DNA of 64,000 nucleotides from Ligustrum vulgare (taxonomy: Eukaryota; Streptophyta; Magnoliopsida; Lamiales; Oleaceae): contig OY743170.1 in assembly GCA_963555705.1 (NCBI GenBank), forward strand, positions 15,669,596-15,733,595, in the 5' to 3' direction. Position numbers and translations under genes: made by a program. Positions 1-64,000 of this stretch are shown here, piece after piece. The notes under the pieces were generated by a model, which saw nothing but the letters and a program-made list of their open reading frames with translations, was not told where the DNA came from and ran no database searches. Position 1 is the first letter of the stretch. Each line of letters starts with the position of its first letter.

Positions 1-1860
1 GTGAAACTTAATATACTATTTTCGTGAAGCTTGCTTTAGTCCATATATTGATTTCTTTAACAAAAAAGCTGTTTTCACATCCATTTGATGTAGCCCTAAA
101 TTAAAATGAGCAACTAAAGCCATAATGATTCGTAATGAATCCTTTTTTAGAAATTGGAGAGAATGTTTCATTGAAATCGATGCCTTCTTCCTGATTAAAC
201 CCTTTGGCTACAAGTCTGGCTTTATATCGTTCGATATTACCATGAGAGTCACATTTGATTTTAAAAATCCATTTACAACCATCTTTCTTGTGCTCTTCCG
301 GTAATTTAACCAAAAATCCTAGACTTTATTAGCAGCCATAGATTTCATCTTCTCAAACATGATATCGATCCATTTCTTAGATTCTTCACATTTAATGGCT
401 TGTGTGTACGTAATCGGATCTTTTCTCATCCCTATGTTAAATATAGATCTTAGGTCTTTGGGACCTCCTTAATGCTACTTCTGGAACTGCATTTACATTT
501 GGTTTAATGACTACAGTCTCATTATGGAGTTCATGATTATTGACATTTTGTTCTACATCGTTGATTAGATCAACAACATTAGGCAGAACTATGTCATTCA
601 AAATTCGTGATAAGGGAATTGCTACTCGAATTTCTTGAATAATCACTTCTTTAACTTTATCACTCCCACTGACTTTGCCATTCTTAATGAATTTAGCATT
701 ACCGGCTTCTACAATTATTGTACTATGATTAGGATAGTAAAACATATACCCTTTTGATTAATTTGGATATCCAATAATAACCACTAATGGTTTTTGGATC
801 CAGTTTCTTTTCTTGTGGATTATAAATTCGTGCCTCCACTGGGCAGTCACATACGTGTAAATGTCTTAAACTTGGTTTCCATTACTGGGAACCCGATTTA
901 AGATATACACATCGGTCCTAAGGGCATGCATCCATAACGATATGGGTAAATTAACATTACTCATCATACTCCTAACCATTTCCATAAGTGTGCAATTGCG
1001 TCTTTCAGCTACACCATTCTGCCAAGGAGAACCCGGCATTGTGTATTGAGTACAAATTTCTGGCTTTTCTAAGATTTTAGTAAAAGGACCAAGACGTTGT
1101 CCAGATTCATCATATTCTCCATAATATTCACCACCCCTATCAGATCTAATAATTTTCACATTTTTTTACCTAATTGTCTCTCAACTTCAGTAATGTAAAT
1201 TTCTAAAGTATTTACATATTGAGATTTGTTGTGCAAAAGGTAAATATAACAATAACATGAATGAAAAGTCGTCAATAAAGGTGATGAAAAAATTTTCTCC
1301 ACTAATTGATGGAGCATCAAAAGGTCCACAAATGTCTGTATGTATTATCTCAAGCAGATCGTTATTTCTTGTGGCTCATTTCTTTGTATGTTTGGTTTGT
1401 TTACCATTAATACAATCCACACAAGTACCAAAATCAGTAAAATCAAGATTTGGAAGAATCTCAATTCTTTCCCTGGATATATGACCCAGCCTTTATGCCA
1501 CAAGAAAGAAGAACTTTCATTCGTCATATTACGTTTCAAACCAACTTTCGAATGCAAGGTAACAAGAAGAGATTCAGAAAATGAAGAATCAAGATTAATT
1601 TGATATAAGCCATTGACCAAAATTTTCGAACCAACATAATCATTATTTTTGTATAAAATGAAACAACCACCACCTATTTTAAAGAAGAAACAAGAACATA
1701 AAGAGTTTGCTCTAAATTTAAAAAAAAAAAAAAAAAACTTAGAATCTAATACTAAACGAAATGTGTCAATGGCTTGAAATGAGGCTTTGACTCTATTTCC
1801 CATGTAAATGTAGTCTTCATTTGGATTTGTGGTTTCGATTGTAAGGAATCCCTGCATTAG
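1..1860 (-). pseudogene. Copia pol fragment (protease region, integrase, start of RT)
   Basis: Conserved blocks are recognisable on the minus strand in several frames. Around 1345-1857 lies the post-protease and GAG-pre-integrase region, with a degenerate LWHK-type block and the HHCC finger remnants. Around 866-1159 is the integrase core, with the motifs SDRGGEYYG and GVAERRN that carry the second Asp and the Glu of the DDE triad. Around 101-313 is the beginning of the reverse transcriptase, with the block [12 protein letters not shown] and the ETFSP motif. The blocks are separated by stop codons and frameshifts, and an A-tract at about 1718-1736 gives a run of Phe codons. The catalytic RT YVDD box lies beyond the left edge. 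The fragment cannot encode a working polyprotein. Confidence 0.85.
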
Positions 1861-2740
1861 TTTGAAACATGAACATTAGAACCAGAATCAATCTACCAAG
1901 TATTAGAAGGTGCTTCAAAAAAATTTGATTTGAAACATACAAAAGTCAAAGGCTTACCCTTCTTTTCGAACCAAGCCTTGCGTTTGAAGCAATCCTTTTG
2001 AATGTGTCCACCCTTTTTATAAAAGTGGCACTTGTCATCATTCTTGGCTTTCTTCAGTACGGGTTGATCTGATTGATTGGATGGATGGGCCCCTCTTAAT
2101 GCCCTTCCTTGTTTGCTTTTCGAATTTTTTCTTCCCATTATTATGAACCATGTAATTTGCTTGAACAACATGACCACCCTGCTGCTTAATTCGAGCTTCT
2201 TCTTGAACCAGCTTATTGGTCAATTCATTCACATTCCACGTATCCTTAATCGTGTTATAATGAATTTCAAAGGGACCATATTGTTGAGGCAACGAGTTTA
2301 GGATAAATTGGACTTGGAACTAATCAGCCACTGTCATGCCCAATTTGCCTAATTTTGCAGTTAGATTAATCGTGTCAAGTACATGTTGTTGCATAGTCTT
2401 GGAGCCATCAAAACAGGTTGTGGTGAGTTCATCCATAAGTTTTCCAGCAATTGCTTTATTAGCAGTCTTAAAGCATTCATTTATGGTAGATAAGTATTCC
2501 TTAGCTATCTAGATTTCTTTGATGGAAGATTTAATGTTGAAAGCAGTGGTTAAGCGCATGAATTTCAAGCACAGTTTGTTGGCTCTATTCACAGTAAGAG
2601 CCAAATCAATATCAAGAACCCCCAAACTGAACTCAACATGCTCCTTCCACTCCAAGTAGTTAGTTCCATCTAGTTCAGGAACGAAATTGATATATGTATT
2701 GAGTTGAGCAGGATGTGGAACCGCATTATAGAAACAAGCG
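1861..2740 (-). pseudogene. Copia gag (broken), with a damaged zinc knuckle
   Basis: Reading leftwards from about 2740, the minus strand gives a Copia Gag N-terminus with the family block FVPELDGTNYLEWKEHV, then a UBN2-like body (about 2500-2040), then a basic zinc-knuckle region near 2010-2050. An in-frame TAG occurs at about 2511-2513 and at least one frameshift near 2040-2180 separates the body from the knuckle. The knuckle reads CHFYKKGGHIQKDC: the second Cys of the CX2CX4HX4C pattern is Tyr, so zinc binding would be lost. The gene sits between the leader and pol of the same element. Confidence 0.8.
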
Positions 2741-4280
2741 CACTACGTTTAATCTTTGATTTATAAACACAATAAACAAATATGACTAAGATTTATTCAT
2801 TAGTGAGTGATCAAAACTAACAATCAAACAAGTATGGTATCTGTGGATATCCTACACTTGCTTAATCGCAGAAATAAATCAACCCGTAACGTTTATTCTA
2901 CTATTAACGCATGGTATACCTGTGGGCCACACATAATGCAAGTAAATAAAAAACAACGATATTACTTAGTCTAACATTCATTGACATAATATGAGTCCAC
3001 TGTGGTGAATACCAACCAATAATATGAATGTTACAGAGGATAACAATATACATGTACTAAACTGAAACCACTATGGAGATTATCAATTCAGTATAATATG
3101 TATATTGCTATTCAAATCGTATGCGTAAATTAATAGAAGCATACAATATAGACAACATAAAATATTTGCCAAAATATTGAGATTTTCAAACCTTAAGAAT
3201 TGAGTAATCAATAAGTTGGAGGGTTAAATTGCTATTTAATTAAACTTGATTGGCCAATTATGAAAGATTTTTAAACTTGAAGGATTAAATTGAAATTTTC
3301 CCAAACTTTAGTCAATTTATTATAATCTCAAACTTTGGGGACTAAATTAAAAAAAATCCTCAAACATTAGGGGCTGAATTAGAAAATCTTTAACTTTAAA
3401 AGGCCCAACTTAAATGATTACATAACTTCATGGGCTGATTTAGTAAATTCGAGATCTGAAGGGCCAACTTAAAAGATTTTATAACTTTAGGTTTTAAACA
3501 TTATTTAAAACAAATAGGGGCATTAGGTGCAAATAACAATAATTTTAGAAAATTGCAGAGCAGTCCCTGAAGACTTCAAATTCCCAACTCAAGCCCCTCC
3601 CCAAAATTGATTTCACAATGGTTAGGGTTTCTTCAACCCTAACCACCGACCCTCAAGCCACCAGAGGAGGCACTACTGCAGGGGTGCACGAGCAGCACTG
3701 AGGCGCTGCTAACCTACACAACCCGACACTGCGCCTACAGCTTCGATCATTGCAGTATGACGCTAACGCAAGCACCGATGGCAGTCATGCCACCGCCCAT
3801 ACAGATCAATCTGAACCAGAATCCACTCCAAAACCAGATTCAAAACCTAATTCAACAATCCAAAATCAAATAAGTATACATCTAAATCGATTTCATCAGT
3901 TATCCAAACAACGAAATCCATACCAGATTTCGAAAACATATACATACAGGAATATATATTGCATTTTTCATCCAAAATTGTTGCTGAATCGTGATCCCAA
4001 GTTAGATGCAAATACATACAACTCAATTCCTAATTCAGAAAACTAATTTCAACATTCGATCAATTTTCAATACAAATTCAATATCAAAACGATAGCCATA
4101 TTTTATATACATGATATGTATACTGAAATTGATTTTTCATTACCCAATTCAAAGAATCAATCTACATATTGTAGAGAATGAAATCCAAATTTTCAGCACG
4201 TATATTAATTTGCTTTCATAATTGCAGTAAGTAATAATACGATGCATAATCCAGAATTAATTATTATAGTCCAAGCACTG
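2741..4280 (-). other. Non-coding leader of the Copia element
   Basis: About 1.5 kb between the primer-binding site and gag, which is unusually long for Copia. It is AT-rich. Around 3190-3520 it has several near-repeats of a short pattern of the type 'ttaaactttagggactgaattagaaa', common in plant LTR-element leaders. I see no gene in it. The open stretch at 3750-4046 on the plus strand has no recognisable domain and looks like chance. Confidence 0.6.
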
Positions 4281-4292
4281 GCTCTGATACCA
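4281..4292 (-). promoter_or_regulatory. Primer-binding site, initiator tRNA-Met type
   Basis: On the minus strand this reads TGGTATCAGAGC, the standard plant retrotransposon primer-binding site for initiator methionine tRNA. It lies two bases inside the 5' LTR and fixes the element's orientation as minus. Confidence 0.92.
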
Positions 4293-4294
4293 CA

Positions 4295-4735
4295 TGTAAT
4301 CTATAATCTTAATGCAGAACATAGAATTTAACATGATTCTATTCAGGATCTTGAACAAAAAAATTAATTACTGTAAATTCTAAAACATACCAAAATCCAT
4401 AGCAATAATGCGGAATAATGATGAATTTTTGTCACAGCTTTAATTGAATCCTGAACAATAATTAATCTGAAATTCGTCTTCTCTCCCTTAACCTAAGCTT
4501 TTAATTGTGTTTCATAATCATGAACTCTAATGATAGGATTCAAGTTTAATATATAGAGGTAGAGAGAGGGGCTGAATTTCTTTATTTTCTTTTTAATCTC
4601 AACCGTCCATCAAGGTTGTAGTATTAATAGAAAATACTTCTAATTAAACCAGGTTTCTATTAATTCAGCAGTTTACCTAATTTAACTAGAATATGTAATA
4701 TGGGCCACAAAATGAGAAGATATTATTTTCTAACA
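4295..4735 (-). repeat. 5' LTR of the Copia element (441 bp) plus target duplication
   Basis: Begins TG and ends CA on either strand, abutting the primer-binding site on the left and host DNA on the right. The adjoining ATCAT (4736-4740) is one copy of the 5 bp target duplication. The same pentamer occurs once at the empty site 54386-54390 in the paralogous copy. A TATATA-type box on the minus strand near 4549-4556 is a plausible LTR promoter. Confidence 0.85.
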
Positions 4736-4775
4736 ATCATCCCAACAAATGTGAAACAATGAATTAGCTATGGCT

Positions 4776-7700
4776 TTAATAGGCCTTTGTGGGTTCTGTG
4801 GTTAATCCATATCCAAACGGGAACAATGGATCATAATTCCGATCTCCAACATTCATCGGAAGCTGATCAACGGTCTTGAACCACGTCCGTGAAAGCTTGC
4901 CTGCAAAGCCATAGTCGCCGAACAAAACATCAGCAACACCTTGGCCTTCAGTTCCCGGGAGCCAAGCAGCTACAAGGGCACTGATTTGATCAAGATATGG
5001 TTGAATCACTACTGGACGGCCAGTGATAAGAACAACAACACATTTAACTGAACCACAAACGTTCGTTATGATACTCAGTCCTGGGTCGGGAAGCGTCAAG
5101 TTTAAGCTATCGCCTTGTGTTTCTGAATATGGTGGTTCCCCCACCACTACAATGGCGTAAGAAAAGTTGTTCGACTTCACATAGACAGCATCTGGATTTT
5201 CACTGAACATGACTTCCGTTTTAGGATCGACGGTATTCTTCACGGCGGTAAGAATCGTGGTACCTGATATTAATATAAAAGACATTAGGATGCTGAGATT
5301 GAGGCAATGCAACTAATTCTGAAACTAGAGTTAATGGATTTACCAGCTGTGATGTTGCCGGCTTGTCCCTGCCATTGAATTGTCCATCCACCACATTGAT
5401 TACCAATATTGTCAGCATGGGTTCCGGCCACGAGTATTTTTGGTGCCTTCTTTGAAAGTGGTATTAACGGCTCGTCCGAGGATCCACCATTTTTAAGCAG
5501 TACAAGAGATTTTCTTACTGCTTCCCTTGCTAGTTCTCTATGCTCCTGTAAAAAAATTACACCAGCATATAAACTCAAGTTTTCCATCACACACGGGTTT
5601 TGCTGCGATTCGAGTTGAAGAAAAATTTCAACTGACCTGACTTCCTAGGTACTTGGTCATGCTATAATCTGCCAAAGGGTTCTCAAATAGCCTCATCATG
5701 AATTTCACCCTTAAAATTCTCTTCACTGCATCGTCAATTCGGCTCATTGGAACGAAGTTATTTTTCACCAAGAAGGTTAGACCATCAATAAATTCTGTGT
5801 AATTGTATGGAATCATGACCTGTAATTTAAGTACCAATGTGAATAAATCAGTCTAGTGGACATGCGTAATTTTGTTCAAGCTATACGACATATAAAAGCA
5901 GATAACTAAGGTACTAACCATGTCAATGCCTGCATTAACTCCTGCTAGAATCGAATAAGTGTAGTTCGCATGAGGTGGAGAAGTAATTCTGTCAAGACCT
6001 TGCCAGTCAGAAATAACAAAACCCTGTGACATGCATCAAATACTAACCTTAAGTTGCTCTGTTAAACATGTCAAAGAATTCCTATTCGAATTTCATGTGG
6101 AATTTGGTTTTACTCTGAATCGTAGTGTATTCTTAAGAAATCCGGTGACAAGTTCACGATTAGCATGCATCTTTACTCCGTTCCAGCTCGAGTAGGAGAC
6201 CAATACCGTTGACACGCCCTTAATGATAGTATCATAATAGCCTGGCATGTGGATACTAAGCAGTCCATGCGTGTTTATCACTGTATTGTTCTCATTGATG
6301 CCATCCGTCGTTCCACCATCACCTACAAAGTGTTTCGCACATGCCGCAACCTTTTCTCTGTGTAAAATAAATAAACAAACAAAGATATCAAAACAAAAGT
6401 CAAGCAAAGAAATGTTAAATTATTGTTTTCAAGCCTATCATGCACTGTTTGTCCTCGTTCTTAGGTATGACGAGCAAACATTCATCGTGGTCAACATTTC
6501 TCTAATTTAAGTATTTCCTACTAATGCATCTCCCATTAGTTTTAGAAGTACTAGTAAAGGATACACATTAACAAGCAAAATTTGAATCTTGACAACAACG
6601 TTAATCCTGGTATTCTTATTGTCATTTCCACTTAGCATTTTTTTCCGCCCCTATTTGTATTTGGTAAAAGTTTTTTATTTATAAACAAAGAACATGATAT
6701 TTTCAATGTAAAATATGTGGTTGAAAAGTGATTTAGAAAAATGTGTGTGTTTATAAACAGTTTACCAAATGGAAGTGCAATCATCAGAACTATAGTCCAT
6801 AGCATTAGTCTCCTTGTCCAGTTGCAAACTTTTCCATGACAACAAATAAAATCTAGGAAGAGTCGACCGAGTGGTCGTTCATTCTTTGTTGATTTCCTAC
6901 AAAAGTTGCTTTCCCATCAATTTAGGGGTGGCAAATAGGTCGGAACGTTCGTGAGTTTGGCTCATTAAAAGCTCAATTCGGATCGGTAAAAACGGACTTA
7001 GGCTTGGACCGGATAGAAAATCTGGGTGTTGGACAGTTCAGGTTCGAACGGTTCGGCTCGTGAAGCTCGTAGGCCGGCTCGTGAAAGCCCAACAAGCTGC
7101 GAAATGGGCTGGCTCGCGAGCCTGCCCATGTCTGGCTCGTAAGCTCTAGCTTGTGTCCAACTCGTACATTTGTGATTATTTTCATGCATTTTTATTTTGT
7201 TTTATTTTTTATGTTTATAAATTAATTTATAAATTATAATGACTGGGTTAAAATTTTTATAAACAACAAAAAACACATAACCATAATATGTTATCATTAT
7301 AGGTTTTAAGTTTTAAATTCTTAAGAGTCTAGACTAACGAAAATGTTATAATATTACAAGAATGTTATATTTTAAGCATAAATTGAATGATACAGATGTC
7401 ACATAATACAATAATATATCTCCATGTCCAATTCAATTTTCTATTTAACTCTTTAACTTTTAAGTCCTTCAAATATAAAATTTAAAAAAAAAAAAAAAAA
7501 AGGACATCAAGGGCTTGGGCTGGCTCGTGAAACCAACAGGCTCACGAGTCGGACTTGGGTGTCTCATGTGGAAAACAGGCCGACTCGACTCATCTCGTTT
7601 CCCATACGAATTTCTTAGATTTGGCTCGTGAGCCGAACCAAACTCAAGGTAAATAGGCCGAACCGTTTGACACCCCTACATCAATCTAGTGGCAACTTAC

Positions 7701-9431
7701 TTTGGAAAGTTTTTTTTTTTTCCTTTAAATCCGTCTCTTTCATTCTAGAAAGACATTTACAAAATGGACAATCACTAGTAATTTGTGATAAGATCACTGC
7801 TTGTGGAAGTGGAACTATACTGTTACATTAAGGAACTCAGTTATTTATTTTGGAAAATATTGTTAATAATTCACAAGAAAGAACAATGTATTCAACCGAA
7901 AACTTACTTTCCACCAACATATGGAACACCTTTCCGAGAATTTGCTGGAAAATCTCCTTGTAATCCCGGTACCAATTCAGTCATTGCACGAACTATAGCC
8001 GGATCTTCACTATAGCTTTCATAACAACGGCCCCATCTTGGATCTCTACAGACCTATCAAATCGATCAATAGTTAATAAAACCTATATATTTTCAAGAAA
8101 ACCGTGGTTTATATCAAGATAAAACTAATTACCGCGATGCAAGGTGCAAAAGCATAAGGAATGCCTGTGGCTCTGACTTCAAGAGCAGTTGCAGCTCCAA
8201 TCTTCTTCACCAGTTTAGGATCCCTGTTTCAATTATAAACATATTGAAAGAAAATGATTGATCATTCTCAAGATCAATATAACTGAATATCTATCTACTT
8301 GCCTTGTTGCTCCGAGACCAATATTGTGAGGGAAAATTGTAGCATTATAGACATTGTTGTTGCCATGAACCGCATCAATCCCATATATCATTGGTATCGC
8401 AAGACGGGTCGATAATGAGCCCTTTTGGAAATCATTCACCATGTCCACCCAGGTCTCGGCCGATGCCCGTGAAGCCGGAACGCTACCTCCCCCGCTCAGT
8501 ACACTCCCTGCTCCAACAACCCAAAAATACAAACAAATAAATCACAAAAATGTTGGAAAATTGTGTTTCCAAATGGCTGTTTAAATATTTAAAGATGAAG
8601 TACACATTTAAATCAATACAAAGAGGTATTGAAAAGGGTGACAAAAGAATGAGAAAAAAATCGGAACATAGACGTCCACGCGATCGCGTGGCCTTTGGGT
8701 TCATGCGATCGCATGAAAGGGTTATTTTAAAGTAGAATGATTTTCTGCTATGCCATGCAATCGCATGGAACATAACCACGCGATCGCATGGTGGTTTCTG
8801 AAAGGCACCTTTTGGTGCCTAAGTTGGTTTTTTGCACCAAAAGGTACCCTTTTGTCCAAGAGGTGTTTACTTTCGTAAAAGGTGGATTAATCTCTATATA
8901 AAAGATGTTATATTGATCAATTCTATATATGAAATATGAGTGAGAACATCCATAAAATATAGAAGCCATTTTCCACCAAAACTGTAATACCACTTTTCGT
9001 TTTACAAGCTTTCTGGAATATCACCCAATTTCTATGTTCATACTGTGATGAATTATTTATTTAGCAATTATTATTGATAATGATTTGAATTATTCTTTTT
9101 ACAGTGGAAGAACTTGGACGTCGGCTCGATCAATGTACCAATTAAAAAGTTTATAAATTTTCCTTACCTGCAATTATGTGTCTAAATGGTTATTTTAATT
9201 GCTAAGGATGCTTATTACAATTTATTTAAAATTGTGAACGGCCAAATTACATTAAATTGAAGGTTGGGGAGTAGTTTGGCGGCAATTGGAAAATAAATAG
9301 GACTTATGGACTAAATTATGTCCTTAGAGAGAATTGAGGGACCAATTTGCAATCACCAAAAGTTTATAACTAAACCTATCCCTAAATTAACCATGAACTC
9401 GGTCTCTCCATCCCATTTCTCTCTACGTCCC

Positions 9432-9499
<68 letters not shown>

Positions 9500-9836
9500 A
9501 CTCTCTCTCTCTCTCTCTCGGTCCCTTCCTCGCGCACCGCCGGCCACCTCAATGTCGTCGAGTCACCAACGCGACACCACCACCATACCTTGGTGTAAGC
9601 CCCCTCTTCTCCTTTCCCACTGCGAACTTACACTACTAACACACACACACCCCGCGGCCACTGCCTCACACACGGGTTTCACACACACACACACACTCTG
9701 ATTCACACACACCCCAAACACTAAAATGGATATGGGATGTTATTATGTATGTGGCATATATGAAATTTCAGATTTTGGACTTGTTTAGATTTCGAATTTT
9801 AAATTTGTTTATTTGAGATGTTGGACAATGTCTGTG

Positions 9837-9892
<56 letters not shown>

Positions 9893-12800
9893 ATAATTTT
9901 GTAACTTAGTTAAGTGTTTGGTTAAGTTTGAATTATGAAGACAATTTCTCAGATTTAAAAATTTTGGAAAATACTTTGTCTAAATTTGAGTTAGTTAATT
10001 AAGTTTAGGTTATTCTGGGTAAATTGAGAAATTTGAGAATTTTCATGTATTAATATAAAGGGCTTTAGTCATATTAGCAAGTTAATTCTTAGATTTTTTA
10101 ATATATGAATCCAATTGTTAACCAATGGACCAATGGTTAGGTTAATTTTGGATTAAAAGTTATAGATTCAGTTTTTCGAATTTGATTAAATTTATGAAAT
10201 TAGTTAATTGCTTTTTGGTAAAGTTTGTAATAAATGGTTATTTTAAGATTTGTGAACTTGTTAGAATCACGATTAAGTAATTTCTAAAGTTATGTAATTT
10301 TGAGTTTGAATTTGAATGTAAAAGATGAGAAGGCCTTCTAATGTGCATTAAGATTCATTTCTTGTCTCGAATATGATTTTATGTGTTTTGGTTATTATGT
10401 AAAGTCACGCTTGGGTTAAATTGAAGTTTTAATCTCGGTTAATGTTTGATTATTATTAAAATGAATAACGAAAGTGTTTGTGAACTGAAAGTTATACGTT
10501 TTGTCGAATGGTTTAAATCTTTTGATTTCGAGTATTGTATGAAAGTATTTAATATATCTTAATACCTTATTTGGAATAAATGATCACAAGAATGAAAAGA
10601 GAAAGAAGATTTATTGTTTTAACTTGTTTAATGTAATGTTAAAAGAATAATGAATATATCAATTTGAACTGAAAATATATTTTACTAAATGAATGGATAC
10701 AACTAGGATTTTGGTACATTGACGACACGGGCAGTCGAGGCTCCTCCACTTGCAAATCCAGATAACGGTAAATACTAAGGACGTCATGTAAGTAAACTTC
10801 CCCTATTTTCATTGAAGTTAAATGTTTAAGGTGTAATTAATGGGCTTAAATTATATTCTTGAAATTTATTTGCTTGTGATGCTTTCTATGAACTTTATAC
10901 ATGTATGTGTTATTAAGAGAAGGTTTAAGCATACATGTTATCATGTCGTTACATCGTCAAGCATGCATTTTCATTGAGTTGGGGAAGTCAAATGATTTTA
11001 AATGAAGAATGTGGTAAGTTTAAGTTTTCTCCAAAATGCATGTATCCCAAGTTTTAAGAAAGAATGGGTGTACTTCTATGCCATGAAAGGTGTGAGTGGA
11101 AAATGGGGCGCGGGAGACCGGCGTACCCGAATTAAACTGATGTTTCGGTGGTGAATATTAAATCGATTTGCAGTGACGATTGCCCAACCGGTTGACGGTG
11201 GCAAATATTAAACCGCTTTGCGGTAACGATTGCTAAACCGCTTGGCGGGTGCAAATTTTGGAAAGTATGAAAGTCTTGAAAAGTAAAGTAAATGAGGATA
11301 ATTACTTTGAATGGTCTAAAGCATTTCATGTCATGAGCATGCATCACGTGCATAAAGTTTACTTACTGAGCTTTAGCTCACCCCAATCTCTCCCCAATAT
11401 TTCAGGTGATGAAAGCTAGATAAGATGAGGAGAGCATTTGGTGGCAGACTCAGGCTATAACCGCTTCAATTTTCTTTAAGATAAAGTTAAAATTTAAATT
11501 TAAATTAAGTTCATCATTAATTATTTCTTCATTCATTTAGTTTTGATAACTGTTTGGTTGATGTTAGTTTAATTAAGTACGGTATTTCTCGGTGATTAGA
11601 TTATACTATGTTTCTGGAATTTTTTAAATTTTTACTTGAAGGTATTATCGTTGAGGAGTTTGGGAATTAATGTTGGAGTTGGATTTTGGAATTTTGGTTG
11701 GATGTTGAATGTTGGATTTAAATGGTTTTGAGAATTGTATATGTATTGTAGGTATGATGTCCCTCTACAGGTTGGTTATGTCCAAGTTATAGAGGAGACT
11801 CTGCCGAAATTTTTGTAAAATTTTATAATAGAAAATGAAAAGTTTAAATGTTTTAAACGATTTATTTCCGCATATAATGTGAATGAGAGTTAAAAGGCCT
11901 AGGTTTTAGAATTTAAACATGGAGTGTTACAAAAACAAATACTCATTTTCCAATTGTTTTTTGTTCATTTTCCATGGATTATTAGTGCTTAATAAATACA
12001 TAGTTTTGAAGGCTTGATTAATCAGTTAAAGCATTTTCTATTTAACCTTTTAAGCATCTCGAACAAGAAGGGGCAAATATACTTTTAGGACAACGTGTAA
12101 TCACGTGTTCAAGCCTCTCGTTTGATTCTATAATTCTGTATTATTCCATTCATATCTTGATTTCAAGTGGATGATTCCATGTGTTTTGGCTTGTGATTCT
12201 TCAAAGTGGCATTCGATGATTTCGTCTCCAACCTCTCAAGGTAAGTTCATTTTTTTACTAACAATCTAAAAGTACAATTGTGCTAATGGAGACGAGATTT
12301 TGAGGATCTTGAATCATGATATTGTGTGTGTTCAATAAATCATAAAACAAAATTTTGTAGCATGATTGTTTCTTGAAGGCTTCTTTATGTTTGGTTATAA
12401 CATGCATACTTTGCATGTATCCATAGAAGTATTAAGAAATTTTTGACTTCTTCAATGCATTAGAAATCAAAGATGGTGCTTGATTAACGTTACTGTGACA
12501 TAATATATGTAATCATGTTTGTGGCATGATGATGGTGATTAGTGAAAGAATTAACAGTGTTTAATCTTTCATTACATTTATTTTAATTACAAAAAGATGT
12601 GTGCATAAAACATGTAATTGTGTTTGTTGTGTGGCGGTTATCAATTGGAAGAATGTAATGTTTCATTATGTTTATTTTTGAAAGTGCCTATTCATGAAAG
12701 TCAAGGTACCATGACAGTTATATTTTGTGTCCTTTCAAGGTACCATGAAATTAGTATGCATAACGCTTTGTAAGTTATTAAATTGTTGATTCATAGATGC

Positions 12801-15800
12801 ATAATATAATATTATGAATTATGCAATTTAATCATTATTTTATCATGAGATATGATGATATTTTATTGTGCAAGTTTTCATGGAAATTTTCCATGATAGT
12901 GGAAATTTGAAAGTATACGTTCTTTCAATAATATTGTTTCCATTTGATTCATTTATGAGAAGTGTATTTCTCTTTTACATTATGCAAGTATATCGGTATA
13001 TAAATCAATTGGACTCTTGAAAATGGCATGAGAATTTTATAAATTGGTGAATAAAATTATGCTTATTTGTGATGCCATTTTATTATATGTGAAATAGAGT
13101 TCTAAACATTGGGGCATGCAAGTATGAGTATTTGCACAAGTTACTTTAAACAATGTTTGATTGAATATTTTAGAGAAAGTAAATATGATAGTTTACTTCA
13201 ATACCTCATGATATGTTTGCTAATAATGTTATTGGTATTAATAAAGTGACCATTTTTAATGGTAAATTGGAGACTACCACTTGTATTACTAAATGCCCAT
13301 TGTTGGCTTAAATGTGGTATTGAAAATCTTGATACTTATTGTTGTATTAAGAAATGTGAAATGGCTCTACAACGAATTATGGAGATGCCATATTTTGCTT
13401 TTGAAAGCAATATTATTTTCCTAATTAAGGAATTATGGGGGTGAGATCAAACTAAGATCAAGAAGATCATTGATGAATATTGAGATTTATCATATTGTTT
13501 ATCTCTTTTGAAATAAAATACTTGTATGAAGTATTTTTTGTGAATGCATAGAGATGCATAACAATTATTGAAAATTTGTGAATTTTCATTGAGAATGCAT
13601 GAGATTGAATTTGTCTATACTTATTGTGATTATTATAATGGTCATGTGACGTGATAAGTATTTACATAATTGAATGATGAGATCACAAATATGATTTTAT
13701 CACGACCATTGATTAACATTGATATTTGTTTTGTAAAACAAATTTGCTTATATCTCGAAAAAAAAAAAAAAAAAAAAAAGGTCTTTCAATGAGTAAAAGA
13801 ATTACAAATTTATTTCTTTCAAATGAAGTGAAAGAATTAAAAAACTTGTGATTATTCCAAATATGTGGAGATAAGGCGCATTACAAAAGAAAATTATATT
13901 GTGCTCATAATGGAGACAATAATCTTTTGTAACAAAAATACCAATAAAACAATTGAGGTTTTATTACAAAATGTTTCTTTCAATTGAGTTGAAAGATTAT
14001 ACATAAAAGTTGAATTTAGCCTATAATGTAGAGTAACATTTTGGCAAAAGATTCAAATTATAATTTTCGAAATTAGTGAAATTATATTGTGATTGTGATC
14101 AAATATCCTAGCAGAAACTTTGACAAGTTTAAAGGATATTAAAATGCAAATAAGTGATTAAGTGTAATCACTAAAACACATTTGACAAAATGTATTGTAA
14201 ATTCATTCTTTTTGCGAAAAAGAATATTGAAATTAATTTTGTTATACCTCAAATGTGGGGGTAATATGATTAAGTCCTAAAAGAGATTTTTAAAAGTTGT
14301 GAGGGGATGGATACAAGTAGTGGAGGAAGAAAAATCATGGAGTGCAGTGACAAAGATAAGTAAGTTGTCATGTATTAAAAATTTATATAATATATTCTAT
14401 GCATGTCAAATTTGCAATATAGAATACTATATTGTTATACCTTATTTTGACATATAACATATCATTGAAATTGGATTTAGTTATTAAATACCATATTTAA
14501 TAATATTATTGGTGCATTGATTATGTGAGAATCTAACTTGATTATGGCATATTGTTTATTTATTTGAAAATTATGAAGTATATGATTTTCAAGCTTTAAA
14601 TTTATGAAAGTAGAGTTTCATGAATGTATGAGATTTTAATAACCTTAGTGGTTTTCTTAAAATTCTCATTATGATTAGTATGTTACTCTTTATAACAACA
14701 TGATATAAATGTTGAATCATGTAAATTTCATTTGCTTGGACTCCTTGAGGAATAAATATATGTTATATTTATTCATAGTATAAATTGCTACGTACTAAAT
14801 GGATTTGGTATATGAGATAATTATAAGGCATTGATATGAGGCAAATGATAAATATTTATCACGCGACAATAAAGTATTTTTGTCTTAAAACATGTTAATC
14901 ATTTGCAAATACTTATGTGAAGTATTTATTATCAATTTGTCTTATTTGAGAAATTTGGACAAATAGAAGTTTATTTACTATACATAAATCCATTTTATAA
15001 AATCTTTGTTCAAATTTGTTATCATCTTATTTCATACTATTGTGTATAATCCAGTTTGGTTATTATATAATTTGAGAAACTATGGAAGATGATATGATAG
15101 AATGAGTCTATCTAATTGATATTGATATCAATGGTTGATATCATATATATGTGAAAAGCATTATTACTAATGGAGAGTAATAATATGAAACATACAAGTG
15201 AATATGGATTATTGTTGAACATTGTTGTTCACAAAAAGAATCATCTACTTAAATGAAATTGAGAAATTTGAAAATTATCCCAAAGTGTGGGGGTAATACT
15301 CAAATAAATATTGTAAAATATTTATTGTACTCGCTGAGGAGACAATTAAATTATTGATAGAATAATTGTGTTCATGGAATTACTATTCTATTTCTTTCAA
15401 TTGAGTGAAAGAATTGCGAAAAACAATTTATTTTATGAAGTAAATAAATTATAATATAAAGTTAGATTCTTTCATTGAGTGAAAGAATAATTTTTTAGTC
15501 TACCTTATAAGTGTGGGGGTAGTACAACTAAACTTTAAATAAAGTTTAAAGTAATATTATTTTGAAGTTTATAAAGTGTACAAAATAGACTACAAAATAT
15601 TGTGAAATATTTGACAAGTGTTGTCAAATAATTGATAAGTGATCACATTTAAATATTCTAAAGAAGTCTAGACATAAATTGAATCAAAGAGTGATCCAAT
15701 AACTTGTGAAAAAGTTAAGTTAAAACTTGACTTTATGTCTTATGTAAAATCATAAGAACATAATCGAGTAGGATGAGGTGAAACTCTTTTATAAAAAATC

Positions 15801-17350
15801 CGCCAATGACAGCAACCCTACCCGTCATTACGAAATGAGTAATTCACCGGTTCAAAGGGTAACAACAAGTCATTCAATAAGTGGATAGTTTCAACACTTT
15901 ATCAAAACATACCTCATTCTAGATTAAAAGTGTTGGTTGTTACAGTTGGAGGGTTGAGTTTTAAAATTCTTAATGAAGTTAAGAATTAAAAGTATCTCTA
16001 AATGTAACAAAGATACTGGAAGAACTTCACCTATATGAACTTAGAAGTGGTGCCGCTTTAAGGAAAGTTTGGAGTTACTTTCTGAAAAGTTCACGAATCG
16101 GATAGGCGCAAGGCCATTAACGCACTAAGCAAAAAACTTGTGTGGAACAAAAGACCTTGAGTGTTGTGGGTGTGATGTTGCCGGTATTGTCACAAGGAAT
16201 AACGGGTTCAAAGCTAAGGCTACCCGGGATTTCAATAATACTTTGCGACATTTACACTAAGGTAATGTTCAAATAGAAAGATACCTTATTTTATGCATAA
16301 CACCGTTGTAAAATGAGTTGGTGAAGATATTTGAACAAGTGGGGGATTGTTGGAAAATTGTGTTTCCAAATGGTTGTTCAAATATTTACAGATTGATGAA
16401 GTACACAATTAAATCAATACAAAGAGGTATTGAAAAGGATGACAAAAAAATGAGAAAAAAATCGAAACATAGACGTCCACGCGATCGTGTGGCCTTGGGT
16501 TCATGCGATCGCATGAAAGAATTATTTTAAAGCATAATGATTTTCTGCTACGCCACGCAATCGCATGGAACATAACCACGCGATCACATGGTGGTTTTTT
16601 GCACCAAAAGGTGCCCTTTTGTCCAAGAGGTGTGTACTTTCGTAAAAGGTGGATTAATCTTTATATGAATGATGTTATATTGATCAATTCTATATATGAA
16701 ATATGAGTGAGAACATCCATAAAATATAGAAGCCATTTTCCACCAAAACAAATACTCATTTTCAAATTGTTTTTTGTTCCTTTTCCATGGATTATTAGTG
16801 CTTAATAAATACATGGTTTTGAAGGCTTGATTAATCCGTTAAAGCATTTTGCTATTTAACCCTTTAAGCATCTCGAACGAGAGGGGGCAAATATACTTTT
16901 AGGACAACGTGTAATCACGTGTTCAAGCCTCTCGTTTGATTCCATAATTCGGTGTTATTCTATTCATATCATGATTTCAATTGGATGATTCCATGTGTTT
17001 TGGCCTGTGATTCTTCAAAGTGGCATTCGATGATTTCGTCTCGAACCACTAGAGATAAGTTCATTTTTTACTAACAAAAAATACAGAAACTATTGATTCA
17101 GAGGCAATGCTGGTTTGTATTTGTGTGTACCTATATAGTACTTCTTCATGACCTCGGCTGATGCCACAGAGCGTTCAATTTGTGTCATTTGGCCTATCTT
17201 TTCTTCTAAGGTCATCCTGTTCATTAGATCCTTGATTCTGCGATTTATTGGGATTTTAGGATCTTTATAGATCACGCGTTCTGCATTTGCTGTAGTTGAC
17301 CAGCAACACAACACTAAAATCCCAATTAAGAATGGAGGACTTGTCGCCAT
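4776..17350 (-). CDS. GH3 beta-D-glucan exohydrolase / beta-glucosidase, copy 1 (9 coding exons, 8.6 kb intron 1)
   Basis: Secreted family-3 glycoside hydrolase, expected to release glucose from cell-wall beta-glucans in the apoplast. Exons in coding order: 17131-17350, 8303-8507, 8133-8223, 7908-8053, 6114-6357, 5919-6023, 5637-5819, 5344-5545, 4776-5263. They sum to 1884 nt (627 residues plus stop), with lengths identical to copy 2, all phases joining and no stop in any exon. The start ATG at 17350 opens a signal peptide of about 23 residues ending ANA; an upstream in-frame ATG lies in the 5'UTR. The nucleophile Asp308 is in GFVISDWQG and the likely acid/base Glu513 in SETQGD. Intron 2 is GC-AG. 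Intron 1 (8508-17130) holds a nested LTR element, yet its splice sites are intact. The gene looks coding; whether the long intron is spliced efficiently is unknown. Confidence 0.9.
6923..7678. mobile_element. hAT-type MITE in intron 4 of GH3 copy 1
   Basis: A 756 bp insertion with terminal inverted repeats TAGGGGTGGCAAA and TTTGACACCCCTA, flanked by an 8 bp target duplication (catcaatt / catcaatc, one mismatch). The interior has many copies of a GGCTCGTGA-type subterminal motif in both orientations and an AT-rich core with a long A-run (7483-7500). Eight-base duplication and subterminal repeats indicate a non-autonomous hAT relative. The same element occupies the same intron of copy 2 (56600-57341), so it predates the gene duplication. 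Confidence 0.82.
9438..9519. repeat. (CT)n microsatellite
   Basis: A nearly pure CT run, interrupted once by GTCA, inside the solo LTR. Reading frames through it are artefacts of the repeat. Confidence 0.95.
9842..9890. repeat. (TA)n microsatellite
   Basis: About 24 TA units inside the solo LTR. Confidence 0.95.
12264..16335 (+). other. Internal region of the LARD-like element (no gene)
   Basis: About 4.1 kb, strongly AT-rich, with no open frame of note; the longest, at 13259-13444, has no recognisable domain. It is not featureless. A hairpin-forming module of the type CTTTCAattgaGTGAAAG recurs near 13815-13840, 13973-13998, 15390-15415 and 15466-15490. A purine-rich GTGTGGGGGTA-type motif recurs at 14251-14267, 15281-15300 and 15509-15525, with a weaker copy near 13861. 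An A-run lies at 13759-13779. I could not identify a clear primer-binding site after the 5' LTR. Confidence 0.6.
16336..16347 (+). promoter_or_regulatory. Polypurine tract of the LARD-like element
   Basis: CAAGTGGGGGAT immediately 5' of the right LTR. A purine block of this form next to TGTTGG is typical of Copia-type elements and gives the plus orientation. Confidence 0.75.
16348..17076 (+). repeat. 3' LTR of the LARD-like element (729 bp)
   Basis: Starts TGTTGGAAAATTG, ends ACTAACA and is followed by the AAAAA duplication. It contains the palindrome cluster (16477-16592) seen in the 5' LTR and the uninterrupted AAAAC site (about 16744-16748) used by the solo LTR in the other copy. Confidence 0.88.
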
Positions 17351-18009
17351 TTTTCGACTCAACGTAGCCTCGTCGATCTGTAATAAAATGAAATTTTGTA
17401 AAACTAATCAACTCCAACAGGCAACAGTGCAGTGCAGATCGAAACTATAGCAATCAACGGAAATAGACAAGTAAATCCTATCTACATTCATGAAGATGCG
17501 CAAATCAAGAAGAAAAGTCCACGAGTGAAAAAAATGGATTTTGGGTTCTAACAAGTGGCCCACAATCCACATGAATCACGTTCACATTGGCAGATCAATG
17601 AACATCTCTCTCTCTCTCTCTGCGTGTGTGTCTGCATGCGTGTTTGGGGGGGAGGGGGGTAACTTCGAAAAAAAAAGGTGGAGAATCCTCGACTTCAATA
17701 AGAAAGAATATATTCAATTCAAGAACTCTAAAGAAAAAGTAAGGAATATATACACAGCTATTTGAGAACTTTCAGAGAAATCGCAGAAAATGAAGAACAA
17801 CACAATGCTGCAGATTCTGTAAGAAGCTAAATGTAAGCTGAGAAAACAAAAAATGGAGAGAGAAGCTATGAAATCTCACAATAAAGCCCAAACTATTCAG
17901 TAACCTCTCTGACCACTATATCTGCCACAGGATTGGGAGAGAGATTTACTCAAACTGTTTGGAAAAACGAAGATTTTTCTTGGGAACAAATGGAGCTGGA
18001 AACGTGTAG

Positions 18010-18017
18010 AATTTATA
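18010..18017 (-). promoter_or_regulatory. Putative TATA box of GH3 copy 1
   Basis: TATAAATT on the minus strand, about 660 bp before the start codon. The 5'UTR between them seems to contain an intron, whose 3' splice site (TTACAG) lies about 28 bp before the ATG. The same box is at 59135-59142 in copy 2. Inferred from conservation between paralogues only. Confidence 0.5.
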
Positions 18018-18768
18018 GAAAAACTTGTTTCAATTACCATAATATTTTCTTAATACTTTTTTCGATTTCTAGAATCATTTTTTTTTTTGGGTTAACTAAA
18101 ATTATGATACTTTGAACTCTAATGTTGTGATCGTGAAGTAAAATGACAATTTCAAAGAAATTTGTGGATATAAGATCCAATTTATTGATCTCACAATTAA
18201 GCCTATGTTTGAAGGTTCATTTTTATTTATAAATAAAGAATTTTGAGTTTTTTGAGGTAAAATGTGTAACTGAAAAGTAATTTCGAACAAAAGTACATGA
18301 TTAAAAAGTAATTCGAAGAAATGTAAAGAAAATATTTGTTTATAAACAAGTTTACGAAACACTTACCTTACAAGATAATCATCACAATGAGTCGACTAAC
18401 ACAATCTGGCATCTGATTTAACGTAATTTGAGTAGTAATTTAAGAATGTTTTATATGAAAATAAACTAATTATTAGTTATTCAAAGAAATCCAATTATTA
18501 GTACTATAAAACTCCGAATAAGAAAATTCCTCTCTCCGTTTTCTCTAGGGTTTCTAGGGTTCAAGGGGTGGAGGCCTTTCGTCTTAGTTTCTCCGGTAGT
18601 CTCTTACAACCGGTTGCGTCGGGAGGACGGCTGCAGAAATTGGCCCTCTCTTCCACAGGTTTTTTCTGGGTCTTTCAGGCACAAAGAGGAATCTCACTTT
18701 GTTGGCAGTAGGGTTCACGTTTAACAGAGGCAAACTTCTCAGATATATCATCATTTTGTTAGGCTTGC

Positions 18769-20041
18769 ATGGAGGCTTCCGAACTAGCAAAGTTATATGC
18801 TGATCTTCAATTGGGTGATGAGGGGCATGCAGAGCATATATCGCAGGAAAACTTGGATGAGGGTCTATCTCGCTTGGATTGCAGTCTGTTCGGCAAGATC
18901 CTAGGCAGGCGGGCTGTTAATAAAGAAGGACTCTCCGGCGTGCTGAGACTCATATGGCGTACGGAATATCCACTCCAAATTGAGCAGAAGACAGGTTTTA
19001 ACATTTTCCTCTTCAATTTCGGATCTGCCGCGGACAGGAGTAGAGTATTAGCGGGGGGACCTTGGTCTTTCAACAAAAATCTAATCGTGCTTGAGAAACC
19101 AAATGGGCTAGGCGAGGTCTCATCAGCAAAGTTCAACAGAGCCTCATTCTGGACTCAGATCCGTAATGTCCCGCTGGTGCTCGAAACGGAGGAATGTGTT
19201 CGACAATGGGGGAGTAACATTGGACAAGTTGAAGCTGTGGAATTGGGAGGTCAGTTTGTACGTATCAAAGTTAATATTGATATTAATAAACCCCTTCGCC
19301 GATTTATTCGATTAATTGTGGGAGATACTTTAACTGAAGTCATATTATTAGTACAATATGAGCGCCTGCCAGATTTTTGTCACATGTGTGGCATATTGGG
19401 ACACAAAGATAATGAGTGTATTGGTGATGAGGAGGGGGATACAGGGGCAGTGGGGATGACTGGAAGGAAGAATTACGGAGCATGGTTGAACGCTCCTCCT
19501 TATAATGGACGTGGGCGTGGTCTGAATAGGTATGCATATACAGCCCGGTCAGAAGGTGATGCAGAAAGGGAAATGTGTGGTATGGAGGGCTTGGGGAGTT
19601 GACGGACTCAGGCTGAAGGATTGTCACAGCCATGTAACCCGCTTGCCTCTAAGTCCAAAGAGGGTAGCGGGGAAAGGGAAGAGGAAAGGCTGGATGTTGG
19701 CAGCAAGGAGGGTAGTAAGGAACGTGAAGGGGACGACGATGGTTCGACGGGAGTGCAGAACGGGAGTCAAGGAGATGGGGGAAAGGAAAAAAATGCTGAT
19801 TCCCCTAGTGACTAAATTGGGATCATGGAAGAGAAGGGCTAGAAAGGCACAGGAGAATGAAGAGAAAGATGATGATGGAGGTAGTCTTGGAAGTATGGCC
19901 TTGGGTACTAATCTGAGTAAAAGAAGACTGGTAATGAAGGATGTAAATGATGAGGGGTATTTGAAGAAGGTTAAGCAGGTTGTTGGGACCACAAATGAGG
20001 AAGTTGTGACTGAATTTATTTTAACGGCGGACCCTGCTTAG
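18769..20041 (+). pseudogene. LINE ORF1 (RNA-binding protein, one stop and one frameshift)
   Basis: Nucleic-acid-binding Gag-like protein of plant L1 elements, needed to form the retrotransposition particle. The N-terminal part (residues about 30-200) is a DUF4283-type domain, followed by an intact zinc knuckle CHMCGILGHKDNEC at residues 204-217 (CX2CX4HX4C). The frame is stopped by TGA at 19600-19602 but continues in the same frame as a charged Lys/Glu/Gly tail to 19815. It must shift to the next frame near 19790 to reach TAG at 20039-20041, just before ORF2. The original protein would be about 424 residues. A truncated 277-residue protein with the knuckle could still be made. Confidence 0.82.
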
Positions 20042-20058
20042 TGGGGCCGCCGACCCCA

Positions 20059-23000
20059 ATGATTTTCCTATGCTGGAATGTCCAGGGAGGGGGGAACCCT
20101 GGCACGTTAAAAGCACTCCGTTCAATTTGTAGGAGTGTGACCCCCGACCTAGTCTTCTTGTCCGAGACTAGGTTGTCTGGAGAAAGGGCAGCGGACTACA
20201 AATATAGATTGGGCTTTGATAACTGCTTTTTTGTTGACTGTGTTGGCAGAAGTGGAGGCCTAATGCTTTTATGGAATAATAACTGGAATATGAGTCTGAA
20301 ATCCTTTTCGAAAGGACACATTGATGTTGTAATCAGCATGGCAGTTGGGCGGGTATGGCGATTTACAGGATTCTATGGCAATCCAAAACCCGAGAACAGG
20401 CGTTTTTCTTGGGAACTACTTAGGAGATTACACAATCAGATGTCACTACCTTGGGTTGTGGGAGGGGACTTCAATGAAATCTCCTTAGATGCGGAAAAAT
20501 CTGGAGGGGATGTTCGGGATTTTGAAGCCATCAATGACTTTAGAACAGTATGGGCCGATTGTGGACTGTGTGATATGGGGTTTTTTGGACCAGCTTACAC
20601 GTGGAATAATAAAAGACAAGGGCTGGCAAATGTGTGTGAAAGACTAGATCGTTTCTTATGTAATGGATCCTGGAGAGAGTTGTTTGGAAGTTCTAAGGTT
20701 GAGCACTTAGAATATCAGCGGTCAGACCACCGCCCCATCCTTCTATCTCTATGCTCAAATAGAAAAGTTTGGCGACGGCGAGCACACAGACCATTTCGTT
20801 TTGAGCCATTTTGGACGAAGGAAGCTGATTGTGGGGAAACGATTACTCAGAATTGGTCAATCCCGGATGGGTTTGAAGAGGAAGGAAATCCCTTTGGGGG
20901 GATCCAGAGGAGACTTAGGCGATGCAGTGGGGGTTTAAAGGATTGGCACAATCACAGATTTGGGCATTGGAAGGATGAATTAACCCAACTCCGCAATAAA
21001 TTGAAAGCTCTGTACGATACCAACGATTGTGGAATGAGGATGAAGGACATTCTGGAAATTGAGAAACGGGTTGACTATCTAAATCATAGAGAGGAGATGT
21101 TTTGGAGACAAAGATCCAGGGTGGAGTGGCTAAGAGAAGGAGACCGTAATACAAAATATTTTCATGCCAGGGCTACTAATAGGAAATTGAAAAATACAAT
21201 TTCCCAACTGAGAGATGAGAACGAAACTTGCTTCACAGAGGACAAGGAAATTATTGCACATCTGGAAGATTATTTTTCAAGCTTATTCACATCTACCAGA
21301 CCCTCCGAGGAAGACTTGGATGCTGGAGTTGCAGGGATCTCAGCACCTCTATTACTAGCTGATGTTGAATGGCTGAAGAAACCTTTCACCACTGAAGAAG
21401 TTGAGGCTTCCCTTAAAGGAATGGGAGCGACCAAAGCACCTGGTCCTGATGGCTTCCATGCATTGTTCTATCAAAAATATTGGGATACGGTGGGGAAAGA
21501 GGTTTCTGATGCTTGTTTGAAGGTTTTGAACAATGGGGAATCGATCAGGCATATCAACCATACTCTACTGACACTTATCCCAAAGAAAACGGATCCTCAG
21601 CTGGCTAGTGATTTCAGACCAATCAGCCTATGCAATGTCACATATAAATTGGTTACAAAAACGATTGCATGTAGAATGAAAAGCATCCTAAATGGTTTAA
21701 TTGCAGAAAACCAATCCGCATTTGTACCAAACAGGTTAATCAGTGACAATGTTATCTCCGCTTTTGAGATTCTACATTCTATGCACAAAAGGTCAAATGG
21801 TAAGAAAGGGTTTATAGCCTTGAAAGTTGATATGAGCAAAGCTTATGACAGAGTGGAGTGGTGTTTTTTAAACAAAGCTATGGAGCGCATGGGCTTCCCA
21901 GAACGTTGGTGTCGGCTGGTACATGAATGTATCTCTACTGCATCTTTCTCTTTCAACATCAATGGAGAATCCCGAGGTATGGTTACCCCCAGCAGAGGAC
22001 TGCGACAGGGATGCCCTCTTTCACCGTACTTATTTATACTATGTGCAGAAGCTCTCTCCGGACTTATCAAACTTGAAGAGACAAATGGAAATGTAGTTGG
22101 GATGCAGTGCTCACGGGGAGGACCCCGGGTTAGTCACTTATTCTTTGCAGATGACTCAATTTTGTTTACCCGAGCTAGAGTTCATGACTGTCAGGCTATT
22201 GTCAAAATTTTTGATGTCTATGAAAAAGCATCAGGTCAGAAAATTAATATGCAAAAATCTAGCATATCTTTTAGCCCAAATGTGAGTCAAGATGATCGTG
22301 GCATTATCTTATCTACTTTGAATCTGGAATCAGCTCATGAACATGACCGCTACATGGGATTACCAACCGTTGTGGGAAGGGATAAGACCAGGACTTTTGC
22401 GAATATAAAGGACAGGATGTGGAGAAAAGTGCAGGGTTGGAAAGGGAATTGTTTCTCAGTGGGAGGCAGGGAGGTACTCATAAAATCAGTTTTGCAAGCC
22501 ATTCCAACTTATGTCATGAGCATGTTCAAAATTCCATTGTCCCTATGCCAACAGCTTACTTCGATTGCCAGGAATTTCTGGTGGGGTGCCAAAGGAGAAG
22601 ATAGGAAAATTTGTTGGAAAAAATGGGGAGATTTGTGTTGTAGCAAGCGAGAAGGTGGATTGGGATTCCGTGATTTCACTAAATTTAATCAGGCTTTGGT
22701 GGCAAAACAAGCTTGGAGACTTATTAATAATACCACTTCACTTCCAGCACGTATTCTAGCGGGAAAGTACCATTGCGGGGTGGACTTTTGGAATGCGATC
22801 CCTAAGCGGGGATGCTCTTTCTTGTGGCGTAGTATCCTATGGGGTCGGGAAGTGATATCATTGGGAGCCCGATGGCGAGTGGGAAATGGGGAAAGAATTA
22901 GGATTTATAAAGATCCATGGATTCCCTTTCGACCTAAATTCTCTCCCATCACTCGTAATACTTCTACTGAGACTACGGTGAATAACCTGCTAACAATGTC

Positions 23001-24153
23001 TGGTGAATGGGACAGGGATAAATTGGAGAGGTTGTTTTTACCGATTGACGTCGTAAGGATTACATCTATACCATTGGGAATGAGGCTAAGGGATGATAAA
23101 TTAATTTGGCACTTTGATAGGTTAGGTAACTACTCCGTGAGGAGTGGATACCATTTACTCGTGAACTTGGAACGGGAAAGTGAGGGACCGAGCTCAAACA
23201 CAACTGGGCATTGGTGGTGTAAAATATGGGGTCTGCCTTTGATGCCACGGGTAAGGATTTTTATTTGGAGGCTGTTTTTTGACATTTTACCATCGGGAGA
23301 GATGCTTGGACGACGGGGAATAACTTGCAACAGAGGATGTGCGTACTGCGGGGAATATGAATCAAATCTCCATATCTTCTTTGGGTGTAAGAGAGCAAAA
23401 CTCATCTGGAAGGAATCTGGAATCTGGTCTGAGATTAAGATGCATGCCTCTGGAACGTGTGCTGATATATTATGTAGTCTCGCTCTTAATCAGCTGTCAG
23501 TGGGGTTTGAAATTATTGGTGCACTTCTGTGGGTTATCTGGTGGGAGAGAAATTATGAGGCGTTTCAGGGTCGAAGAAGGGATACAAAACACTTGATAGA
23601 GCTGGCTTCATCTGTCATTTACCATGAAGAGAACCCAATTGGACAGAGGCAGCCCTCTCCAAAGGCGGGGAGAAAGTGGCAGCGTCCTACCAGGGGGTGT
23701 CTCAAACTCAACACGGATGCAGCTGTTCGAGATGAGATGATAGGTGTTGGGGCTGTGATCCGGGATGACCAGGGAATTATTATAGCAGCTATGAGTCGAA
23801 CACTAGAGGGCAGATATGAACCGGGAGATGCTGAAGCTTTGGCTCTACGGGAGGGACTCAAGTTGGCACAAAACACAGGAGTCCATGTTGACACCGCGGA
23901 GAGTGATGCTCTTCAGCTGGCTCGAGACATTGCACATATTTCTCCCTTAGCTCCAGGTGCCATGGTTCTTAGCGATATTCAAGTGCTTATGGACGAGGTT
24001 GGTTGTGGTTCGTGCTGCTACATCCCGCGTGAAGGGAATAGTGTAGCCCACAAGTTAGCTTCATATGCAACCTCTTTAGTTGATTCTAAACATTGGATTG
24101 ATTGTATTCCGTATTTTATTGCTCCCCAAGTTTTGGGCGACTTAAGTGAATGA
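20059..24153 (+). CDS. LINE ORF2: endonuclease, reverse transcriptase, RNase H
   Basis: Uninterrupted 1364-residue protein from the first ATG; the open frame extends upstream to 20041 but without an ATG. Domains in order: APE-type endonuclease at residues about 1-235, with CWNVQG, the ET of FLSETR, GGDFNE (135-140) and SDHRP (222-226); reverse transcriptase at about 440-770, with the catalytic FADD at 696-699; a zf-RVT Cys/His region around 1060-1130; and a C-terminal RNase H with Asp1220 (NTDAA), Glu1259 and Asp1283 plus a late His. It nicks the target, primes on it and copies its RNA in the nucleus. All catalytic positions I could check are present, so ORF2 may be functional even though ORF1 is broken. 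Confidence 0.95.
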   Translation: MIFLCWNVQGGGNPGTLKALRSICRSVTPDLVFLSETRLSGERAADYKYRLGFDNCFFVDCVGRSGGLMLLWNNNWNMSLKSFSKGHIDVVISMAVGRVWRFTGFYGNPKPENRRFSWELLRRLHNQMSLPWVVGGDFNEISLDAEKSGGDVRDFEAINDFRTVWADCGLCDMGFFGPAYTWNNKRQGLANVCERLDRFLCNGSWRELFGSSKVEHLEYQRSDHRPILLSLCSNRKVWRRRAHRPFRFEPFWTKEADCGETITQNWSIPDGFEEEGNPFGGIQRRLRRCSGGLKDWHNHRFGHWKDELTQLRNKLKALYDTNDCGMRMKDILEIEKRVDYLNHREEMFWRQRSRVEWLREGDRNTKYFHARATNRKLKNTISQLRDENETCFTEDKEIIAHLEDYFSSLFTSTRPSEEDLDAGVAGISAPLLLADVEWLKKPFTTEEVEASLKGMGATKAPGPDGFHALFYQKYWDTVGKEVSDACLKVLNNGESIRHINHTLLTLIPKKTDPQLASDFRPISLCNVTYKLVTKTIACRMKSILNGLIAENQSAFVPNRLISDNVISAFEILHSMHKRSNGKKGFIALKVDMSKAYDRVEWCFLNKAMERMGFPERWCRLVHECISTASFSFNINGESRGMVTPSRGLRQGCPLSPYLFILCAEALSGLIKLEETNGNVVGMQCSRGGPRVSHLFFADDSILFTRARVHDCQAIVKIFDVYEKASGQKINMQKSSISFSPNVSQDDRGIILSTLNLESAHEHDRYMGLPTVVGRDKTRTFANIKDRMWRKVQGWKGNCFSVGGREVLIKSVLQAIPTYVMSMFKIPLSLCQQLTSIARNFWWGAKGEDRKICWKKWGDLCCSKREGGLGFRDFTKFNQALVAKQAWRLINNTTSLPARILAGKYHCGVDFWNAIPKRGCSFLWRSILWGREVISLGARWRVGNGERIRIYKDPWIPFRPKFSPITRNTSTETTVNNLLTMSGEWDRDKLERLFLPIDVVRITSIPLGMRLRDDKLIWHFDRLGNYSVRSGYHLLVNLERESEGPSSNTTGHWWCKIWGLPLMPRVRIFIWRLFFDILPSGEMLGRRGITCNRGCAYCGEYESNLHIFFGCKRAKLIWKESGIWSEIKMHASGTCADILCSLALNQLSVGFEIIGALLWVIWWERNYEAFQGRRRDTKHLIELASSVIYHEENPIGQRQPSPKAGRKWQRPTRGCLKLNTDAAVRDEMIGVGAVIRDDQGIIIAAMSRTLEGRYEPGDAEALALREGLKLAQNTGVHVDTAESDALQLARDIAHISPLAPGAMVLSDIQVLMDEVGCGSCCYIPREGNSVAHKLASYATSLVDSKHWIDCIPYFIAPQVLGDLSE

Positions 24154-24193
24154 GAATACAAATCTTATCAAAAAAAAAAACTAATTATTAGTT

Positions 24194-25530
24194 CTCAACC
24201 TAGCATTAATTTTTGAATAATGCTATCTAATAGTAGCAAGCAGTGTTTGAACTCTAATTTACGTGGCATTATATAATACACTTAATTAAACGTGAAATGA
24301 TTCACATAATTCTCGAAAGGACAAGAAAAAGCATATAAGGATAAATTTGTTGTTTTCTTTAATGCATATTTGACTAAAATTATATATTTATGATATTATT
24401 TAAATCAAAGAAAACATTAGTTTACATTTATTTATTTTTTGGATAATTTACATTTATTTTAATTATATAAATTTATAATTATTATTTACATACATAAGAT
24501 TTATTACTGTTTTCAGTATAATTTTTTATCAATCAAACACTTAAATTAATGCAGTGTAATGAATCCAATGCGTAATATGGTGAAACAAAAATTGCAAAAT
24601 AGAACCTTATCCGGCGACTTGGACAAATTTCACTCCACGCGTGGCTGACTACTGAAGTGGGCATTCGCATTATAAAAAGAGACGGCGTCGTGTAGAATAT
24701 AGCCGAAGAATGCGGGCCAGCGGGGGCACGTTAGAGCAACACCTAGTCCAGCATTTGCTTACTTTGAAGCAAACATGTTTTTAAACATATTTTTTCTTAC
24801 ACAATTCCCTAAATCATTTTTTAATCACACATTTTATCTAAAAACATAAAATTTATGTTTTTAGACAAAAAAATTTTAACAAACAAAGGCTAAATTATTA
24901 TTACACAATTCAAAATGTGATTATATCGTGTTTGGTGGATAAATCTATTCACGATCAATGTACTTTGACCTAATCTTCAACTTATTTATTAAGTCGTTTG
25001 GCAAAGTGCTTAAAAATATATATATATAAAATATAATTTCTCAAACCACTTTTTAAATGAATTACAAACAGGGGCTTAAATAAAAATCGTCATCGCATGT
25101 GACCATAATAAAAACTGATGTTGTAAAAATTTCTAACCTTAACGTGGCAAAATTTGGAGTTGCTTGATTACTGAAAAAAATGAATGAATTCACCTTGGAT
25201 AACCTGCAAAAAAAGGTCAGGATGATTTTTCTCGTCGCCCCTTCGATGTGAAAATTAATTTTCTAAATATAAAAGTAGATAGAGAAATATATATCTGAAA
25301 AACTGTATTAATGATGAATGAATCAATTTCGATTAAAGGAACTGTATTTATAGGGCTCAAGAGTTCGTAACCCTCTTCTATTATGAGAAGAAGTCATTTT
25401 TTGCGTAAACTTATCTTTTAAGAGAAGAATCCTTATAAGGATTGAACTTCTCTTTTTTGGAATGTTTCCTTATAGAGAGTATCTTGTCTTGGGGCCCAAG
25501 AATGTGACTCATTGATGAAACTCATAAATA
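24194..25530. other. Distal upstream DNA of GH3 copy 1 (part of the segmental duplication)
   Basis: No gene. It aligns by eye with about 60137-62083 beside copy 2, including the stretch around 24600-24730 and the block 24894-25520. It lacks the Stowaway MITE and the 61018-61437 segment found in copy 2. Similarity ends near 25530, marking the edge of the duplicated unit. Confidence 0.7.
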
Positions 25531-25764
25531 AAAGATGACTTGAGGCCTGCTTGTATGGGCCTTTGATGTAATGAGGTCGGGATTGGTCGACCATCAAACT
25601 CATGATATGGCAAGATAAGAATGGAATACCCGACCTTAATATTGGAATATGTCCGGACATGTTGGCTGACCTATGCATATGTGAAGGGAATAATCTACTG
25701 AGGTCGGGCAACATGCCCAATCTATATGATTGCCCGACCCTAAATTCTTAAATGTAAGAAAGGG

Positions 25765-25803
25765 CCAACCCTAACCCCAACCCCAACCCCTACCCCTACC
25801 CCA
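25765..25803. repeat. Degenerate telomere-like C-rich run
   Basis: A short series of CCCTAA, CCCCAA and CCCCTA units, similar to but not identical with the plant telomere repeat CCCTAAA. The spacer DNA around it is otherwise AT-rich. Confidence 0.55.
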
Positions 25804-25993
25804 CATCAACCCATTGCCATATGGAGGAAACTATGGCAGCTTAGTTTCCTTATTATAAAGTTTTCTTTTTTCCCTCTTAATTTCTCTCCCTCATCATTGT
25901 AGCTATTCTCAGTACTTTTCGTGGAAATTAAATAAACAAAAAGGAAGAATATTGGTATTATTTGTTGATAATTCTCAAAAAGGAAGAAAAGAA

Positions 25994-26300
25994 ATGGATA
26001 TTGAAGTGGTAAAGTGAAGGAGTTGTGGATTGAAAGAAGATTGCACGGAGGACTACATAAGAGAAGTGAAAGCGAAATTCGATGGAAAATGGCTGTGTGG
26101 TTTGTGTTCAGAAGCCGTAAGAAATGAAGTGAGGAGAGAGAAAAAAGAATTCATGATGGAAGAATTTGTTAAAGGATCACATGTCATTTTGTCGAAAATA
26201 TAAATTGAATCCTGCGATTTCAGTAGGCGATGGAATGAGGCAGATGCTAAGAAGAAGATCATGTGATAATATATCATCATCAAACAAGTATTCTAGATAG
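25994..26300 (+). pseudogene. DUF1677-type small protein gene, broken
   Basis: The plus strand from ATG 25994 reads as a plant DUF1677-like protein. An N-terminal MDIEVVK is followed by a CGLKEDCTEDYI block, the hallmark KFDGKWLCGLC with paired cysteines, then a helical stretch, and in the next frame HMSFCRKYKLNPA and GMRQMLRRRS near the C-terminus. Two lesions are visible: TGA at 26015-26017, where a Cys is expected, and an extra base near 26171 that moves the second half to another frame. The protein would have been about 100 residues. The family has no well-defined function that I can name. It lies in the spacer, plus strand, with no neighbour in operon-like arrangement. Recognition is by pattern memory only. 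Confidence 0.62.
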
Positions 26301-28259
26301 GAGATGATGACTCCAGTACTTTTTCTTATTACTAATTTAATTAATTTTGGTAAAAAAGATCAATCTTTCTTATCAATCTAGCTAAAAGTTAACAACCTCT
26401 TCATCTTATCTTGTTTAGACATATTAACGGATTTGTCAATCTAGCTATAAGTTAACAAAATTTTTGTCTTACCTAATTGATATTAACGTATTTGTACATT
26501 CCTCTGCCTAGGAATCTCTTAATGAGCTTCCATATAGAACTCTGTGTATAATGAATTATGACAATAGATCCAGAGAGTCAAAGTCTCACCCAGCAAAGTC
26601 AACTACACCTAGGTTGTCTTAATTGGCTGTGACGACCTCTTTGATGAATATGTTGATAAAATCAATTAGAGTTTGTTCACATTGATTTCGTTTAGGCTCT
26701 CTTTATTTTATTTCATTATGTATTTTATTGATCTATACTGAAACCCTTTGAATTGTAGGTCATACAACAATTTGGGACATGCCTTTGTATGAGTGAGTGT
26801 TCTCTGTAAACTTTTAGTTATTAGGATTTTAATTTATGTTAGAAATTTTAGTATACTGATGAATTAAGGTAAAAAGGAAAAATATTTCTTAATATTATTC
26901 GTGTGCTTAAATAAGTTTAGCTGAGGCCCATCTTTAAATTTTGTTTCTTAATGATTAATATTAAGTTAGATGGTGATAGCATATATATACATATACATAT
27001 ACATGTACATGTATTTTTTGTTGTTTGCTTAATAGACAATTAGTTTTTTTTTTTTTTTTTTTTTTTCAATTGTACTTTTCTGTAATTTTTTCTTTATCAA
27101 TGAAATATTCTCGTGCATCGCATGGGTGTGAAACAACTTAAATTAAAAAAAAAAAAAAAACTGATAAATATGAATCTAATATATAAGTGTTGACAATTGA
27201 TCAATTACAATTAAAGATTTCAAGAATCTCATTTGCTTTTAGTAATATAGAGATTAATATTATTATTGGTGGTGGTGGTGGTGGTGGTAGGTGAGTCTCA
27301 CCAAAGAAATAAGCTTTGAAATGACAAATATGAAAGAGCGAAATGGTCATTTAGCATTACCTTTTACATTATCACATATCAGACAAATTGTCCAAGTCAT
27401 AGATTTAAATTCTAATTCATTTATTTATTTATTTTTCAATTTTAGACACATTCACGCTCATTCTACTCGCATTCATACACCACAATTTTCGTTACGCACC
27501 TTAACCACCCTCATCGGCACTGGTTTTCATTTTTTTTTTATTTAAATATGTATTGCGTACTTATGAATATGATAATAGATTTTAATTTACATTTATCAGT
27601 CGAAAAATTAGGTAATGGAACTAGAATCGAACGCTTTGATTCGAGCTTGGTTCCATCATAAAAAAATAAATAAAAATCATTGATTCACAGTTTTGTTCGA
27701 TTCACCAAATTGATGGAAAGTGAAGATGAAAAAACTACTTCCAAGAGGGGAGTATAATTTCAAGATAACTCTCAACTTTTATTCAATTGCATTGTCAAAA
27801 TTATGCCAGATCTCACCCAAAATAAATAAATAAATAAATAATTAAAAAAAAATCCAGATCAATAGTCTTTTTATAGACTTAAAAATCATGAATGTCTTTG
27901 AACATGTAAAGAATACTCACAGACAACCTAAATGCTACCCTCTTCAGGCTAATAACACCCTTGAAAAGGTCCATCATTAGTGAAGGTGCAGTCCTAGATA
28001 AGCCTTGATCCATTTGGTAAACTGTTAAGATTTATGAAAAACACATTTTCTCAAACCACTTTTTAATTACACACATTTTCTCAAATCATTTTTCAACCAA
28101 AAAATCACATTATTTATTTATAAAAAAAAAAAAAAAAACTTTTGCCAAACAAAGGCTAAGATGCACCTAATGGTTCATGAATTCATATGTCACATCACAC
28201 AACTAAAAATTCCTCTTTAAGTCTGATCGATATAGGATAACCATATTATAAATAGTATA
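26301..28259. other. AT-rich spacer, no gene seen
   Basis: Contains short low-complexity runs: T-runs at 27044-27066, A-runs at 27145-27160, a GGT microsatellite at 27268-27290 and an AAAT run near 27825-27845. Nothing coding is recognisable. Confidence 0.6.
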
Positions 28260-28431
28260 CAAGTTAGTAGTGACGAAGCCAGGAATTTCAGTGAGCATGG
28301 TTGAAAATTAAATGAATTTGGGGGGGTGGCACGGGGGTTTGGGGGAAAAAAATTGAGAAAAATTAATCTAAATAGAGAAAACTTAGTTTCACAAATGAGA
28401 ATTAAACAAATTCCAACTCAAATGAAATACC

Positions 28432-28472
28432 TTATAATCACTCCTTACAAGTTTTCATACTTTGAAATCGTT
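28432..28472 (-). pseudogene. Last codons of the hAT transposase, separated by the LTR insertion
   Basis: The minus strand reads RFQSMKTCKE followed by TGA (28438-28440) and then TAA (28432-28434). Together with 37858 onward this restores the family's C-terminal ending across the GTACA duplication, proving that the 9.4 kb element landed inside the transposase gene. Confidence 0.75.
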
Positions 28473-28989
28473 GTACATGTGACGACCCGAATTCTCGACC
28501 ATTCGAGTGCCACTAAAAGTGACTCATATCATATTATCGAGACTTAAATAGTAATGTAAAATTATTCAAAAGAATAATTAGAATCCCATAATTTTATTTG
28601 TGAATAAAAATAGAACATAATTTTCTTACATAAAGTTCAACATAATTATCTCATCAATCTTAACCACTTTTGCCACTTCCATGTTGACCGCCTCGAACCT
28701 TCAATTATCTGAAAATGGTAAATATCGTGGAGTGAGATTTATAAAATCCCAGTAAGTATACCAAGCATAAATTTTCTTTTGAAAGCATATGGATCATTTT
28801 CATCATAACATAGGATAGGATCGAAATACTCATAAACATAGGGAGACACAAGAATTTTACCGAACTTAAATAGAAAGAATTCTTATGTGTAGCGCTACTA
28901 AACTCCGGTCCCCTTAGCATAATCATAAACATATAATATGGAACCCATAACAATCTTGTGAGATTGATTTCATAGCAATGATCCAAACA

Positions 28990-29803
28990 TTTTTATAAAA
29001 ACATAAGATATACTTACTTTTCATAAAAACATACTTACTTTTCATAAAAACATAAGGTGTATTTACCTTTCATAAAAACATACTTACTTTTCATAAAAAC
29101 ATAAGATATACTTACTTGTCATAAAAACATACTTACTTTTCATAAAACATAAGGTGTATTTACCTTTCATAAAAACATACTTACTTTTCATAAAAACATA
29201 AGATATACTTACTTGTCATAAAAACATACTTACTTTTCATAAAAACATAAGGTGTATTTACCTTTCATAAAAACATACTTACTTTTCATAAAAACATAAG
29301 ATATACTTACTTGTCATAAAAACATACTTACTTTTCATAAAAACATAAGGTGTATTTACCTTTCATAAAAACATACTTACTTTTCATAAAAACATAAGAT
29401 ATACTTACTTGTCATAAAAACATACTTACTTTTCATAAAAACATAAGGTGTATTTACCTTTCATAAAAACATACTTACTTTTCATAAAAACATAAGATAT
29501 ACTTACTTGTCATAAAAACATACTTACTTTTCATAAAAACATAAGGTGTATTTACCTTTCATAAAAACATACTTACTTTTCATAAAAACATAAGATATAC
29601 TTACTTGTCATAAAAACATACTTACTTTTCATAAAAACATAAGGTGTATTTACCTTTCATAAAAACATACTTACTTTTCATAAAAACATAAGATATACTT
29701 ACTTGTCATAAAAACATACTTACTTTTCATAAAAACATAAGGTGTATTTACCTTTCATAAAAACATACTTACTTTTCATAAAAACATAAGATATACTTAC
29801 CTT
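28990..29803. repeat. 98 bp higher-order tandem array in the left LTR
   Basis: About eight 98 bp units, each made of four related 24-25 bp monomers of the form TTTTCATAAAAACATACTTA with distinguishing variants (aaggtgtatttacc, aagatatacttac). The matching array in the right LTR is at 36031-36844. Confidence 0.9.
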
Positions 29804-30025
29804 TTAAAAGATTAAAATGAAGTGTTGTAGTAAATGGACCAAAACTTTCTTGACCACCTTGAATTTCTCTTACTTGTGGATTTTGTCAAGAGATTGGAAA
29901 TAAGTGTATATGTGTAGAGTTGTGTGTAAAAGAGATGGGTTTAAATAGATGTATAAAGTTGGCATATTGTAAACATAATCATTCAATTCTATTAATTTTA
30001 ACACATCCTTTTCTTAAAGTAAAGC

Positions 30026-30481
30026 ACCATTCATATACTTTTCCATATTTATACAAATATTATGCTCTTCATGATTACATATAATGGAGTCTTATCAACC
30101 ATTCATATACTTTTCCATATTTATACAAATATTATGCTCTTCATGATTACATATAATGGAGTCTTATCAACCATTCATATACTTTTCCATATTTATACAA
30201 ATATTATGCTCTTCATGATTACATATAATGGAATCTTATCAACCATTCATATACTTTTCCATATTTATACAAATATTATGCTCTTCATGATTACATATAA
30301 TGGAGTCTATAATTCATTCATATACTTTTCCATATTTATACAAATATTATGCTCTTCATGATTACATATAATGGAGTATATAATTCATTCATATACTTTT
30401 CCATATTTATACAAATATTATGCTCTTCATGATTACATATAATGGAGTATATAATTCATTCATATACTTTTCCATATTTAT
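30026..30481. repeat. 72 bp tandem array in the left LTR
   Basis: About six units beginning ACCATTCATATACTTTTCC and running to ..TTATCA; later units are slightly shorter. The frame running through it is a by-product of a period divisible by three. The matching array is at 37067-37522. Confidence 0.9.
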
Positions 30482-30811
30482 TAAATTAAGATTCTCATAA
30501 TTATTATATATAATGGAACCTCTCATGCTTGCATATATTTTCTTAATTTCAATAATAAAAATAATTTTTGTATAAATAAATATTGGGATAACATTGAATT
30601 AAGTACTTGGACTTAATATACTTTAAATCAAGAGAATGGAGATATTTTTAGAAATTCGGAATTTAATTTAAAATCGAACGATCTCGATTATTTCTTGACT
30701 TGGCTATACGAATACGTCGTGGCGTTAACTTAATAAAAATGGGTGAAATAGTAGCGACACGATTTTCTATTAAAATAATTATTAATCGCGTAAAAATTCT
30801 TGGTCGCTACA

Positions 30812-30824
30812 AACTTACCCCCTT
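30812..30824 (-). promoter_or_regulatory. Polypurine tract of the cargo element
   Basis: Minus strand AAGGGGGTAAGTT directly before the left LTR, preceded by GAGGACGAAATTATTTTA, a block usual at the 3' end of the interior of plant chromovirus-type elements. Confidence 0.75.
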
Positions 30825-31694
30825 AAAATAATTTCGTCCTCGAAATTAAACTTACTTGATCTTATGATTTCTGAACACTTAATCAGAATCTCTTCTTCTT
30901 CTTCTTATGTAGCATCATCGCTACCATATTTAACCCAACCATATTTAACCCACTGGACTTTGACTAAATGCATCAATTTGTTTTCTTAAGACATGAACTT
31001 TTCTATCAATAATAGACATATGTCTACTCATAAATTCTTCTGACTCAAAATGAAAATTCCCAATCGTATGTGATATTTCATCATATCTTGTAGTACTCAT
31101 GTAACCTGTCACTTATCATCGTATCATGTAACCTCAAATATTCGTATTAATATCTCTAAAATTTCAATAAATCTTTACTAACATATCATACCATAATAAT
31201 TTGTCATTTCTTCTTATCACCAAATATCCCAAAATAATTAAAACGATTACCTGAATATTTTCTATGTAATATACCCAAACATGTTATTCACATATTAACA
31301 TAATCATCAGTTTATCTTTCCAATATTTGTAACCCAAAATTTCTGCAAAATTCAATAAACAAATATCTCCCAAATAATTAAAATTCTTAACTCAAATATC
31401 ATAACATTTCCCGTAAGGTATTCCTTTCACTTGCACAAACTTATTAATCCTGATTCAATACAGTCCTTATTTCACTTTCACATATACCCGTATTATTTCT
31501 ATACCTTGATTATTATATCAAAATATCAGTACCCAAAATCCAAGAAAATATTCCATATCTCAAATCCCGTCATCATCAAATATTCCTTTTATCAAGAAAG
31601 TAAACGGCGCATAACTCTTGTTCCCTCTTTTCCATTATTCTATTCCGCGCTTTCTTGCTGGAATCAATATCACGCGGATTTCCTCCGATCCTTA

Positions 31695-32294
31695 ATGCTT
31701 TTAAATAGTTCATGCTGGGAAGAGGTTAGATCCATCAAAAACATGGATATCATTCTTACAAACATTCGCAAGTATTATTCCAGTCTTCCAATGAATGATC
31801 TGAGGAAAATTTATCGAATAAGACTCGAAAGATTGAGGTTGCTGATGGCTCATGGTGTTTCAGAAGATGTTCGCTGGTTGATCGAAGCAAAGGTTCGACT
31901 ATCTGGTGAATTACCTATGACATTTCCAAAGCACATGCCTGGTTTAGGCAAAAGCACCTTCGCAAAGAAACGAAGAGCAAAAAGGCTGAATGGTTGCTAC
32001 AAATGTGCTCGTTGGAACTGTGATACTCGTTGCAAAACAGTAGGATATTCTTCTACTAATCGGGATGATAAAATCAAATTCATAAAGGGTGGACTGAGTA
32101 AGGAGTCTTTGGATGATATTCGACTGACTCTTGAGACGCACCCAAGTGGTTATGTGCAACGTGAACTTCTCTTCTTATACGCTCAGTTTAACGAGGACAA
32201 AAATCGTTATAGTCTCCAAAATATAATAGCAAAAGATCCTGTTTGCCAGTCTGTTTTACAAAATGAGGCTTCTGGCAGTTCAACAATGATATAA
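31695..32294 (+). CDS. Basic four-cysteine-finger protein in the retrotransposon (virus NABP-like, tentative)
   Basis: The open frame runs from 31431, but the first 80 or so codons are low-complexity and AT-rich. ATG 31695 (199 residues) or ATG 31743 (183 residues) is the likelier start. Counting from 31743: a charged helical N-terminus (1-58), a basic arm STFAKKRRAKR (71-81), then GCYKCARWNCDTRC, with cysteines at 85, 88, 93 and 97 (CX2CX4CX3C), then a charged C-terminal half. A basic arm directly before a four-Cys finger, followed by a K/R-rich FIKGG-type stretch, is the layout of the small cysteine-rich nucleic-acid-binding proteins of carla- and vitivirus-like plant viruses. I infer nucleic-acid binding. 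The viral relation is a pattern impression. It lies 296 bp upstream of the LOG ORF, same strand, antisense to the host element. It could instead be a captured plant protein I do not know. Confidence 0.55.
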   Translation: MLLNSSCWEEVRSIKNMDIILTNIRKYYSSLPMNDLRKIYRIRLERLRLLMAHGVSEDVRWLIEAKVRLSGELPMTFPKHMPGLGKSTFAKKRRAKRLNGCYKCARWNCDTRCKTVGYSSTNRDDKIKFIKGGLSKESLDDIRLTLETHPSGYVQRELLFLYAQFNEDKNRYSLQNIIAKDPVCQSVLQNEASGSSTMI

Positions 32295-32507
32295 GGTAAA
32301 TCTCTTGATACACATTTAAAATATTTTGCTGTTTTCTTTCACGCGTTTTGGAAATAAAATATATTTTCCTTTCTCGAGTTTTGATAAAGCTGGAAATAAA
32401 TCACCGAAAGGTGATATCTTTGGTAAAACAGTCAAGAGTTGGCCGATTTTGTCAAAAGTAAATCTTTACTTTTTCATAATCAATCAAAAACAGTAAATTT
32501 TTCCGGC

Positions 32508-32516
32508 TTTAAATAG
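32508..32516 (+). promoter_or_regulatory. TATA-like box before the LOG ORF
   Basis: TTTAAATAG about 75 bp upstream of the LOG start codon, with a leader rich in C and T after it. An imperfect palindrome of AAAAGTAAA and TTTACTTTT lies just upstream (about 32454-32473). Placement is right for a promoter of its own; there is no other evidence. Confidence 0.4.
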
Positions 32517-32590
32517 CCAAACATATTTCATAGTTCAGGCATCCCAAAATCACATCTTCTTCGTAAGTTTTCTCTTCTATACTATCAAAG

Positions 32591-33244
32591 ATGGAAGCAC
32601 CAAAACTTCGACAGATCAAAACTATTTGTGTATTTTGTGGATCAAAAGTGGGGAAAGGCTTCAGTTATCTAGAAGCGGCCGTAGATCTTGGAAAGAAATT
32701 GGGGGAAAAAGGTATCACTCTTGTGTATGGGGGTGGTAGCAGTGGTCTAATGGGTTGTGTTTCCCAATCTGCTCTTGCAGAGAAATCAAAAGTAATCGGT
32801 GTCATACCTGTCCCTTTGGTAGATGTTGCAGGCAAAACACGAGGGCATGAAGTTCAAACCTTATCCATCCATGAACGCATAACTTGTATGCTATATGGTT
32901 CTGATGCCTTTATAGCCCTGCCCGGAGGTTTTGGTACCTTAGAAGAAATCTTTAACATTACCTCGTGGGCTCAACTAGATCTCCATACTAAGCCTATTGG
33001 GCTTCTGAATGTTAACAATTTCTTTGATGGTTTGTTAACTTTTCTTGATTATGCTGTGGAACAGGGATTCATCTCTCCATTTTCCAGAAGGCTCCTTATT
33101 TCTGCTCCTACTATTGATGAACTACTGGATAAGCTGCAGTCATATATCTCAATACAAGATCCAGCAGGGGTTAAGATAGATTGGTCGCAAGGAAGGGGAA
33201 TCAAGCGAAAATGGAGTCCGGTTAATGTAAACTTAACTTTATGA
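32591..33244 (+). CDS. LOG-type cytokinin riboside 5'-monophosphate phosphoribohydrolase, intronless, inside an LTR retrotransposon
   Basis: LOG enzymes release active cytokinin bases from their riboside monophosphates in one step in the cytosol. This 217-residue protein has the normal plant length and the full fold signature: ICVFCGS near the N-terminus (12-18), GGGSSGLMG (47-55) for the phosphoribose, an Arg at 96 in HERI, and PGGFGTLEE (111-119), whose Glu119 is the family's catalytic acid. WAQL, KPIGLLNV and EQGFISP follow as expected. The residue after Arg96 is Ile where the family usually has Lys, which may affect activity. Plant LOG genes normally have several introns; this has none, so it came through RNA. 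It lies antisense to the carrying element, after the finger-protein ORF and before a hairpin-rich 3' region. No lesion is visible. Confidence 0.92.
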   Translation: MEAPKLRQIKTICVFCGSKVGKGFSYLEAAVDLGKKLGEKGITLVYGGGSSGLMGCVSQSALAEKSKVIGVIPVPLVDVAGKTRGHEVQTLSIHERITCMLYGSDAFIALPGGFGTLEEIFNITSWAQLDLHTKPIGLLNVNNFFDGLLTFLDYAVEQGFISPFSRRLLISAPTIDELLDKLQSYISIQDPAGVKIDWSQGRGIKRKWSPVNVNLTL

Positions 33245-33255
33245 ATCTTAGAATA

Positions 33256-33468
33256 GGTGGGGGTAGAGTACGGAGTATTCTTACTCTCGAGACACCCCTC
33301 TAATTTCCTAGGATTTTCCTTAATGTTTAAATCTTGTGTGTACCTCAAAGGTTCCAGGTGGTAGATTACGGAGTATTCTTACTCTCGAAACACACCTCTT
33401 TGAAGGTTTCTTTATTTCCTCAAAAGGTCAGAGTGGTAGGATACGGCTACTCCGGAAACACATCTCTC
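33256..33468 (+). repeat. Three hairpin-forming repeats in the 3' region of the LOG ORF
   Basis: Imperfect copies at about 33256-33300, 33356-33399 and 33430-33468. Each has the plan GGTRGR(A/T)TACGGAGTATTC..ACTC..GAAACACAYCTC, with complementary halves able to form a stem. The third is shorter (GATACGGCTACTCCGG). They start 12 bases after the stop codon, which suggests a structured RNA 3' end. Confidence 0.65.
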
Positions 33469-33564
33469 AATTTGAGGAATTTCCCATGTTGCTTTCTTTT
33501 GATTTTGCGTGTTTCATGTATTTCTTTCCAATGTGACTCTTGTGTGTTCTCCTTACGAGAAAAT

Positions 33565-33570
33565 AATAAA
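33565..33570 (+). terminator. Possible polyadenylation signal of the antisense cassette
   Basis: AATAAA in the context AAATAATAAATATC, about 320 bp after the LOG stop codon and after the hairpin repeats. Plausible end of a cassette transcript; unproven. Confidence 0.4.
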
Positions 33571-35505
33571 TATCTCTGTTATCATCTACTAAATCTCGTT
33601 TGTGATGTAAATGAATTTGCATGTCTAACCTCAATTCTCTTAGTGATTGCATACCATACTATGCTCTTAGTTCCAAACGATAAAATTCTAAGCAGAGTTT
33701 CCTTTGAAATTTGGACTTATTCAAACCGTAAGCATACTTCATAACTCACAATAATAAGTAATTCCACATTTGATCACAACGATCTAAAAATTGACCACAA
33801 TTTCATCAAACTTCAATATCATAAAAAAATATTCCAGAAAATCAATTTATAATTCCTCAACATAGAAATTTCAAATCATAGTCGTCAATATCACAATATC
33901 ACTTCCTTCAATACCTTAATTGGCTCAAAAGATTACTCATACTTATATTTATAAGTCATAAATCATATTCCCAAAATTTAATCACAAGGCCAAAGTTCAT
34001 AATAAATTTCTCTTCAATATAGAGGCATAATTCACTTACTCAACATAATATCCATTACTTAATTCCCAATAACCAAATCTTTAAATCTCTAACTTCATAA
34101 TGCTTCTCATAAAAGTCTCATTAAAATCATATCACTTATAATCTTAACATCTCATAAAAATTCATAAAATTGGCTCGCTATTTCTCATTAAATCTAAATG
34201 ATAGATAATCTGAACATATTTCTAATCATTTCTGTTGACTTCTCATACTTAATGCCATGTCTAAAATCAATTATGCAAAGTCCATTTAAGGTTTATCATT
34301 TCTAAACTCGAGGACAACAATTATTTTGAAAATCATTCTTAAGTCATATTATTCCCATTATGCTCAACACCCGTTCTCTTTCTTTCTTTTCTTTCTGAAT
34401 TTTTTTTTTTTTTTTTTTTTTTCAGAATTGAAACTTGAAGAGTGGTACCAATAATCATCCACAGTTTTTCCTTGCTTTTAAGCAAAGGTAGTGATAAAGG
34501 GATAAATTATTGAACCGAAAATTGAAACTTGAAGAGGAAGTACTAATAACCATCCACAGTTTTTCCCTTGTTTTTACACAAAGGTAGTGATAAAGGGATA
34601 AATTATTGTACGAATTCATTATCAATTTTGTTTGTTTAATATATTATTCCATATATTTTGGGCAAAAGTTACAACCCAACTTAATTTCTAATTGAGTCAA
34701 TCTTACTAAGCTTAATATGCACCAAAATTCATATAAATATCCTCTCTGTCTCATGATTCTACATTGAAAAGAATAAAAAAATTGAGTCTTCTATCAATTT
34801 ATATCATACTTGACATGTATATTATGTGTAACACATAAAGATTCATAACATATGAAGATTTCATACTTAACATGTCTTAATAAAATCGTAAATGACTTGC
34901 AAAGCATATAACATACCTGGTTCGAGGAGTCAATACGTGGAGAGTGACATAGTAGAGTGATGAGTTAAAATATTTCATATAATCTTATTTTCCTTTAATC
35001 AACAATAATTTAATGTGGTTGTATCCAAATCAACATTTTCTTGAATCATAATTCCTAATTAATCACAGTCTTCAAAACAAATCCAATATCGATATAGTAA
35101 TTATCTCCCCATCAATAATTAATAACTTAACCCAAATAAAATTTATCGTCAAATCTTATTTTTCCTTTAGTCCCCGAACTTCTAGAAATTTATCAAAGAC
35201 ATCAATATAAACATCATATCACTAACTAATTATATTCCATAAAATTTTCAGGACATTACAAACTCCCTTGCTTAAAATGAATTTTGTCCTTGAAATTCGC
35301 ACATCAAATTTCATCATGCTTTTCAAAATCATAACCATACTTGACATGTGAAAATTCAATTTTTTTTTATAATGAATAGTGATTTCGTTCACTGTTCATC
35401 ATGAATAGCACGTCGTTTTACTGTTCACGTGAATAGTGATTTTTTTTTTTTTTTTTTAAGAAATAAAATTTCAAAAATCTACATAATCGTTTTTAAAACT
35501 CTTTT
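33571..35505. other. Remaining interior of the cargo element, no gene
   Basis: AT-rich, with no recognisable coding block on either strand. A T-run is at 34400-34422, and a tandem pair of about 94 bp units at 34427-34613. Near 35240-35310 a short segment resembles the LTR-end/polypurine block at 30811-30850 (cattacaaactccc..gaattttgtccttgaaatt), possibly a relic of another related element. Near 35370-35450 there are inverted copies of GAATAGTGA/TCACTGTTC. Confidence 0.55.
34427..34613. repeat. Tandem pair of about 94 bp units
   Basis: Two units beginning ATTGAAACTTGAAGAG and ending GGGATAAATTATTG, about 90 percent alike by eye, following a T-run. Confidence 0.8.
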
Positions 35506-35518
35506 CTCTGATACCAAC
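35506..35518 (-). promoter_or_regulatory. Primer-binding site of the cargo element
   Basis: Minus strand GTTGGTATCAGAG, matching the initiator tRNA-Met type, two bases inside the right LTR. Together with the polypurine tract it fixes the minus orientation. Confidence 0.85.
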
Positions 35519-36030
35519 TGTGACGACCCGAATTCTCGACCATTCGAGTGCCACTAAAAGTGACTCATATCATATTATCGAGACTTAAATAGTAATGTAA
35601 AATTATTCAAAAGAATAATTAGAATCCCATAATTTTATTTGTGAATAAAAATAGAACATAATTTTCTTACATAAAGTTCAACATAATTATCTCATCAATC
35701 TTAACCACTTTTGCCACTTCCATGTTGACCGCCTCGAACCTTCAATTATCTGAAAATGGTAAATATCGTGGAGTGAGATTTATAAAATCCCAGTAAGTAT
35801 ACCAAGCATAAATTTTCTTTTGAAAGCATATGGATCATTTTCATCATAACATAGGATAGGATCGAAATACTCATAAACATAGGGAGACACAAGAATTTTA
35901 CCGAACTTAAATAGAAAGAATTCTTATGTGTAGCGCTACTAAACTCCGGTCCCCTTAGCATAATCATAAACATATAATATGGAACCCATAACAATCTTGT
36001 GAGATTGATTTCATAGCAATGATCCAAACA

Positions 36031-36844
36031 TTTTTATAAAAACATAAGATATACTTACTTTTCATAAAAACATACTTACTTTTCATAAAAACATAAGGTG
36101 TATTTACCTTTCATAAAAACATACTTACTTTTCATAAAAACATAAGATATACTTACTTGTCATAAAAACATACTTACTTTTCATAAAACATAAGGTGTAT
36201 TTACCTTTCATAAAAACATACTTACTTTTCATAAAAACATAAGATATACTTACTTGTCATAAAAACATACTTACTTTTCATAAAAACATAAGGTGTATTT
36301 ACCTTTCATAAAAACATACTTACTTTTCATAAAAACATAAGATATACTTACTTGTCATAAAAACATACTTACTTTTCATAAAAACATAAGGTGTATTTAC
36401 CTTTCATAAAAACATACTTACTTTTCATAAAAACATAAGATATACTTACTTGTCATAAAAACATACTTACTTTTCATAAAAACATAAGGTGTATTTACCT
36501 TTCATAAAAACATACTTACTTTTCATAAAAACATAAGATATACTTACTTGTCATAAAAACATACTTACTTTTCATAAAAACATAAGGTGTATTTACCTTT
36601 CATAAAAACATACTTACTTTTCATAAAAACATAAGATATACTTACTTGTCATAAAAACATACTTACTTTTCATAAAAACATAAGGTGTATTTACCTTTCA
36701 TAAAAACATACTTACTTTTCATAAAAACATAAGATATACTTACTTGTCATAAAAACATACTTACTTTTCATAAAAACATAAGGTGTATTTACCTTTCATA
36801 AAAACATACTTACTTTTCATAAAAACATAAGATATACTTACCTT
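36031..36844. repeat. 98 bp higher-order tandem array in the right LTR
   Basis: Exact counterpart of 28990-29803 at +7041. Confidence 0.9.
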
Positions 36845-37066
36845 TTAAAAGATTAAAATGAAGTGTTGTAGTAAATGGACCAAAACTTTCTTGACCACCT
36901 TGAATTTCTCTTACTTGTGGATTTTGTCAAGAGATTGGAAATAAGTGTATATGTGTAGAGTTGTGTGTAAAAGAGATGGGTTTAAATAGATGTATAAAGT
37001 TGGCATATTGTAAACATAATCATTCAATTCTATTAATTTTAACACATCCTTTTCTTAAAGTAAAGC

Positions 37067-37522
37067 ACCATTCATATACTTTTCCATATTTATACAAATA
37101 TTATGCTCTTCATGATTACATATAATGGAGTCTTATCAACCATTCATATACTTTTCCATATTTATACAAATATTATGCTCTTCATGATTACATATAATGG
37201 AGTCTTATCAACCATTCATATACTTTTCCATATTTATACAAATATTATGCTCTTCATGATTACATATAATGGAATCTTATCAACCATTCATATACTTTTC
37301 CATATTTATACAAATATTATGCTCTTCATGATTACATATAATGGAGTCTATAATTCATTCATATACTTTTCCATATTTATACAAATATTATGCTCTTCAT
37401 GATTACATATAATGGAGTATATAATTCATTCATATACTTTTCCATATTTATACAAATATTATGCTCTTCATGATTACATATAATGGAGTATATAATTCAT
37501 TCATATACTTTTCCATATTTAT
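37067..37522. repeat. 72 bp tandem array in the right LTR
   Basis: Exact counterpart of 30026-30481 at +7041. Confidence 0.9.
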
Positions 37523-37857
37523 TAAATTAAGATTCTCATAATTATTATATATAATGGAACCTCTCATGCTTGCATATATTTTCTTAATTTCAATAATAAA
37601 AATAATTTTTGTATAAATAAATATTGGGATAACATTGAATTAAGTACTTGGACTTAATATACTTTAAATCAAGAGAATGGAGATATTTTTAGAAATTCGG
37701 AATTTAATTTAAAATCGAACGATCTCGATTATTTCTTGACTTGGCTATACGAATACGTCGTGGCGTTAACTTAATAAAAATGGGTGAAATAGTAGCGACA
37801 CGATTTTCTATTAAAATAATTATTAATCGCGTAAAAATTCTTGGTCGCTACAGTACA

Positions 37858-40212
37858 ATAGTTTCATTATCAACCTTCAAAGATATATATTTTTCTACAT
37901 AAACAAAAGACTATCATTCATCCACTCATCACCCATTCAATTGCGCAATCTATCCTTCACAATGCTCATTGCAGAAAATACTCTCTCAACAGTAGCGGTA
38001 GCAACAGGTAGAATTAGCGCCAAAGTCAGAAGCTTATAAACAAATGAATATACCTTATTTTTCTTTGTCATTACTAACTTCTCTGCAAGATCTCCAAGGC
38101 CTTTCAATTCTTGAAATGCGTTGTTAGAGCGCATATCAAAAATATAAATTTCAAGTTGATCATCAAGTGTGAGAAGATCAAATCTTGAAAAATCTTCTAC
38201 ATAAAACTCTGCAAGTTAAATCAATCTTTTCTTATCGAAATCATAGAATGAATTTTGTGGACATAAACAAGCTACACAAAGGAGTAACTCTGTATTTACC
38301 TCTGAGAAACGATCATTCAACTCTTGAAGTTGCAAGTCCATGATAGCGTAGAATAAATCTACACAATAATGATGTAAATTTGTCACTTCCGGTGGGGGAT
38401 TACGCTGAGGATGACCACGAGGTGCACTGCGTATAAACACAGCATCCATATTGAGAACAACAATGTGATGTTGCTGACAAAAAGGATGAATTTCTTCCAA
38501 AAACAAATCCCACTCATTGTCTCTCATCATTTGGAGTCGTTGTTTGCATATTTTCACCAAGTTCATTGCATTCACAATATCTTGATCTTTCAATTGTAAT
38601 GCCTTTGACAACTCATTTGAAACTCCTAAGACTTTTTTTCATCAAGTGTAGATTAAATGCAAAATCAAACAAATGTATCGACTCCAATAAATTGAATGCC
38701 TCACTTTTCTGATCACTAGAACTAGATTCATCTTCTGAAATAAATTTAAGTACATCACTAACAAAAGAGAACATTGAAAGCAAACTGATCAAAGAATTAT
38801 AATGTGACCCCCAACGTGGATCACCATAACGCTGAAGAGTGGTTTCTTGATTAAGTCCCCGTCCACTTAAACCATCACCTCTCCCCAATGCCTCAACGAT
38901 AAAGTCTGAATGTTTCTCTCTAAGCAGATCATAACGTTTGCAAGATGCTACAATAATATTTACAACATCACCAACCACACGAAAGAAATTAGAAATTGGA
39001 ATATTCTTCTTTGCCACAGCTACAAGAGCTAGCTGAAATTGATGAGCAAAACAATGTATGTAAAAGGCATATGAGTTCTCCTTCAAAATGAGTGCTTTCA
39101 GACTATTGAACTTACCTTGCACATTACTTGCCCCATCATAATCCTGTCCTCTCAACCTAGATATGCTCAAATTATATCTAGAAAATAGCATATCAATTGC
39201 AGCCTTAAGTGATAAAGCTGTAGTACTGCTAACATGCTCAACCCCTATCAAACGTTCCACTACTATCCACATAAAATAGGACTACTGACATTTGCTCCTT
39301 TACTGATACATCATGGGATTCATCAACAAGAATAGAGAATAATAAATCGCCAGCATCTTTGATAATAACATTAATCGTTTCTGCAGCATAAGCACTCGCT
39401 ATATCTTTCTAAATATCAGAAGATGTTAACTTACAATTTTTAGGAGCATTTCCCAACACCACAGATTTAATATCATCATTATGATCAACAAGAAATTACA
39501 ATTGAACTAGGAAGTTACCTGGATTGAGAGAACCTTCAGATTCATCATGGTCCCGTAATGATAACTCATGGCGCAACAGAACTCTAACACAATCAATTGA
39601 TGCCTCAAGACGAATGCGATATTCATTACGTGTTTGTATTGACTGATTATGCAAAACTGAATGAATGTGTTGATCTTGATTCATCAATGCTTCACAACTC
39701 ATTCAAGCTTTGTTATGTTCACTGTCATGATTTCCCATGTGAAGTCGAAATCTTTCTTTATTTTTCCAATATGTAAACCCTTCGCTAACAAAAGATCAAC
39801 CTCCTCCTTGATTACCATGACTTGATTTGAAAAGGTAATAGTACAAACAATAAGCGGCATCTTTTTCTATACTATACTCCAACCAACTACCAAACTCCTT
39901 AAACCAGGAAGCTTGGAAGCGTCTAAATTGGGATGCTCCGTACTGTCGTCTTGGGAATACATGATCTGAAGGTTGACAAGCACCCTTTTGCAAATATGCT
40001 CTTTGAACTTGATCGTGGATATTAATATTGTAATTCGAAATGGGAACTCTTAAACCAGGATCGGTAGGAAGTTGTGTAATATCAACATCCACTCTATTTC
40101 CATGATCAATAGGAAGATGTGTAGGATCAACATCCACACTATTTGAAGCCCCCTCGTCAACATTTTCTTCAACTATGAATTTTCTTTTAAAGAATCTATC
40201 TAAGGTCGACAT
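37858..40212 (-). pseudogene. hAT transposase (TTF-type zinc finger, hAT C-terminal dimerisation), broken
   Basis: Starts at ATG 40212 (MSTLDRFFKRK). Next come a TTF-type finger region (about 39796-39950), the central transposase body including SRLRGQDYDGASN and the FYIHCFAHQFQLALVAV block (38613-39272), a further body segment (38216-38611), and the C-terminal dimerisation domain with LPVATATVERVFSAM (37937-38134). The gene is cut by several stops and frameshifts between segments; one stop replaces an Arg just before MGDEWMNDSL. The coding frame meets the LTR insertion at 37857 and its last residues (RFQSMK..) continue at 28432-28472 on the far side. The domain order matches plant MYM/TTF-finger hAT proteins. 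It is not expected to be active. Confidence 0.88.
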
Positions 40213-40236
40213 AATTTTCCCTACTAAAATAAACAA

Positions 40237-40868
40237 GTTATAATTAGAAACTCACAAATGAACTTCACAAACTACAAATCTCAAATTAGAAAAATTTCAA
40301 ACAAAGCTAATCATTAATTAAATCAATTAAAAATATCAATTAGATAACAAGAGTACAAGATATGAGAAATAAATTACTACTTCCAAGTTCCAAATAAAAA
40401 AATAAAATCATTACACTATAAATTAAATAAATTTCAAGTAGTGGCAGACACATGCTAAAAGTTAAAATCAAAAGTCATTACAATTCATTTACCCATGCCG
40501 ACACATAAGCTAGACATTAAATTCAAAAGTCAAAAGTTAAACTTAAAGTAAAGCACCTGCCTTCTTTTGCCTTCAGCTTTCAGAATTGAGAGAAACTTGT
40601 TGTGACTTTTTCGGTGCAGGCAGGAGGCAACATTGACAGTCGGTCGTCTGGCGACTCAGCAGGTGGTCGGAGCTAAGGAGTCGGAGATGGGAGTCACTGA
40701 GTCAGCAGTCGGCGGGTTTAGGGCTGTCAGTATCTTCACTTTTGGGCCAAGCTTTGCGCTCAAACGAGCAGATATAAACTTTTTTTTTTTTTTGGGGCCT
40801 TATTCGGTCCAGACCCAAGGTCCAGCGCGGACCATGGACTGCGCTGGGCCTTAAGTGGCTCCGCCACT
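40237..40868 (-). other. 5' region of the hAT element
   Basis: Non-coding DNA between the transposase start and the right terminal repeat. It becomes GC-richer near the end (40580-40860), as is usual for subterminal regions of this group. A T-run lies at 40780-40793. Confidence 0.6.
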
Positions 40869-42179
40869 GCAAGTTAGTTATTATTATAGTAGATTTTGTT
40901 TTCCTTAACGTTAGGCTTTTTAATTTTTTTTTTCTCTTTTATAATCTCTGATAAGTGCGATTTTTACCTATCTGGCCTTAAATTTGGAATTGTGAATGTT
41001 TTAGTGTGTTTAATTACTATTTATTATTATGTAATTATATTTTAATTGTCTAAGGAAAAGCTCGATTTTGAATATGTTTGAAGGCTTAAGAAGATGACCA
41101 AAATCGTGAAAATTTGACAAAGTGAGGACCAACATGTAAACTTTCAAAATTTGAAGGACTTGTGGTGCAATTAAAAAAGGATAATACTGAAATGAAAGTG
41201 AAGATATAGGGACTCGACATATGCTAGAAAGATGGAGGAATGAATGTGCAATTTACACATTGCCAAACTGCAAATCAAGGAAAATATGCAACCTATGAGA
41301 CATATATAGGGCAAACACCTTGCGATTGCAAGGTCACCCTAAAATGAGGTAAAAAAAAAAAAAAATCAACAAATTCATGAGCCATGCAATCACATAGGTT
41401 TACCGAGCATCAAGAAATTAAGAATTTTCGTATAATTGAGATTTTGTTGGGGACTTCTTTTGGACTTCAATTTTTGTACGAAATTAGGGCTTCCGTGGGA
41501 CCTATAAATAGAACTTCTCATTCAAAATTAGAAGATGATGAATTACCACCATATTACACCACAAAATAGAGAGGGATTTAAAAAGAAATCATCAAGCAAC
41601 CTAAGATTTTTAAAGACTTCAAGGAAGAGGATCAATTCTAAATGCAAGGTCTTTATCTTCTTGATCATTTATATTTAAAACTTGGTGATATATTCTTTTC
41701 CAATTTTATTTCTCTTATTTTCAATCATATGTAACTAAATTTATAGTTGAGATGAAAGATACAACCTAATTTTGATTATTTAATTTCAATTCTCAAATTT
41801 AGCTCTTTAATAATTAAGTATTGGATTTATTTCTTCTCTTAATACATGAATTATGTGTTGACTAATTCATTGGTTTGTGGATTATAACGAGTTGACATGT
41901 GAGTTATATATATCTGGACCATGTAATAAATTTTAGCAATTTAAGAAAAAAAAATAGATATACATTGTGGTACTGGTTTTTGTGGTCATTATATAAATTA
42001 TTGTTACTGAATGCATTTAATTCAGGCTTATTCTAATTCAATATAGAGATATGTGGCTGATCTAATTAGGTAGAATTAGTTTAAACCCGAGAGAATAAAA
42101 TTAGATATAATCAAATACTAATTGTGGAAGAAAACTTGGGTTAGGGGATTTAATATGAAAACTAGATTCCAATTGTAAG

Positions 42180-43700
42180 TGATAGCCTAAGATAAACTAA
42201 CTAAGAGGGGAGTGAATTGGTTTTACAAAACTTTTTCGATAAATACTCTTAAATTTGAAACTATTAACCAATTATGAACAATAAATGATTAAGAGCACTA
42301 AACTTATCTAGGTAAAAAGATAGGGATAAAAGAACTTAGACAATTTACCAAATACTACAATAAAAGGATATTTCATAATATGAAATAAGAAATAAATACA
42401 AATGCAATGAAAATAAGTAAAATGGATAAGAGAATGCAAACGAGGATTTAAGGAGGTTCAATTAACCAACGTGATCTATGTCCTCCGTTATCGAGCTCTC
42501 CATCATGAGTAAGGCCAAATTCACTATATTGATAACTTACAACAAGGAGTATCAAATCCTTAAGTGACTTATAACAAGGAGCACTTATTCTTAAATTACT
42601 TTACAATAAGGAGTACTTATCCTTTACAATCGAGTTTTCACAAGGATCTCGAAACCATAAACAAAATACAAATAAGAATTTTACAATTGAATAAATTCTC
42701 TTAACAAATGATATGATCAAGTCAAGTATCTAGGGATTTTTAGGATAACACTTCAATAGATAACAAATATTTAAAACTCAATTGTTTACGAAAACTTTGA
42801 TAATTGATATGAAATAGTTTTGCTTGAATCAAAATTTTTTAATCAATGATCTCTCTTTCCAAATAATACTTAGTTAAGTATGAAGAGAGATATACACTTC
42901 AATAAGTGTTTGGTGATGAAGAACTCAATCAATGATTAATAATAAAGTAAGAGTAATGAGTTTTCTTCAAAATAGAATTCTTAATAAAGATATGAAAAGT
43001 TTTTGATCAATCAAGAAATTCTTTGCAATAAATGAAATAGAATGTAAAACAAAGTAAGCTCAATAATTTTCTCAATCATTTTCTCTCTTAAATGCTCTTG
43101 TAAGTTGGTAGAATTGAATGCAAGAGAGAGGGCTATTTATAGATCAAATTTCGCACATACTGACTCTTGCGGTCGACCTATTCAGCCATTCGGTTGACCT
43201 CAATATAGCCGTTGGAGTTCAAAAATAGGCAGTGCGATCGACCTGATTAAATTTTCAGTCGGCTTCGAAGCACAATGCAGTCGACCTCTTGTGATTTGCG
43301 TGAACCTCAAAAATCAGCATTTCATGATTTTGATTTTTCAAGGTTTTCTGATTAAAGTTGATTTTGAAAAAGATATTTGAATGACTTTAAAATTGTTACT
43401 TGAGCTTTATGAAGTGCATTGCCAACTATTGATGCATTTAACCTTACATAAGATTGAAAAGCTATTTGTAAATGTTAAATTCTTTGTAGGCTTCATTCTT
43501 CGATCTTCATACTATCATGGTTCATGTTTTGAACATCGCATCTTGTGTTTTTGATCTTTTTTCTTCGAGAGATGATTTGTACTTTGAATGCTTTGAAGAT
43601 TATCATTACATGAAACACTTGAAACACACTTGTTAATAACACAATATAATCTTGTTTATTATAATCGAAATAATAAGGTTAAGTTAACCATAGGTCAACA
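42180..43700 (-). repeat. Left (3') LTR of the SIRE-like element (1521 bp)
   Basis: TGATAGCC..GGTCAACA on the plus strand. A TATAAATA box on the minus strand is at 43134-43141. A 422 bp segment (43161-43582), absent from the other LTR, has repeated GTCGACC-containing motifs. Confidence 0.88.
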
Positions 43701-43714
43701 ATTTTTCCCTTTTT
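43701..43714 (-). promoter_or_regulatory. Polypurine tract of the SIRE-like element
   Basis: Minus strand AAAAAGGGAAAAAT directly before the 3' LTR. Two further G-rich purine runs on the minus strand lie upstream at 43945-43960 and 44048-44062. Confidence 0.65.
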
Positions 43715-44465
43715 AATTATGACAAACAAGATGATTTGTAAAAACAATATAGGCAATTAAAGCATATAATCAAAGTACAGGGAAATGAGAATAATTGATA
43801 TATATTCCGCCTATCTTTTGCAAACTAATAATTATTCTTTCAAAGCAAAATAGTGGCAAAATAGTGGCATATTCTATTATATAATATAATTCATTTCTAT
43901 ACATATAGATTATACATAATCAAAAGCCAACAAATCATCACATTCCCCCCCCCCCCTTTTGGCATAAGCTAAAAGGTGACATTTATCCCTTAAGCATGAG
44001 CATATGTGTGAGAAACAAAATATAGATTATCGTGAATGGAATAGTATCCCCCCTTTCTTTTTCAAGCTCATAAGGTTAATGTCCTACCACAAAATTCATC
44101 CCATTAATATTATCATAGACACACCATAACATGAATAGTATTAGTACCATATCCACAATATAACACTTGACATCATAGAAGCATATCTCAATCTCAATAA
44201 CATATTATTTCACTATCCAATCATGATCTATGAGCATATTGTTGGCATGAACAAAAAGAGATTAAGTCAACCATAGAAACGAACAATATATCCAAGAGAT
44301 GTGAAGGAAACTATGGAAATCATATCATTATATAAATCACAAAAGAGTCATAACAAGAGATCATAATAGGTCTTAAACTAAGGAGAAGAAGTATGTTAGA
44401 TAGCATAAGTATAATACCATAAGTTCACTACCATAGATAAAAAGCAAGAGAAGCATAAGTGATGG

Positions 44466-45638
44466 TCACTCCATTGGAGGAGGAGGTGGAAAAGGAAACA
44501 TGTTGTTGAATCTAGCTTGAATGTTCCCAAGCGTCTCCATGATGGTGTTTTGATTTTCCAACAATTGTTGTTAATTGTCCATCATGTGGTGTTGCATATT
44601 AACCATGCCTTCGATCGTGTTGGTGAGAGAATCAATGCGACCATTGGTTTGATTGTAGAGCTCCTCGGTGAACACCCAACCAGTCGGTGGAGCATTTTGA
44701 GGTACATGTGGATGGGGTATGTCATGAGCTCCTTCTTCCTCGTCACTCCCTTGTGCTTCTTCTTCATCTTCAATAGGAAGTGTTGAAGGTCTCGAATTCT
44801 CATCAAATCCTTGGGTATGGCAAACTCATTGTCCATGTTCCTTGAAAATTTTCATTTTCTTCAAAATGTGTTTGTCGATGGTATCGGTCGATTTTTGTTC
44901 TATAAAAGCCTCACCCTCAAGAGGAATATTGAAATGGGTAAAGATTTTAGTAAGGATCATACCATATGGAAGTCCTAGGATTTGGGAGGAGGTGCTCACA
45001 TGCTTCATGTGTTGAATGGAAATGTGAGGAAAATCAAATTTACACCCCGACAAACAAGAATCAAGCAAAAATAGGTTAAGATGTGTAACATTTTCGAGAT
45101 GTCCTTTTCTAGGGACGAAAATGTGGGCTACTATTTTATGTAAGAGCTTACAAGGGAGAGTTAGGTGATAGGTGTTAAGTTTCATGAGATGATTTATTTC
45201 CCTCCCTGTGACTTGATGGGGTGCAATAGCAGGAGTATAGCCATCACAAAGAGGAGCGCTATTTTGTGCATAAATAAGATTCTCACAAGTATCCAAATGC
45301 AAAATAGTACGCAATAGTCCTCTAGTAATTCTAACACGAATTCCTTTAACTTTACTAGAAATAGAAGTAGGAGTGTGGACAAGATTTTTATAGAATTCCC
45401 TAATGAGATTTGGATACGCTTTTTCATGAATGGCTACTATATTTGTCCAATAAATGTTTTCAATATACTCCTCTAAATGAAAAGATGGAGCTTATAAAGT
45501 AAAAACAAAGAGATCAACGAATTTACCTATAAGGATGGGACATTTTTTAATGCGATCTTCACCAGCATCTTCTTCACTATCACTTGAAGATGGAAGGAGA
45601 CGTTGTGCAACTTGCTTTACCCTTTTTCTTGGAGCCAT
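44466..45638 (-). pseudogene. Third ORF (env position) of the SIRE-like element, three in-frame stops
   Basis: One reading frame of 391 codons runs from ATG 45638 to TGA 44466-44468. It is broken only by TAA at 45492-45494, TGA at 44826-44828 and TAA at 44571-44573, with no frameshift. The N-terminus is basic then acidic (MAPRKRVKQ.., DSEEDAGED). The middle has a conserved-looking globular part with LPYGMILTKIFTHFNIPLEGE. Then comes an acidic linker (IEDEEEAQGSDEEEG), and the C-terminus is predicted coiled coil (YNQTNGRIDSLTNTIEGM..) ending in a proline run. It resembles the family annotated as putative plant transposon protein found with such elements; no signal peptide or membrane segment is visible, so an envelope role is not supported. 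Function unknown. Confidence 0.7.
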
Positions 45639-46041
45639 TGAAGTTTTGGAAGAAATTTTTTTTATTTTTGGTGAAAATTCCGAAATGTGTAGAGTAGGAA
45701 AGAAATTAGATGAAGAACTTGAAGAAAATATGGAATGAGAAGTATGGGTTTGATGTTAAATAAGTGGGAATTGAAGTGAAAACTTCGAAAATGGGGTAGA
45801 GGAGAAGAGAATTAGAGAGAGATGTGTGAAAAAGGGGTTAGGGTTTGAAGAAATGGGTAAAAATCCCCTTTTTAAAAAGCTGGAATTCGACAGTGCGGTC
45901 GACTGGTCTGGATACCACTGGAATTTCGGGTAGCAAGTATGGGTTGACCTTAAGATGACTACCGGTCGACCTCAAAGCCCTTTTTTTTTTTAAAGATGCA
46001 CTCATGTTCATATACAATTTCAAATAAATACATTTACATAT

Positions 46042-49000
46042 TTAGCCACATATTTCACATTCATCAATAATTCCTAAACCTCTTATAATATAAGAGAATC
46101 TATCAAGAGCAAGAGCTTTTGTTAAGATATCGGCTAATTGACTTTTCGTGCTAACAAATTCTAAGTAAATATCACCTTTTTGTACATGATCTCTAAGAAA
46201 ATGATGTCGAATTTCAATATGTTTTGTGCGAGAGTGCAAGATGGGATTTTTTGACAAATTAATAGCACTAGTGTTATCACACATAATGGGAGCATTTTCA
46301 AAAATCGAGTGATAATTACTAAGAGTTTGTTTCATTCACAAAACTTGAGCACAACAACTAGCGACCGAGATATATTTGGCCTCGGCAGTAGATAGTACAA
46401 CGAAATTTTGTTTCTTGCCAAACCATGACACAGGTGCAAAGCCTAGAAAGTGATAACCACTTGTGCTTTTTCTATCAATTGTGCATCCCGCCTAATTGGC
46501 ATGCGAATAATTTATAAGATCAATATGAGTGCCTTCTGGATACCAAAGTCCCAAAGTTCTAGTGCCACATATATATCTAAAAATCCGTTTTAAGGCACTT
46601 AGATGAGATTATTTAGGATTGGATTGAAATCTAGCACATAAGCACACACTAAACATAATATCTGGTCTACTTGCGGTTAAGTAAAGAAGGAATCCAATCA
46701 TACCTCGATATTTTGTAATGTCAATGAAAGTGTCTTGCTCATCTTTGTCCAATTTGATTAAAGTACTCATTGGAGTATTCATTGAATTCAAGTTTTCCAT
46801 CTCAAATTTTTTGAGCATGTCCACAATGTACTTAGTTTGACTAATGAATATTCCTTCGCTAGTTTGTTTGATTTGAAGCCCAAGGAAGAATTTTAACTCT
46901 CCCATCATGCTCATTTCAAATTCATTGCTCATACATTTTGAAAATTCTTCACAAAGAGAAACATTAGTTGCACCAAAAATAATATCATCAACATAAATTT
47001 GTACAACAATTATGTCTCCCTTTTTGGTTTTGATAAAAATTGTGGTATCCGCATTTCCCATTTGAAAGCCATTTGAAATAAGAAATTTACTCAATCTTTC
47101 ATACCAAGCTCTAGGTGGTTGTTTTAAACCATATAGAGCCTTTCTTAATTTAAATACATTATCATGAAATTTATGATTTTTGAAACCGGGAGGTTGTTCA
47201 ACATAGAATTCTTCTTGAATAAAACCATTTAAAAATGCACTTTTGACATCCATTTGATAAAGAGAAAACCTATGTGACAATCAAAGTCAAGAAGCATGCG
47301 AATGGATTCTAGTCTAGCAACCGGTGCAAAAGTTTATTAAAAGTCAATGCCTTCTTCTTGATTGTAACCTTGGGCCACTAATCTATCCTTGTTATGCACA
47401 ATTATACCGTTTTCATCCTTTTTGTTTCGAAAAATCCATTTTGTACCAATAGCGGTTTGATCATTTGGTCTATCAACTAAATCCTATATATGATTTCTTT
47501 CAAATTGATTTAGTTCTTCTTGCATTGCAAGAATCCAAAACTCATCAAAGTCGGTTTTTTTGAAATTCTTAGGTTCAATTTGAGAAATAAAGGCACAATT
47601 ATTTAAGATTCCTTTAGTAGAGTTTCTAGTACTCATCCCTTTTTAAGGATCACCTATTATGAGCTCTTTTGGGTGAGATAGAGCAAATCTCCATTCGATA
47701 GTAAGTGTTTGATCACTTGAGTTTTTGGAAGATTTTCCTTCTTCTTGTTGAGGAGTTGGTTCTTCCAAATCTTTTTCTTCATTGTCTTTGGAAATTTCAT
47801 TACTTTGATCTTGAATATTCATTTCCTCAAAAGGAATTTCCAAACCTACATCAACACCTTTCTCTTGATCTAGAGAATTAGTTTCATAAAAAATAACATG
47901 TATGGATTCTTCCACTACTAGAGTTCATTTGTTAAAAATTCTATGAGCTTTGCTAGTAGATGAATAATCAAGAAAAATTCGAACATCGGATTTTGAATCA
48001 AATTTTCAGAATTTTTCTTTTGTGTTTAGAACAAAACATTTACAACAAAAAATCTTAAAATAGCCGATATTGGGAATTCTATTTTTTCAAAGCTCATGAG
48101 GAGTTTCAGTTTTCTTTCGACTTACTAAAACTCTATTCATAATATAGCAAGCGGTGTTAAAGGCTTTGACCCAAAAATATTTTGGTAAGTTATTTTCATT
48201 TAGCATAGTCCTAGCCATTTCTTGCAACGTGCGATTCTTCCTTTCTACTACACCATTTTGTTGAGGAGCTCTAGGAGCCAAGAAATTATGTTCATACCCA
48301 TTTATTTTGTAAAACTCATCAAAAGCCATGTTATCAAATTCTCCACCATGGTCACTTCTTATAGTTGTAATAGAATATTCTTTTTCATTTTGAACCTTTT
48401 TGCAAAAATGTTTAAATATATTTAAAGTTTCATTTTTCAAATTTAAAAATAAAACCCAAGTAAATCTTGAGAAATCATCAATAATGACAAAAGCATAGTG
48501 TTTACCACTCAAGCTTGCGGTTTTAGGTGGTCCAAAAAGATCCATGTGAAGAAGTCATAACGATTTTGTGGTGGAAGAAAATTGCTTTTTTTTGTTTTCC
48601 AAATTGACAAGCATCACAAATCTTGTCCTTTTCAAATTTCAAACTTGGTAGGTCTTTAACAAAGCAATTTTTTGATATTTTTGAAATAAGGTCCATACTA
48701 ACATGACCCAATCTTTTATGCCATAACCAAGTGTCATCTTTAAAACTTGACAAACATTTTAATTCTTTTTCAAATTCAATATTGATGATATAAACATCTT
48801 CACTTCGGCTTCCGATGAACAATACCTCTTTCGATGTAGCATCTTTGATAAGACATCTAGAAGAATCAAATTTAATATGATAACCTTTATCTCACTAATA
48901 CTTAGCAAATTATGTTTGAGATTATCTACTAATAAAACATTTTCAATAGAAGGAGATAGATGATTACCAATATTTCCAATGCCAATGATTTTTCCTTTGG

Positions 49001-49574
49001 CATTATCTCCAAAAGTGACATGACCTCCATCCTTTCTTTTGAATTTTGATAAGAGAGATTTATCTCCGATCATGTGCTTTGAGCAACCACTATTCAAGAA
49101 CCAATTGCTCTTTACTTTTGTTGATACCTACAAAACATGACTTAATTTTTGACTTCTTGGTACCCACATAATTTTGGGTCCTTGATAGTTAGTTCCTTGA
49201 ACCCTCTTATGCCTTTCTTCAAAGTGTAGTTTCTTTTTCACTAAACAATTAAAAGCTACATGTCCACTTCTATTAAAAAAGCTACATGTAGTTGAGGTTT
49301 TGACAAAAGTATTTTGATGAAAGGAATAAGAAGTAGAGGCTTTAACAAAAGTGTTTTTGGTAGATTTTTGTTTCAAAAATGGTTTATATCCAATTCCTCC
49401 TTTATCAAAAATACATTTTTGTTTACCAAGCATTAGTTCAAAATTTTTCTTACCTTGAGTGAATTTGTGAACAATGTATGTTAAATCTAAGACTTTCTCT
49501 TTTAGGGAGAGGTTTTCTACAATCAAAGTATTTTGATCATAATACTTCTTTTCAATATCCTTTTGTTTTTCCAA
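46042..49574 (-). pseudogene. Pol of the SIRE-like element (protease, integrase, RT, RNase H), broken
   Basis: Recognisable in order on the minus strand. The protease region (48759-49097) has NSGCSKHMIG, where the catalytic Asp of the family's DSG is Asn. A GAG-pre-integrase block with LWHKRLGH (48523-48822) is followed by the integrase core (48087-48545) with DDFS, RSDHGGEFD and GVVERKN, the three acidic residues present. The RT (46609-47280) has the YVDD box in IYVDDIIFG, and the RNase H end (46042-46335) has TKHIEIRHHFLRDHV and LADILTKAL. A second, degenerate finger-like CSFFNRSGHVAFNC lies in 49128-49574. Stops and frameshifts separate almost every block. Confidence 0.9.
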
Positions 49575-49586
49575 ATTCTTTTCGGC

Positions 49587-50765
49587 TTAATTTTTCAACA
49601 AAATGTATTGCTTTTTAAGAGTGGAATGTTTAAAAACAAGTTTTTCAAAAGCTTCAATCATTTCTTCATATGAGGTAGATAATTCATCATAGGAGAGAAT
49701 GTCATTTGTATTTACCTCATCTTCAATGGCCATGAAGCACATGTTTGCAACTTCATCTTGACTTTCACTTTCATCTTGCTCATCATCACTATCATCCCAA
49801 GTAGCTTGTAGAGCTTTCTTTTTGAGGAATTTTTTCTTGTTGGGACATTCGGTTCTTTTGTGATCGGGTTTGTCACAATCATAGCAAATAATCTTTTTCT
49901 CTTCTCCTTTGTCTTCTTTCTTTTGAAATCTACGGTTGTTGCGAAAGGCTTTCCACTTTTTGACAAGGAGAACAAGATCATCGAGTTCCTCATCACTCTT
50001 GTTAGAGTTTGAGGCTTCTTCATCATTTAATGACTTTAAGGAAATTTGTCTCCTAGGAGGATCCTTCATTTCTTCCTCTTTTGCTTTTCTAGACTTTTCT
50101 TTTGTCTCGACATGATTTAGCTCATATGTCATCAATGTTTCATAAATCTCTTCCGAGGGATATGTGTTGACATCTTGGGTGTTTTCTATCAACATCATCA
50201 ATGAGCTCCAATCTCCTGAGAGAGATCTAAGCATTTTGCTAACAAGTTCACCATTAGAAAATTTTTGATCAAAGCCCTTAAGACCATTAACAATATTGGT
50301 AAATCTAGTAGTCATGCTAGCAATATGTTCATCTTGTTTCATGAAGAAATTCTCAAAATTTTTATACAAAAGATTTATTTTAGTTTCTTTAACTTTATTT
50401 TTGCCCATGTGTGTGACTTCTAAAGCATGCCAAATATCATGTACGGAATCACATGTGCTAATACGATTAAATTCATTAATACTAAGTGCACAATAGAGAA
50501 GATTTCTGGCTCTAGCATTTAAAGACGATTTCTTTTTATCATCCTCATCATATTTTTCCTCATGTTTTGAAATAGTTACATCCGATTTTCCATCAACCTT
50601 AATAACCTTAGTAAGCTCATGAGGACTGGATTCAATAATATCCCAAATATTATAATCAATGGATTGAATAAATATCATCAACCTAGTTTTCCAATAATTA
50701 TAATTAGTACCATTAAACAATGGAGGACGATTAGTAGAATGACCTTCAATATTTTGGTTAGCCAT
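49587..50765 (-). pseudogene. Gag of the SIRE-like element (392 residues, premature stop)
   Basis: Capsid/nucleocapsid protein beginning MANQNIEGHSTNRPPLFNGT, with a UBN2-type Gag domain (residues about 15-230) and an intact zinc knuckle CYDCDKPDHKRTEC (CX2CX4HX4C). Then come a Lys-rich stretch and an acidic segment. TAA at 49587-49589 ends it, but the same frame continues without shift into 49574-49128, so the original Gag-Pol was probably one frame. The 392-residue product could still be made from the LTR promoter. Confidence 0.85.
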
Positions 50766-50803
50766 AACTCTAGATTGTAAAATCTAAATGAAAGAGTTCC
50801 TAA

Positions 50804-50817
50804 GTTCTGATAGAAAT
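50804..50817 (-). promoter_or_regulatory. Degenerate primer-binding site of the SIRE-like element
   Basis: Minus strand ATTTCTATCAGAAC beside the 5' LTR resembles the initiator-Met site with a few changes. Gag starts only about 40 bp further on. Confidence 0.5.
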
Positions 50818-51915
50818 TGATAGCCCAAGATAAACTAACCAAGAGGGGGTGAATTGGTTTTACAAAACTTTTTCGACAAATACTCTTAAATTTGAAACAA
50901 TTAACCAATTATGAATAATAAATGATTAGAAGCACTAAACTTATCAAGGTAAAAAGATAGGGATAAAAGAAATTAGACAATTTACCAAATACTACAATAA
51001 AAGGATATTGCACAATATGAAATAAGAAATAAATACAAGTGCAATGAAAATAATTAAAAGGGATAAGAGAGTACAAACGATGATTTAAGGAGGTTCAATC
51101 AACCAATATGATCTACGTCCTCCGTTATAGAGCTCTCCATCACGAGCAAGGCCAAATCCACTATATTGATAACTTACAATAAGGAGTATCGAATCCTTAA
51201 GTGACATATAACAAGGAGCACTTATCCTTAGGTTACTTTATAACAAGGAGCACCTATCATTTACAATCGAGTTTTCACAAGAATCTCGAAACCATAAACA
51301 AAATACAAATAAGAATTTTATAATTGAATAAACTCTCTTAACAAATGATATGATCAAGTCAAGTATCTTGAGAGTTTTAGGATAACACTTCAATAGATAG
51401 CAAATATTTAAAGCTCAAGTGTTTATGAAAATTTTGATAATTGATATGAAATAGTTTTGCTTGAATCAAAGTTTTTCAACCAATGATCTCTCTTTCCAAA
51501 TAATACTTAGTTAAGTATGAAGAGAGATATACAGTTCAATAAGTGTTTGGTGATGAAGAACTCAATCAATGATCAATAATAAAGTAAGAGTAATGAGTTT
51601 TCTTCAAAATAGAATTCTTGATAAAGATATGAAAAGTCTTTTATCAATCAAGAATTTTTTTGCAATAAATGAAATAGAATGTAAAACAAAGTAAGCTCAA
51701 TGATTTTCTCAATCAATTTCTCTTTTAAATGCTCTTGTAAGTTGGTAGAATTGAATGCAAGAGAGAGGGCTATTTATAGAGCAAATTTCGCACATACTTT
51801 GAATGCTTTGAAGATTATCATTACATGAAACACTTGAAACACACTTGTTAATAACACAATATAATCTTGTTTCTTATTATCGAAACAATAAGGTTAAGTT
51901 AACCATAGGTCAATA
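50818..51915 (-). repeat. Right (5') LTR of the SIRE-like element (1098 bp, internally deleted)
   Basis: Same ends as the left LTR, except that the terminal CA has become TA. It lacks the 422 bp corresponding to 43161-43582; the junction at about 51797 falls on a TAC shared by both edges. TATA box at 51771-51778. Confidence 0.88.
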
Positions 51916-52673
51916 GTAAGTTCCAATGTATAAGGGGTGACACCTTGTAATGAAAGGTTGTAGTGTTGATCGATTCACTATTCGAATTTGTAATTTGTCC
52001 TTATCGCAGAAATAGTTAAAGGTGACAATAGTATACTTGAAGTGTATTTAACGGACCACGTGTCGAGTTTAAATGCATTTAATTAAGGCTTATTTTTTTA
52101 TTTAGTATAGAGATATGTGGTTAATTTAATTAGGTAGAACTAGTTTAAATTCGAGAGAATAAAATTAGATATAATCGTGAATTCAATCAAATAATAATTA
52201 GGAAGAAAACTTGGGTTGGGGATTTAATATGATAACTAGATTTAAATCGTAAGTTCCAACGTATAAGGGGTGATACCTTGTACTGAAAGGTTGTAGCGTT
52301 GATCGATTCACTATTCAAATTTGCAATTTGTTCTTATCGCAGAAATAGTTAAATGTGACAATAGTATACTTGAAGTGTATTTAACGGACCACATGTCGAG
52401 TTTAATTCTATAACATGACCGTGCAGAGAATTAAATTTCACTTTATCATCATGTATTTCATCTAAATCCCTTAACATTGTTATGCATTCTTTTCATGACT
52501 TTTAATGGTTCGTTCACCAATGGTTGAGATAATTTGATTGATTAAATATCTTGACGAGAATGAGATAGGAGCTTGATAATTAATGAAAAAGAGAACATAA
52601 ATTCATGTCTGGATTCATCACCTTGAAAATTATGTAGGTTATAAGATCAAAATTGTTGAAGACCCGTAAAAAT

Positions 52674-52720
52674 CCCAAGGGCAGGGCAACGTTTAACATA
52701 AACGTTGCCCTGCCCTTGGG
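52674..52720. repeat. Perfect 21 bp inverted repeat with a 5 base loop
   Basis: Arms 52674-52694 and 52700-52720 are exactly complementary, with loop AACAT. The stem is GC-rich (..GGGCAGGGCAACG..) in AT-rich DNA and would fold into a very stable hairpin as RNA. It could be the trimmed remnant of a DNA transposon end or a small-RNA-like hairpin; nothing else identifies it. Confidence 0.85.
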
Positions 52721-52750
52721 GTGCGTAGGGAGCGTCAACAAAAATTAACA

Positions 52751-54060
52751 TGCATTTTCTTTTCCGTTCTAGCTTGAGTAGGAAACCATGACGGTTGTCA
52801 TGCCTTTGTTGATGGAATCATAGTAGGTTGGCATGTGGATATTAATCAGTCCATGCCTATTCGTTACTTGCCATTGATGCCTCTGGTTGTTCCTCCATCA
52901 CCCGCATAGTGCTTGGTACATGCTGCTACTTTTTTCTCTTTGTAAAACACAAGTAAAGAAACAATAATTCTATGAAGACATTTTTAACTGACATTGTAAT
53001 ATGTCACACATTTATTGTGTGGTGAAAAATGTCCCCAAAGAATGTCTATCTAGAATTAATTGTAAAGCAATACTAAACTTTAAGAATAATTCTAAAGAAA
53101 CATTTTTAATTGACATTTTAAGTGACATTGTGACATGGCAAAAATACATTGAATGATGTAAATAAATACTCCACCACTTACTTTTTCTTCACTCAATGTA
53201 TGTGCATCATGTCACAATTTCACTTAAAAATGTCAGTCAAAAATATCTCCCTAAAATTACTCAAACTTTAAGAATACTCATCAATGTTAGCAAAAGTGGA
53301 GAGTCTTTTTGAAAACTGTACTATTACATTACACAACTCAATACATAGGGACAATTTTCATTTATTGTGGAAAATACCGTTAAAAGTGAAAACTTCCCTA
53401 AAAAGATAGATTTATTCAATCAAGTCATGTTCTCTTTATTGTTTCATGCCATTTTCAGTTTTCAATTTTAGAAGACATTGAAAACGCTTTCAATTTCCCA
53501 TTTTCAAAAATAAATAAATAAAATCTTATAAAACAATTTTTATTTTTAGTATAATTTTTTTAATCATACGTATTAGCCTCTCTATTTTGTTAATATTCCA
53601 AAAAATATATATATATAATTATGCTCTTCCTCACCCTTTCCATTCCCCATTTTTCAGTGTTTCTAAGCATTGTAACAAAGATTTAAAAGAAAGCCACTTT
53701 ACTATATTAATAAAGTTCTTGATAAAGAATTTGACAAAAGCTCTCACATGTGTTAAAAATAGAATAATTCAAAAGAAAATATCCAGTTCAAGTGAATCAA
53801 GTCAATTTTACCAGTTCATCTGCATATCGGTCCATTAGAGTAATCATAAACAAACATTAGGAAACAAATATTTCATTACTCTTTTCGTTCTACACTGATC
53901 ACTATCTCTGCCTAAGAGAGATTTTTGTTAAAACTGTTTGGATGGTGAAGATTTACTTGGGAAAAGATGGGTTATTAGATACACACAAGTGGCATTATAT
54001 GTAGGAAATCTTGTTTTTCCTTTGTCATTTCAAGAATCTTTTCATTCTACACTGAAAATA
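52751..54060 (-). pseudogene. Third GH3 copy: rearranged relic (exon 5, intron 4, promoter-like segment)
   Basis: 52751-52938 is a diverged exon 5. The minus strand reads KVAAC.KH.AGDGGTT, then loses about 7-8 bases where the intact genes have NENNTVIN (frameshift), continues through the TVMVSYSS block and hits TAG. 53280-53400 resembles intron 4 of the intact genes. 53890-54060 resembles the DNA around the start of transcription of copies 1 and 2 (compare 59030-59160). Exons 1-4 and 6-9 are missing. The relic lies directly 3' of copy 2 and implies that the GH3 array once had at least three members. Confidence 0.72.
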
Positions 54061-54345
54061 ACTTCTTCCCAAAGCCAGTCCCAACAACTCAAAATTGTTT
54101 AAGTGACCAGGACGGCGAGAGAACACACTTTTTAATCATAAACGTACTAACCTCTCTATTTTGTTAATATTCCAGGAAAAAAAACAATAATAATAACTAT
54201 GCTCTGTAAGAAAGATTTAAAAGAAAAAATCCAGTTCAAGTGAATCGAGTCAATTTTACCAGTTCATTTGCATATCGGTCCATTAGAGTAAATGAGTTAT
54301 CATAAACAAACATTAAGAAACAAATATTTCATTACTCTTTTCCAC
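53560..54345. repeat. Direct repeat flanking the GH3 relic
   Basis: 53560-53890 and 54125-54345 share blocks such as cctctctattttgttaatattcca, gttcaagtgaat..gtcaattttaccagttcat and atcataaacaaacatta. The right copy is the 3' flank of GH3 copy 2; the left copy is presumably the 3' flank of another array member, so these mark old unequal exchange. Confidence 0.7.
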
Positions 54346-54425
54346 CAAATTACAAATCGAATTGAAATCCCTGTGTGGGGGCATAATCATCCCAACAAAT
54401 GTGAAACAATGAATTAGCTATGGCT

Positions 54426-57400
54426 TTAATAGGCCTTTGTAGGTTCTGTGGTTAATCCATATCCAAACGGGAACAATGGATCATAATGCCGATCTCCCAC
54501 ATTCATCGGAAGCTGATCAACGGTCTTGAACCACGTCCGTGAAAGCTTGCCTGCAAAGCCATAGTCACCGAACAAAACATCAGCAACACCTTGACCTTCA
54601 GTTCCCGGGAGCCAAGCAGCTACAAGGGCACCGATTTGATCAAGATATGGTTGAATCACTACTGGACGGCCAGTGATAAGAACAACAACACATTTCACTG
54701 AACCACAAACATTCTTTATGATACTCGGTCCTGGGTCGGGGAGCGTCAAGTTTAAGCTATCGCCTTGTGTTTCTGAATATGGTGGTTCCCCCACCACAAC
54801 AATGGCGTAAGAAAAGTTGTTCGACTTCACATAGCCAGCATCTGGATTTTCAGTAAACATGACTTCCGTTTTAGGATCGACAGTATTCTTTACGGCAGTA
54901 AGAATCGTGGTACCTGATATAATATAAAAGACATTAGGATGCTGAGATTGAGGCAATGCAACTAATTCTGAAACTAGAGTTAATGGATTTACCAACGGTG
55001 ATGTTGCCGGCTTGTCCCTGCCATTGAATTGTCCATCCACCACATTGATTACCAATATTATCAGCATGGGTTCCGGCCACGAGTATTTTTGGTGCCTTCT
55101 TTGAAAGTGGTATTAACAGCTCGTCCGAGGATCCACCATTTTTAAGCAATACAAGAGATTTTCTTACTGCTTCCCTTGCTAGTTCTCTATGCTCCTGTAA
55201 AAAAATTACACCAGCATATATACTCAAGTTTTCCATCACACACGGGTTTTGCTGCGATTCGAGTTGAAGAAAAATTTCAACTAACCTGACTTCCTAGGTA
55301 CTTGGTCATGCTATAATCTGCCAAAGGGTTCTCAAATAGCCCCATCATGAATTTCACCCTTAAAATCCTCTTCACTGCATCGTCAATTCGGCTCATTGGA
55401 ACGAAGTTATTTTTCACCAAGAAGGTTAGACCATCAATAAATTCTGTGTAATTGTATGGAATCATGAGCTGCAATTTAAGTACCAATGTGAATAAATCAG
55501 TCTAGTAGACCTGCGTAATTTCGTTCAAGCTATACGACGTATAAAAGCAGATAACTAAGGTACCAACCATGTCAATGCCTGCATTAACTCCTGCTAGAAT
55601 CGAATAAGTGTAGTTCGCATGAGGCGGAGAAGTAATTCTGTCGAGACCTTGCCAGTCAGAAATAACAAAACCCTGTGACATGCATCAAATACTAACCTTA
55701 AGTTGCTCTGTTCAACATGTCAAAGACTACCTATTGAACTTTCATAGGAAATTTGTATTTACTCTGAAACGTAGTGTATTCTTAAGAAATCCGGTGACAA
55801 GTTCACGATTAGCATGCATCTTTACTCCGTTCCAGCTCGAGTAGGAGACCATGACCGTTGACACGCCCTTAATGATAGTATCATAATAGCCTGGCATGTG
55901 GATACTCAGTAGTCCATGCCTGTTTATCACTGTATTGTTCTCATTGATGCCTTTCGTCGTTCCACCATCACCTACAAAGTGCTTTGCACATGCCGCAACC
56001 TTTTCTCTGTGTAAAATAAATAAACAAACAAAGATATTAAAACAAAAGTCAATCAAAGAAATGTTAAATTATTGTTATCAAGACTGTCATGTACTGTTTG
56101 TCCTCGTTCTTAGGTACGACGAGCAAACATTCATCGGACATATATATGTGAAATGGTCAACATTTTTCTAATTTAAGTATTTCCTACCAATGCATCTCCC
56201 ATTAGTTTTAGAAGTACTAGTAAAGGATACACATTAACAAGCAAATTTGAATCTTGACAACAACGTTAGACCTGTGAATTGCTCTGGTATTCTTATTGAC
56301 ATTTCCACTTCGCATTTTTTTCCGCCCCTATTTGTATTTGGTAAAAGTTTTTTGTTAATAAACAAAGAACATGATATTTTTAATGTAAAATATATGGTTG
56401 AAAAGTGATATGGGAAAATTTGTATGTTTATAAACAGTTTACCAAATGGAAGTGCAATCATCAGAACTATAGTCCATAGCATTAGTCTCCTTGTCCAGTT
56501 GCAAACTTTTCTGTGACAAAAATTAAAATCTAGGAAGAGTTGACCGAGGGGTCGTTCATTCTTTGTTGATTGCCTACAAAAGTTGCTTTCCGATCAATCT
56601 AGGAGTGGCAAACGGGCCAGACAGTTCGTGAGTTTGGCTCATTAAAAGCTCAGATCGGATCGTTAAAAAACAGACTTAGGCTTGGACCGAACAGAAAATT
56701 TGGTTCGGGTTCGAACGGTTCGGCTCGTGAAGCATGTAGGCCGGCTCGTGAAAGCCCAACAAGCCACGAAATGGGCTAGCTCGCGAACCCGCCCATGTCC
56801 CGCTCGTGAGCTCTAGCTCATGTTCAGCTTGTACATTTGTTATTATTTTCATGCATTTTTATTTATTTTTTATTTTTGATGTTTATGAATTAATTTATAA
56901 ATTATAATGATTGGGTTAAAAAATTCATAAACAACAAAAAACACATAACAATATTATGTTATCATTATAGGTTTTAAGTTTTAAATTCTTAAGAGTCCGG
57001 ACTTACGAGAATGTTATAATATTACAAGAATATTACATTTTAAGCATAAATTGAATGATACAGATGTCACATAATATAATAATATATCTTAATGTCCAAT
57101 TCAATTTTCTATTTAACTCTTTTAACTTTTAAGTCCTTCAAATATTTTTAAAAAAAAAAAGGACGTCACGGGCTTGGGCCGGCTCGTGAGCCAATGGGCT
57201 CATGAGCCGGGCTTGGATGTCTCGTGTGGAAAACGGGCCGACTCGACTCGACTCATCTCGTTTCCCATACGAATTTCTTAGATCCGGCTCGTGGACTGAA
57301 CCAAACTCAAGGTAAATAGGCCGAACCGTTTGACACCCCTACATCAAACTAGTGGCAACTTACTTTGGAAAGGTTTTTTTTTTTTTTAAATCTGTCTCTT

Positions 57401-58478
57401 TCATTCTAGAAAGACATTTACCAAATGGACAATCACTAATTTGTGATAAGATCACTGCTTGTGGAAGTGGAACTATACTGTCACATTAAGGAACTCAGTT
57501 ATTTATTTTGGAAAATATTGTAAAAAATTCACAAGAAAGAACAATGTATTCAACCGAAAAACTTACTTTCCACCAACATATGGAACACCTTTCCGAGAAT
57601 TCGCTGGCAAGTCTCCTTGTAATCCTGGTACCAATTGAGTCATTGCACGAACTATAGCCGGATCTTCGCTATAGCTTTCATAACAACGGCCCCATCTTGG
57701 ATCTCTACAGACCTATCAAATCGAACAATCGTTAATAAAACCTATATATTTTCAAGAAAACCGCAGTTTATATCAAGATAAAACTAATTACCGCGATGCA
57801 AGGTGCAAAAGCATAAGGAATGCCTGTGGCTCTGATTTCAAGAGCAGTTGCAGCTCCAATCTTCTTGACCAGTTTAGGATCCCTGTTTCAATTACAAACA
57901 TATTGAAAGAAAATGATTGATCATTCTCAAGATCAATATAACTGAATATCTATCTACTTGCCTTGTTGCTCCGAGACCAATATTGTGAGGGAAAATTGTA
58001 GCATTATAGACATTGTTGTGGCCATGAACTGCATCAATCCCATATATCATCGGTATCGCAAGACGGGTGGATAATGAGCCCTTTTGGAAATCATTCACCA
58101 TGTCCACCCAGGTCTCGGCCGATGCCCGTGAAGCCGGAACGCTACCTCCCCCGCTCAGTACACTCCCTGCTCCAACAACCCAAAAATACAAACAAATAAA
58201 TCACAAAAATACAGAAACTATTGATTCAGAGGCAATGCTGGTTTGTATTTGTGTATACCTATATAGTACTTCTTCATGACCTCGGCTGATGCCACAGAGC
58301 GTTCAATTTGTGTCATTTGGCCTATCTTTTCTTCTAAGGTCATCCTGTTCATTAGATCCTTGATTCTGTGATTTATTGGGATTTTAGGATCTTTATAGAT
58401 CACGTGTTCTGCATTTGCTGTAGTTGACCAGCAACACAACACTAGAACCCCAATTAAGAATGGAGGACTTTTCGCCAT
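54426..58478 (-). CDS. GH3 beta-D-glucan exohydrolase / beta-glucosidase, copy 2 (9 coding exons)
   Basis: Secreted GH3 enzyme, predicted to remove glucose from the ends of beta-glucans in the cell wall. Exons in coding order: 58259-58478, 57962-58166, 57792-57882, 57567-57712, 55763-56006, 55568-55672, 55286-55468, 54993-55194, 54426-54913, together 627 residues plus TAA. Residues 1-23 ([15 protein letters not shown]) form a signal peptide. The N-terminal TIM-barrel domain holds nucleophile Asp308 (ISDWQG); the C-terminal alpha/beta domain holds the likely acid/base Glu513, placed by spacing to the barley enzyme. All introns are GT-AG except intron 2 (57883-57961), which begins GCAAGT after AG, the standard GC-AG form. 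ATG 58478 is chosen because an upstream in-frame Met lies before an apparent 5'UTR 3' splice site (TTACAG). No defects seen. Confidence 0.95.
56600..57341. mobile_element. hAT-type MITE in intron 4 of GH3 copy 2
   Basis: Orthologous to 6923-7678: ends TAGGAGTGGCAAA and TTTGACACCCCTA, flanks gatcaatc / catcaaac (decayed 8 bp duplication). Shared position with copy 1 dates it before the duplication. Confidence 0.82.
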
Positions 58479-59134
58479 TTTTCGACTCAACGTAGCGTCG
58501 TCGATCTGTAATAAAATGAAATTTTGCAAAACTAATCAACTCCAACAGGAAACAGTGCAGTGCAGATAGAAACTATAGCAATCAACGGAAATAGACAAGT
58601 AAATCCTAACTACATTCATGAAGAAAACCATGCGCAAATCAAGAAGATAGGTCCACGAGTGAGAGAAAAAAGAATTTTGGGTTCTAACAAGTGGCCCACA
58701 ATCCACATGAATCACATTCACATTGGCAGATCAATGAACATCTCTCTCTCTCTCTCTCTCTCTCTCTGTGGGCGTGTTTGGGGGAGGGGGGTAACTTCGA
58801 AAAAAAAGTGGAGAATCCTCGACTTCAATAAGAAAGAATATATTCAATTCAAGAACTCTAAAGAAAAAGTAAGGAATATAGCTATCTGAGAACTTTCAGA
58901 GAAATCGCAGAAAATGAAGAACAACACAATGCTGCAGATTCTGTAAGAAGGTAAATGTAAACTGAGAAAACAAAAAAATGGAGAGAGAAGCTATGAAATC
59001 TCACAATAAAGCCCAAACTATTCAGTAACCTCTCTGACCACTATATCTGCCAGAGGATTGGGAGAGAGATTTACTCAAACTGTTTGGAAAAACGAAGATT
59101 TTTCTTGGGAACAAATGGAGCTGGAAACGTGTAG

Positions 59135-59142
59135 AATTTATA
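59135..59142 (-). promoter_or_regulatory. Putative TATA box of GH3 copy 2
   Basis: TATAAATT on the minus strand about 660 bp upstream of the ATG, conserved with 18010-18017 in copy 1. Inferred only. Confidence 0.5.
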
Positions 59143-59221
59143 GAAAAATTTGTTTCAATTACCATGATATTTTCTTAATACTTTTTTGGAATTCTAGAAT
59201 CAAGGTCATTTTTTTTTTTGG

Positions 59222-59750
59222 TTTGGGGGGGGGGGGGGGGGGGGGAGTAGTTGAAAGTTGACTTGTCAGATAATTGAATTTTACATCGTGATACAATCTT
59301 AACTAATGCCCTGTTAGGCAGACCATTAAATTGGAGTTTAAACTCCAATTTAGGAAAAAAAAAAATGGTGTAGTTCACATTTTGAGGGTCTCAATCGATC
59401 CTGTCATGAACCATTGGTTGAGAAAGTTAATCGCAAGTTATGTCTCTCAAGGTCAGAATGGAGGACTTGATGGTAAGTCCAAAGTTTGGGTAACTTCCGC
59501 TGACGACAAGACACAAATCCAATATTTCAAGATTCGAACCTTGCACATGCTACGTTGAACCTTATCAGCCCTCTCCTTTAACTCTGGGAGATGTGCCGGA
59601 GGCTTAAACTCCAATTTAAAATACACAATTTTTCAAAACTACTTTTTAACCATAAATATTTTCTCTTTCCAATTTTTAAACATATGTTTTACCTCGAAAA
59701 CACCAAAAAATTTTCTCTCTCTCCACTAATCAGCCGCCAAACACTCTATA
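59222..59750. other. About 530 bp segment present only in the copy 2 promoter
   Basis: Absent from copy 1 (compare 18080-18105). It starts with a G-run of about 21 at 59225-59245 and contains a perfect 26 bp palindrome at 59327-59352 (half-site TAAATTGGAGTTT). The same half-site recurs at about 59605-59621. No coding content recognised. Origin unknown: either an insertion in copy 2 or a loss in copy 1. Confidence 0.6.
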
Positions 59751-60169
59751 AAATTATGATACTTTGAACTCTAATGTCGTGAATGTGAAGTAAAATGACA
59801 ATTTCAAAGAAATTTGTGGATATAAGATCCAATTTATTTACTTCTCAATTAAGCCTATGTTTGAAGGTTCATTTTTATTTATGAATAAGGAATTTTGAGT
59901 TCTTTGAGGTAAAATGCGCAACTGAAAAGTGATTTCGAACAAAAGTAAATGATTAAAAAGTAATTCAAAGAAATGTAAAGAAAATATTTGTTTATAAGCA
60001 AGTTTACGAAATACTTACCTTACAAGATAATCATCACAATGAGTCGACTCACACAATCTGACATCTGATTTAACGTAATTTGAGTAGAAATTTAAGAATG
60101 TTTTATATGAAAATAAACTAATTATTAGCTCTCAACCTAGCATTAATTTTTGAATAATGCTATATAATA

Positions 60170-60498
60170 CTCCCTCCTCCCAAATAAATAATTTTGTATA
60201 TTATTTTTATCTGTCCCAAAAATATAGTCTTGTTTTCATATTAAGTATGTATTAAATTTTTCATTTCCACGTATACTCTTATTTAATGTATCTTGGTACA
60301 ATACAAACCAACTATTTAGCTATTGCATTTTCAAATTTTTTTGTGAAAAACGAAGTAAGTCCATTTAAAACAATAAATAAGATATAAATGGCATAAATAA
60401 AAAATATTGATAAAATTTAATACCCTGATTATACTAATTACCATTTTTTAATTCGTGTGAAAATAATCATAGGACTATCTTTTTTTAGAGGGAGGGAA
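60170..60498. mobile_element. Stowaway-like MITE upstream of GH3 copy 2
   Basis: A 329 bp AT-rich element with inverted ends CTCCCTCC..GGAGGGAA and a TA target duplication (60168-60169, 60499-60500). The paralogous locus at about 24222-24235 has a single TA and no element. Length, end sequence and TA target are typical of Stowaway (Tc1/mariner-derived) MITEs. Confidence 0.8.
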
Positions 60499-60500
60499 TA

Positions 60501-62083
60501 GTAACAAGCAGTATTTGAACTCTAATTTACGTGGCATTATATAATACACTTAATTAAACGTGAAATAACTCAAATAATTCTCGAAAGGACAAGAAAAGGC
60601 AGATAAGGATAAATTTGTTGTTTTCTTTAATGCATATTTGACTAAAATTATAAATTTATGATATTATTTAAATCAAAGCAAACATTAATTTACATTTATT
60701 TTAATTATATAAATTTATAATTATTATTTACATACATTAGATTTATTACTGTTTTCAGTATAATTTTTTATCAAACAAACACTTAAATTAACGCAGTGTA
60801 AAGAATCCAATACGTAATATGGTGAAACAAAAATTGCAAAATAGAACCTTATCTGGCGACTTGGACAAATTTCACTCCACGCGTGGCTGACTACGGAAGT
60901 GGGCATTCGCATTATAAAAAGAGACGGGGTCGTGTAGAAAGGTAGCCGAAGAATGCGGGCCAGCGGGAGCACGTTAGAGCACCACCTAGTCCAGCCTCCA
61001 GGACTTGCTTACTGTCATCCATCCATCCATCGTGTCTATTAAATTAGAATCATGTTACGTGTACGTCTTTATTTGTACACAATCCATCGTGTCTATTAAA
61101 TTAGAATCATGTTACGTGTACGCCTTTATTTGTACACTTTTTGTCCACCCCAATCACATTAGAGTGTGACCCATTTATAGAGAGATTAAAATAATCAACT
61201 CCATGTGAGTGGGTGTACAATCATTGATGGATTTAGGTGTATGCAAGATCGACCGATAGTTCGTGCTGAATTCGAAAAAAAAAAAAAAATTTACCTTATA
61301 ATTTTGACGTCAAAATTTTTTTCCCTTAATCTTGTAGTTGCGACTCATACTGAATCATTTTCCTGGATTCGTCACTGTGTATAATAAGTGTACAATCAAA
61401 ATTAAAAGTGTACACAACTACACATAGATTTATTCATTAAATTATTATTACACAATTCAAAATGTGATTATATCGTGTTTGGTGGATAAACCTATTCACG
61501 ATCAATGTACTTTTGGGCCTGATCTTCGACGTAGTTATTAAGTCGTTGTTTGGTAAAGTGCTTAAAAACATATATTTAAATAATATAATTTTTTAAATCA
61601 CTTTTTAAATGAACTACAAATAGGGGCTTAAATAAAAATCGTCATCGCATGTGACCCATAATAAAAACTGATGTTGTAAAAGTCTCTAATCTTAACGTGG
61701 TAAGATTTGGAGTTGCTTGATTACTGGAAAAACTGAATGAATTCGCCTAGGATAACCTACAAAAAAGGTAAAGAGGATTCTTCTTGTCGCCCCTCCGGTG
61801 TAAGAATTAGTTTTCTGGATAGAAAAGTAGAGAAAAATATATAACTAGAAAATTGTATTAATGATGAATGAATCAATTTCGATTAAATGAGCTGTATTTA
61901 TAAGGTTCAAGAGCCCGTAACCCTCTTCTATTATGAGAAGGAATCCTTTTTTAGTAAACTTACCTTTTAAGAAAAGAATCCTTATAAGGATTGAACTTCC
62001 CTTTTTTGAGATGTTTCCTTATGGAGAGTATTTTGTTTTGGGGCCCAAGAATATGGCCCATTGATAAAGCTCATAAATAAAAG
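60501..62083. other. Distal upstream DNA of GH3 copy 2
   Basis: Matches 24236-25530 by eye, except for a copy 2-specific part at about 61018-61437. No gene seen. An A-run is at 61276-61290. Similarity to the first copy ends near 62083. Confidence 0.65.
61029..61142. repeat. Tandem pair of 57 bp units
   Basis: Two units of the form ATCGTGTCTATTAAATTAG..ACGTGTACG(T/C)CTTTATTTGTACAC with one clear difference. Confidence 0.85.
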
Positions 62084-62989
62084 AGGGAAAATCACACAAA
62101 ATCCTGCACTTAAAAATTACAATTCAAATTTAACTGGACGCTGAAAAGTTTTTCAAAAATCAGGTGCTAATTAAAATTAAGATTTAAATTAATACATCAC
62201 TATAATTCCTAACCCTTACATAAGCAAGCAAACACGCAGAAAATACTTTCTCTCTCTACTGTCTCCTCTCTCCTCACGCTTAAGCTATGCCTAAACCACT
62301 CTCTCTCTCTCTCTCTCTCTCTACCTCCAACGACATAGTGGCACCAGGGAGAGCCGGGGCGTACAATGAAAGCAGAAACGCACAGGGGGCTTGCTACAGC
62401 CGCACGAGTGGTGGCGCCTGTGCGAGGCGCTGCACCATCACGCAAAGGGGTGTACTTTTTAGTGCCGCTGCTGTAGCAATTCCTCTTATTTTATGGTTTT
62501 CTTGGTTCTCTGGTTTGATGTGATTTTCATGTGCAGCCGGTGGTTAAATTTTTATGTGCGATGGCCGGTTTGGGTGTGCGGTGGTGTAGGAGGTGCTACT
62601 CTTCAATTTTGGAGGAGGCAATGTTGATGCGATGGCATCTGTGCTGCTCTTCCTTTAGTTATTTTTTTTTTTTTGGTTATCAGGTTGCTTTTTGTGGTGT
62701 TTGTTGGTGAGGCAGAAGGTGGTGGTGAGTGAGTCGGGGTGGTGATGCTCGTGTGCAGTGTGGTGTTGCTCGTGTTCGCCTGTCAAGTGTGGTGGTTACC
62801 GGCTGTGGGAAAGAGGTGTTGTGGTGACGTGGTGGTGATGTGCCGGTGGAGGTGATGGTGATGGTGGGGGTGGTAGCCGGTAGTGTCGGTGGTGGGCGAC
62901 AGTCGAATTGGGGGAGAAGTAAGGTTTAGGTGGGGTGGGGTGAGGTGTGGGGGTGAGGTGAGGGGGTTGGGTTGGGTGAATATAGTGTG
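62084..62989. other. Non-coding DNA with CT runs and a G-rich strand
   Basis: A CT microsatellite at about 62298-62322 is followed by a GC-richer stretch (62340-62470), then plus-strand DNA dominated by GGT/GGTG (62530-62980). Reading frames here arise from composition. No gene is supported. Confidence 0.55.
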
Positions 62990-63910
62990 ATTGATTATGT
63001 GTAATTAAATAATTGTGACTAATTATTAAGTAATTGTGACCAAAATATTGACTAAATGTGACTTTATATGACATGTGACATGTACAAAATGTGACCAATT
63101 ATTAATTAATTGTGACCAAAATTTTGACTAAATGTGACTTTATGCGACTTGTGACAAATATGGAATGTGACCAATTATTAAGTAATTGTGACAAAAAATA
63201 TTCACTAAACTTGATCAAGAAAATAAGTAAGTTGTGACAAATAAATAAATAATATGTGACCAAATGTTTGATTAATCGTGATTAATCAATTTGCGGATTT
63301 CACATCTCAATCTTGTAGACTACAAGAAAAAATATTAGGTAATTGTGACAAAAAAATATTAACTAATCTTGAAAAAATATTAGGTAACTGTGACTTTGCG
63401 TGAGTGAATTGCGACCTTGTGTGACAAAATTGTGACTTCATGTGATTGATCTGTGACTGGAATGTGACCTTCTGAACAGGCTGTGATTTCATGTGACCAA
63501 ATATTAGGTAATTGTGACAAAAAAATATTAATTACTCTTGAAAAAATATTAGATAACTGTGACTTTGCGTGAGTGAATTGCGACCTTGTGTGACAAAACT
63601 GTGACTTCATGTGATTGATCTGTGACTGGAATGTGACCTTCTGAATAGACTGTGATTTCATGTGACCCAACAATGACTTTGTGTGACCGAACTGTGACCA
63701 ACCGGGACTTTTGTGTGACCAATCGTGACCTAACTGTGACCTCGTTTGACCAAACTGCGACTTTGTGTGACCGAAATTTGACCTTGTGTGACCAACTGTG
63801 ACTTTGGAGGGGTGAGATTTTACAACTAAATTTGTAATTGTGACTCTGTGTGACCTTATGTGACTTAACTACGATCTTGTGTCACCTTACGTGACTGACT
63901 GTGATTTTGG
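62990..63910. repeat. Degenerate TGTGAC repeat array
   Basis: Dozens of TGTGAC or TGTGAT motifs at irregular 10-25 base spacing over about 900 bp, almost all on the plus strand. Within it is a tandem duplication of about 169 bp (compare 63391 and 63560 onward). The two similar minus-strand frames at 63307-63673 are by-products of this duplication. Confidence 0.8.
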
Positions 63911-64000
63911 GGGTGGGGATGGTTGGTTAGAAGAAATCATTTTTTGTGGTGAGGGTAGGGTCGGGGTGGGTGGGGTGGGGTCGAGGGCGGGGTTGAAAAA

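Follow-up and report, generated by a model that had tools for sequence, protein, structure and literature searches.

Within a stretch of 64,000 nucleotides of Ligustrum vulgare DNA, here termed the window, lies a long terminal repeat (LTR) element that carries, in antisense, two intact open reading frames (ORFs), one encoding a finger protein related to the NABPs of RNA viruses and the other a protein with the fold of the cytokinin-activating enzyme LOG (Table 1). Our preferred reading, which we hold to be reasonably probable, is that of a recent, non-autonomous LTR element equipped with an old antisense module of NABP and LOG, in which the LOG has been remodelled and through which the host would be made more permissive.

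Table 1. Features of the element and its cassette, with positions counted from the first nucleotide of the window
Feature	Position	Strand	Basis
Target-site duplication GTACA, left copy	28473..28477	.	sequence
3' LTR (minus-strand reading)	28478..30811	-	identical to 35519-37852
Polypurine tract TTTTAAGGGGGTAAGTT on minus, abutting 3' LTR	30812..30828	-	sequence
Cassette block, edges approximate	31600..33660	+	GC and GC skew vs flanks
TATA-like TTTAAATA before finger gene, predicted	31700..31707	+	sequence
Viral_NABP/Carla_C4 finger protein, 183 aa	31743..32294	+	Pfam match; start from alignment A1
AATAAA signals (32353, 32395) after finger gene	32353..32400	+	sequence
TATA-like TTTAAATA before LOG, predicted	32508..32515	+	sequence
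LOG-fold protein, 217 aa	32591..33244	+	PF03641, E 1.3e-33
AATAAA after LOG	33565..33570	+	sequence
tRNA-Met-type primer binding site, reading TGGTATCAGAG on minus; 2-nt gap to LTR	35506..35516	-	sequence
5' LTR (minus-strand reading)	35519..37852	-	identical to 28478-30811
Target-site duplication GTACA, right copy	37853..37857	.	sequence

Anatomy and age of the element and its cassette

The features by which LTR retrotransposons are recognized are all present in matching places, namely two LTRs with TG..CA ends, a target duplication, a primer binding site (PBS) and a polypurine tract (PPT). In the minus-strand orientation, CGTCACA closes the 5' LTR, and after 2 nt comes TGGTATCAGAG, the 11 nt of which we take to fit the 3' end of initiator tRNA-Met. 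From the positions of the primer site and the purine tract it follows that the element reads on the minus strand and that both plus-strand ORFs are antisense to it. The original prediction had described just such an element, and its identical LTRs, GTACA duplication, PBS and PPT were indeed found where a minus-strand reading needs them, with the intact LOG and finger ORFs on the opposite strand.

The two LTRs show no difference over 2,334 bp. Substitution rates are on the order of 7e-9 to 1.3e-8 per site and year, and with rates of this kind the absence of differences translates to a 95% upper bound on the insertion age of roughly 50,000-90,000 years; identical LTRs could equally stem from gene conversion or assembly error. 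Tandem repeat arrays with units of ~49 bp and 71/72 bp are present at 28851-30612 and in the corresponding part of the second LTR. Between the LTRs, the finger and LOG ORFs are the only ATG-started ORFs of at least 80 aa, and neither a gag-pol frame nor any further stop-to-stop frame of at least 150 aa was found there. The element is non-autonomous, its gag and pol reading frames being absent at these thresholds, below which short remnants of a decayed pol may be present, in line with the earlier description of a recent element free of gag-pol. No second copy of the LTR or of the cassette was found inside the 64-kb window.

The primer site also bears on the lineage of the vehicle. Athila, like the remaining lineages outside the chromoviruses, does not use tRNA-Met as a primer (PMC6317226), and the tRNA-Met-type PBS, of 11 nt, therefore argues against filing the vehicle as Athila-type Ty3/gypsy and sets it apart from the (Athila) lineage in which the cargo is suspected. 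The vehicle would instead belong to a tRNA-Met-primed, chromovirus-like lineage, with a copia-type element as the alternative.

The two genes reside in a block of GC content 0.31-0.45, in which the GC skew is scattered around zero (-0.40 to +0.50), whereas the flanks have a GC content of 0.23-0.33 and a skew of mostly -0.2 to -0.7, the right flank at ~34400-35100 being in parts near zero or positive too. Judged by composition, the block is probably a foreign segment, and the transfer of a module between retroelement lineages would be the simplest reading of its presence in this vehicle. Within the block, a TATA-like box, a prediction only, lies upstream and AATAAA downstream of each gene; in the original prediction, such signals bracket the cassette. 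The motif TTTAAATA was chosen after it had been seen; its expected count in the block is 0.16, and it occurred at least twice in 6 of 500 simulated sequences.

Elsewhere in the window, a long LINE-type element (18763-24153, plus strand) contains a DUF4283/zinc-knuckle frame and a 1379-aa open frame with endonuclease, reverse transcriptase, zf-RVT and RNase H-like (RVT_3) domains, while pieces resembling a broken hAT-type transposase lie just past the right LTR (38216-40251, minus strand), where 38613-39281 is a DUF4371 match and 39796-40251 lacks a Pfam match. Ty1/copia remains with gag (PF14223) and RVT_2 occupy 46609-50783 (minus), and a second tRNA-Met-type primer site motif at 4282 is perhaps from another LTR element. 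Two frames ~50 kb apart (4776-5312 and 54426-55112, minus) look alike by eye, the former matching a glycosyl hydrolase family 3 C-terminal domain, and an open frame at 63380-63868 (minus) consists of a short GHTRSQFGHTKSQ-like repeat unit and resembles tandem repeat DNA.

The finger protein and constraint on both families

As originally described, the finger ORF is basic and has four cysteines, with a KKRRAKR stretch preceding a C-x2-C-x4-C-x3-C finger; it is, however, far from anonymous. By its matches to Viral_NABP (PF05515; 32.6 bits, E 1e-07, against a Pfam gathering cut-off of 23 bits) and to Carla_C4 (PF01623), likewise above the Pfam cut-off, the protein is a member of the nucleic-acid-binding family of carlavirus-type RNA viruses. 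The assignment extends to the relatives: in alignment A1, composed of the window protein and 39 hand-chosen sequences from 120 listed NABP matches, Viral_NABP was matched by 40/40 sequences and Carla_C4 by 38/40 (E <=0.01). The same 39 relatives set the start of the gene at the position given in Table 1, and a start at the first ATG (31695) was rejected. A chance basic ORF was rejected in view of the Pfam matches, the conserved relatives and the family-wide matches in A1. The protein search yielded 413 matches at E <=0.001 among 464 candidates, and the named organisms among the best 120 of these are Orobanche, Populus, Xanthoceras and Acer.

The structure model of the finger protein is poor (pLDDT 61) and too weak to rank folds. 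Its matches to the viral structures of BFVD are weak as well, the best being an unnamed match with E 0.075; five of the seven best matches in the viral library are named (E at least 0.095), each of them being a flexivirus protein of NABP type, a suppressor, or the cherry mottle leaf virus 15-kDa protein. Neither a PDB sequence search with the NABP profile nor a scan of viral contigs with NABP returned a match. Carlavirus-type NABPs are cysteine-rich, nucleic-acid-binding proteins described as silencing suppressors, and the NABP of chrysanthemum virus B, p12, is described as a transcription factor that induces hyperplasia (PMC12172455).

Among the genome contigs searched, the sole NABP match is a 3,330-bp contig (L002) filed under a Nomurabacteria MAG, where it is evidently plant contamination. 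Integrase domains (H2C2 and rve) are encoded in one of its open frames, and 204 nt past the stop of this frame comes NABP, in sense; its NABP is over the Viral_NABP cut-off and just misses that of Carla_C4 (19.8 vs 20.9 bits), and LOG was not found in its 3,330 bp. The integrase is presumably Athila-like, to go by its signature. The gap between integrase and NABP (1594-1799 of this contig) has a pyrimidine-rich stretch ending in CAG that, read by eye, resembles a 3' splice site and could serve a spliced NABP message.

NABP and LOG are also found together in other loci. Four of the 120 listed NABP matches are Orobanche gene models (P0018, P0019, P0020 and P0023; three from O. gracilis, one from O. 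minor) in which NABP and a LOG domain are fused, finger first, and which by eye resemble decayed LOG copies. Contigs of sizes 4511 and 8723, both >3 kb, appear in the NABP as well as in the LOG list, paired by size and source label, and two such size-shared contigs >3 kb were seen in 0 of 1000 shifted controls. The shared sizes 1524 and 1558 were dropped because they are within chance, shifted controls over all contig sizes of 1250-40000 sharing 0.84 on average and up to 4, and still shorter shared contigs are unable to hold both genes.

Selective constraint is evident in both families. A comparison of the window NABP with that of L002 (181 codons, whose first, second and third positions differ 54, 38 and 83 times, respectively) gives dN 0.29, dS 1.32 and dN/dS 0.22 by NG86, and dN 0.27, dS 1.60 and dN/dS 0.17 by maximum likelihood, with dS near saturation. 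For LOG, conserved columns account for only 1/81, 1/88 and 4/90 of the differences from ~60% identical kin, the expectation being 23-26; for the closest relative the count is 2/16, with 4.6 expected (p 0.36). The LOG clade is thus constrained, without a significant sign of recent constraint, and the earlier suggestion that the cargo is kept finds support at the level of the two families (NABP dN/dS ~0.2, conserved columns avoided). The comparison with that closest relative, together with the identical LTRs and the composition of the cassette, would also suit a passive passenger, that is, a piece with NABP and LOG taken from another retroelement by a degenerate element through nested insertion or template switching, its ORFs intact only through youth. 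We regard this as possible but doubtful, given that relatives of both proteins occur elsewhere, for LOG an intact 217-aa form (93% identical) and for NABP one of 147 aa (82% identical over 71% of the query), and that the window NABP departs from the latter preferentially outside conserved columns (p 5e-05); a constraint acting on kin is no proof of usefulness in the window copy.

A LOG with a changed pocket and a new tail

The features of a type-I LOG, namely the fold, the PGGxGTxxE motif and the catalytic Arg/Glu, are kept in the window LOG. Its model has a mean pLDDT of 86, residues 201-217 being <50, and the predicted fold matches AtLOG3 (2a33_B) with a TMt of 0.96 at 52% identity. In CgLOG, Arg99 and Glu122 are catalytic, Lys100 helps to hold the adenine, and the prenyl site is seemingly formed by Met96, His97, Lys100, Glu125 and Trp129; almost no activity was left when those AMP-binding and catalytic residues that were tested had been replaced by Ala, S19A being the exception (PMC4979012). 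In the window LOG, with positions assigned by alignment to CgLOG, R96, E119, H94 and W126 are kept, whereas I has taken the place of both M93 and K97, and N that of E122. The changes at K97 and E122 are typical of the family: among the best 120 kin, R96 is present in 112/120 and E119 in 118/120, as compared with 8/120 for K97 and 7/120 for E122, while each of the four residues is found in 120/120 of the best host-type LOGs and the Lys/Glu pair in all four distinct PDB LOGs aligned. Seven of the eight proteins that keep the Lys also keep the Glu, which indicates that the two were lost together.

Loss of the pair in the window LOG and in most kin renders a cytokinin-activating role doubtful, and by alignment the protein appears to depart from the cytokinin-specific type-I pocket (CgLOG K100 and E125 to I97 and N122). 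The original designation as a plain cytokinin-activating LOG is accordingly not supported, two pocket positions that are invariant among the host-type LOGs sampled having changed. We therefore consider it unlikely that the protein is a working cytokinin enzyme which, by raising local cytokinin, keeps cells dividing or meristem-like and so lets new copies reach the germ line: the retained R96, E119, H94 and W126 and the close fit to AtLOG3 would accord with such an enzyme, whereas the K97, E122 and M93 replacements, the near absence of the pair from the kin, and the loss of activity in the CgLOG mutants speak against it.

A second departure concerns the C-terminal tail, which is of low confidence in the model and ends in IKRKWSPVNVNLTL. 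Its VNVNLTL corresponds to VxLxL, one residue off the strict EAR consensus LxLxL (PMC9956375). An LxLxL motif occurs in the last 12 residues of 92/120 best kin and 0/120 best host-type LOGs (shuffled: mean 3.0, maximum 10), and a basic cluster in the last 25 residues of 105/120 and 1/120, respectively. Of the 28/120 kin without a strict LxLxL, 4 show a less strict arrangement of hydrophobic residues over their final 12 positions and others are truncated or chimeric gene models, with the basal Xanthoceras rows lacking the motif too; with F allowed, a hydrophobic pattern is found in the last 8 residues of 100/120. A pathogen effector recruits TOPLESS through a C-terminal LxLxL, and in the same report none of ten other LxLxL effectors tested bound TPL (PMC7446885), so that the motif alone is no proof of binding.

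All tail and Lys/Glu counts refer to the best 120 matches from one search each for kin and for host-type LOGs, the latter having scored the 7998 candidates that share most words and yielded controls that are mostly LOG1/3/4-like by name. Many rows come from few genomes, Reevesia pubescens alone accounting for 38 of the 120 listed LOG clusters (counted by eye), and the rows are consequently not independent; the listed kin, putatively encoded in retroelements, include Populus LOG proteins. Alignment A2 comprises 25 hand-chosen sequences of the 120 listed LOG matches. A scan of viral contigs with LOG returned one distant relative only (L001, 29% identical).

In a tree of 55 LOG rows, hand-picked for spread (33 of 120 kin, 17 of 120 host-type and 4 PDB pieces), the window LOG and 33 kin form one clade (support 99/97) and 19 host-type LOGs are set apart (100/97), with two bacterial LOGs as outgroup. 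The row nearest to the window LOG is P0121, the intact 93% identical protein, and the next ones are ~60% identical. Three basal Xanthoceras rows keep the Lys/Glu pair and have no tail, and in P0161, which follows next, the pair is kept and the tail is present. This arrangement suggests that capture was followed by gain of the basic tail, then of the EAR-like tail, and finally by loss of the pocket residues, an order that depends on the root; since the long branches of the host-type and bacterial LOGs meet, the root, and with it the order of tail gain and pocket loss, is less sure than the clade itself. Three proteins annotated as LOGL10, P0125 (Diospyros lotus), P0180 (Populus trichocarpa) and P0218 (P. 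nigra), are kin of the window LOG with an LxLxL tail, the first two lying inside its clade in the tree, and all three may belong to retroelements and have been mistaken for genes of the host.

Among the host LOGs sampled there is none of which the tree makes the window LOG a recent copy, the placement that would have gone against the original prediction. Fresh capture of the transcript of one host LOG, with a finger ORF that adjoins it by chance, is a reading for which the single uninterrupted LOG frame might be cited; it is disfavoured by the separate clade, unless an unsampled host LOG subfamily is the true nearest kin, and by the conservation of the finger family, and we deem it highly improbable.

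A putative effector module and its relation to known systems

The cassette anatomy, the protein families, the clade, and the tail and pocket statistics are direct results; for expression, localisation and effect of the proposed antisense module, we infer the following scheme. The accessory pair of NABP and LOG is probably long-standing in plant Ty3/gypsy elements, each gene most likely being driven by a separate promoter in the orientation opposite to that of the genomic RNA, and the element would be moved by borrowed gag-pol. By analogy with its virus relatives, NABP is probably nuclear and acts on nucleic acids as a silencing suppressor or transcription activator. The LOG-fold protein, with its catalytic Arg/Glu kept, its pocket remodelled and an NLS/EAR-like tail added, most likely no longer simply makes cytokinin; it may act on another nucleotide or serve as a nuclear adaptor to TOPLESS-type corepressors. 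Together, the two proteins would make host cells more permissive towards elements of this family. A broader and more tentative proposal, to which we give limited credence, is that plant LTR retroelements own a two-protein effector module of mixed origin, comprised of a finger shared with plant RNA viruses and a captured LOG which by stages acquired a basic and then an EAR-like tail, lost its cytokinin pocket and so became an adaptor to corepressors that is nuclear and binds nucleotides, and that this module can pass between lineages and is found here in antisense, with its own promoters and without gag-pol.

Should the module function in the proposed way, the effectors with which viruses and pathogens manipulate their hosts would have counterparts in plant retrotransposons, one of them shared with RNA viruses and the other made from a hormone enzyme, and there would be a testable reason for the persistence of accessory ORFs that are dispensable for the replication of their elements. 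Moreover, some of the genes annotated as 'LOG' in Populus and Diospyros may encode proteins of retroelements, a point that bears on cytokinin gene-family counts.

A LOG cargo in retroelements is already known. No report of NABP in retroelements, and none of an EAR-like LOG tail or a LOG pocket change, was found in the open-licence literature searched, mostly titles and the starts of abstracts. Two Athila-like elements with LOGL4 similarity were reportedly described by Steinbauerova et al. in 2011. The novelty that the original prediction implied for the LOG cargo is also lessened by the LOG-type YgdH domain that a later paper, citing Steinbauerova et al., notes in consensus sequences of Citrus and Populus retroelements (PMC9289625). 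These Ty3/gypsy elements resemble that of the window in having a LOG-type accessory ORF, whereas the window element, tRNA-Met-primed and devoid of gag-pol frames, carries its LOG in antisense and pairs it with NABP; the available portion of the YgdH report makes no mention of a tail or pocket change (PMC9289625).

Antisense accessory ORFs as such are shared with Retand, Grande and RIRE2, with TRP28 predicted to be DNA-binding; Retand has mainly a TRP28 domain between pol and the 3' LTR, as opposed to NABP and LOG without a pol frame in the window (PMC11963269). The retroelement NABP, with ~182 aa, has extra N- and C-terminal parts that set it apart from the NABPs of carlaviruses and allexiviruses, and it lies inside a genomic LTR element and not, as in flexiviruses, towards the 3' end of an RNA genome. 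The Cys spacing differs between the two as well. Common to both are a basic stretch and a four-Cys finger over ~60 aa (PF05515, PF01623; PMC12172455). Finally, the window LOG shares the fold, the PGGxGTLEE motif and the catalytic Arg/Glu with the plant cytokinin riboside 5'-monophosphate phosphoribohydrolases of the LOG type (AtLOG3, 2a33), from which it differs in the loss of the Lys/Glu pair, the gain of a basic LxLxL-like tail and its position in a separate clade.
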